NCBI GenBank assembly: GCA_905182635.1
Contig: CAJJCM010000004.1
Location: 1 to 39,985 of the forward strand
Direction of reading: 5' to 3'
DNA from: an uncultured Candidatus Poseidoniales archaeon
GTDB lineage: Archaea > Thermoplasmatota > Poseidoniia > Poseidoniales > Poseidoniaceae
Length of the DNA: 39,985 bases
The position numbers and the translations under genes were made by a program. The notes beneath the pieces were generated by a model. That model was not told where the DNA came from. It worked only from the letters and a program-made list of their open reading frames with translations, and searched no databases. Below, one piece after another: positions 1 to 39,985 of the stretch. Within the stretch, counting starts at the first letter, position 1; every line of letters begins with the position of its first letter.

Positions 1-545
1 AGAACTTTGTAACCGCGATACAACAATCCCTTGTCGAACATTTGTTTGATTGCCCACCAACACGATTCAACATAATTGTTGTCAAGAGTGACATAGGGAT
101 TATCCAAATCGACCCAGTAAGCCATTCGCTCGGTCATTTCTCTCCAAGCGGATTCATAGGTCCATACCGAATCACGGCAGGCCTGATTGAAATTACCCAT
201 CCCAAAGGCTTCAATTGATTCATTGGACTTCAAATCCATTCGCTTTTGAACTTCGATTTCGACTGGTAAACCATGCGTATCCCAGCCACCCTTTCTTTCA
301 ACGCGGAACCCTTCCATGGTTTTCCACCGGCACACGAGATCTTTGTATGCTCGGGCAACGACATGGTGAATACCAGGTTTACCATTGGCTGTTGGTGGTC
401 CTTCAAGGAAGATAAATGGCGCCCCATTCCGGTTGGTTTCAATGGATTGCTGGAATGCGTTTTCCTTTTTCCATGCCTCCAACAAGGTAGTCTCGAGCGC
501 GACTGCGTCGAGTTCACCTGCAGACTTTGGACGTGCCATAGCCAT
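1..545 (-). CDS. ileS: Isoleucyl-tRNA synthetase, N-terminal part (cut by window edge)
   Basis: Class I aminoacyl-tRNA synthetase that charges tRNA-Ile. Only about the first 180 residues are present; the rest lies beyond base 1. My reverse-strand translation shows the Rossmann-fold start with GPPTANGKPGIHH, the HIGH-type signature in the form typical of IleRS, followed by GGWDTHGLPVE and, further on, ESCWWAIKQMFDKGLLYRGYKV-type residues common to IleRS. There are two in-frame ATG codons at 545 and 539 (Met-Ala-Met-Ala); I take 545. A GGTGAGG stretch sits about 20 bases upstream, too far for a normal Shine-Dalgarno site, so the start is not certain. The KMSKS loop, editing and anticodon domains are outside the window. 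ValRS and LeuRS are less likely because of the NGKPGIHH form. Confidence 0.9.
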   Translation of the reverse strand, partial: MAMARPKSAGELDAVALETTLLEAWKKENAFQQSIETNRNGAPFIFLEGPPTANGKPGIHHVVARAYKDLVCRWKTMEGFRVERKGGWDTHGLPVEIEVQKRMDLKSNESIEAFGMGNFNQACRDSVWTYESAWREMTERMAYWVDLDNPYVTLDNNYVESCWWAIKQMFDKGLLYRGYKV

Positions 546-701
546 GCGAGAAGCGTTTTTGTCTTGAACCTCACCCTTGTTTAATCTTGTAAAAATGAAC
601 ATTTGAGATGTTTGAGATTTCCACAGAGGAACCTTTGCTTATTCAAGAACTTGAAAGTGTGTTGGGGTATGTTTGAAGTCCTTTAACCGATAGGGGAGAG
701 T
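546..701. promoter_or_regulatory. Divergent intergenic region between ileS and a giant surface protein
   Basis: A 156-base spacer between two outward-facing genes that should hold both promoters. On the plus side GGGGAG lies just before the ATG at 702 and serves as ribosome binding site. AT-rich stretches (ATTTTTAC on the minus strand near 590, GCTTATTC on the plus strand near 637) could be TATA boxes, but neither is a clean match. No RNA gene or repeat is visible. Confidence 0.35.
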
Positions 702-3700
702 ATGACGGGGTCTTCATCGCGGCGTGGGGCCTTTCTCCTCACTCTCCTGATGCTGTTTGGTGGCCCGTTACAAAGCATGTTGACCGACGGTACTTCACCG
801 TCCTCAAATCCAGTCTTTTTGGAGGGTGATGACACGATTCTCTTTGCTGGTGTAGGAGACGACGCAATCCTACAGTTGCCGGGTTCGGGTTCGTATTCTG
901 ATTCATTGACGATTGAAGTGCCGAGTAATGCTCCAGTGACCGACATTCACCTTTCAATGAAACCATCAATCGATGCCACGCATCAAGGCTTTGTGTGGAG
1001 TGATGATTCTATTTGGAGCCACAGCAGTTCGACCAACAACGGAACCTTTGGGCAAAATAATGTGTTGACCGGTAATGGTGCGGGAACTCTTTGGGATTTC
1101 AATAGCAATTCTATTGGTTGGACCTTTTCAAATGCGTATTCTTCCCGTGTGACATCACCAAGTTGTGGCTTGAATGGCAGTTCAGGTGGTTCTATTCGGA
1201 CCTATGCAGGCGCAACCTATGCCACTTCACCCGTCAATGATTTTTCAGGAGTTTCAGCAATGCCTCTCCATGTTTGGGTACGCGAAGGTTCCAGTTCGTG
1301 CGGTGAAGAGCCTGATGGAAACGAAGATTTGCAAATACAATATCGTACCGCCAGCAATACTTGGACAACTCTTCACACGTTCTCTGGGAGCCCGTCGAGT
1401 ACCAATATTGCTACTCAATACATGACCAATCTCCCCGCAGCAGCCCTTCATACCACTACACAAATCCGTTTCCATCAAACCTCTGGTTCTGGAACCTGTT
1501 GTGATTATTGGTTTGTTGATGATGTTCACTTTGCCACACCTCCCTCCGCAGAATGGACCAGTCCAACCATCGGGTTTCCAGCGAGTTCATTCCAAGATGT
1601 CGAACAAGGGCCATGGGCTCCTCTCCACATCGACGCTGAAGTACCATCTGGGGCAAACCTCAACTGGACCATTCTTGATGGCTCAACTGGAAACCCAATC
1701 CCTGGAATGATGGGGAGTGGTGCTGGTTGGATTCCACTGAATGCATTGGATTGGCAAACTTTTACTTCAATCCGCTTGAATCTGTATTTAGAACCATCTT
1801 CAAGCGGCCAAATGCCAAGCATCTATTCGGTCAGTGGTGATGGAACTTATGCTTTATCGTTTACCAATGACCCGATACTCGATGGCTGGACTACGAAGGG
1901 TGGAACAGCCTTTTCTCCAGCTACCACTTCATTGAATGGAATGGAAAACGATTCGTTTACTTCTCCTTGGTTTTCTACTTCTGCAGCCCTTGCTGAGATA
2001 CATGTCGACGCATCAATGACCCTTGCTCAAGCCCAAATCCGGACCTCTCTCGCTGAGAACTGGTCTGATATCGCCCTTCCATACTCGATGAGTTTACTTG
2101 GAAATGAAGGTTCCGTTGGCTCCTATCAAGTGCAATTTATTGCGGCCTCAAATAATACCACTGATATATGGGAAGTCTTTGATTTTGAAACAGGTGCTTT
2201 CGGAGGAGTGCAACCCGTTGCACCAGCGATAGATTTCGCCCAAGATGGAATTTTTGAATGGGGCGGAAGCGATGCTCGCGTCGGCTCTTGGGGCTGGCAA
2301 GACCGTTTTGAAAACGGTCAAACTTCGATTGCTGCCAATCCAGGCATTAGCGGAAGTTCAACAGTAAAGGCTTGGATTCCTGCTACAGACCTCAGCAGTT
2401 TTTGTTTTAGTGCATTATCGCTCAATGGAAACTTGGCATCGATCACTCTTGTTCATGGTGGCCAAAACATTGCCAATTGGACGATTGAGAATGGTTCAAG
2501 TTATTTTGTCCTCGACCAAACGCAACTTAGTGAATTGAATGCAGCCATCGCAGGAGCGTCTTCCTTGGCAAGTGCGCTTGGGTCCTATTTCACTGAAATT
2601 GAATTCGAAGTCTTTGGTTCGGGTAATGTGACCTTAGCAGGTCTTGGCATACCTTATGAGGCTTCTAACAGCGTAACCGCTCTTGTTGATTCCGCCTTCG
2701 TATTGGAGATGAATGGAGCCCGTTATGGTTTGTCTGCCGCCGGTGGAGTTCACCAAATTCCGCTACCACTGACTTCAGAAACCGCTGGTGGACTTCATGT
2801 TTCCATCGAAGGATTGAACACTTCATCCAGCGTTCAACTGGTCAATATGGACATGCATACAGATGCGATTATTTTGACACCAAGTCAACGATGGCAAACA
2901 ATGGAAACGACTTTCAATGTCTTTTCATCTACGGCCGCCTTAGCACGTCTTGACGTTGTTGGAGGTGAATATTCAGCAACATGGTTACTGCCTCTTAACG
3001 GCGGCTCTCCAATTGGTACTGGAGATTCAGCACTTGTTGAACTCCACCCTACCGCTGCGGTGACCAGTGTTGAAAGCGGCACTTCGATAACCATGAACAT
3101 CACCTTTAGAATTGAACCATCTTGGGAGGATTCCGATACCATTCAGGTCTCTTCTCGATTATTACTTTCCAATGGAGTTCTCTCGATTCCAGCTTTGTAT
3201 TCATGGGGTGGAATGGGCTCCCAAGGCTTCGAAAACGATTTGGAAATTAAACAAGTCACGTTCACGAACTCATACGGTATTGAACTGGAACCAACGGACT
3301 ACTATCTCAAAGCCGGTTCGACCATTGAAATCGGAATTCAAATTGGCTTTGAAGGCATGAACACTCCAGATGCATTTGCAGATGGTGATGCAATTGTTGA
3401 ATTCTATCGGGGGGAGAACCTTGTTGCAAATACGACCGTACTCGATGGTAACATGTGGAACCTTACCGAGAATCTCCCGTTTACTTTCGGAGTGGCTGTT
3501 TGGCATTTTGAAGTAAAACCAATCAATGGCTCAGGCACGACGCCCGCAGCGGTATTTACTCGGGCATTCCATATCGATTCGATAGCACCACAAGTCCTCG
3601 AAACAAACATAAATCGTTACGACCATCGAACCCCTTCGACGACTCAAACGGTTCAAATCCAAATATCCGACCAGCCTATTTTGCCTCAAAATATCAATGC

Positions 3701-5825
3701 CATGGTATGGAGGGAATGGATAGATGATGACAATTTTAACCAATGGCCAGATGAAAATGAATACCATCCACTCGGCTTGTTTATTCCAAATAACCTCTCC
3801 TCACTGATCGGTCAATACACCTTGATGATGGATGATACCGGCGGAAGTATTGGGCAGAAAGTTTCAGTCTATCTGGCAGGTTCTGATAATGCAGGTCATC
3901 CACTGGAAAACGGTGGTACAAATATTTCTGGAGAACAATTGTTCATGTATCAAATAGCGACGGATGGAGCGCCTACTGTTGCCGCCAATGCGTTTTCGTT
4001 TGATGGCGGCAAGAAATCTTGGTTACATCCTGAAACACCCTATGTATTCGAAGTTGATATTTCAGAACCCAACGGTGGTTCTGACTTCTCGACCGTTGTC
4101 GTCGAATTGGCATCCAATCAAGGCAGCGACCCACTCCCTATTCGATGGGATTTCACCACCGGAAATTGTACCACGACCAGCCCCCACGTCTTGATTGAAG
4201 ATTGTGAAATGCGTGGCGCCAACGGCCCTGCCGACCCCTATGAGCGTGACATGACGCTCAATGTTGAACTGAAATTAGCATGGACCACCCCCGACTTGGG
4301 TGAAACTCGAAGAGAACCTGGGATTCGGGTGATCGATAGGGCAGGGCAAGAAGTCTTCCACACCTTCCCAGAACACCGCTGGCGATTTTCGGCAGCAATG
4401 GAGATACCGGAAGATACTGTGACTTTGATTCTCTCACAAGGAACATTATTGGGCGATGGTGCTCGTTTGGCACCAAACAGTCCTTTGGAAATTGCCGGAG
4501 ATGTAGTTTTTGCTGAAACAGGGCTCACCCCAGACTTCGATTGCCAAATCGAAGTTTTGTTTGCCGGCTCGACGACTTCAGCCAGTTCACTCGATGGAAT
4601 CTGGTCTGTTGCTTTGCAAGCACCTTCCACAACCATGACTATTCCGCTCACTTGGAGCGTTGGTTGTCTGCAAGGACAAGGTGTTGATGCTACCGACCAA
4701 GAAACATCGGTTCGCTGGATTATTGTTGATGGAACCGGTCCAATACCGGTTGAAGTTTCGAATCCTCGACCTGCCTCTGTCCTCGAAGCCGAATCACATG
4801 AAGTCCGTATTCTTCTTTCTGAAGCAGGTGGCTTAGATGTAGATTCACTTGAATTGGTTTGGTGGGTCGAAGAAAAAGCAACAGGTGACCGTTTGCGAAA
4901 CGGAATCGAACCACTTTCATTGGTGGGCTCAGACATTTCGGGATTACGTTTGGAAGTTGTTGGTTCCATTGATTTGAGCGAAATTACGTCTGAAATGTTG
5001 GAAAGCAGACTTTCAGTACATATTTTGGTCACCGGAAGAGACCTGGCTGACAATGAAGTTCTCGGTCTTGGCGGCACGCCTGCTGGAACGCCCGTTGGTA
5101 TTTGGGACATGGTGTGGCTCAAACCAGAATTCTCGATGCAAGGCGCTTCAATCAGTTATTCTCGTCTCTTGGTTGAAATTGGCCAAACAACAATTGTCAC
5201 AGCCTATGTAGAAAACACAGGTACACTCAACGGTTCAGTTGAAGTGATCTTTACCGAAGTTCTTGCCGATGGAACACATTCGATGCTCCGTCGCATGACG
5301 GTTGATGTTGCAAAAGGCGGTGGTGTGCCAGTCTCCACTGATTGGAATCCATCACAATCTGGTTTGCAATGGGTCGAAGTTCAGTTAGAAAGTGGTTCGA
5401 CTTCAATTGGTCCATCGATTGATGTCCGTCTGGAGCGTGAAGAGTCCTTTTCTGAGAAGGTCTTTGGAGATGTCCACCCTGTGCTGGGTACTTTTGCAGC
5501 CATTCTTTTCCTCTCTATTGTCCTTACAGGTTTGGTTTGGGCAAGGCGCATGACCTTGAACCGTGGTTCGAAATTGGAATACGATTGGGATGAGTACTCA
5601 TCTGAACTGGAAGACGATGACGACGAATATGAAGATGAAGAGGAGGAGGAAGCGCTAGCATCTCCGATTGAAACCGCACAGGTTGCAGCGGTAGCGTCTC
5701 CTGCCGCATCCGTTAAAGAAACGGATTGGGTTATGGGTTCAGATGGCTACTGGTGGTATCATGACAAAGGAACCAACGAGTGGTGGTACAAGAATACTGA
5801 AGGCGAAATCGTCCAGCACAAATGA
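702..5825 (+). CDS. Giant secreted/membrane-anchored Ig-like surface protein with WW-like cytoplasmic tail
   Basis: Unnamed 1707-residue surface protein. A basic N-terminus and hydrophobic segment (residues 8-25) form a signal peptide. Residues about 130-277 resemble a MAM or jelly-roll domain (alternating strands, Cys pairs, ending CDYWFVDDVHF). Many beta-sandwich segments follow, and a CARDB-like domain (VENTGTLNGSVEV) lies before a single transmembrane helix at about 1593-1613. After the helix come a basic stop-transfer stretch, a very acidic tail (runs of Asp/Glu) and an aromatic module with two WW pairs at about 1675-1707. The topology predicted is ectodomain outside, tail in the cytoplasm. 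GGGGAG precedes the ATG. The stop codon overlaps a possible nadE start (ATGA). The function could be adhesion or substrate capture; neither is shown by the sequence. Confidence 0.8.
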   Translation: MTGSSSRRGAFLLTLLMLFGGPLQSMLTDGTSPSSNPVFLEGDDTILFAGVGDDAILQLPGSGSYSDSLTIEVPSNAPVTDIHLSMKPSIDATHQGFVWSDDSIWSHSSSTNNGTFGQNNVLTGNGAGTLWDFNSNSIGWTFSNAYSSRVTSPSCGLNGSSGGSIRTYAGATYATSPVNDFSGVSAMPLHVWVREGSSSCGEEPDGNEDLQIQYRTASNTWTTLHTFSGSPSSTNIATQYMTNLPAAALHTTTQIRFHQTSGSGTCCDYWFVDDVHFATPPSAEWTSPTIGFPASSFQDVEQGPWAPLHIDAEVPSGANLNWTILDGSTGNPIPGMMGSGAGWIPLNALDWQTFTSIRLNLYLEPSSSGQMPSIYSVSGDGTYALSFTNDPILDGWTTKGGTAFSPATTSLNGMENDSFTSPWFSTSAALAEIHVDASMTLAQAQIRTSLAENWSDIALPYSMSLLGNEGSVGSYQVQFIAASNNTTDIWEVFDFETGAFGGVQPVAPAIDFAQDGIFEWGGSDARVGSWGWQDRFENGQTSIAANPGISGSSTVKAWIPATDLSSFCFSALSLNGNLASITLVHGGQNIANWTIENGSSYFVLDQTQLSELNAAIAGASSLASALGSYFTEIEFEVFGSGNVTLAGLGIPYEASNSVTALVDSAFVLEMNGARYGLSAAGGVHQIPLPLTSETAGGLHVSIEGLNTSSSVQLVNMDMHTDAIILTPSQRWQTMETTFNVFSSTAALARLDVVGGEYSATWLLPLNGGSPIGTGDSALVELHPTAAVTSVESGTSITMNITFRIEPSWEDSDTIQVSSRLLLSNGVLSIPALYSWGGMGSQGFENDLEIKQVTFTNSYGIELEPTDYYLKAGSTIEIGIQIGFEGMNTPDAFADGDAIVEFYRGENLVANTTVLDGNMWNLTENLPFTFGVAVWHFEVKPINGSGTTPAAVFTRAFHIDSIAPQVLETNINRYDHRTPSTTQTVQIQISDQPILPQNINAMVWREWIDDDNFNQWPDENEYHPLGLFIPNNLSSLIGQYTLMMDDTGGSIGQKVSVYLAGSDNAGHPLENGGTNISGEQLFMYQIATDGAPTVAANAFSFDGGKKSWLHPETPYVFEVDISEPNGGSDFSTVVVELASNQGSDPLPIRWDFTTGNCTTTSPHVLIEDCEMRGANGPADPYERDMTLNVELKLAWTTPDLGETRREPGIRVIDRAGQEVFHTFPEHRWRFSAAMEIPEDTVTLILSQGTLLGDGARLAPNSPLEIAGDVVFAETGLTPDFDCQIEVLFAGSTTSASSLDGIWSVALQAPSTTMTIPLTWSVGCLQGQGVDATDQETSVRWIIVDGTGPIPVEVSNPRPASVLEAESHEVRILLSEAGGLDVDSLELVWWVEEKATGDRLRNGIEPLSLVGSDISGLRLEVVGSIDLSEITSEMLESRLSVHILVTGRDLADNEVLGLGGTPAGTPVGIWDMVWLKPEFSMQGASISYSRLLVEIGQTTIVTAYVENTGTLNGSVEVIFTEVLADGTHSMLRRMTVDVAKGGGVPVSTDWNPSQSGLQWVEVQLESGSTSIGPSIDVRLEREESFSEKVFGDVHPVLGTFAAILFLSIVLTGLVWARRMTLNRGSKLEYDWDEYSSELEDDDDEYEDEEEEEALASPIETAQVAAVASPAASVKETDWVMGSDGYWWYHDKGTNEWWYKNTEGEIVQHK

Positions 5826-5842
5826 CGCATTGGAGTGATGGA

Positions 5843-7606
5843 ATGGGTCGAATGATTGGTCTGCTGCAAGTTGACCCTACCGTCGGTGATTTGACCGGAA
5901 ATGCGCAACGTCTTGAGCACCTTGCTCACCTTGCATCAGAACACGGTGCCGATGTCGGAGTGACCACCGAATTAGCAATTTCGGGTTATCCACCTCGTGA
6001 CTTACTTCTGCAAGATGAATTTATTCGACTTGCACAACATGCGGCAAGTTCCCTTAAGGTTCCAATTCCAGTCCTGGTTGGTTCACCAATCGAGGCTCAG
6101 GCGAGTCGTCAATTACCCGGCAACGGTGTTGTTCGAGCAGGTTCGACCGACATCTTGTCGAATGACGGTACTTCTCATGTGATCGCCCGAAAACAACTTC
6201 TTCCGACCTACGATGTCTTTGATGAAGCACGCTATTTCCAACCCGATAACCGGTCGGGTATTGCTCGGACAATCGCTCATCTTAATTTGGGTGTTACCGT
6301 TTGTGAAGATGCTTGGCAAGCAGCGGATTTGACCCCCTCTACTTATTCAGCAGACCCGATTGAACATTTGGCAGAATGGGGGCGCCAAGGTGTTCAATTA
6401 GATGCGAGTGTGAATCTTTCAGCCTCTCCATACCATGCCGATCGGTTGAGTTCAAGAATTCATGTGTGTCGGACTGCGGCACGTATTCTTGGCCATCCGT
6501 TTTTACTGGCCAACCAAGTTGGTGGAAACGATGATTTGTTATTTGATGGAAACTCATTGGTAGCATGGCCTGATGGGCGTGTTGTTGTCGCTCCCGCTTG
6601 GCAAGAAGGCGTTCTTGTGGTTGATATTGACGATGCAAGTAATTGCGTTTGGGTTGCCTCTCAATCTGCTGATGCACTGTGCATTGGCAGTGACGAAATC
6701 CGACACCTCTCGGCTGAAGATAACGGCCATGAATACGATAAAGAATTACTCGAAGACCTCGCTGATGCTGTGGTGGTCGGACTTTCGGATTATTGCCGAA
6801 AATCAGGAATCTCCTCGATTGTCTTAGGACTCTCTGGAGGCATTGACTCTGCTGTTGCCGCATGCGTTGCAGTTGCTGCAGTTGGCTCAGAAAACGTCAT
6901 TGGACTCGCAATGCCAAGCAGGCATTCATCGCAACATTCGATTGATGATGCACGCCATACCGCCGAAGCACTTGGAATTTCTTTTGATACGATACCGATC
7001 GATTCGTTCCATGCCTCGGTCGAGGATTCAATTGGAGAGGTACTCACAAACGGTCATCCTGTTGCATCAGAGAATTTGCAGGCACGATTGCGTGCCCTGC
7101 TTGTCATGGCCCATGCAAATGCACAGGGCCGCATGGCGATTGCAACAGGTAACAAATCTGAATTAGCTCAAGGGTATTGTACCTTGTATGGAGACATGGC
7201 TGGGGGATACGCGCCACTTGGTGACCTTTACAAGATGCAAGTCTATGGAATTGCAGATGTTTTCAACACCCGTGCAGAACTTGACAACAGAGTTCCACCG
7301 GTGAATCAATCAACACGAACCAAACCACCTTCGGCAGAACTTGCTCCTGACCAAAAAGACGAAGACTCACTCCCACCATACCCCATCCTCGATGAAATTC
7401 TCCATTCACACATCGAAGAGGGATTGGATGCACAAGCCATCGCCGACAAAGGCTTTGACCGAGCCATCGTGGTTGAAGTGCTCACACGTTTAGAACGCAG
7501 TGAACACAAGCGATGGCAAATGTCACCAGCGCCCAGGGTCTCATCCCGGGCCTTTGGTCAAGGATGGCGTCGTCCGCTTGCTTCACGCCATGATTGGCGT
7601 CATTGA
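5843..7606 (+). CDS. nadE: Glutamine-dependent NAD+ synthetase
   Basis: Converts deamido-NAD+ to NAD+ with ATP, taking ammonia from glutamine; last step of NAD synthesis, in the cytoplasm. Two domains are clear. The nitrilase-type glutaminase has Glu43 (TTELAISGYPPRD), Lys117 (ARKQLLPTYDVFDE) and Cys154 (GVTVCEDAW). The C-terminal synthetase has the PP-loop SGGIDS at 331-336 and ATGNKSELAQGY. Length, 587 residues, is a little above the usual 540-570 of this two-domain form. I start at 5843 because GGAGTGATGG lies a few bases upstream and the protein then opens close to the conserved MIGLLQVDPTVGDL; the earlier ATG at 5822 overlaps the preceding stop and adds seven unconserved residues. The carriage of its own amidase contrasts with the ammonia-dependent NadE of many archaea. 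Confidence 0.95.
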   Translation: MGRMIGLLQVDPTVGDLTGNAQRLEHLAHLASEHGADVGVTTELAISGYPPRDLLLQDEFIRLAQHAASSLKVPIPVLVGSPIEAQASRQLPGNGVVRAGSTDILSNDGTSHVIARKQLLPTYDVFDEARYFQPDNRSGIARTIAHLNLGVTVCEDAWQAADLTPSTYSADPIEHLAEWGRQGVQLDASVNLSASPYHADRLSSRIHVCRTAARILGHPFLLANQVGGNDDLLFDGNSLVAWPDGRVVVAPAWQEGVLVVDIDDASNCVWVASQSADALCIGSDEIRHLSAEDNGHEYDKELLEDLADAVVVGLSDYCRKSGISSIVLGLSGGIDSAVAACVAVAAVGSENVIGLAMPSRHSSQHSIDDARHTAEALGISFDTIPIDSFHASVEDSIGEVLTNGHPVASENLQARLRALLVMAHANAQGRMAIATGNKSELAQGYCTLYGDMAGGYAPLGDLYKMQVYGIADVFNTRAELDNRVPPVNQSTRTKPPSAELAPDQKDEDSLPPYPILDEILHSHIEEGLDAQAIADKGFDRAIVVEVLTRLERSEHKRWQMSPAPRVSSRAFGQGWRRPLASRHDWRH

Positions 7607-7614
7607 CGCTTGGA

Positions 7615-8472
7615 ATGAATCAAAAAGGCCTTCTCAATCCGGATGACATGGAGGGAAAGGTGACCAATGTTGCAGGTTACCGTTTTGTCGACCTTCCAGA
7701 CCGTGATGCTTTGCGCGAACCTTTTCGTGCTATTTGTAAGAAGGCTGGACTGAAAGGAACAATTTTACTTTCCTTTGAAGGGATTAACTTCTTTTTGGCC
7801 GGCTCTCAATCTTCGGTTGACCAGTATCTCGATTTTCTGGAACAAGATTCACGCTTTTCCCAAATCCATCTCAAATACTCCCATACTGAATTTCAACCTT
7901 TCAATCGAATGAATGTTCGTCTCAAGAAGGAGATTATTTCGTTAGGTCTTGAACATGTCAAACCTGCAGAGCGAACCGGAGAAGTGATCACTCCAACCGA
8001 ATTCAAACGATGGTTGGATGAAGGTCGAGAAGTCGCCATCATCGATACACGTAACGATTATGAAATCCGATTAGGTACGTTTGAAAACGCTCTTAATTTG
8101 AATCTCAAATCATTTCGTGCTTTCCCTAAAGCCATCGAATCGCTTCCTGATTCGATGAAAGATACCCCGGTGGTCATGTTTTGTACTGGCGGGATTCGTT
8201 GTGAGAAAGCAAGTGTTGTCATGATGGACGCTGGCTTCTCAAATGTCAAACAACTCAAGGGTGGAATACTCGGTTATTTCGAAGAAGTTGGAGGTGAGCA
8301 CTGGGATGGCGATTGCTTTGTGTTTGACCATCGCGTTGCTCTTAGCGCAGAACTTGAACAGACAGAGGTTGTTCAATGCTTTGCTTGCCGTCAGCCTGTG
8401 ACCGTTGAAGAACAACAATCACCAGAGTACATCATCGAAGTATCGTGTCCCCATTGTATCCACTTACGGTGA
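7615..8472 (+). CDS. trhO: tRNA uridine(34) hydroxylase, rhodanese-like (TrhO/YceA family)
   Basis: Family known in bacteria to hydroxylate U34 of certain tRNAs to 5-hydroxyuridine using oxygen. The N-terminal acylphosphatase-like domain has the conserved FEGIN. The rhodanese domain follows (VAIIDTRNDYE) with the catalytic Cys in CTGGIRCEKAS. The C-terminus has a zinc-knuckle-like pair, CFAC then CPHC, as usual in the family. At 285 residues the protein has a normal length. The reading frame extends up to a TTG at 7594 inside nadE, but the ATG at 7615 fits the family start; no strong Shine-Dalgarno site is seen, and translation may be coupled to nadE, which ends 8 bases earlier. The stop abuts the stop of the convergent gene with no spacer. 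The family is mainly bacterial, so transfer is likely (inference). Confidence 0.92.
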   Translation: MNQKGLLNPDDMEGKVTNVAGYRFVDLPDRDALREPFRAICKKAGLKGTILLSFEGINFFLAGSQSSVDQYLDFLEQDSRFSQIHLKYSHTEFQPFNRMNVRLKKEIISLGLEHVKPAERTGEVITPTEFKRWLDEGREVAIIDTRNDYEIRLGTFENALNLNLKSFRAFPKAIESLPDSMKDTPVVMFCTGGIRCEKASVVMMDAGFSNVKQLKGGILGYFEEVGGEHWDGDCFVFDHRVALSAELEQTEVVQCFACRQPVTVEEQQSPEYIIEVSCPHCIHLR

Positions 8473-10713
8473 TTACAACCAAATGAGCCAGTCACCCGTT
8501 CGCTCACCATGACTCCATGCATGAATTTCGTGACCACGTATTCCATCGTGAGAGATGAAGATCAAATGATGTTCTGTGAGTATCAGTTCACCGTATGAGC
8601 CTGATTCAGAATCATTATTTGCTCCCGACCAAGGGTCGTAGGCTAAACTTGGTTGCTCACCATTTTGCAAATGCCACAGTGAAGAACCCGTCTCAATTCC
8701 ATCGATTTGACCGGATGCAAGGAAAAATAAATGTTCTCCATGCGATACAAAACCAAGGATATTGGAACTGGCTATGCCTGCTCGCAAATCAGTTTCCACT
8801 CGCGTGCCGTTGACCGTTCCATCGCTTGAACAAATTTCATGCGCCACGCCGGGTGCGACACAATCGAACCAAACGCGTTGTTGGTGGACAATACCGCCCG
8901 CCCAATCACCAGGGGCGAGGATGGCTGTTGACAAGATGTGAGTGCTGCCTGAAGAGAGGTTATGGGCCCAAACTTGAGGGTCAACGCCTGAAGTCAGTGC
9001 ATCAAACACAAGGAGGTTTCCAAGCTGATGGATGCCGAGGTACTCCGCCACCTGCGTCGTTGGGTTTCCTGTTCCTTGGTGCTGTAAAGTCGTGAGCCAA
9101 TTCAAACTTCCCTCATCCGATAAGTGTACTAACTGTCTGCCGTTTTGTGCTTCTGCAACGATGACAAGGCCACCTTCGATGAGCATTGGTGCATTCGGTT
9201 GACTTGCACCCGAAGGGTTGAGGTCCCAACTTTGATATTCAGCGTCAAGAGTAAGCAGATGTGGTTCAACATCATTTTGATCTTTGGCCGAGAACCACAA
9301 ATGAGTTGAATTGGAATGCAGCATTTCAGTGGCAAACGTCGTTATCCCAAAGGAATGGGTATCGAGGGTCTGTTGTTGAGATGCCGAAAAAGATGGGTGC
9401 GAAAATACCGAGGCGATGGTGACTCCATCGCTCCAAACTAAGGCATCGGTTGTCGCACTTATCACTACACCTTGACCCCACTGGACCATTTTAGTCGAAC
9501 TGGTGATGGGTAAAGAATTCCCATTTTCAACGACGCGTGTTGTACCACTCACCGTCGCATCACTGACCCATAACTGCCGTCCATTGACGCCATCATCAGC
9601 ATCGAAGAAGACCCGTTCGCCTTGCGGCGTTTGAACCGAAGTCAGTCCAAGGTATTGACCAGGTGACGCATCGCCGCTCGGATTGATATCAAGCAAGAAT
9701 TGCGTCGATGATTCGAAACCTTGACTGACCCAAAGTTCACATCCATCTATTCCATTGGCGCCCGCAGTTAAGAGGCGTTGTTGTTCGACCATCCATGCCA
9801 TTGCATCACATGATGACGCTATACCATCAGCCATACCGGTTGCGAAATCCGAAATCGGACCATAGAGGAGGGGGACACTGCAAATTTGGAGGCTACTTCG
9901 CACCTCATCATCGTGCAATTGTCCATCGAACGCCATACCTTCACCCAGACCATCATCGACACCAAATCGAAGCACGAGTCCTGAGGGACAGACTGCAGGT
10001 GAGGGTTGGAGGTTTTCGACCAATGCAGGTGCTCCTTGACTACCAGCCTCACCTTGAATGCCGTTGTTACCTAAGAGTCCGTTGGTGCCATTACTTCCGA
10101 CCAAGCCGTCGCATACCGCCTCACTGGAAGCGATTTCATCTTGAGTGAGTTGGTCATTTCCATCAGCATCAATTCCACTGAGAATCAGGATACCTCCAGT
10201 TGGACAGGTGATGTTACCCACCTCCAATTGTTCAATTTCCAATCGACTTGATGGCGGTTGTATGGTATTACCAGGCGAACCTTGAGGTCCAGAAAGGCCT
10301 TCTTTACCGTGGCATACTTTGGTTGAAGAAGTGACTTCATTTTCATCAAGATGGCCATTTGAGTTGAGGTCGTTGCCGATATAAATTTCAGCTCCGCCTT
10401 CAGTACAGATCGAATCTGCGACACGCCCTTCGGTCCGAACGAGCATTTCATAGGCATTCTCGCCAGTATTACCCTTTTGCGCTGAAAAAGAATCGAGTTG
10501 AACATAGGAATAGGTCGAGAGCGTAAGAGCAAGTACCAAGAGGAACGTTTGGAGGAAAGTCAGAACAAATTTCCTTTTGGATTTATGCTGAACTTTTGAG
10601 TTCGTTTTGTGCTGCTGCCTTGCGTGTACTCCTGGCACACTTTTCCGGCCTTGGTTGAGCGCAGGTTCTCCTGCAATAGTAGCGTCGACATCCATTGTTG
10701 GGGGGGTTGACAT
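8473..10713 (-). CDS. Signal-anchored surface protein with collagen-like and ELWxxDGT-type repeats
   Basis: Unnamed extracellular protein of 746 residues. The N-terminus is about 45 polar, basic residues followed by one hydrophobic helix (KFVLTFLQTFLLVLALTLS) and no cleavage site, so it is predicted to be a type II anchor with the bulk outside. Next come three modules of a Cys-x-x-Gly-Gly / Asn-Gly-x-Leu-Asp-Glu-x-Glu-Val / Val-Cys-x-Gly type, the first two followed by Gly-x-y collagen-like runs (GLSGPQGSPGN, GSNGTNGLLGNNG). The C-terminal two thirds holds ELWVSQG and QLWVSDATVSGTTRV units with DINPSG, matching the ELWxxDGT beta-propeller-like repeats of secreted bacterial proteins. I use the ATG at 10713; the TTG at 10743 is an alternative. 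No Shine-Dalgarno site is visible, so a leaderless message is possible. Confidence 0.78.
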   Translation of the reverse strand: MSTPPTMDVDATIAGEPALNQGRKSVPGVHARQQHKTNSKVQHKSKRKFVLTFLQTFLLVLALTLSTYSYVQLDSFSAQKGNTGENAYEMLVRTEGRVADSICTEGGAEIYIGNDLNSNGHLDENEVTSSTKVCHGKEGLSGPQGSPGNTIQPPSSRLEIEQLEVGNITCPTGGILILSGIDADGNDQLTQDEIASSEAVCDGLVGSNGTNGLLGNNGIQGEAGSQGAPALVENLQPSPAVCPSGLVLRFGVDDGLGEGMAFDGQLHDDEVRSSLQICSVPLLYGPISDFATGMADGIASSCDAMAWMVEQQRLLTAGANGIDGCELWVSQGFESSTQFLLDINPSGDASPGQYLGLTSVQTPQGERVFFDADDGVNGRQLWVSDATVSGTTRVVENGNSLPITSSTKMVQWGQGVVISATTDALVWSDGVTIASVFSHPSFSASQQQTLDTHSFGITTFATEMLHSNSTHLWFSAKDQNDVEPHLLTLDAEYQSWDLNPSGASQPNAPMLIEGGLVIVAEAQNGRQLVHLSDEGSLNWLTTLQHQGTGNPTTQVAEYLGIHQLGNLLVFDALTSGVDPQVWAHNLSSGSTHILSTAILAPGDWAGGIVHQQRVWFDCVAPGVAHEICSSDGTVNGTRVETDLRAGIASSNILGFVSHGEHLFFLASGQIDGIETGSSLWHLQNGEQPSLAYDPWSGANNDSESGSYGELILTEHHLIFISHDGIRGHEIHAWSHGERTGDWLIWL

Positions 10714-10839
10714 GATTTGACTGAAAACTGTCAACGGTATCAAAACCTTCGGTTCAATTGTGATTTAGGTGTTCTTCATGCTTTTGAGTCTTGTTTCGAA
10801 GGGGGTGAGTTCAAGGGCGTCCTTTGTCTGCACAGGAAC

Positions 10840-12612
10840 ATGGACCTTCCTGAACGTCTCGCGGCTCAATTAGCCGGCGATGAAGGTCCGACGCGTCAAA
10901 AAGCGGCGCGTTTGGTCGTTGATTTGGCAGTTACTGCTGGAGCAGAAGGCTTTGTCAAAGTCGACCATGCTCACGTCTCTGGCGTTTCAGTCATCACCGG
11001 TGGGCATGGCTTACGTCGTTTTTTGTCTGACCTCTCAAATTCAGGTGATGGCAAAGTTACGATACCGACCACTTTGAATTCCGCAGGTTGCGATAAAGAG
11101 AAAATGAAAGAGATGGATATAGATTGGCCCGATTTCCTTGAACAACAATTTGAAATTGTTGAAGCCTATTCTGATTTGGGGATACAAGCAACCCTTTCTT
11201 GCACACCTTATGACCGTGGAGTCGATGATGAAAGCGGAATTGCTTCATGGGCGGAATCCAATGCAGTGTGCTTTTCAAATACATGGACTTCCTTGATTAC
11301 AAATCGAGAATCAGGCCTCTCGGCATTAGCGACAGCACTGACTGGTTTTGCACCTCGATGGGGGCTTCATCTTGAGAAAAACCGACAACCAAACATCCAT
11401 GTCCGAGTGGAATGCGAACTTCATACGCTTTCCGATTGGTCAGTGCTTGGAGATTGGATTGGAAAGCAAGTTCGGCCTGACTGGAACGTTCCTTGGGGTC
11501 CAATGCCGTTCATTCAAGGACTTCCTTCACGGGCGAGTTTTGCTCGTAAAAAAGCACTTACTGCTGCAGCGGCTAATTATGGAACGCCAATGCTTTGGGC
11601 TGAGGGGCTTTCTTCAGACCCGCCCTTAGTGCGTAATGGAGACGGACAATGGATTGCTCCTAAGGCGGGCTGGCAAGGCGAATTGGTCTTTACTGCTGCC
11701 GATTTGCAGGCACGCTATGACGATTTAGCACCCACGGGACAAGTTGATTTGATTGTGATTGGGTGTCCACAAGCCAGCCTTGAGGAAATTAGAATCACAG
11801 CATCAGCCGTCCGTTCCTATGCGGAAATGGGTGACAAAATTCCGGACCAACGGTTATGGGTTTTCACAAGTGGAGACAATTACAAATTAGCATTGGCCGA
11901 TGGTAGTGTCGAATTGCTTGAAAGTGCAGGTGCCGTTCTTTTACAAGACACCTGCCCTGAAGTTACCCCTTACAACCGTGCACATTACAATCATCTACTG
12001 ACCAATTCACTGAAAGCAGAACATTACCTTACCAGCGGTTTGAACCGTCTTCCAACAAGTGTGATGCCGATTGCAGATTGCGTTGCTCATGCATTTGACC
12101 CTGAGTTATCGGCTGGCCCGCGTCCGCTTTTAGTTTCCAAAGCACAACCGCAACATGCCAGTGCAAAAACGCACCAAACCGAGGACGTTGTCTTGACTGG
12201 AGCCCCGTTACTGAGTCAAGAGAATTATTGCATAACAGGCCCAGCATTGGTCACCGATGTTCCCATTACCTATCTGGGCTATGTCCACCGAGATACTGGC
12301 GTTATCGAAGAAACTGGCCATCCACTTGACGGCAGGGCTATCGAAAATTCAATTCTCATCTATCCAAAGGGTTCTGGCTCGACCGTTGCACCATTTGTTT
12401 TGATGGGATTATTGTACACCGGCAAGGGTCCAATTGCCATTGTCAACCGTGATGTCTGTCCGCTCACATTACCTGCTTGCTCGTTGTTGGGATTACCATA
12501 TGGTCATGGTTTCGACCAAGACCCTTGTATGGCCATTAACGACGGAGATCTCATTGAACTTAAATCTGAAAGTGGCATCGTCACACTGACCGTTCTTGAA
12601 CGAGTACAATGA
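10840..12612 (+). CDS. Aconitase X, large and small subunits fused (candidate phosphomevalonate dehydratase)
   Basis: Member of the aconitase X family. In archaea a two-subunit AcnX removes water from mevalonate 5-phosphate in the modified mevalonate pathway (established for some archaea); in bacteria fused forms act on cis-3-hydroxy-L-proline. The sequence shows the large domain (KVDHAHVSGVSVITGGHGLRR-type start, GTPMLWAEG) with three cysteines placed as the Fe-S ligands: Cys309 (GCPQASLEE), Cys372 (DTCPEVTP) and Cys414 (IADCVAHAF). The small swivelling domain follows at about 450-590 (YCITGPALV, IYPKGSGSTVAPFVL, IVNRDVCPL). I start at the ATG at 10840, matching the family N-terminus; the open frame runs up to 10717. 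The substrate cannot be told from the sequence; an archaeal lipid role is the natural guess. The next gene starts 9 bases after the stop. Confidence 0.88.
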   Translation: MDLPERLAAQLAGDEGPTRQKAARLVVDLAVTAGAEGFVKVDHAHVSGVSVITGGHGLRRFLSDLSNSGDGKVTIPTTLNSAGCDKEKMKEMDIDWPDFLEQQFEIVEAYSDLGIQATLSCTPYDRGVDDESGIASWAESNAVCFSNTWTSLITNRESGLSALATALTGFAPRWGLHLEKNRQPNIHVRVECELHTLSDWSVLGDWIGKQVRPDWNVPWGPMPFIQGLPSRASFARKKALTAAAANYGTPMLWAEGLSSDPPLVRNGDGQWIAPKAGWQGELVFTAADLQARYDDLAPTGQVDLIVIGCPQASLEEIRITASAVRSYAEMGDKIPDQRLWVFTSGDNYKLALADGSVELLESAGAVLLQDTCPEVTPYNRAHYNHLLTNSLKAEHYLTSGLNRLPTSVMPIADCVAHAFDPELSAGPRPLLVSKAQPQHASAKTHQTEDVVLTGAPLLSQENYCITGPALVTDVPITYLGYVHRDTGVIEETGHPLDGRAIENSILIYPKGSGSTVAPFVLMGLLYTGKGPIAIVNRDVCPLTLPACSLLGLPYGHGFDQDPCMAINDGDLIELKSESGIVTLTVLERVQ

Positions 12613-12621
12613 GGTGATGGC

Positions 12622-13620
12622 ATGAGTGGACTGAAAATTCTTGTCACAGGTGGTGCAGGATTCATTGGCTCATCATTATGCGAACGTTTGGTCGCTGAAG
12701 GGCATTCAGTGTTGGCGTATGATTCGTTATTCCGAGGCAGTGAATCAAATCTTGCTTCTCTTCAAGAGCATCCAGAGTTTCAATTCATGCAGGGTGATGT
12801 TCGTGACATCGACCGTTTGGACGATGCGATTGAGCAATTGGGCGGAGTAGAACTCATCTACCATCTTGCAGCAGTGAATGGAACCAAGTGGTTTCATGAG
12901 GCTGCCCATTCAGTCATCGATGTCAACATCAATGGAACGCTTCGAACATTGGAGTTAGCGATGGCTCACGATGTACGCTATGTGTTCGCATCTTCACCAG
13001 AAGCCTTTGGCGAGGCTTTGCAACAACCGATTCAAAACGGTAATGAGATGACCTTTACTGACCCATCCCTTCACCAACGCCATTCCTATGGCGCCAGCAA
13101 ATATCTCGATGAAGTTGCGTGCCAACATGCAGCTCGTGATGGGCTGGATGTCCGAATCATTCGTCCTTTCAACGCCTACGGTCCACGACTTCTCGGTGAT
13201 GAGTATGGTCAAGTGGTGGCGATGTTTTTCCAGGCAGTCCTCTCCAACGAATCGATTCAGTTACACAATGGTGGTCAGCAAACTCGCTCATTTACATGGA
13301 TTGATGATGTGGTTGAGGGCTTTATCCGAGCCGGACTTCGAGAGAAGGGAGTTCAAGGAGAATCTCTTTCAGGGTGCGCTTTGAATATTGGCTCAACAGA
13401 AGAAATCACGATTCAGCAGTTACAAGAAACTCTTTTCTCTATTGTTTCAAACGATGCAACATGGACGAAGGAGTTACCTGAAACGAAAGTGGTTGAAGGG
13501 TACTATGGTGATGCACTACGCCGTCTACCGGATTGCAGTCAAGCGGAATCACTGCTTGGATGGGAATCGTCAACATCCTTGGAACAAGGTCTGCGCGCTA
13601 TGTGGTCAGTCTTACGATGA
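12622..13620 (+). CDS. NAD-dependent nucleotide-sugar epimerase/dehydratase (extended SDR)
   Basis: Extended short-chain dehydrogenase acting on nucleotide sugars, cytoplasmic; probably supplies surface glycans. The NAD-binding motif TGGAGFIG (9-16) and Asp34 after strand 2 are present. Active-site residues are visible as SSPEAFGE (Ser124/125), Tyr156 and Lys160 (YGASK), and RPFNAYGPR is the usual sugar-binding segment. Length 332 residues fits UDP-glucose 4-epimerase, UDP-glucuronate decarboxylase or dTDP-glucose dehydratase; the exact reaction is not decidable here. GAGGTGAT lies just before the ATG. It follows the aconitase X gene by 9 bases, and its 3' end overlaps the convergent flavin-reductase-like gene by 9 bases. 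The nearby hexapeptide acyltransferase may work in the same sugar pathway (inference). Confidence 0.88.
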   Translation: MSGLKILVTGGAGFIGSSLCERLVAEGHSVLAYDSLFRGSESNLASLQEHPEFQFMQGDVRDIDRLDDAIEQLGGVELIYHLAAVNGTKWFHEAAHSVIDVNINGTLRTLELAMAHDVRYVFASSPEAFGEALQQPIQNGNEMTFTDPSLHQRHSYGASKYLDEVACQHAARDGLDVRIIRPFNAYGPRLLGDEYGQVVAMFFQAVLSNESIQLHNGGQQTRSFTWIDDVVEGFIRAGLREKGVQGESLSGCALNIGSTEEITIQQLQETLFSIVSNDATWTKELPETKVVEGYYGDALRRLPDCSQAESLLGWESSTSLEQGLRAMWSVLR

Positions 13621-14433
13621 GTCTTGTTGTGAAGCGTAGTGTTTGAGGACTTTCACGCCCCAAGAATCGGGAGCAGGTGTGAGTCGGTCATGGCCATGTT
13701 GGCATAATACATCCAATCCATTTGCCGGTATTGACGCTTCAGTGGTCCACACTCCTGTGACCCGTAAGACTGCGAGACGTGCCACTGCATCAGGAAGTGG
13801 CGTATCTTCGATGAATTCAACCTCAAGTGCAGCAACTGCTTCGTTGATGAGTAATGGGTCAAGATGATGAGGAGTAAATCCCGCAAGATTCCATTCACTT
13901 TCACCTTTAGGGAGTGGGCTTGCCGTTTCATCAATTGCCTCGACCATTGAATGAGAACTCGGCATCAAGTGAAGGATAGCTCTTTTGGTCGTGCGGAGAT
14001 TGTGAAGCGTGTCCCTGTATCGGCCTTCACGGTTACAACTAAACGAGGCAATTAACAGCGGAGGGCCTGTTGAAACTGCCATAACGGAGGTATAAGGAGC
14101 AAGGTTCTTGTTTCCATGTTCATCTTGTGTCGATGCAATGACCAAAGGACGTGGAGATAACAGACCAGACAACCATCCAGCACGTTGTGCATGTTCCAGT
14201 TCGTTGACATCGATTCGTTGAGCACCTTCCATGCCCTTGCTTGGAAGCGGTGTGAACCAGTTATCTAAGGTGCCGTTTTTTATTTCTTCAATCGCATGGT
14301 CATTGAATTGGACATAGGACTTCCAAGATTCAGTTTGCTCTATTTCACCACGCTCAGTTTTCCGAGCAATCGAATCTTCCGCATAGATATTGCAGCGTTT
14401 GAGATAATCGAGTACAACTTCTTTTCTGTCCAT
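13612..14433 (-). CDS. Flavin reductase-like, FMN-binding split-barrel protein
   Basis: The middle of this 273-residue protein matches the flavin reductase-like / DIM6-NTAB split barrel: LSPRPLVIASTQDEHGNKNLAPYTSVMAVSTGPPLL-type residues, then a strand with RDTLHNLRTTKRAILHL. Proteins of this group bind FMN and reduce flavins or act as redox partners; the substrate here is unknown. About 90 N-terminal residues precede the barrel and are charged and helical, longer than in the short family members. GAGGTGAATAT sits before the ATG at 14433. It is last in a three-gene operon with the acyltransferase (9 bases upstream) and the peroxiredoxin, which suggests an oxidative-stress or redox setting. 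Confidence 0.82.
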   Translation of the reverse strand: MDRKEVVLDYLKRCNIYAEDSIARKTERGEIEQTESWKSYVQFNDHAIEEIKNGTLDNWFTPLPSKGMEGAQRIDVNELEHAQRAGWLSGLLSPRPLVIASTQDEHGNKNLAPYTSVMAVSTGPPLLIASFSCNREGRYRDTLHNLRTTKRAILHLMPSSHSMVEAIDETASPLPKGESEWNLAGFTPHHLDPLLINEAVAALEVEFIEDTPLPDAVARLAVLRVTGVWTTEASIPANGLDVLCQHGHDRLTPAPDSWGVKVLKHYASQQDSS

Positions 14434-14442
14434 ATATTCACC

Positions 14443-14961
14443 TCAGTCACTGCTTGCTGATTTTCTTTTGAGTTGGAGTTGCTTTTCATCGTATGTATTC
14501 CGCATCATCAAAAATACAGCAGGGTTTCCCACCCATACTTCGTTGTCAGGAATATCCCGAGTGAGTGTTGAACCCGCACCAAGGACTGCATTATGTCCAA
14601 CCGAACATCCAGCAATAACCGTTGCACCCCCGCCAATAACTGCACCCTTTCCAATTTGAACCGGTTGCCATTGCATAGAGTTTTTCGAAGGGGGATATTT
14701 GTCATTGAGGAGTGTAGCGTTTGGACCAATAAACACTCGGTCACCCACTCCGCAGCCATCGGCGATGTATGCACCGCCCTGAATCCGACACTCATGACCA
14801 AGAGTAACTTTACGCCCAAGATGTACCAATGCACCAATGGAACAATTGTCGCCAATTCTTGTGTCCTTTCCAATATGACAAGGAGTCCAAGCGATACTTC
14901 CTCTTTCAAGTTCGATACGTTGGCCACTTAATGGGGACTCCTCTTTCATTTGATCCCTCAT
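14443..14961 (-). CDS. Left-handed beta-helix (hexapeptide repeat) acyltransferase
   Basis: Acyl- or acetyltransferase of the hexapeptide family, which forms trimers of triangular beta-helices and transfers acetyl groups, often to nucleotide sugars. Hexapeptide turns run through the protein: HIGKDTRIGDNCSIGALVHLG, RVFIGPNATLLNDKYPP, IGKGAVIGGGATVIAG, VGHNAVLGAGSTLTRDIP and the closing VWVGNPAVF. The pattern, including NDKYP, resembles WlbB/WbpD-type N-acetyltransferases of 3-amino sugars, so a sugar substrate is likely (inference). The ATG at 14961 overlaps the peroxiredoxin stop (ATGA). A second ATG at 14949 has GAGGGAT just before it and could be the true start. Length 172 residues is normal. 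Confidence 0.87.
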   Translation of the reverse strand: MRDQMKEESPLSGQRIELERGSIAWTPCHIGKDTRIGDNCSIGALVHLGRKVTLGHECRIQGGAYIADGCGVGDRVFIGPNATLLNDKYPPSKNSMQWQPVQIGKGAVIGGGATVIAGCSVGHNAVLGAGSTLTRDIPDNEVWVGNPAVFLMMRNTYDEKQLQLKRKSASSD

Positions 14962-15443
14962 TCACTTAAGCCGAGTTCTCGAAGAAGCATACCTACGTGA
15001 CCTTTGGCTTTGACATTATACCGGAGCCAAGAAAAAGCGCCATCCGGTCCTATGACGAACGTAGAACGCGAACAACCCATGTATTCACGACCGTAATTTT
15101 TCTTAAGGCGCCATGTACCATATGCTTCATGAAGTTCGCCTCCTTCATCCATTAGAAGAGGGAAGTTGAGTTCCTGCTTCCTGATGAACTTTTCATGAGA
15201 GCCTTCGGAACCTTTGGATACGCCGAGAACGATATACCCTTCAGCACTTAAGAGCGCCATGTTATCTCGGAAATTACATGCTTGAGTGGTGCATCCCGGT
15301 GTTGAGTCACGCGGGTAAAAGTACACGATAACACTTTTTCCAGCAGAGGTATATGCTGCTAAGTCATGAACAGTGCCGTTCGAATCTTCACACTTGAACA
15401 GTGGGGCGTTATGGCCAACTTCATGTGTTATTGTTTCGCTCAT
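14958..15443 (-). CDS. bcp: Thiol peroxidase, Bcp/PrxQ-type peroxiredoxin
   Basis: Reduces hydrogen peroxide and organic peroxides with thioredoxin-like partners; cytoplasmic. The active site FYPRDSTPGCTTQAC has the peroxidatic Cys51 and resolving Cys56 five residues later, the classic atypical two-cysteine PrxQ arrangement. The thioredoxin fold continues with VLGVSKGSEGSHEKF and a conserved Arg in GCSRSTFVIGPDG. At 161 residues it has the usual length. I start at the ATG at 15443, which has GGTGCGGG upstream; the ATG at 15476 would add 11 residues and would be nearly leaderless relative to the TATA-like box near 15503. It heads the operon with the acyltransferase and the flavin-reductase-like gene. 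Confidence 0.93.
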   Translation of the reverse strand: MSETITHEVGHNAPLFKCEDSNGTVHDLAAYTSAGKSVIVYFYPRDSTPGCTTQACNFRDNMALLSAEGYIVLGVSKGSEGSHEKFIRKQELNFPLLMDEGGELHEAYGTWRLKKNYGREYMGCSRSTFVIGPDGAFSWLRYNVKAKGHVGMLLRELGLSE

Positions 15444-15499
15444 GATGCCCGCACCTATCCAAAGGTCATGAAACATTGCATTTGCTCATATTTTGTCAA

Positions 15500-15508
15500 A
15501 ATAAAGAG
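15500..15508 (-). promoter_or_regulatory. TATA-like box of the peroxiredoxin operon
   Basis: On the minus strand the sequence CTTTATTTTG lies here in an AT-rich stretch. At the usual spacing of about 25 bases, transcription would start near 15476-15480, leaving either no leader (ATG 15476) or about 33 bases (ATG 15443). Assigned by pattern and spacing only. Confidence 0.4.
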
Positions 15509-15540
15509 ATTTTCTGGCGATTGTATGGGGTTTTAGCCTC

Positions 15541-15566
15541 TGTATATCGCTTTTATGCGATATGCA
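15541..15566. promoter_or_regulatory. Dyad-symmetric candidate operator around a TATA-like core
   Basis: Two arms, TGTATATCGC and GCGATATGCA, are inverted repeats of each other with one mismatch and flank TTTTAT. The central TTTTAT could be the plus-strand TATA box of the downstream supercluster, so a repressor bound here would mask the promoter. Related half-sites (GGCGAT near 15516, TATCGC near 15574) lie on either side. The site is between the divergent peroxiredoxin operon and the archaellum-linked operon and could control either one. Confidence 0.45.
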
Positions 15567-15593
15567 TTCCATCTATCGCAAAGTGGGTGATTC

Positions 15594-15635
15594 ATGGCTG
15601 AGCAACCGATTCTTTCAATAACCGGGGGGTGCTAA
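15594..15635 (+). CDS. Possible 13-residue leader peptide or displaced start of the next gene
   Basis: A short frame, MAEQPILSITGGC then TAA, starts at an ATG with GGGTGA three bases upstream, a better ribosome binding site than that of the following gene. It ends just after a run of six G (15624-15629). One extra G in that run would fuse this peptide to the frame of the downstream helical protein. It may be a leader peptide, the true N-terminus displaced by an indel, or chance. Confidence 0.3.
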   Translation: MAEQPILSITGGC

Positions 15636-16075
15636 GTTGGGCCATGGTGGCTACGCGTATGTCTCGGCGATGTCGTCGCTATTCAAAGCAAATTTTGCGT
15701 GTTAGCACCAAGATTGAACTGCAAACTATTGCCAGCCTCATCCAAAGTGAATTGGATAAGCGTATTTTGTCCTATGATGAAGCACTCACTTTGGGCAACC
15801 TCATACAAAACCGGGCAGATCAATTACCAGGCGACGCTATCGTTTACGCTCTATCAGACCGCGATGCATACCGGAGGACTTTAGAATTGTATTTGCGAGA
15901 CTCACTTTTGACCCAGACCGAACAAATGTTACTTTGGGAAGAGCGCCGCCGACTTGGCATTTCAGATGTCGAGCATGAGCGCTTACTCGAACAACTTCTT
16001 CTTCAATGGCGCCGCCAAGGAAAGAAAGTCACCATCGACCGTTTCAAAACTCCCGGGGGTGGGACATCTGCTTAA
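15629..16075 (+). CDS. Small helical protein, function unknown
   Basis: I do not recognise this 148-residue protein. It is predicted to be all helical and charged, with no signal peptide or membrane segment. Two stretches (about residues 30-62 and 83-132) read as repeated helical units with a short turn (LDKRILSYDEALTLGNLI; LRDSLLTQTEQMLLWEERRRLGIS), a pattern that recalls TerB- or SHOCT-like helical modules, but that is a weak resemblance. The start is unclear: GTG at 15629 next to a G run, ATG at 15644, or an upstream ATG at 15594 joined through a frameshift. Its end overlaps the GTG start of the giant protein by 17 bases, so translation is probably coupled and the two products may work together. 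Confidence 0.55.
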   Translation: MLSWAMVATRMSRRCRRYSKQILRVSTKIELQTIASLIQSELDKRILSYDEALTLGNLIQNRADQLPGDAIVYALSDRDAYRRTLELYLRDSLLTQTEQMLLWEERRRLGISDVEHERLLEQLLLQWRRQGKKVTIDRFKTPGGGTSA

Positions 16076-19000
16076 GATTCAATTAAACCAATCGACTTTA
16101 GCAACACTTCTCGTGTTACTGTTTATCGTCCCATCTTTTTTGCCCATTGCTGGAGCAGATGACGCTGAAGAAGCAAGCACCAGTGCTCGGAGCGGAACCC
16201 TCGACTTTACGTTCCGTGACGCACTTCAACTGAGTAACTCTGGCTCTGCCATTCTTTTGTCGAATTTGTACCTTGAACCCGGCGACCACATCGTGACGGC
16301 AAATGTATCTTATACCGGTACTGGAGATGATAACCTCCAACTGGTCCTCCAACATAAAGGCTCATCAATTCTTGATTTCGCTGATGTCCCCGGCTCTACA
16401 ATCGACTTTGGAACGCTCTATGGAAATTCTGCAGGGTCACAAATCGATATCCCTCCTAATTCGTTCACCTGGACAGCCTCGTCTGGAGCTGGACAGGAAT
16501 TGAGAGTCAAAATTATAGGGACGCAAGAATCGGGAATTAATCTACTGGATAATATACAACCACTCGGACTCCCCTTTTCTGTAGAACACAAACAAAAAGG
16601 GGACGCAACCCCTACAAACTTCCCAGCCATTTCCCCGGCGAGTTCTCAGATGACGTTATCAAAATCGAACCATTTGCTCAATGTTACTGCAACCAATTCT
16701 GGTGTAATAAGTCTTAATGCACAACTTTCAATTGTATTGACTCAAAATGGCACCCCCACTCCTTTGACCTATGTTTCGAATCAACCTCTGCTTGAACCCG
16801 GCTCCTATCCACTTTCATCCACGACATTACCAGATCAAGCCATACTCACTGCCGCACTCGATGCTTCTTCCTTAACTGGCGTCTACGAATTTGTTGCAAC
16901 CGTCACCTTTACCGGGTTGCAATCTGAAACGATCATAGTCAGCGAACCGGATACTTGGGTCAAATTCTCCGATTATAACGCGGATGTGATTGAGCCTTCA
17001 ACTTTAATCGTTGAACCCGGGGAATCCGCGGTCTTGACATTCCTCGTCGAAAACACAGGCGAATTGCCGGATCTCTTTTCATTCGTGGTGACTGAAAGTG
17101 AAACTCCCGGCTGGGTTTCTGTTGGAGATGTGCCCGACTTCGGAGCAACGATCAATAAAGGCCAGATACGCCTCATCTCAATTCCTGTGAATGTTCCCGC
17201 TGATGCAGTACGTTCGACGACAGACACGATAACGGTCACGTTTACATCCGCTTCAAGCCCTCCTTACGCGATTGTTGCCACCGGCCGAGTAATGGTCGGG
17301 GATTTCTTCGACGGCACAGTTACATTGATCACCGGCGTTGTTCCAAAACCAATCACACCCGGAGGTTCGGAGAATTTTATCGCCACTGTTGAAAATACAG
17401 GTAGCGTAGCAACTTCATTTTCACTCCTCGCAGGATTTTCGGTGAATGCATTGAATTGGACAATCAATATCAACACTGCGACCACACCGGTCATTGCGTC
17501 TGGTGCCACTCACCAAGTTTCTATTACAGTCACAGCGCCACCGATACAAAACCCGATCGTCACCAGTGAACACAACATGGCAGATGACGTGCTCAGCATT
17601 TGGATACAATCTCAACCGAGTGGTGGCGGTGTACCTGTGGTCGATCAGACCTCCCTCAAAGTAGAACCCGCCGTTGTCCTCGACCCAGGGCTCAGCACTG
17701 AACCCTATGAGGTCACGAATGAAGAAATCGAGGCGATGATGTCCGGGACTGTATTTTCGCAGCATCCTGAGATGAACATCCGTGTCGTTCACAACCTCCC
17801 CGTGAATCTTGTTGTCGAGACGCTCGATGCAGTCATTACGGTTGAAAAGAGTTTCACTGCCCGCAATGATGGCGGTTTCAGTGAAGTAGGCCGATGGGAT
17901 TTAACGGTTTCAAATCCGATTCTCACTGGCTTTAACCCGGGTGATACCCTCACTTCAGCGCTTAACATCGCAGGCCCACAGGCCAACCAATATCCTCTGG
18001 CGGGAACCTTTTCGGCTGCAGTGACTATTACGCCATCGCCCAATCCTGCTCTTCTAGCGAGCGGAGTAACCGCACTTCCATTCACTCAAATCTATGATGT
18101 AATCGTTCCATCAATCGTTAAAGGTGAATTCCTTGACATCGGGCCTTATGACATTAATGTCGGCAAAGATAACGCCATCCCTATGCGCTTTGCAAACGCA
18201 GGCAATGATGCCTCTTCTTACCGCCTCCGAGTTGTTAACGACCTTCCCGAAAACTGGACTGCTAACTTTAGCGATACTGATTCTTTAATCACGGGCCTAA
18301 CTTCCGACCTTGCTGATGGAACGATTGATGCAAATATCCCTGGTGGCAATGTAACTCACATGAAAATTGTGACATTCAATGTCAAAAGCGACCCACTTGC
18401 GCCAGCAGGATTGCACCAACCGATTCGAATTCGGATTGAAGACCCTGTTTCAGGACAACTCCTTGAAGATGAATTTGTGTTCGATGTTATCGTTGGTCAA
18501 GTCTTCAATGCTACACTCTCTCCTACCAACCAAACGCTGCACATGGATGTTTTAGAGGACACTTTCACCTCGATATATATTCGGAATACCGGCAATGCCC
18601 CTACCGACTATACGATTGCCTTGGATACGTCTTTGGCTGGAGCCGTTGTCTTTGAAATCGAGTCACCCACCAATTCGAAAATATTTATCGCAGCAGGATT
18701 CGAAGAAGCGATCCGGATAAAAATGACTGCAAATTCGGATGCGAATGCCGATGGAGTTTACATGGCTACAATCCTCGTGTCTGCAAATGACGGCCAAATC
18801 GCACTCTCTGCGGAGATATTTGCGAATATCTCCGAATTGCATAGTTTCAGCATCACGGCACCGACTCAAATGTCAGTGACGCCGGGGCTGCAAGAAAAAG
18901 TTGAATTCGAAATCGTGAACAACGGTAATTCCGAAGAAACAGTGACCGTAAATTTCACAGTTCAAGGAAATTTGACCTTGTCGGTTTATTCAATGACGGT

Positions 19001-21119
19001 AACGCTTCCAATCGGTGGTTCTGTTTCGGATCAAGTCATCGTCTTCATCCCAAGCCTAGGCGGGACAGATTCATTGGTGCAAGGCGACAGTTACAATCTT
19101 ACCATCACTGTATATAATGGGACTTCAAATGTAGCATACCCTGGCTCTAAGAGCGTTCAATTGCTGGTTCAGCCACTGTTCATAGCCGAATCATCCGATT
19201 GGCCTTCGGTAATGGAGTTCCGGCCACAGGCCTTGCGTACTTGGGAGGTGACACTCACCAACACCGGGAACCAAGATGTTACAGTCAATGTGTATTACAT
19301 GATTACTCGGCCTGGATTAACCAACACTTCTTCGACGGATTGGGAAATGGTGACTGAAAACTCTTTGCTTGTTCTGCCACGAAACACCCCAGTCGTTCAT
19401 TCATTCACAGTTCGTGGAAATGTTTCTAACCCACTCTTGTCGCTAACAGCAGACCTCACCTTACACCTCCAACCGGAAACCACTGCTGATGCTGATGGAG
19501 TAAACACTACTGTAGATGGAAAGGGTGAATTTAGTACTCAATTGATTATGTCCCGATTCTATTCCACCGGGGAGATTGGTCTCCAGCCTGCACTTGATGA
19601 CGGCCCAGTTCTTCAGCCGATTCCTTACAGCAATATACCAATTAGTAACGGTTCCGCCGTCGCCTATCAGGTTGAACTGTGCAACGCAGTGCGCCTCAAG
19701 GACATCGCTTCCTTAGGACAAAACCCATTGAACTATTCTTGGGGTTTCACTCTTATCGAAACGAAAGCAGATGGAACCACAGTCCCCCATCCTTTGGATT
19801 TAGAACAGGAATGTGGTAAAACTACTTCACTTGGCCCAACTTCAAGATACAATCTCCCATTGATGGAACCTTGGAATCCTGGAACATTCACTCTTGAAAT
19901 AGATATCCCGAATCGCGGCAGTATTCTCCCGGGTGACGGTTGGGACTTGACATTCCGACTTTACCACCCAGATGAAAACGCGGGTTACACTCAGTTTAAT
20001 GAAACCACATTCACACTTGTCTTAGCAGTGTTCGCCGATCCAATGGTCATGAGTATTGAATTAGTCGATGATTTAGAGGAAGGTAGCCAGAATACAGTTA
20101 CCGTGGTTATTCAAAATGTTGGTTCTGCAAAAGCCCTCGATGTGAGTGTTCATCTGCAATGTGATGGGTTGACAGTATCGACATCTGCTGAAGACACTCC
20201 TTCTCTCATTCCTGGTTCAGTTGGCGGTGGAATAAATAAAACTATGATTAAAGAGTTCGGCCCTGGTGATACAAAGACCCTACAATGGGGAGTTACAGCT
20301 GATTCGATTGATTGGTGGTTACAGAAAACGGATGTCACTTGTACCGCAACGGTCACTTCGTTCAATAATGAGACCAACGTCGAAGGAAATGATGAAAAAG
20401 TGTTCATAGGGGAAGTAACCTCTTGGTCTCCTGGAGTTCAAAACAGTTTCATTGCATGCGTTGCATGTTTACTGGTCTCACTCATCTTATTCCGCCTCAC
20501 TGCTCAAAATGATAATTTCCGCTTACTTGGAATTTACTCTGGAGTTCTTAGTCTTGGCTTCTCTTTCCACCTCTTTGGCGAAATATGGTGGGGCTTTGCC
20601 GTTCTTGGCCTTTCAGCACTTTGGATCTGGAGAGTAAGTTGGGGAAGTACTGAGGAATTCAGATTACTCCATGAAGATTACCAACGTGCACGTAAAGGTG
20701 TATCGACCTTATATGCCGACCACTTCGATGAATTAGGGAAAGCGCGTCGACAACTTGTCGTGATTTTGGCTGTGCCAGTTCTTGGCATGCTTGCAATCGT
20801 TCTTGGAATCCCACCTACGCTCACAATTGACAGTGTCAATATGATTAGTCTCGTATCCTATGTTGCAGTTGTTATTATTGGAGTCTGGATTCTCATCAAT
20901 CGAGCAGATTCCATGTATGGTACACTGTATGGGCGTCTTACTGATATTGAAGTGAAGTCAATACGTCTTGAGAGGGATTTGGGAGACCCTGCTCGTCTCT
21001 TTAACGAACTCGCAGCAGATGGATTGAATCTCGCCGAGATTTTCGGTGATGTAGAACCTTCGAGGTCCCTTAATCCCGAGGCAATTTTTTCAAACGAGGA
21101 GGTGAATGACGATGCCTGA
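16059..21119 (+). CDS. Giant ectodomain protein with NEW3/CARDB-like repeats and five C-terminal membrane helices
   Basis: Unnamed protein of 1686 residues at the head of the archaellum region. From the GTG at 16059 it opens with a signal peptide (STLATLLVLLFIVPSFLPIAGA). The ectodomain is a chain of Ig-like beta-sandwiches whose strands repeat the motif V-x-N-x-G-(x)-x-x-(x)-F/Y (VENTGELPDLFSF, VENTGSVATSFSL, IRNTGNAPTDYTI, LTNTGNQDVTVNV, IQNVGSAKALDVS), typical of NEW3 and CARDB-type domains. The C-terminal 220 residues hold five hydrophobic helices (first SFIACVACLLVSLILF, last VAVVIIGVWILI) with a charged loop between helices 3 and 4 and a charged tail of about 65 residues, placing the C-terminus inside. 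The frame extends to a TTG at 15954, which would spoil the signal peptide. It overlaps the next gene, so cotranscription is likely. A role as cell-surface anchor or stator for the archaellum is inference. Confidence 0.8.
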   Translation: MGHLLKIQLNQSTLATLLVLLFIVPSFLPIAGADDAEEASTSARSGTLDFTFRDALQLSNSGSAILLSNLYLEPGDHIVTANVSYTGTGDDNLQLVLQHKGSSILDFADVPGSTIDFGTLYGNSAGSQIDIPPNSFTWTASSGAGQELRVKIIGTQESGINLLDNIQPLGLPFSVEHKQKGDATPTNFPAISPASSQMTLSKSNHLLNVTATNSGVISLNAQLSIVLTQNGTPTPLTYVSNQPLLEPGSYPLSSTTLPDQAILTAALDASSLTGVYEFVATVTFTGLQSETIIVSEPDTWVKFSDYNADVIEPSTLIVEPGESAVLTFLVENTGELPDLFSFVVTESETPGWVSVGDVPDFGATINKGQIRLISIPVNVPADAVRSTTDTITVTFTSASSPPYAIVATGRVMVGDFFDGTVTLITGVVPKPITPGGSENFIATVENTGSVATSFSLLAGFSVNALNWTININTATTPVIASGATHQVSITVTAPPIQNPIVTSEHNMADDVLSIWIQSQPSGGGVPVVDQTSLKVEPAVVLDPGLSTEPYEVTNEEIEAMMSGTVFSQHPEMNIRVVHNLPVNLVVETLDAVITVEKSFTARNDGGFSEVGRWDLTVSNPILTGFNPGDTLTSALNIAGPQANQYPLAGTFSAAVTITPSPNPALLASGVTALPFTQIYDVIVPSIVKGEFLDIGPYDINVGKDNAIPMRFANAGNDASSYRLRVVNDLPENWTANFSDTDSLITGLTSDLADGTIDANIPGGNVTHMKIVTFNVKSDPLAPAGLHQPIRIRIEDPVSGQLLEDEFVFDVIVGQVFNATLSPTNQTLHMDVLEDTFTSIYIRNTGNAPTDYTIALDTSLAGAVVFEIESPTNSKIFIAAGFEEAIRIKMTANSDANADGVYMATILVSANDGQIALSAEIFANISELHSFSITAPTQMSVTPGLQEKVEFEIVNNGNSEETVTVNFTVQGNLTLSVYSMTVTLPIGGSVSDQVIVFIPSLGGTDSLVQGDSYNLTITVYNGTSNVAYPGSKSVQLLVQPLFIAESSDWPSVMEFRPQALRTWEVTLTNTGNQDVTVNVYYMITRPGLTNTSSTDWEMVTENSLLVLPRNTPVVHSFTVRGNVSNPLLSLTADLTLHLQPETTADADGVNTTVDGKGEFSTQLIMSRFYSTGEIGLQPALDDGPVLQPIPYSNIPISNGSAVAYQVELCNAVRLKDIASLGQNPLNYSWGFTLIETKADGTTVPHPLDLEQECGKTTSLGPTSRYNLPLMEPWNPGTFTLEIDIPNRGSILPGDGWDLTFRLYHPDENAGYTQFNETTFTLVLAVFADPMVMSIELVDDLEEGSQNTVTVVIQNVGSAKALDVSVHLQCDGLTVSTSAEDTPSLIPGSVGGGINKTMIKEFGPGDTKTLQWGVTADSIDWWLQKTDVTCTATVTSFNNETNVEGNDEKVFIGEVTSWSPGVQNSFIACVACLLVSLILFRLTAQNDNFRLLGIYSGVLSLGFSFHLFGEIWWGFAVLGLSALWIWRVSWGSTEEFRLLHEDYQRARKGVSTLYADHFDELGKARRQLVVILAVPVLGMLAIVLGIPPTLTIDSVNMISLVSYVAVVIIGVWILINRADSMYGTLYGRLTDIEVKSIRLERDLGDPARLFNELAADGLNLAEIFGDVEPSRSLNPEAIFSNEEVNDDA

Positions 21120-22173
21120 TATGAGCCCAGTCGAGTCATTGTCTTCTGAGGAGAAGAAACACGATGAACTGCCACAGTTTGAGGACGAGATGAACTCAGA
21201 AACTCCCGCACCACCACCATCACCGGGCATTGATGATGAATCATCAGCAGACCCAACCTCCGATGCCGAAGCAACACCAGAGATGTCTGAACAGGCTATG
21301 GCAATATCTCAAGATCTCGAAAGTATGGTGTTGGGAGTTGCTCATGATGACACCAATTCATTAGCCGGTACAGATCTCGAAATCGGTGAAGCAAGAAGAC
21401 TCTTACATACACATAAACTTCGACGAGCGTCAGCAAGTGTAAAGAATGCGGAATCATCACTGGTTGAACTCGAAGAAGATGTCTTGTATCTTCGACGTAA
21501 CATCGCTATGCTACATCGATTGTTGAACGAGAAAAAAGTGAGTGAAAAAGATATCGAAACGATTCTCCTTCGTCTTCGTAGTGCAACAGGTGCTGCTGAA
21601 ATCGGTGACGTGGGTGGAGCGGCTGGAGAAGTAGAATTCCTCGTTGATGATTTGATTGGCGGAAACACATCGACCCTCAATCCTTTCTTATTCCGTCATT
21701 TTTGGATGGGATTAGAAACGCGATGGCCTGCTGGCGGTGATGAAGGCGTTCTTGTTATTCGTATCATCAACGATGGACCTGTTGCTATGCCGCCTATGCG
21801 CCTTTCACCACCGGTTCCAGAAGGCTGGACTTCTACCCCATCCTCAGTTGACCTTCCAACCATCGCTTCAGGTGGAAACCTCCCCGTCCGATTCAATATC
21901 GCTTCGAACCGCCGTCAATCTTCTGACGAGGTACCTCTCTCGCGCAAACTGGCAATCACCACTGGTTACGAAATCCGAACGGGTGAAGTCTTCGTCACAA
22001 TCCGAGCACAAAACCGTTCAATGGAACCCCTCTCTGATGTTCTTCTCACGCCATGGTTCCCACCAGGCTATACCTCTGACACAGTTCCTTTTGTAGCACG
22101 TCTTGCTCCCGACGAAGTGGCGATCATCCGAATGCCACTTCGAATCAACATGAGTTCTGGGGGTACGTCCTGA
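21112..22173 (+). CDS. Cytoplasmic coiled-coil plus beta-sandwich protein, archaellum-linked, function unknown
   Basis: Not recognised. This 353-residue protein has neither signal peptide nor membrane helix. Residues 1-65 are acidic and rich in Pro/Ser (probably disordered). Residues about 75-185 are helical with heptad-like spacing (EARRLLHTHKLRRASASV, LVELEEDVLYLRRNIAML). Residues about 200-350 form a beta-sandwich like those of NEW3-type proteins (LVIRIINDGPVAMPPM, VFVTIRAQNRSMEPLSDV), unusual for a cytoplasmic protein. GAGGAGGTGA lies 6 bases before the ATG at 21112, which is preferred to the ATG at 21106. The gene overlaps the giant protein and precedes the archaellins by 48 bases. It might link the inner tail of the giant protein to the motor; that is inference. 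Confidence 0.75.
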   Translation: MPDMSPVESLSSEEKKHDELPQFEDEMNSETPAPPPSPGIDDESSADPTSDAEATPEMSEQAMAISQDLESMVLGVAHDDTNSLAGTDLEIGEARRLLHTHKLRRASASVKNAESSLVELEEDVLYLRRNIAMLHRLLNEKKVSEKDIETILLRLRSATGAAEIGDVGGAAGEVEFLVDDLIGGNTSTLNPFLFRHFWMGLETRWPAGGDEGVLVIRIINDGPVAMPPMRLSPPVPEGWTSTPSSVDLPTIASGGNLPVRFNIASNRRQSSDEVPLSRKLAITTGYEIRTGEVFVTIRAQNRSMEPLSDVLLTPWFPPGYTSDTVPFVARLAPDEVAIIRMPLRINMSSGGTS

Positions 22174-22221
22174 ACTCAATCTTGTTCCACCCTATTTTGG
22201 GGGATTTTAAATGGTGAAAAT

Positions 22222-22782
22222 ATGAAAGAAAATACAAACGAAAAAAGCGATACTCTCGCAGCGATTGGTATTGGTGCAATGATTGTTTTCATTGCTCTGA
22301 TTTTGGTTGCCGCGGTTGCAGCAGCAGTTATTATTCAAACAGCTGAAAAGTTGCAACAGAATGCCCAAACAACTGGAGCTGATGCTTCGGACATGCTTTC
22401 AACGAAAATAATCATAATTAGCGTCGTTATTCCAGTCGTCAACGAACTGTACATCACTTTTGAACTAGCACCTGGTTCAAACGATATCCCTCCAGTGAAT
22501 GTCGAATGGTCTATTATTTGCGCTAATGGTGTTGATTATGGCACTTTTGCTCAGGCTTCACTTGTCGGAACTACTGCACTGGTGACGGCTACAGGCAACG
22601 GGCAATTGGTTATCGACACAACGTACGACTTACAGCTTAGAAATGCTGCCGGTGGAATACAAAATTGCCTTCCAACTGCAAGTGCATCTCATACGCTTTT
22701 GATTCAATCCGTTTCAGGTGGCTTTACAGAAGAAACTTTGGATTATAGCTCGGATGTCAGCCCAGGGGAGATGGTATATTGA
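22222..22782 (+). CDS. arlB: Archaellin (archaellum filament subunit), first copy
   Basis: Filament protein of the archaellum. It has a class III signal peptide: a short charged leader, then the cut expected after Gly16 in LAAIG/IGAMIVFIALILV, followed by the hydrophobic helix that forms the filament core and IIQTAEKLQQNAQTTG. The C-terminal part is a beta domain exposed on the filament surface. Length, 186 residues, is short but within range. Two cysteines (100 and 149) lie in the outer domain. GGTGAAAAT precedes the ATG. A TATA-like CTATTTTG at 22192-22199 may give the archaellins their own strong promoter. The prepilin peptidase needed for processing is not in the window. Its N-terminal helix is almost identical to that of the next gene. 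Confidence 0.93.
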   Translation: MKENTNEKSDTLAAIGIGAMIVFIALILVAAVAAAVIIQTAEKLQQNAQTTGADASDMLSTKIIIISVVIPVVNELYITFELAPGSNDIPPVNVEWSIICANGVDYGTFAQASLVGTTALVTATGNGQLVIDTTYDLQLRNAAGGIQNCLPTASASHTLLIQSVSGGFTEETLDYSSDVSPGEMVY

Positions 22783-23405
22783 AGACTGAATCCCGAGAAA
22801 TTCAAGATGACAAGTTGGCAGCGATTGGTATCGGTGCTATGATTGTCTTCATTGCACTCATTTTGGTCGCAGCAGTTGCAGCAGCAGTTATTATTCAGAC
22901 AGCAGAAAGGCTCCAACAGAATGCACAAACTACCGGTGAAGATACCTCCAGAAATTTGGCAGGGAAACTCTTGGTCCGCGCTGGTTTTGTCTCTACCGGT
23001 GGTCCAACTGGTGCACCAGGTACTTTCCTACCAGGTGAGGCATACGCATTGTATGTTCGCCTTGCACCCGGTAGTTCACCGGTAACGATTAACCAGATAT
23101 CATATCAATTTATGTGTGATCTAGGTGTAGTCGAGGGTGGTTTTAGCAATGCAGCTCAAGGTGTTATTGCACCAATGCAAACTGGAGTCGCTATGCCCCC
23201 CACCCAACAATTACAACCTGGGGACCCCTATGTTCTTTGGATGGATGCTCAGTTGGTAGGCTTAATTGATTGTTCCCCTGACAACACTGGTATAGGTGGT
23301 GTCCCTGACACAACGATTCGGCTCTATCTTCACGTCGGAACCGGTGGGTCCACCTACGAAGTTCTCACAATTGGTTCAACGGCTGCTGGCTCAGAGGTGA
23401 TTTGA
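22779..23405 (+). CDS. arlB2: Archaellin (archaellum filament subunit), second copy
   Basis: Paralogue of the preceding gene: the class III leader (cut expected after Gly17) and helix through NAQTTG are nearly the same, while the outer domain has diverged and is longer (208 residues). The motif for strands (LYVRLAPGSSPVTIN) and the cysteine pair (113 and 165) align with those of the first copy. The start is a TTG that overlaps the previous stop (TTGA), with GGGGAG about 9 bases before it; no ATG lies between it and the signal peptide, and the resulting leader matches copy 1 in length. The weaker start codon may set the ratio of minor to major archaellin (inference). Confidence 0.9.
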   Translation: MKTESREIQDDKLAAIGIGAMIVFIALILVAAVAAAVIIQTAERLQQNAQTTGEDTSRNLAGKLLVRAGFVSTGGPTGAPGTFLPGEAYALYVRLAPGSSPVTINQISYQFMCDLGVVEGGFSNAAQGVIAPMQTGVAMPPTQQLQPGDPYVLWMDAQLVGLIDCSPDNTGIGGVPDTTIRLYLHVGTGGSTYEVLTIGSTAAGSEVI

Positions 23406-23444
23406 ACTTCTTGGCTTCGGCTAAGAATGTAAGGAGGAATATGT

Positions 23445-24275
23445 ATGGCATGGCCTTTTAGTAAAAACACCGCACAAAACCAAGATGCAGATGCAGCTCT
23501 TACCGAAGAGCGCCTTAAAATCATGGCAAATATTGCTATCGAACAGGTACCGCTTCCGGAGGAGGGAGAACTCAACGCTGAAGATGCGTGGACCATTAGC
23601 CCTGGGGCTACCATGGCTCGGCTCAACAGTATCGGCAGTGTCCCTACTGTCGCAGCAAGTCTTGCTCCAACAGCGTCCCCAACCCAAGTGAGCACAACAG
23701 TTGATACTTCTGGACTTGAACGTCTTATCAGTACGCGTCTTGACATGGTTGAAGACGTCTTGCGTAAGGTAGAACTTCGATTGACTGACGATACATCTGC
23801 AGCTCAAGGCGATGGGTCTCATTCAGAAGGTGGCGCTTCCAGTCATGGCGGCGATACCATCGTAACCGCTTCTGGTGAAGTCATCAGCGTATCAGGTACC
23901 GAGCGATTAATGGAGACCGATAATGCTCCACTCGTTGAACTGTATGAAGCACAAGCTTTGGCAGCAAATCCCTTTTTACACGCCCCTTCATTTGGCGCAA
24001 CCACTGAATCCAATAAGGTAGGCGCACCTACGATTTCTGCGCTCTTACTCGACAACATGTCAGGTATGGCAGCAGTAAGTTTTGCTCAAAAAGCAATGGC
24101 TTCGGGAATGCTTTCGGATGGTGAAGGTCGAAAGGTACTTGCAATTGTCCAACTTGCAGAACCCGGTCAATCAGAAGCAGCTCTCGACGATCATTTGACG
24201 CACAAGGAGTTGCTCACGTTTTCATCGCTTGTAAGTTCATGGCGAAACGTGAAATCACTTCGAGGTGAAGTCTGA
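23445..24275 (+). CDS. Unknown archaellum-operon protein in the arlC/D/E position
   Basis: Not recognised by family. This soluble 276-residue protein has no signal peptide or membrane segment. It has a linker rich in Ala/Thr/Pro (60-88), a helix (LERLISTRLDMVEDVLRKVELRL, about 91-113), a Gly/Ser/His-rich linker (118-137) and a mostly helical C-terminal domain (165-276). In euryarchaea the genes between archaellins and arlF encode ArlC, ArlD and ArlE, which form the cytoplasmic switch ring. Here one gene fills that place. The C-terminal stretch with AQKAMASGMLSDGEGRKVL faintly recalls the YY-x-x-x-GWIS region of the ArlD/E domain, but lacks its Trp and Tyr. AAGGAGGA precedes the ATG at 23445. 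Call as switch component is inference. Confidence 0.65.
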   Translation: MAWPFSKNTAQNQDADAALTEERLKIMANIAIEQVPLPEEGELNAEDAWTISPGATMARLNSIGSVPTVAASLAPTASPTQVSTTVDTSGLERLISTRLDMVEDVLRKVELRLTDDTSAAQGDGSHSEGGASSHGGDTIVTASGEVISVSGTERLMETDNAPLVELYEAQALAANPFLHAPSFGATTESNKVGAPTISALLLDNMSGMAAVSFAQKAMASGMLSDGEGRKVLAIVQLAEPGQSEAALDDHLTHKELLTFSSLVSSWRNVKSLRGEV

Positions 24276-24276
24276 C

Positions 24277-24933
24277 ATGGGTGCTTCGGTCGGGGTTGGA
24301 GGTCTCATTATTGGGATCTCTATGTTAGTGGTCTTTTCAATGGCCGTCACATCATTGAACAGTCAAACGGCAACCTCGCTGGAAGCCATTGAATCCGCTC
24401 ATACCCCCGAACCAATTCTTACCATTGACAATGCTCTATTCAGAGATGTGATTGATACGGTCGACATTGATTCCGGTGGCACAGGCGGCTATGTTAGTGG
24501 ATTTTTAACCTCTGCCGATTGCCCTGACTTTGAAGCCTCATTTACTGCGGTGGGAGGGGTTATTACCTCGGTTGACTCAATCGGAAACCGTGGTATTTGT
24601 ACAACACTCGCCCCAACTCTTACAGTCTTTAATCAACCTGGTAGCAACGATGATGCAACATTTACTGGTAATGTAATACCCTACCTCTACGTAAACGTCA
24701 CCAACAGTGGCACTGAAACTCTTTCCACCACTGAGTCTTGGATCTTCTTTGACGGTTCATCTCCAACCACGATACAATCGAATGCTCCTCAATTTAATCC
24801 TCCAATCAGGATTGATAATTGGTTTTCTGGGCAAACTATTGCATTGATTTGTGATGATTGTGATGTTACATACGAACGTTTGAGTTTGACAGTTGGTGAA
24901 ACCAGTGTCTCTCGGACCATAGAGACTAACTAA
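24277..24933 (+). CDS. arlF: ArlF-like archaellum stator protein with an inserted domain
   Basis: ArlF and ArlG form the extracellular filament-like stator that ties the archaellum motor to the cell envelope. This protein starts at the ATG at 24277 (GAGGTGAA 8 bases before), giving MGASVGVGGLIIGISMLVVF, the N-terminal helix typical of ArlF. The C-terminal part has the family beta-sandwich (YLYVNVTNSGTETLSTTESWIFFDG). Between the two, residues about 60-133, lies a Gly-rich segment (GGVITSVDSIGNRGICTTLAPTLTVF) like the repeat found in phage and viral structural proteins. That makes 218 residues, longer than the usual 120-160. Cys82 and Cys108 may pair. It is preceded by, and overlaps within coupling distance of, the unknown gene upstream. 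Confidence 0.8.
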   Translation: MGASVGVGGLIIGISMLVVFSMAVTSLNSQTATSLEAIESAHTPEPILTIDNALFRDVIDTVDIDSGGTGGYVSGFLTSADCPDFEASFTAVGGVITSVDSIGNRGICTTLAPTLTVFNQPGSNDDATFTGNVIPYLYVNVTNSGTETLSTTESWIFFDGSSPTTIQSNAPQFNPPIRIDNWFSGQTIALICDDCDVTYERLSLTVGETSVSRTIETN

Positions 24934-24942
24934 GGTGATTGA

Positions 24943-25446
24943 ATGGCAGACGGTGGTGCATCAACAATCATTATGCTGGTTACAGCATTATTGATATCGA
25001 GCGCTGCAAGTGCAGTTCTTGTTCAAGAATGGTCTTCTACAACTCGTGCAATTCAATATCAACAAAAGGGATTGGAACTTTCTGCAGAGATTGGTATTGA
25101 TTTTGCAGGTGACCCAATGATGGTGTCGATTACGACTGGACCGCCTAATGTGATTATATTTTACATTCAAAATACCGGTTCTCATCCAATGGACGCTACT
25201 TCTCTAGCAGTTTTGGTGGACGGAGTGAGCATCCCTAATCCTTCGATTACAACCGCCTTTGTCCCCATTGCTTCGGCACAATGGAACCCCAATGTTTTAC
25301 TTGAAGTGACGTTGACGGATAACGCCCTCAACGCATTGAACGACGATGACGAAATCTCAATCTATGCGACTGCGAGGTCCGTTGTCGTATCGGGTATCTC
25401 GATGAGTGTAAGTTTAAACGAGGAGGTGCAACTTCATGAATCCTAG
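24943..25446 (+). CDS. arlG: ArlG-like archaellum stator protein
   Basis: Partner of ArlF in the pseudo-periplasmic stator. The N-terminal helix (STIIMLVTALLISSAASAVLVQEW) resembles the archaellin/pilin-like helix of ArlG. A helical linker follows, then the beta-sandwich with NVIIFYIQNTGSHPMDATSLAVLVDG, the family signature with the conserved N-T-G turn. Length 167 residues is normal. AAGGTGAT precedes the ATG. The end overlaps arlH by 11 bases, and the arlH ribosome binding site (GAGGAGGTG) lies inside this gene, so translation is linked. Confidence 0.87.
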   Translation: MADGGASTIIMLVTALLISSAASAVLVQEWSSTTRAIQYQQKGLELSAEIGIDFAGDPMMVSITTGPPNVIIFYIQNTGSHPMDATSLAVLVDGVSIPNPSITTAFVPIASAQWNPNVLLEVTLTDNALNALNDDDEISIYATARSVVVSGISMSVSLNEEVQLHES

Positions 25447-26173
25447 TGAAAACGATCCATTCAAGGCTGCACATAAACCCGTTGAAGACGGGTTTCCCTA
25501 CGACCTAGAAACTGATTCACTTGCTGATTCGATGGGTCTTCGTCTTCCAAATCGTTCTCTCTATGTCCTCCAAGGTGCTGTCGGTGGTGGAAAATCTTTG
25601 ATTTCACAACGACTTGTATACGGTATGGTCGAAAACGGAGTCAAAGTCTTGGTTATTACAACCGAATTAACCACCCGTGGTTGGATTGAACAAATGGAAT
25701 CAATCGGATATGGAATTACTGACGCTATCCGTGAAGGAAAACTTATGGTTTTCAGTCGGTTTGGTTCCGTTGCTGAATCAAATCCCGATATCAGCCTTGA
25801 ACAACTCTTGGATTCTGAAGCAATCGAACTTGCTGATGTAGTGGTTATCGATTCAGCAAGTTCGCTGATGCCTTCCCATCTCGATGACTCCAGCCGATTC
25901 AAATTATTGCAACGCCTTCGTCAAATCGCTTCGAAAGGTCGTTCACTCATGCTTTGTGTGGACCCGGAAGAAATGGATGCGAAATTAATGCATAACCTAC
26001 GCAGTTCTGCTGAAGTTGTATTGGACCTTATGACCGCCATGATTGGAGGAGAAATCAAACGCAACATCGTGATTACTCGTTACTTACGTGCTGCTGGGCC
26101 AATTCAAACTTCCATTGGATGGCGTGTTGAACCAAGTATGGGCTTCATTGTGGACATTACGGCTGTGAGTTGA
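25436..26173 (+). CDS. arlH: ArlH, RecA/KaiC-like regulatory ATPase of the archaellum motor
   Basis: ArlH binds ATP and docks on ArlI to control assembly and rotation. This 245-residue protein has Walker A GAVGGGKS at 47-54, Walker B VVVIDSASSLMP and the RecA-fold strand LMLCVDPEEM. The length is standard. GAGGAGGTG lies 8 bases before the ATG. It sits in the universal order arlF-G-H-I-J, with arlI 14 bases downstream. The TTELTTRGW segment after strand 2 is as in other ArlH proteins, where a Thr/Ser there has been linked to autophosphorylation-type control; that role is not shown here. Confidence 0.95.
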   Translation: MNPSENDPFKAAHKPVEDGFPYDLETDSLADSMGLRLPNRSLYVLQGAVGGGKSLISQRLVYGMVENGVKVLVITTELTTRGWIEQMESIGYGITDAIREGKLMVFSRFGSVAESNPDISLEQLLDSEAIELADVVVIDSASSLMPSHLDDSSRFKLLQRLRQIASKGRSLMLCVDPEEMDAKLMHNLRSSAEVVLDLMTAMIGGEIKRNIVITRYLRAAGPIQTSIGWRVEPSMGFIVDITAVS

Positions 26174-26187
26174 AGGAGGTATTGTAG

Positions 26188-27906
26188 ATGGCTGAAGATG
26201 AAACTGGATTTGCGAAGGGCGACCTTACAAGCGTCATGAATGCGCACCCTCACGTTGCAAAATGGGTTGAGGATTTTGAAGCAAGGTATGGAACCCGTCC
26301 GGTCTATTACGGTCCTCTTGACCGAGATGCGAAAAAGCAGCGCCCACTCAACCTCATCTATCTCGCCAAAGAACCAATTTTCATCCATATTTACGAACCT
26401 CCTGCTGATGAAGAAGGTGGTGGACAGGTTCTTTGGTTCGGATTGGAACCGCAGTTAACGGAGGAAGAAGAAAACATCCGCCGTGAATTGGTTGAAATCC
26501 TTCTCCAAGAAGCACCCAGTGCTCCAACCTTCACAACGGACGATGAATTCGAGTCAATTCTCAGTCAAATGATTGAGAGGTATACAGTGCTTGAAGAAGA
26601 CCTCACCACTTCAGTACGCCGTCAAGGAAGAATATGGGAGATGATGGGATTGGATGACAAGCGAATGATCGTAACTCCCAAACAACGTGAACTTTTGCAA
26701 TATACCATTATTCGTGACTTGATTCGAAATGGACCACTGGAACCTCTCCTCTCTGATGAGATGTTGGAAGATATACATTCGATTGGTCTGAAGAATGTCC
26801 ATATGGACCACAAGGTGTTTGGAATGGTAACATCAAACATTCGATTCCGAGACCGAGAAGTTCTTGCTCGATTCTTGCGTGCGATGTCTGAACGAATTGG
26901 TCGCCCGGTCTCCGATAATAGACCAATTATCGATGGTGCTTTGCTTGACGGTTCCCGTATCAATATTATTTTCTCTGACGATGTTTCAATGCTTGGCCCA
27001 TCGTTTACCATCCGTAAATTCGCTGAAGAAACGATTTCCATTACCCAATTGGTTGCTTGGGGTACAATTTCAGCTCAAGTTGCCGCTTACATTTGGATTT
27101 GCCTTGAATACGGAATGTCGGTTCTTGTATCGGGAGAAACAGCGTCTGGAAAGACAACGACACTCAATGCGATTTTACCGTTCATCGACCACAATGTCAA
27201 AATCTATTCTGCTGAAGACACTCCTGAAGTCAAAGTACGACACAAGATTTGGCAACGACTGGTCACTCGTCAGTCGAAGAATGAAGATTCAAGCGTCGAA
27301 ATGTTCGACCTTCTCAAAGCGGCTCTACGTAGCCGTCCACGTTACATTATCATTGGTGAAATTCGGGGTGTTGAAGGGGCGACAGCCTTCCAAGCAATGC
27401 AGACCGGTCACCCTGTTATCGCGACATTCCACGCATCCTCGATCGTTAAGATGATTCAACGATTCACAGGCGACCCAATCAATGTTCCAATTCGTTTCTT
27501 CGATAACTTGAATTTCGCTATCTTCCAAGAAGTAGTCGAAGCGCCTGGCGGTGGAATCGCTCGTCGTGTCACAGGTATCGATGAAGTCATCGGTTACAAT
27601 AAACACAGCGATGGTGTCCTCACTCGTGGAATGTTCGAATGGGACCCTGTAAAGGATAAGCACTATTTCCGGGGAATGTTCCAAAGCCATTTGTTGGAAA
27701 ACAAAATTGCTGCAATGGCAGGATTTTCTAATAAGCGTGATATTTACGATGAAATGCTCAAGCGTGCAGACGCTCTTCAACGCATGGTTGACAGAGACCT
27801 GACGCATTATGATGATGTCTTTGATTTACTTGGAATTTACTACAACAGTGGTTGGGAATATTTCGACAAGGCAGTTGATACTTGGAAAGGCATAAACCAT
27901 GACTGA
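26188..27906 (+). CDS. arlI: ArlI, archaellum motor ATPase
   Basis: Secretion-superfamily hexameric ATPase that powers both assembly and rotation. The Walker A GETASGKT is at 316-323; the Asp box and Walker B region is RYIIIGEIRGVEGATAFQAM, and the His box is GHPVIATFHASS. The N-terminal domain (about 1-230) carries the usual ArlI segments, among them YTIIRDLIRNGPLEPLLSDE and IHSIGLKNVHM. Length 572 residues is typical. GGAGGT lies 8 bases before the ATG. Neighbours are arlH upstream and arlJ 10 bases downstream. No key residue is missing. Confidence 0.97.
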   Translation: MAEDETGFAKGDLTSVMNAHPHVAKWVEDFEARYGTRPVYYGPLDRDAKKQRPLNLIYLAKEPIFIHIYEPPADEEGGGQVLWFGLEPQLTEEEENIRRELVEILLQEAPSAPTFTTDDEFESILSQMIERYTVLEEDLTTSVRRQGRIWEMMGLDDKRMIVTPKQRELLQYTIIRDLIRNGPLEPLLSDEMLEDIHSIGLKNVHMDHKVFGMVTSNIRFRDREVLARFLRAMSERIGRPVSDNRPIIDGALLDGSRINIIFSDDVSMLGPSFTIRKFAEETISITQLVAWGTISAQVAAYIWICLEYGMSVLVSGETASGKTTTLNAILPFIDHNVKIYSAEDTPEVKVRHKIWQRLVTRQSKNEDSSVEMFDLLKAALRSRPRYIIIGEIRGVEGATAFQAMQTGHPVIATFHASSIVKMIQRFTGDPINVPIRFFDNLNFAIFQEVVEAPGGGIARRVTGIDEVIGYNKHSDGVLTRGMFEWDPVKDKHYFRGMFQSHLLENKIAAMAGFSNKRDIYDEMLKRADALQRMVDRDLTHYDDVFDLLGIYYNSGWEYFDKAVDTWKGINHD

Positions 27907-27916
27907 GGGATGATGT

Positions 27917-29728
27917 ATGCAGCGACTGTCTTACTGGCAAATCGCGCTACGTCGTGTAGAAATTCCGATTATCCAATTCCTTGTGTTTATGGTTGGAGGT
28001 GCAGCTCTTGCAGGTTTAATCTTTGCATTTATCTTCATCGCAGTGACTGGAGGCATGGGTGATCAAGGCCTCTTCTCTGGAACTTCAGGCGTTTTATTCA
28101 TCATACTTTTACCAATCCTCACGGGTGGTGCTGCGATGGCATTTCCGCTCCTGGAAGTTCGCCGTTCTGCGAATCTCATCGAAAAAGAGATGCACATGTT
28201 CATCACGCGAATGGGTATCCTTTCCCTCGGAGAAGTTGCGGCTCAATCGATATTCGATATTCTTAAACAAATGAGTGATTACGGGGAATTGGCAAATGAA
28301 GTACAGAGTATTGAAACTTTAGTGGATAAATGGCATACCTCTTTACCCGAAGCATCTCGAATAGTGGCTCAGCAAAGCCCGAGTCCTCTGTGGGCTGATT
28401 TCCTCGACCGAATGGCGTTTTCAATCGAAGCAGGACAAGCAATCGATGAGTTCATGCGTTCGGAACAAGAAACGATTGCAGAACAATATTCTACATTATA
28501 CGATACACGTCTTGAATCGGTAGATGCGATGAAAGAAATATATGTCTCATTGGTTACTGCAGGATTGTTTGGTTTGGTGATTGCAGGTATTCATTTGGTG
28601 CTGTTTGAAGTTGGTTCTGCCAGTGACACACCAATCATGGTAGCAAGTCGAATGCGTTTCTTATTGTTAGCAGGACTCCTGTTTACGGCTATCCAAATTG
28701 GAGGGGTATTGGCATTCCGTGCTACGATTCCTGAAGACCCAACGTTTGCCCGAGATGACCTTGATACGCCATTCCGAATCAACTTCGTCCGTTCTTTGGT
28801 TGGTGCCAGCATTCTCACGGCGATTCTTTTGGTCGTGACACTTTTTACCATTCTCTCTGCTTGGGAAGCAGTTACATCTCAATGGGACCGTTACGGTCTA
28901 CTTTTCATTGCAGCCCCATTGTCGCCAATGCTTGTCCCAGCCATTATGGTCTCTCGCGAAGAGCGTAAAATTTTCCGGCGTGACGAAACATATCCTGATT
29001 TCATTCGAGCCCTGGGTGGCACAGCACAGGCCCGTTCAGCTGAACCGTCAGCGACAATCAAGGCGCTTCGTGGAATTGATTTTGGAATGCTTGACAATTC
29101 CATCGACCGTTTGGAACGCCGTCTTTCTACACGAATTGACTCTGACCGCGCATGGGACTACTTCAACGCAGATACGAATTCTGCCGTCATCTCACGTTAT
29201 ACCCGGATTTACATTGAAGGTTCTCATTCATCAGGCCAGCCGGCTCGTACTGCTGAACTTGTTTCACGTTCGGTGGGTAACCTCCTGTCATTACGCCATC
29301 GCAGGTCACTCTCAGCAACCACCATGCGAGGTGTTGCGCTCGGTTTGCTTATCGCATGTGTCACCAGTTTGAACGTCACCATCTCAATTGTTATGAAACT
29401 TGGAGAATCAATTGCAGGTGTAGCCACATCGTTCGTGCTAACTGACGGAACCGAGGTCAGTGTTCTCTCCGAATTTGGTGCAGGACTCGCTCTTCCGATC
29501 ATGGATGATGCATCTGGTGTCGAAGAAAATATCAGATTGTTCAAAATCATTGTATCTATATTGATTCTCTTCCAAGTGTGGGCAGTTTCAGTCATATCAA
29601 ACCGATTGAGAGGCGGGGGAAAGACGACTGCTCTTGGGCAATCAATACAATTGCTATGGGTTGCTGGAATTGCTTCATACGTCACCTCGCTGGTTTTAGC
29701 AATGGCATCGTCAATGTTCAATGTGTGA
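27917..29728 (+). CDS. arlJ: ArlJ, archaellum membrane platform protein
   Basis: Polytopic membrane protein on which ArlI and ArlH assemble. This 603-residue sequence has about nine hydrophobic helices, grouped as two near the N-terminus (IIQFLVFMVGGAALAGLIFAF; GVLFIILLPILTGGAAMAF), four in the middle, and three at the C-terminus. Between them lie two positively charged cytoplasmic helical domains with the T2SSF/TadC pattern (ADFLDRMAFSIEAGQAIDEFM; YPDFIRALGGTAQARSAEPS). GAGGGAT precedes the ATG. It is the last canonical archaellum gene. A small 3-TM gene follows after 39 bases. Confidence 0.95.
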   Translation: MQRLSYWQIALRRVEIPIIQFLVFMVGGAALAGLIFAFIFIAVTGGMGDQGLFSGTSGVLFIILLPILTGGAAMAFPLLEVRRSANLIEKEMHMFITRMGILSLGEVAAQSIFDILKQMSDYGELANEVQSIETLVDKWHTSLPEASRIVAQQSPSPLWADFLDRMAFSIEAGQAIDEFMRSEQETIAEQYSTLYDTRLESVDAMKEIYVSLVTAGLFGLVIAGIHLVLFEVGSASDTPIMVASRMRFLLLAGLLFTAIQIGGVLAFRATIPEDPTFARDDLDTPFRINFVRSLVGASILTAILLVVTLFTILSAWEAVTSQWDRYGLLFIAAPLSPMLVPAIMVSREERKIFRRDETYPDFIRALGGTAQARSAEPSATIKALRGIDFGMLDNSIDRLERRLSTRIDSDRAWDYFNADTNSAVISRYTRIYIEGSHSSGQPARTAELVSRSVGNLLSLRHRRSLSATTMRGVALGLLIACVTSLNVTISIVMKLGESIAGVATSFVLTDGTEVSVLSEFGAGLALPIMDDASGVEENIRLFKIIVSILILFQVWAVSVISNRLRGGGKTTALGQSIQLLWVAGIASYVTSLVLAMASSMFNV

Positions 29729-29767
29729 AGAAGCAACAACAATAACCCTGTCCTTGAATCGCAGGCT

Positions 29768-30235
29768 ATGCAAAGCCCTCACCCCCCAACCCCACTTCCA
29801 GCCCCACCAGCAGTTCAAATCGTTGTACCCCCTTCAGCATCTCCGTATCAACCTGCGGCAGGATTTCAGCAATCTGCAATGAGTTATTCTTTTCATCGAT
29901 GGCTCATGCTGGGTGTTGTTCTTCTTCTTGCTTCAGTGGTTTTTGTTGAAGTTATGGCTATGGATGGCATTCCCTCAGCAGTTGATTACGACCCGGAAAA
30001 AGAAGGTGCGATTGAAGAAATGGCAAAGGACACTGAGGCACATGCCGATATGACACGAGTAATCTCCTCTGTTAGCAGCATTATGCAAGCCTTTGGTTTG
30101 GGAATGATTGGTTATGCATTACTTCGTGAATCACATGATGAAAAATATGAGCATACAGCCTTACGAGTCACGGCGGTCATCGTTGGAGTATTGGTACTCG
30201 CAAACATCGCTGCACGCGACCTCTCACTTTTCTGA
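29768..30235 (+). CDS. Small 3-TM membrane protein after arlJ, function unknown
   Basis: Not recognised. Of 155 residues, the first 35 are rich in Pro and Ala (PHPPTPLPAPPAVQ), followed by three hydrophobic helices at about 45-62, 100-117 and 134-148 separated by an acidic loop (DYDPEKEGAIEEMAKDTEAHAD). With three helices and this charge pattern the acidic loop would lie outside if the Pro-rich N-terminus is inside. It lies 39 bases after arlJ on the same strand, so it may be the last gene of the operon; a link to motility is only positional. Its stop is 2 bases from the stop of the convergent endonuclease III gene. Confidence 0.6.
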   Translation: MQSPHPPTPLPAPPAVQIVVPPSASPYQPAAGFQQSAMSYSFHRWLMLGVVLLLASVVFVEVMAMDGIPSAVDYDPEKEGAIEEMAKDTEAHADMTRVISSVSSIMQAFGLGMIGYALLRESHDEKYEHTALRVTAVIVGVLVLANIAARDLSLF

Positions 30236-30237
30236 GG

Positions 30238-30897
30238 CTAGCGTTTCTTTTCTTGAGCAATACGCTTTTTTGTTGTGGCCCATGAACAAATTGGGCATTG
30301 TGTGAGGTCATGGCCTCGAGCAGGACAGTATTCTCTGCCGAAAAAAATGATTTGCAAGTGCAATTTGTTCCATAGTTTTTTTGGAAAAATAGCCTTGAGG
30401 TCACGTTCAGTCCGTTCTACATTGGTATCATTCGATAAGCCCCAGCGAGCAGCAAGGCGATGGATATGCGTATCAACCGGGAATGCTGGAACTCCAAATG
30501 ACTGAGCCATTACGACGCTTGCAGTTTTGTGACCAACACCTGGTAAGTTCTCAAGATGCTGGAAACTTTGAGGTACGACACCATCATGCCTTTCGACCAA
30601 TAATTCGGAGAGTCTGTGGATATTTTTTGCTTTTGTTGGCGCTAACCCGACTTGACGAATATCATTGAGAATAGTTTCCACACTAAGTTTCACCATCGCT
30701 TCAGGTGTTCCCGCCTTGTCAAACAAGGCTGGCGTGACTTGATTGACTTTGACATCGGTCGTTTGAGCGCTCATTAAGACTGCAACCAGTAATTGGAAGT
30801 CGTTTTGATGATCGAGAGGAACTGGCGTCACAGGGTAAAACTCTTCCAGCATGACGGCAATTCGCTGTGCTTTTTCACTTCGCTTCATTTCATTCAC
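30238..30897 (-). CDS. nth: Endonuclease III (DNA glycosylase/AP lyase) with reduced Fe-S motif
   Basis: Removes oxidised pyrimidines from DNA and cleaves the abasic site. The helix-hairpin-helix is LENLPGVGHKTASVV with catalytic Lys124, and the catalytic Asp142 is in VDTHIHRLA. Length 219 residues is normal. The C-terminal cluster region shows only Cys191, Cys201 and Cys204, with nine residues between the first two and no fourth Cys, against the usual C-x6-C-x2-C-x5-C. The 4Fe-4S cluster may be absent or use another ligand. An in-frame ATG at 30888 has GGTGA at better spacing than the one at 30897, so the true start may be three codons in. It is the last gene in the operon with polX. Confidence 0.93.
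   Translation of the reverse strand: MNEMKRSEKAQRIAVMLEEFYPVTPVPLDHQNDFQLLVAVLMSAQTTDVKVNQVTPALFDKAGTPEAMVKLSVETILNDIRQVGLAPTKAKNIHRLSELLVERHDGVVPQSFQHLENLPGVGHKTASVVMAQSFGVPAFPVDTHIHRLAARWGLSNDTNVERTERDLKAIFPKKLWNKLHLQIIFFGREYCPARGHDLTQCPICSWATTKKRIAQEKKR
30266..30271 (+). terminator. Candidate T-tract terminator of the archaellum operon
   Basis: T6 preceded by a T-rich stretch (TTTCTTTTC at 30244-30252) on the plus strand, 30 bases past the last stop. Archaeal termination mostly needs only T-tracts. The tract lies inside the 3' end of the opposing endonuclease III gene, where it encodes the Lys-rich tail. Confidence 0.3.
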
Positions 30898-31201
30898 CTT
30901 GTGGCGTTAACAATTGGGGAGGTACTCTGTAGACATAATCCAAACTATCGCCGAGGAGTTGAATTTCAAAGTCACGTTGTTTGAAGACGACCTGCTCAAC
31001 TTTTGCATCAATCCCATGGAGCGGCATCGTTGCAGCAAAATGACCGTTTTGATAGATGGAGAGGCTTGTTTCGACTTGGTCAGGCTGGGAGGTGAATCGT
31101 AGAACATCCTCATTGCGTTCAACACGCCCGTTGATGGAAGTGAAAAATGCTTCAAAAAGTGTACCAAGTTCGTGCCACTGTTCGACATGGACACTGGACA
31201 T
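30890..31201 (-). CDS. Conserved-looking small protein, function unknown
   Basis: Not recognised. This 103-residue soluble protein has a helical start (EQWHELGTLFEAFFTSI) and then alternating strands (VLRFTSQPDQVETSLSIYQNG, ATMPLHGIDAKVEQVVF, FEIQLLGDSLDYVYRVP), so it is probably an alpha+beta fold. No catalytic motif stands out. GAGGTGAC lies 4 bases before the ATG. It lies between a small membrane protein (9 bases upstream) and nth, whose start it overlaps, so it is translated together with the repair enzyme. Confidence 0.62.
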   Translation of the reverse strand: MSSVHVEQWHELGTLFEAFFTSINGRVERNEDVLRFTSQPDQVETSLSIYQNGHFAATMPLHGIDAKVEQVVFKQRDFEIQLLGDSLDYVYRVPPQLLTPQGE

Positions 31202-31210
31202 CGAGTCACC

Positions 31211-31420
31211 TCACGATTCAATTTTGACTGCGTAGGCTTCACCAGTTTTCCATCCGAAAAGTAATCCCAGAGAGACTGAAAGGAGTGGGATTCCGTTACA
31301 AATGAGTGATTCCATAGGTTCACTGACCGGCTGGCCAGCAAGGTACCAAATGAGCATCGCCAAAAGAAGGCCGGGAATCAGCATGACAGCACCCATGATG
31401 AGGGTTCTCAAGAGACGCAT
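31211..31420 (-). CDS. Two-helix small membrane protein, function unknown
   Basis: A protein of 69 residues with two hydrophobic helices (LIMGAVMLIPGLLLAMLIWYL and GIPLLSVSLGLLFGW) joined by a short acidic loop. Basic residues at the N-terminus (MRLLR) put both ends inside. It follows polX by 47 bases and precedes the next gene by 9, so it is part of the same minus-strand operon. No family recognised. GGCGGTGGT before the ATG may act as ribosome binding site. Confidence 0.6.
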   Translation of the reverse strand: MRLLRTLIMGAVMLIPGLLLAMLIWYLAGQPVSEPMESLICNGIPLLSVSLGLLFGWKTGEAYAVKIES

Positions 31421-31467
31421 ACCACCGCCAGCAAGCGGTGTGACATGAAGGTGTGGTTTGAATCACT

Positions 31468-33405
31468 TCAAGCAAGTCGTCGAGACAGTTCTTCTCCAGA
31501 GAGTGAATTCAAAACATTTTCCGATTCAATCCAGCCTTTACGAGCAGCCATTACTCCGTAACTGATATCTGCTAAACCACGAATTGAATGGGCGTCTGGA
31601 TTGATGATAAGAGGGACGCCTAATCCCTTCGCATGTTTGCATAAGCGCCAATCTAAGTCCAATCGATAGGGGCTTGCATTCAATTCCACAGCTTTCAAAT
31701 GCCCATCATCGTTCTGTTCAGCCATGTATTCAAGAACAGCAAACATATCCACTTCGTATCCATCCCTTCCTTGCAATATTCTTCCAGTCGGATGGCCGAG
31801 AATTGTGGTCGAAGGATGGTCAAGACAGCGCATCAATTCTTCTGTATTTTGAATCTCATCGCGTGCTTTCCACTTCGAAATCGCATGGACAGAGGCGACG
31901 GTGTAATCCAGTTGTGCAAGCACATCATCGGGATGGTCCAATCGGCCTCCCTCAAGAATATCCGATTCAACACCATGGAATAAACGGAAGTCTACACCCT
32001 CATCCGCCCATGCACTGTTGTATTCTCGAATTGTATCACCTTGTTGTAACAAATCTTCAGCACTTGCCCCATTTGCAATTTTCAGAGTGGGTGAATGGTC
32101 AGCAACCCCCAGCCAATTCCAGCCCATTTTACGGGCAGTATCAGCCATTTGCTCAAGAGTAGCCTCGCCATCCGAAAGCGTGGTATGATTATGCAGTGCT
32201 CCGCGAATATCTTTCCCTGTAAGCAAGGACGGTAAGCCTGAAGATTCTGCTGCCAATATTTCGCCGGTATCTTCCCGAAGTTCTGGCGTCACCCATTCAA
32301 GGTCGAGATGGCGATAGATCTCTTCTTCATTGGTAGCAGGGAGTGAGAACTGTGCTGCTGCCATTCCTTTCAAATCTCCAGCCTTCGCATCTGGAATCAG
32401 TCCGAACTCATTGAGTTTCAAGCCACGGTCAATGGCCCGTTGACGCAATGCAATATTGTGTTCTTTACTGCCGGTGAAATAGGCCAAAGTGAACGGGAAT
32501 ACTTCGGGAGGTACCAATCGAACTTGGGCGTCAATCGTCCCGCCGCTTTCCAATTGCTCGTAATCATCTCCGCCAATTGCCTCCAATACATTCGGGTCAA
32601 TGTGCCCGACTGTGAATCCACCTTCGAAGATGCTTGTGTCAAGAATAATACTGATTTTCGAATCTCCTGCACCTTTGATATCTGCGATACCTGGTAATCC
32701 GAGAATTGCTTCCGACACCATTTCACGGTTTTCATCCTTGACAGCGACAACCAAATCCAAATCTCCAATGGTTTCTTTGCGCCGTCGAGCACTCCCTGCT
32801 AACTGTGCTTTTATGACGCCATCGATTGTTGCGATTTTGGTTTGAAACGCCTCGCCATACATTAAACCGACATCGAGTCTACGACGTGCTCTGAAGCGTG
32901 CAAGCAATTCGATGCCATCCAGCATCCGTTGTTGTGATTTTTCACCAAAACCCTTCATGGGTGCAATTAATCCATCAAGCGCCACCTGTTTCAAGGCCGC
33001 AACAGAATCGACACCTAATTCTTCTTTCATCAATTTGATTCGCTTCGGCCCAAGCCCAGGGATGCCGAGCATTTCGATCAAACCCTTCGGCGTTTGTTCA
33101 TGCAAATCGACCCAATCGCTTGGCCAACGTCCTTCAGCAATGGCTTGAGTAAGAGCAGAACCAAGGCCTTTTCCAATTCCTTTTATCTCTAAGAGGCGAC
33201 CAGTTGCGACGAGTTCTCCCAAATCTTCGGTGAGCCCGCCAAGCATACGGCTCACGTTTTGATAGGAACGAACCCGAAACACATTCGCTCCATTGAGTTC
33301 AAGCAAAACAGCGACTTGGTGAAGAACAGAAGCGATTTGGTTACGGGAAAAATAAGGCGGGCCACTCGGTCGAGCCTTCGGGAGTGTGAAACCGCCACCT
33401 GCCAT
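31468..33405 (-). CDS. polX: Family X DNA polymerase with PHP domain; third polymerase Asp replaced
   Basis: PolX-PHP enzymes fill short gaps in DNA and have 3'-5' exonuclease and AP-endonuclease activity; they serve base excision repair. Helix-hairpin-helix segments appear at 74-85, 115-126 and 150-161. The palm has GSARRRKETIGDLD with Asp215 and Asp217. In the strand that normally reads Asp-Leu-Arg-(Val/Ile)-Val, this protein has Gln294-Val-Arg-Leu-Val, so the third metal-binding Asp seems lost; about 30 extra residues (257-290) precede it. The FTGSKEHN motif is intact. The PHP domain has all its metal residues: His405, His407, Asp436/His437, Glu480, His507, His538, Asp604 and His606. Length 645 residues is above the usual 570. 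It heads an operon ending in nth. Confidence 0.93.
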   Translation of the reverse strand: MAGGGFTLPKARPSGPPYFSRNQIASVLHQVAVLLELNGANVFRVRSYQNVSRMLGGLTEDLGELVATGRLLEIKGIGKGLGSALTQAIAEGRWPSDWVDLHEQTPKGLIEMLGIPGLGPKRIKLMKEELGVDSVAALKQVALDGLIAPMKGFGEKSQQRMLDGIELLARFRARRRLDVGLMYGEAFQTKIATIDGVIKAQLAGSARRRKETIGDLDLVVAVKDENREMVSEAILGLPGIADIKGAGDSKISIILDTSIFEGGFTVGHIDPNVLEAIGGDDYEQLESGGTIDAQVRLVPPEVFPFTLAYFTGSKEHNIALRQRAIDRGLKLNEFGLIPDAKAGDLKGMAAAQFSLPATNEEEIYRHLDLEWVTPELREDTGEILAAESSGLPSLLTGKDIRGALHNHTTLSDGEATLEQMADTARKMGWNWLGVADHSPTLKIANGASAEDLLQQGDTIREYNSAWADEGVDFRLFHGVESDILEGGRLDHPDDVLAQLDYTVASVHAISKWKARDEIQNTEELMRCLDHPSTTILGHPTGRILQGRDGYEVDMFAVLEYMAEQNDDGHLKAVELNASPYRLDLDWRLCKHAKGLGVPLIINPDAHSIRGLADISYGVMAARKGWIESENVLNSLSGEELSRRLA

Positions 33406-33496
33406 GGAGGACGATACACTCGACCCTTCTCAAACATTGCTCTCTCCATTCCCAATGGAACTTCATGTTGAAGAACCATAAGTCATAGGCTCCTTC

Positions 33497-33826
33497 ATGG
33501 TCAGTACTGATTTCATCGAACATCTGGCTGAATTGCTCTGTGGTGTTTCCGTACTTCTCTTCACCTTTATCGCGACCTTTTCACGCTCTGAAAAAGCAGA
33601 AAATATCGTTCAAAATATAATTGCTCTGTTGTTGGTAACAGCAGCAGCAGTACTCTGGTGGCTCTCGCTTTCCGGTGGAGAATTATGGGGTTCAAATTAC
33701 CTTCCAAAACCACTCTCACTGGTCTGTATAGTGATCGCAATTGCTGCCCGAATGAATATCAAAGGTGAAAACGTCTCTTTCGGAGCCAATCCACACACCA
33801 TCGGAAAATCCGGCGAAGAAGAATAA
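33497..33826 (+). CDS. Small membrane protein, function unknown
   Basis: A protein of 109 residues with three hydrophobic helices (about 10-27, 41-59 and 70-86) and a polar C-terminal tail (MNIKGENVSFGANPH). No family or motif recognised. It lies alone on the plus strand between the divergent polX gene (91-base spacer) and the convergent NifU-like gene, whose stop codon directly abuts its own. Confidence 0.55.
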   Translation: MVSTDFIEHLAELLCGVSVLLFTFIATFSRSEKAENIVQNIIALLLVTAAAVLWWLSLSGGELWGSNYLPKPLSLVCIVIAIAARMNIKGENVSFGANPHTIGKSGEEE

Positions 33827-34171
33827 TCAGATTATTTCGCCACGAGGTTGTGACGAATCGGTATCGACGGGTTCAGTGCTCGCCGCTTCCTTTTCCATTT
33901 TCTTGTCGATGAATGTGCGCATATATTCCGGTAATTCGCCATTGACAAAAATCACATCGTTGATGTGGTCCAGTTTCTTGAGAGAATAGTAGATTTGCAT
34001 TGCAGTCATTGGCGTTGAGGAACAACCAGTACATCCACCATCGAGTGAGAGCATGATATTCCCATCGGTTGTATCGATAACAGTAACAACACCATCGTGT
34101 TCATCAAGGATCTCTTGAACTGGGCCGATTTCGGCCAAGACCTCCTCTGCAGTGATGCTCATCAATCCCAT
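33827..34171 (-). CDS. NifU-like Fe-S scaffold domain protein
   Basis: Single NifU C-terminal-type domain, which holds or passes on Fe-S clusters. The core is GNIMLSLDGGCTGCSSTPMT with Cys47 and Cys50 (CxxC), preceded by the typical EEVLAEIGPVQEILDEHDG helix. A 30-residue charged tail follows. Size, 114 residues, fits the stand-alone NfuA-like form. GGGGAGAT lies before the ATG at 34171; an in-frame ATG at 34162 is possible. Clients in this window could be aconitase X and endonuclease III (inference). Confidence 0.88.
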   Translation of the reverse strand: MGLMSITAEEVLAEIGPVQEILDEHDGVVTVIDTTDGNIMLSLDGGCTGCSSTPMTAMQIYYSLKKLDHINDVIFVNGELPEYMRTFIDKKMEKEAASTEPVDTDSSQPRGEII

Positions 34172-34243
34172 GCTGTCGTATCTCCCCTTTCAATAATTGC
34201 TTGCTCAGCCGGTATTTGAAACGGTATCGGCGGTAAGGTAAAC

Positions 34244-34280
34244 CCCTCAAAAAGTCGTGCAGTGGGTGTTTTTTTGAGGG
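34244..34280. repeat. Inverted repeat upstream of the pyrophosphatase gene
   Basis: Perfect 10-base arms CCCTCAAAAA and TTTTTGAGGG separated by 17 bases, in the 158-base divergent spacer between the NifU-like gene and hppA. It could be an operator, an RNA hairpin in a leader, or a remnant terminator. About 49 bases separate it from the hppA ATG. Confidence 0.5.
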
Positions 34281-34329
34281 AACCACTTATCAAGGGCTCT
34301 TTGGTCGCCGGCATTACAGGTGTTCTATA

Positions 34330-36471
34330 ATGATGGATAATATACCAATGATTGCCGTAGGTGCAGGTCTCGTCGGACTTGCTATTGCGTTTATGCTGTA
34401 CAAACAAGTGAACAAAGTGGAAATTGACAACGAGAAAGTTGCCAGTATCACAAAAGAAATTCAAGAAGGTGCAATGGCATTTCTTGTTGCAGAATACAAA
34501 GTACTTGCTGTGTTCGTCGTAGTTGTCGGTGCAGTCTTAGCATTTTTGAATGACACTGATACTGCAATCGCCTTCTTTGCAGGTGCGATTGCTTCAGTCA
34601 TTGCCGGATTCTCGGGAATGCGTGCGGCAACTTCTGCGAACGGTCGAACCACAATGGCTGCCAAGAATGACGGTAAAGCCGGTGCTTTGGCAGTCTCATA
34701 CAACGGTGGAGCCGTCATGGGCCTTTCTGTTGGTGGACTTGGTCTGCTTGGAATCTCACTGATTGCATACTGGCTTGGTGCTGGAGATGATGGCTCAAAC
34801 CTTTCAGCAGCAGCAGGATTTGGTATGGGTGCTTCATCCATTGCACTCTTTGCCCGTGTCGGTGGCGGTATTTACACCAAAGCTGCCGACGTCGGTGCTG
34901 ACCTTGTCGGTAAAGTCGAAGCAGGTATTCCTGAAGATGACCCACGAAATCCAGGTGTTATCGCAGATAACGTTGGCGACAACGTTGGCGATGTCGCTGG
35001 AATGGGTGCAGATATCTTTGAATCCTTTGTCGGTTCCATCATTGCAGCCATGATTATTTCGAGTTCAGATGACTTTAACGGTGGCGTGGATTATGTTATT
35101 ATGCCAATTATGCTTGGATTAATTGGTTACATTGCTTCTATTGTTGGTGTCTTTTCAATGGTTCTTCTCAAGAACCTCAAGGATGCAGCAGCAGCCCTTC
35201 GATACACCACCTTCATCGGCGCTATCCTCTTTTGGATTGGTGGCTATCTGGCTCTTTCCGAAGGACCTCTTGGTCAAGGCTTGATCGATGTTGATATCGG
35301 TGTTATGCATTCGGTTGTTCTCGGCAGTGTGGTCGGAATCCTGATCGGTCTGGTCACCGAATACTATACTGGTATTGAACCGGTTTTCGGCATCAAAACT
35401 AAGGCAATTCAACACATTGGACAAATGTCGAAAACAGGACCTGCGACCAATGGTATTGCAGGATTGTCCGTCGGTATGATGTCCACCTTTGTTCCAATTC
35501 TCCTCATCGCAGCAGGTATTCTTGGTGCGAACCACTTCGGTGGTGCGGACTACGGCCTCTACTGTATTGCTATGGCTGCCATGGGTATGCTCGCTACAGT
35601 CGGTGTCACCATGACCGTCGATGCTTACGGACCAGTTGTTGACAATGCTGGTGGAATTGCAGAGATGAGCGGCCTTGGAGCAGATGTCCGAGCAATTACT
35701 GATGAACTCGATTCGATTGGAAACACAACCGCTGCAGTTGGCAAAGGATTCGCTATCGGGTCTGCTGCTTTGACCGCACTTGCATTATTTGCTGCTTACA
35801 TGGCAGAATTCGGCGGAGACATGAACTTGTCACTCGATAACCCACTGGTTGTCGTTGGGCTTCTCATTGGTGGCGGTCTACCCTTCGTAGTTGCTGCAAT
35901 GACCATGACTTCAGTCGGAAAGGCTGCTGGTGACATGGTTGTTGAAATCCGACGCCAATTCGCAGTCATGAGAAAGGCTCTCGAAGCAGATACTCCAGAA
36001 GGTGTTGACGTTGCTGATGTCTCAACATGGCCAACACAAATTGAAGCCGAAGGGGTCATGTATCCTGACAGTGCTTCCTGTGTTGATATTTCGACCAAGG
36101 CAGCCCTTCGTGAGATGGTCGGTCCTGGTGTTGTTGCTATCGTCGCTCCAGTTGCAGTAGGTCTTGCACTTGGTTCGGAAGCACTCGGTGGTCTTCTTGC
36201 AGGTTCTTTGGTCACAGGTGTTCTCATGGCTTTGTTCATGGCCAACGCTGGTGGTGCTTGGGACAATGCAAAGAAAGCAATCGAACAAGGCCACATTGAA
36301 GGTGCAGAGAAAGGCGATGCTGCCCACGAAGCAGCAGTTATCGGCGATACCATTGGAGACCCATTCAAGGACACCTCGGGTCCATCACTCAACATTCTCA
36401 TCAAATTGATGGCCATTGTTGCAGTTGTTCTTGCCGGAACCGGCAAGCTCACAGAAACTGGACTTCTTTGA
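34330..36471 (+). CDS. hppA: Membrane-bound pyrophosphatase, K+-dependent ion pump
   Basis: Integral membrane enzyme that couples pyrophosphate hydrolysis to pumping of Na+ or H+. The substrate site is clear: [47 protein letters not shown], shown here by its DVGADLVGK and DDPRNP[13 protein letters not shown] elements. [10 protein letters not shown] has Ala468 and Gly471, the pair that marks K+-dependent enzymes (K+-independent ones have Lys and Thr). The helix after the Asp motifs has DIFESFVGS with a Glu, as in Na+-pumping and dual Na+/H+ members, but the ion cannot be settled from sequence alone. Length 713 residues is normal, with about 16 hydrophobic helices. CAGGTGTT precedes the ATG. 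Confidence 0.95.
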
Positions 36472-36520
36472 TTCGCTTTGAAGCGTTAGGCTCTTGAAGA
36501 AAGCCCGCTAGGGTAGGAAC

Positions 36521-37486
36521 ATGGGCCGTAGGTTCGAAGTCACCGCAATGTTGCTGCTCTTGATGTGTACCAGCGTTTTAGCAGGTTGTACGACTGGCTC
36601 CCTCGCCTCATCCAGTTCTGATTCCACGACTGAAGAACAGAAACTGCTTCCTGAATGGGAAGTCGGTAATCAGTGGCTCTATACCTTCATCACTCCACAA
36701 TTTGGTGAAGACAGTGCTCGATTAGTCGTTGCCGAAGTTGACACTGAAGAAGGCGTCTACACACTCGGCATCTCTTCAGAGCGAGAGGCACAACGTCACG
36801 CAGTCATCAATCATAACCCATTCATTGGCAGAATCACTCTTGATGGATTATCCGTCTATGAAAACGGTGAACCACAATCAGTCTTCTCCTTCCCATGGAC
36901 AATCGGTGATACCTGGGGATTCACTTTGTTCGGGCAAGATTGGACAGCAACAACTGATTCCATCAACAACGGTGACGCTCGCGTCTCAGCCACATCGGCT
37001 GAAGGACACGAAATATCCTACACTTTCAGTGGCTCCAAGGGATTCCTCGAAAACTTTGTTTGGCGGGATGCTGAAGGCCAACGACAATTACGAATGGACC
37101 TCAATGTGGCTCGAGACAGCTACAGTGGCGATGTCTTCTTTTATCGTGCTCGTGATTTAATCGACAGAATGTATGAAGAGAATGACCAAGAAGTGTATGA
37201 TACGTTTCTCGATGAAGGCCATCCTTCTGAAGGAAATTGGAATACACTGGTGTGGTACCTTGATGTTGAAATAAGCCAAGGTGGTTCGGGTTCACTCTCG
37301 ATGAAAGACCATGCAGGGGCTTCTCCTCTTACCAGGGCATGGGGCTCTGGTGCAACAGAGAAAGGCGCTATTGGAACCATACCCTCGAATTCCGGCGAGT
37401 ATTCGCTGACCGTAACGGTTCGTGGCCCTGAGTCGTTTGTTCACCTCAAAGTTGCAGGTGCACTCGTGTTCCAATGGGAACTGTGA
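36521..37486 (+). CDS. Putative lipoprotein, function unknown
   Basis: A protein of 321 residues with a lipoprotein signal peptide: basic start, hydrophobic core and lipobox SVLAGC with Cys23. A Ser/Thr-rich spacer follows, then a beta-rich domain with WEVGNQWLYTF and FPWTIGDTWGFTLFG. This pairing of G-x-x-W strands is common in archaeal secreted proteins of unknown role. The C-terminal 90 residues (about 245-321) look like a separate beta-sandwich ending in VHLKVAGALVFQWEL. No enzyme motif seen. A short palindrome CGCTTTGAAGCG lies between hppA and this gene. The next gene starts 9 bases downstream. Confidence 0.68.
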   Translation: MGRRFEVTAMLLLLMCTSVLAGCTTGSLASSSSDSTTEEQKLLPEWEVGNQWLYTFITPQFGEDSARLVVAEVDTEEGVYTLGISSEREAQRHAVINHNPFIGRITLDGLSVYENGEPQSVFSFPWTIGDTWGFTLFGQDWTATTDSINNGDARVSATSAEGHEISYTFSGSKGFLENFVWRDAEGQRQLRMDLNVARDSYSGDVFFYRARDLIDRMYEENDQEVYDTFLDEGHPSEGNWNTLVWYLDVEISQGGSGSLSMKDHAGASPLTRAWGSGATEKGAIGTIPSNSGEYSLTVTVRGPESFVHLKVAGALVFQWEL

Positions 37487-37495
37487 GGGTTACCT

Positions 37496-38110
37496 TTGCC
37501 TACGCTCGTCATGATGCATGGGATGACTGGGGATGCCAGCATGATGCGCCCATTTGCCGAAAAGATTCTTCCAGAGGGTTGGACTCTTATTGTCCCTGAA
37601 GCGAGATATTCTCACCCTCGTCGTGGACGAACTTGGTGGCGCTATGAGGACGAAGATGCTGATGCAACACGTCGGATGACGCTGTCACGTAGAGAGCTCA
37701 TCGATGTTGATTCTTCACTTTCACAACTCGAACAACTCATCGCAGAACATGCACCACTCGGCCCTTTAGTGGTTGGTGGCTTTTCACAAGGTGGTGCAAT
37801 GGCTCAGGAAATGTTGCAGTTGCCGCTTGCAGATCGGATTGTTGGCGTCGTGGCGATGGGTACTCGACTTGTTCGAGAGATGGAACTTCGTCTTCGTCTT
37901 GCCGAACTCGAACCCAAACATCTGTTTTGGATGCACGGTGAACGAGATTTGAGAGTTTCAATTCAAGATGGTTGGGCGGTAGCTCATGTGTTCGAATCAG
38001 CGGGGTGGGCTATGGAATTGATTGAACATCCAAAAGGCCACATGATTCCAATGGAACACCATGGTGCGTTGAAGGAATGGTTAACTGCGTTGTCGCAAAT
38101 ACGGTTGTAA
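37496..38110 (+). CDS. Alpha/beta-hydrolase, phospholipase/carboxylesterase-like
   Basis: Small serine hydrolase, 204 residues, similar in shape to the phospholipase/carboxylesterase group (YpfH, dienelactone hydrolase-like). The catalytic triad is visible: Ser97 in GFSQGG, Asp151 in HGERDLRV and His182 in PKGHMIP. The first strand and oxyanion loop read LVMMHGMTGD. The start is a TTG after GAGGGTTACC; the first internal ATG (residue 6) would cut off strand 1. The substrate is unknown. Its last 30 bases overlap the convergent glutaredoxin gene. Confidence 0.85.
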   Translation: MPTLVMMHGMTGDASMMRPFAEKILPEGWTLIVPEARYSHPRRGRTWWRYEDEDADATRRMTLSRRELIDVDSSLSQLEQLIAEHAPLGPLVVGGFSQGGAMAQEMLQLPLADRIVGVVAMGTRLVREMELRLRLAELEPKHLFWMHGERDLRVSIQDGWAVAHVFESAGWAMELIEHPKGHMIPMEHHGALKEWLTALSQIRL

Positions 38111-38365
38111 TTGGTCATATCCACCAATGTACACGGGTTGTTCACCTTTGATATCAAAAATGACCGGCACAGTACGATGCCCAGTTGCTTCGACTATTTG
38201 CTGTCGCAAATTTGGCACTTCATCGAAATTAAACTCGGTGAATGTGAGCTCTTTTTGGTCAAGAAAACGCTTTGCTGCAGTACAATAGCCGCAGAAGTTC
38301 CCGGTGTAGATGAGAAACTCTGTATCCAATTGTTGGGCCTGATTGACGATGAATTCTTCGCTCAT
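38081..38365 (-). CDS. Glutaredoxin-like thiol oxidoreductase
   Basis: Thioredoxin-fold protein of 94 residues. The active site is Cys25-Gly-Tyr-Cys28, the cis-proline is in HRTVPVIF, and the glutathione or thiol-binding GGYD segment follows. It reduces disulfides in the cytoplasm and could serve the Bcp peroxiredoxin of this window (inference). No good Shine-Dalgarno site is seen. The gene lies 30 bases after the unknown gene upstream, so it is probably cotranscribed. Confidence 0.9.
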   Translation of the reverse strand: MSEEFIVNQAQQLDTEFLIYTGNFCGYCTAAKRFLDQKELTFTEFNFDEVPNLRQQIVEATGHRTVPVIFDIKGEQPVYIGGYDQLQPYLRQRS

Positions 38366-38395
38366 AACTTCAACTGGGCACGGGTCTACTTGAGG

Positions 38396-38869
38396 CTATG
38401 CGCTCCAAGTCACCACTTCGTAATCAGGGAAGCCTTCATCACTCGCAAGGAATGCATGGATGTGGGGTAGAGATTTTTGAATTTGATCCGCCTGAAGACG
38501 ATAGACCTTCGTTTTGACGCCCAGATTGGCTGCCATTCGACTCAACACTTCTGCAGTCAAAGTTCCAAAGCCGTGAACATCATCAAGAGCGACTCCAGAG
38601 TTCGTCCCCTTCCGCATGGTGCCTTTGGTCGAAGATTGGTCGGTGATGACCACCATTCGATTCACGGGTGAGCGCTCAATTTCATCAATGGCCTGTCTCA
38701 TCAAACCAATGGTTCCAGTCAGGCGTTCAGATAGATTTAGTGAACGGTTGTCATAGCTTTCAACCACGACAACATTTGCATCTTTAATATCCTTCACCGG
38801 TATACATCCTGCTTCGACAAGGTATTCCAAAACGACCCTGTCTCGGCCAAAGTAAAGCAGGTGAGGCAT
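38396..38869 (-). CDS. Unknown soluble protein of 157 residues
   Basis: Not recognised. It is predicted to be an alpha/beta protein with strands HLLYFG, VVVVES and RMVVITDQ alternating with helices, which suggests a Rossmann-like or receiver-like layout. There is a polar, glycine-rich loop (STKGTMRKGTNSGVALDDVHGFG) in the middle, a possible phosphate- or metal-binding loop. No signal peptide or membrane helix. It may be cotranscribed with glutaredoxin. The upstream 148 bases hold divergent promoters. Confidence 0.6.
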   Translation of the reverse strand: MPHLLYFGRDRVVLEYLVEAGCIPVKDIKDANVVVVESYDNRSLNLSERLTGTIGLMRQAIDEIERSPVNRMVVITDQSSTKGTMRKGTNSGVALDDVHGFGTLTAEVLSRMAANLGVKTKVYRLQADQIQKSLPHIHAFLASDEGFPDYEVVTWSA

Positions 38870-38988
38870 GGTGATTCCAAACGATTCTTAGCCATGTTCT
38901 TTGCCCTTCATTGTAACGAAAGTATTATCCCAAAGCGGGTTCAAAATACTGATTATGGCTTTTGAGTATAGCGCTTTTCAACGGAAGG

Positions 38989-38996
38989 ATAAAAAG
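38989..38996 (+). promoter_or_regulatory. TATA box of a leaderless gene
   Basis: ATAAAAAG with the purine-rich GGAAGG just before it as a possible BRE. Its centre lies about 25-26 bases before the ATG at 39018, so transcription would start at or next to the start codon. No Shine-Dalgarno site precedes that ATG, in agreement with a leaderless message. Confidence 0.6.
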
Positions 38997-39017
38997 ACCA
39001 TCCATACACCCCAAACT

Positions 39018-39985
39018 ATGTTAGCGGAGCGTTCGCACAAGTTGGCCTCTTTTGTAGCCCTATTGATGTTTCTGATGTCATCGATTTCATCCGCTCAAGT
39101 GATGTTCATTGACTTTGAATTTGAGGATGAAGATTCTACGCCTCAAGTCGAGTCTAACACACTTGAACTCGCTGATGAACATCCAGCCCATTTCACAGGA
39201 CGTTCCCCTACAGACTTCGATAACGATGGCGTTCTCAATGGTGCTGATGATTGTCCAAATGGCGTTACAGGTTGGACTTCGACCTCGGGGACAGACTACG
39301 ATTCTGATGGTTGCAAAGATGACAACGTCGAAGACGATGATGATGACAACGATGGAGTTTTAGACGCTACTGATATTTGCCCGAAAGGATTCATGCCTTG
39401 GACTTCCAATGGAGTATTAGACTACGATGGTGATGGCTGTAAAGATTCTGAATCAGAAGAACTTGATGATGATAACGACGGCGTTCTCGACGGTGCTGAT
39501 GATTGTGCCGCAGCCCAAACTGGCACTTTAAGTTGGACTTCCAGTGCAGGAACAGATCACGATACTGATGGCTGTCAAGATTCCGGAGAAGACACTGACG
39601 ATGATAACGATGGAATCGTAGACACCAGTGAGACGATATGCCAACTTGGCGATTTAGGTTGGACTTCCAATGGAGGAACAGACTACGATTCTGATGGCTG
39701 TCAAGATTCCGGAGAAGACAACGATGATGACAACGATGGAATCCTCGACACCAATGATAAATGCACCGCAAACGATAGCGATTTAGGTTGGACTTCGACC
39801 TCGGGGACAGACTACGATTCTGATGGCTGTCAAGATTCCGGAGAAGACCTCGATGATGATAATGATGGTATTTGTGATACTTTCGGTCCTGGTTCTTACG
39901 GCACATCGAGTAATTGTGTGGCCTCATCTACTGATGCAGATGAATGTGACGTTGGTGCTACTGGCACTTTAGGTTGGATTTCCAA
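39018..39985 (+). CDS. Secreted protein with thrombospondin type 3-like calcium-binding repeats (cut by window edge)
   Basis: This open frame runs off the end of the window (322 codons seen). From the ATG at 39018 there is a signal peptide (LASFVALLMFLMSSISSA), then from about residue 67 tandem units of roughly 42-45 residues. Each unit has an Asp-rich loop (DDDNDGVLD, then YDSDGC with a Cys), a short linker with Cys-x-x-Gly and a conserved GWTS. Such D-x-D-x-D-G repeats bind Ca2+ and form rod-like structures in thrombospondin type 3 and OmpA-like proteins. It is probably an extracellular, perhaps adhesive, protein. The C-terminal anchor is not seen. The promoter suggests leaderless translation. 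Confidence 0.85.
   Translation, partial: MLAERSHKLASFVALLMFLMSSISSAQVMFIDFEFEDEDSTPQVESNTLELADEHPAHFTGRSPTDFDNDGVLNGADDCPNGVTGWTSTSGTDYDSDGCKDDNVEDDDDDNDGVLDATDICPKGFMPWTSNGVLDYDGDGCKDSESEELDDDNDGVLDGADDCAAAQTGTLSWTSSAGTDHDTDGCQDSGEDTDDDNDGIVDTSETICQLGDLGWTSNGGTDYDSDGCQDSGEDNDDDNDGILDTNDKCTANDSDLGWTSTSGTDYDSDGCQDSGEDLDDDNDGICDTFGPGSYGTSSNCVASSTDADECDVGATGTLGWIS
39216..39985 (+). repeat. Tandem coding repeats, 126-135 bases each
   Basis: The recurring GATGGCTGT or GATGGTTGC element occurs at 39306, 39432, 39567, 39693 and 39822, giving spacings of 126, 135, 126 and 129 bases. Several units are nearly identical at the DNA level (GGTTGGACTTC, GACTACGATTCTGATGG), which points to recent duplication or gene conversion. 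The array continues past the window. Confidence 0.85.

Follow-up and report, generated by a model that had tools for sequence, protein, structure and literature searches.

Two adjoining genes of the Candidatus Poseidoniales, one for a giant surface protein with a column of Ig-like domains and five transmembrane (TM) helices and one for its predicted cytoplasmic partner, are very likely associated with the archaellum, and I propose that their products make up an accessory envelope-spanning archaellum module, likeliest an anchor or collar that would join the outer stator (ArlF/ArlG) to the cytoplasmic ring, a mechanical role to which I give a probability of roughly one in two. The window, that is the whole stretch of 39,985 nucleotides that was analyzed, comes from a 66.5%-complete Candidatus Poseidoniales genome whose named relatives are Candidatus Poseidoniaceae, MGIIa, and from up148 to the end of arlJ at 29728 its genes follow one another in a single direction:

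15629-16075, forward strand: up148, a 148-aa cytoplasmic protein, family unassigned, overlapping the start of the giant
16059-21119, forward strand: the giant, 1,686 aa, with signal peptide, about 11 Ig/NEW3/CARDB-like domains, five C-terminal TM helices, and cytoplasmic loop and tail
20001-21023, forward strand: region of the giant used as profile A2, comprising the membrane-proximal Ig-like domain, the five-TM module and the start of the cytoplasmic tail (AF2 pLDDT 86.5)
21106-22173, forward strand: the partner (profile A1), 355 aa, cytoplasmic, with a helical (TPR-like) bundle and two Ig-like beta domains
22174-22221, forward strand: partner-arlB intercistronic gap, 48 nt, with an inverted repeat and a GGTGA ribosome-binding site
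22222-22782, forward strand: arlB1, archaellin (Pfam Arch_flagellin, 2.8e-18)
22779-23405, forward strand: arlB2, archaellin (Pfam Arch_flagellin, 5.1e-20)
23445-24275, forward strand: putative arlC/D/E, named by position only, with no Pfam or NCBIfam family match
24265-24933, forward strand: arlF (NF052590, 5.7e-7, below the curated cut-off)
24943-25446, forward strand: arlG (NF052591, 1.9e-14, below cut-off)
25436-26173, forward strand: arlH (NF052589, 1.3e-52, below cut-off)
26188-27906, forward strand: arlI (NF058587, 1.5e-203, above cut-off)
27917-29728, forward strand: arlJ (NF004704, 3e-114, below cut-off)

ArlI is identified by a score above its own NCBIfam curated cut-off, and ArlF, ArlG, ArlH and ArlJ, all below theirs, by best family and order; arlB, arlF, arlG, arlH, arlI and arlJ are contiguous and co-directional. 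Neighboring genes from up148 to arlJ overlap or are separated by 9-48 nt, and the earlier note on this DNA was right that both genes run with an overlap and in the same direction into arlB, the start of the partner overlapping the end of the giant by 14 nt and its stop lying 48 nt before the start of arlB1. In this last gap (22174-22221) there is a C-rich/G-rich inverted repeat, TTCCACCC...GGGGGA, which recurs in the same gap of loci L002-L036, and genera g9 and g18 have a TATA-like stretch in its place; the hairpin was seen by eye and, as RNAalifold backed only three pairs, on a poor alignment, was set aside as a conserved structure, although the element is possibly a processing signal or an internal promoter. 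Searches of Pfam and NCBIfam returned no match for up148, a protein that is conserved, and overlaps the giant start, in Poseidoniaceae and one Thalassarchaeaceae genus (g18) and that is itself missing in g13, g14 and g20; in g14 the giant is preceded instead by a cytoplasmic protein of >800 aa in which coiled-coil and beta segments recur (L042 3-2825, L043 14995-17499, L065 1-2049). Elsewhere in the window (702-5825) lies a second giant protein of 1,707 aa, for which a weak Reelin-subrepeat is the sole match.

The giant starts at a GTG codon in a frame that is open from 15954, and hydropathy, the AF2 model and the alignment agree on a signal-like N-terminal segment, an ectodomain that reaches roughly residue 1455, then five TM helices and a tail, with a cytoplasmic loop at residues ~1526-1560 of the window protein and, in the AF2 model, a TM5 that continues as a long cytoplasmic helix. 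The 1686-residue architecture claimed by the earlier note (signal peptide, NEW3/CARDB-like domains, five C-terminal TM helices, cytoplasmic tail) is thus confirmed by the open reading frame, Pfam, hydropathy and AF2, the last modeling the final ectodomain unit and membrane part with a pLDDT of 86.5. The Pfam matches that pass the cut-off, NPCBM_assoc/NEW3 and CARDB, are confined to the C-terminal part of the ectodomain. Its tandem beta units are marked by nine N-x-G motifs, each conserved in 96-100% of the 26 giants compared and mostly 111-130 aa from the next, with two double-length gaps that suggest about eleven units. The protein is conserved along its full length and its architecture stays constant even at 24-28% identity; the membrane-proximal Ig-like domain has two invariant Cys, and the best-conserved 25 residues are the loop between TM3 and TM4, which would be cytoplasmic if the ectodomain is outside.

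The partner possesses neither TM helix nor signal and is predicted to be cytoplasmic. The earlier note had described it as a cytoplasmic coiled-coil/beta-sandwich protein; the cytoplasmic location and the beta-sandwich hold, whereas "coiled coil" is better replaced by helical or TPR-like bundle, since the AF2 model (pLDDT 78) has a helical bundle at 58-184 followed by two beta-sandwich domains at 199-347. Several genera of Thalassarchaeaceae have a longer helical part, which looks TPR-like. The NEW3 match in Pfam is sub-threshold, and Pfam and NCBIfam gave no matches of the partner to the ArlX or ArlC/D/E families, nor of either protein to the Arch_flagellin, ArlF or ArlG models, so that the archaellin homology of an ArlF/ArlG-type stator was seen in neither.

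What ties these proteins to the archaellum is their distribution. When 194 Poseidoniales genomes were searched three times, with locus maps drawn for both families, 114 genomes were found to have both partner and ArlJ and 67 neither (two spurious hits removed), leaving 5 with the partner only and 8 with ArlJ only, and those of the 13 discordant cases that were inspected stop at contig breaks. A giant match is still present in six of the eight ArlJ-positive, partner-negative genomes; the other two, G027 and G045, were rejected as archaellum genomes without the pair, their contigs ending at arlF. The odds ratio for co-occurrence of partner and ArlJ is ~190, with Fisher p values, uncorrected for shared ancestry, of 1.4e-36 at genome level and 2e-5 at genus level. 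The pair is present in 12/12 testable archaellum-bearing genera and absent from 7/7 genera without ArlJ (one spurious hit removed), making it archaellum-dedicated in the Poseidoniales. Among 107 distinct partner loci, which include named public genomes, the giant lies directly upstream in 104 (the other 3 are contig ends) and arlB directly downstream in 92 (15 contig ends), without exception, a synteny far beyond chance and one that bears out, within this order, the proposed tie of both genes to the archaellum. A partner-like match in the arl-free genome G156 lies beside FtsY, with a receiver-like domain, and was dismissed as spurious, as were weak matches to the giant in the archaellum-free genera g16 and g19, which reach E ~1e-4 or weaker with the full-length query and do not appear as five-TM matches.

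The earlier note had further called the pair lineage-specific, and this proved too narrow. Profiles of giant and partner gave weak matches elsewhere in the Thermoplasmatota, some of them side by side, and reading of the DNA revealed giant-partner pairs; homologous pairs, or the partner, precede arlB in three further families, namely f11 (pair directly before arlB in G212, G226, G253, G256 and G220, and G238 with the giant on another contig), f28 (G241 and G263) and f12 (G203, with the partner cut by the contig start and the giant off the contig). In f26 (G231) the pair lies at a contig end; in f8 (G199, G218) and f18 (G210) it lies away from arl genes in genomes that contain ArlJ, and the partners have an extra, zinc-ribbon-like C-terminal part; in f25 there are partner-like proteins without a giant. 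Profile-profile comparison puts the remote homology at a probability of 96.8% over 241 columns for the partner, 96.9% over 154 columns for the giant (last Ig domain and first TMs), and 99.1% over 268 columns between the f11 and f8/f18 types. These comparisons indicate that the pair is a patchy Thermoplasmatota module, wider than the Poseidoniales. Separation from arl genes, which the earlier note named as a case against its proposal, therefore does occur in f8 and f18, with archaella kept, but never in the 107 Poseidoniales loci. A wider partner profile matched 32 of 80 archaellum-bearing genomes outside the Poseidoniales, ~12 of them partner-like over the helical and beta parts or over both beta domains and most others with short TPR-like stretches in other proteins; as many archaellum-bearing Thermoplasmatota among these 80 have no match, the pair is not essential to archaella. 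In a tree of ArlI and ArlJ the archaella of f11, f28, f12, f26, f8 and f18 fall in one weakly supported clade (66%) and the Poseidoniales on a separate long branch; the pair may have arisen once and been unlinked or lost later.

Some of these genomes deserve separate mention. G220 (f11, 93% complete, no ArlJ found) was considered as a case of a free-standing pair and rejected, since the pair, arlB and a partial operon are still there, as expected of a truncated or degenerate operon; at its locus (L231) the operon that comes after the pair and arlB is shortened and adjoins a 2,231-codon frame, and the archaellum is possibly decaying. Two archaellum clusters that fall apart in the ArlIJ tree occur in G241 (f28; L216, L201); the pair is seen with one of them, and the other starts at a contig edge. 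In G210 (f18; L172 6013-11180) the genes after the pair are not arl genes but four others in the same direction, for predicted cytoplasmic proteins mostly with coiled-coil matches, three of them with zinc-ribbon-like ends.

How might such a pair work? The giant would be secreted and held in the membrane by its five TM helices, its Ig-like column rising outside the membrane, either encircling or flanking the filament, as a possible seat for ArlF/ArlG; the conserved cytoplasmic loop and long C-terminal helix would bind the partner, which would join ArlC/D/E in an inner collar close to the motor, and the two proteins, alongside ArlF/ArlG, would keep the motor's static part from turning. The pair would supplement rather than replace ArlF/ArlG, because arlF and arlG are both retained, and the predicted topology (an outer Ig-like column, five TMs and a conserved inner face) combined with a dedicated cytoplasmic partner would suit a bridge from outside to inside, although such contacts and the place at the motor are what I infer from gene order, co-occurrence, domain make-up and homology across families. 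Against an anchor, PDB fold searches with the models of both proteins returned generic Ig-like matches only, with no structural match indicating an anchor and none informative for the five-TM part; against a role confined to the archaellum stand the f8 and f18 pairs away from arl genes.

Some indication of who touches whom may come from rates of evolution. Evolutionary distances of the operon proteins were compared after subtracting the shared signal of the core motor proteins; ArlF and ArlG, a known pair, served as the positive control. Across 21 operons the ectodomain of the giant correlated with ArlF (r 0.63) and ArlG (r 0.62), its TM/cytoplasmic part with the partner (0.57) and the putative ArlC/D/E (0.54), and most correlations across compartments were low. 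A second run on 15 genomes, with RNA polymerase B joined to the core and STT3/AglB as unrelated control, gave 0.55 for the TM/cytoplasmic part against ArlC/D/E, 0.37 against the partner and -0.04 against the TM part of STT3, whereas the ectodomain gave 0.43 with ArlF, 0.40 with ArlG and 0.38 with the extracellular part of STT3/AglB. The inside grouping of TM/cytoplasmic part, partner and ArlC/D/E held with this control; the outside half of what had been a clean outside/inside split was reduced to suggestive, the ectodomain signal with ArlF and ArlG being perhaps a general extracellular effect, since the control is nearly as high. The partner itself correlated nearly equally with ArlH (0.61) and ArlC/D/E (0.62). 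As an aside on the control, the STT3/AglB match forms the N-terminal end of a ~3,200-codon open frame in most Poseidoniales examined (L291 G000:C26:34000-47500; L277-L290, L293), and the enzyme thus seems to be extended by a very large additional region.

Other roles for the pair have to be weighed against the anchor. No CheW was found in 60 Poseidoniales genomes, with Haloferax and Methanosarcina controls positive, which agrees with Rinke et al. (PMC6461757), who proposed adhesion as the main role of the archaellum on the basis of absent chemotaxis genes and enrichment of flaJ in the 3-20 um particle fraction, and this absence keeps two alternatives alive. The giant could be a surface adhesin for particles, co-expressed with attachment archaella, with a partner that only folds, stabilizes or clusters it; adhesins typically have Ig-like repeats in tandem, and in PDB fold searches the giant's last domain matches CARDB structures, but an adhesin would not usually be anchored by five TMs, conserve a cytoplasmic loop or come with an obligate cytoplasmic partner, and length and architecture are nearly constant without an obvious variable tip, so that I regard this as unlikely. 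Alternatively, the ectodomain could sense an outside cue that the five-TM module and the partner relay to ArlC/D/E, standing in for the missing chemotaxis route. ArlC/D/E is the normal docking site of CheF, the covariation of partner and TM/cytoplasmic part with the putative ArlC/D/E and the exceptional conservation of the cytoplasmic loop would fit such a relay, yet neither protein has a known signaling domain in Pfam or NCBIfam and the ectodomain is a run of uniform Ig-like repeats with no recognized ligand-binding domain, which makes a signaling input distinctly improbable. It is more doubtful again, and I consider it highly unlikely, that the pair is a widespread Thermoplasmatota surface-layer system captured beside arlB in some lineages for co-expression only: the unlinked pairs of f8 and f18, with the zinc-ribbon-like addition to the partner, and the partner-like proteins of f25 are what such a history could leave behind, but archaella are retained in f8 and f18, and absence from all archaellum-free Poseidoniales genera is not expected of a general surface layer.

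The anchor or collar also has to be placed among known archaellum parts. In current models ArlF/ArlG bound to the S-layer hold the motor, with ArlX or ArlC/D/E as the inner ring (PMC12024892, PMC12448462), and both the bridge between ArlF/ArlG and the ring and the replacement for the S-layer are unsettled in recent papers (PMC12024892, PMC12448462). The earlier note had argued from a missing S-layer, and that argument is weak: Thermoplasmatales that lack an S-layer do form archaella, and they apparently swim with nothing more than the arlB-J operon (PMC12448462), so a missing S-layer does not demand the pair, and many archaellum-bearing Thermoplasmatota lack a partner match; for the Poseidoniales envelope, no description was found in the open-licence literature. 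Like the ArlF/ArlG periplasmic stator, as Tsai et al. (2020) are cited for it in PMC13319060 and PMC12024892, the giant is an extracytoplasmic Ig-fold protein encoded in the arl operon for which an anchoring role is proposed, but it is several times larger than those small, archaellin-derived proteins with one TM, has five TMs, and has both arlF and arlG beside it. The partner resembles ArlX and ArlC/D/E as an accessory protein encoded in the arl cluster and predicted on the cytoplasmic side of the motor, but differs in being a helical bundle with two Ig-like domains, without TM or family match, next to a putative arlC/D/E that is also present. NEW3/CARDB-repeat archaeal surface proteins (PF10633, PF07705) share the ectodomain building blocks, yet those giving weak matches elsewhere typically have one C-terminal TM in place of a five-TM module with a dedicated cytoplasmic partner. 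Tully (2019, PMC6336850), in a map of the motility operon of MGII (Fig. 4), pointed out conserved orthologues in synteny that lacked annotation; operon and organisms are the same as here, and those genes may include this pair, but I found no architecture, function or occurrence outside MGII described there. Genera possessing the operon were recorded by Rinke et al. (PMC6461757). In the open-licence literature I found no account of how the two proteins are built, of their constant association with each other or of homologues outside MGII.

Taken further, and more tentatively than the anchor role itself, the pair may represent a second kind of archaellum anchor, in which the Ig-like column would serve as outer bearing for ArlF/ArlG while the cytoplasmic end is tied through the partner to the ArlC/D/E ring, giving one continuous scaffold from outside to inside in place of an S-layer; such an anchor would predate the divergence of the Poseidoniales from several other Thermoplasmatota, with unlinking or loss in some of them afterwards. 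The most abundant surface-ocean archaea have a conserved gene pair, for a transmembrane and a cytoplasmic protein, that is inseparable from their archaellum genes, the archaellum parts list varies among Thermoplasmatota families, and there are now named candidates for what may hold an archaellum without an S-layer and bridge its outer stator to the cytoplasmic ring.
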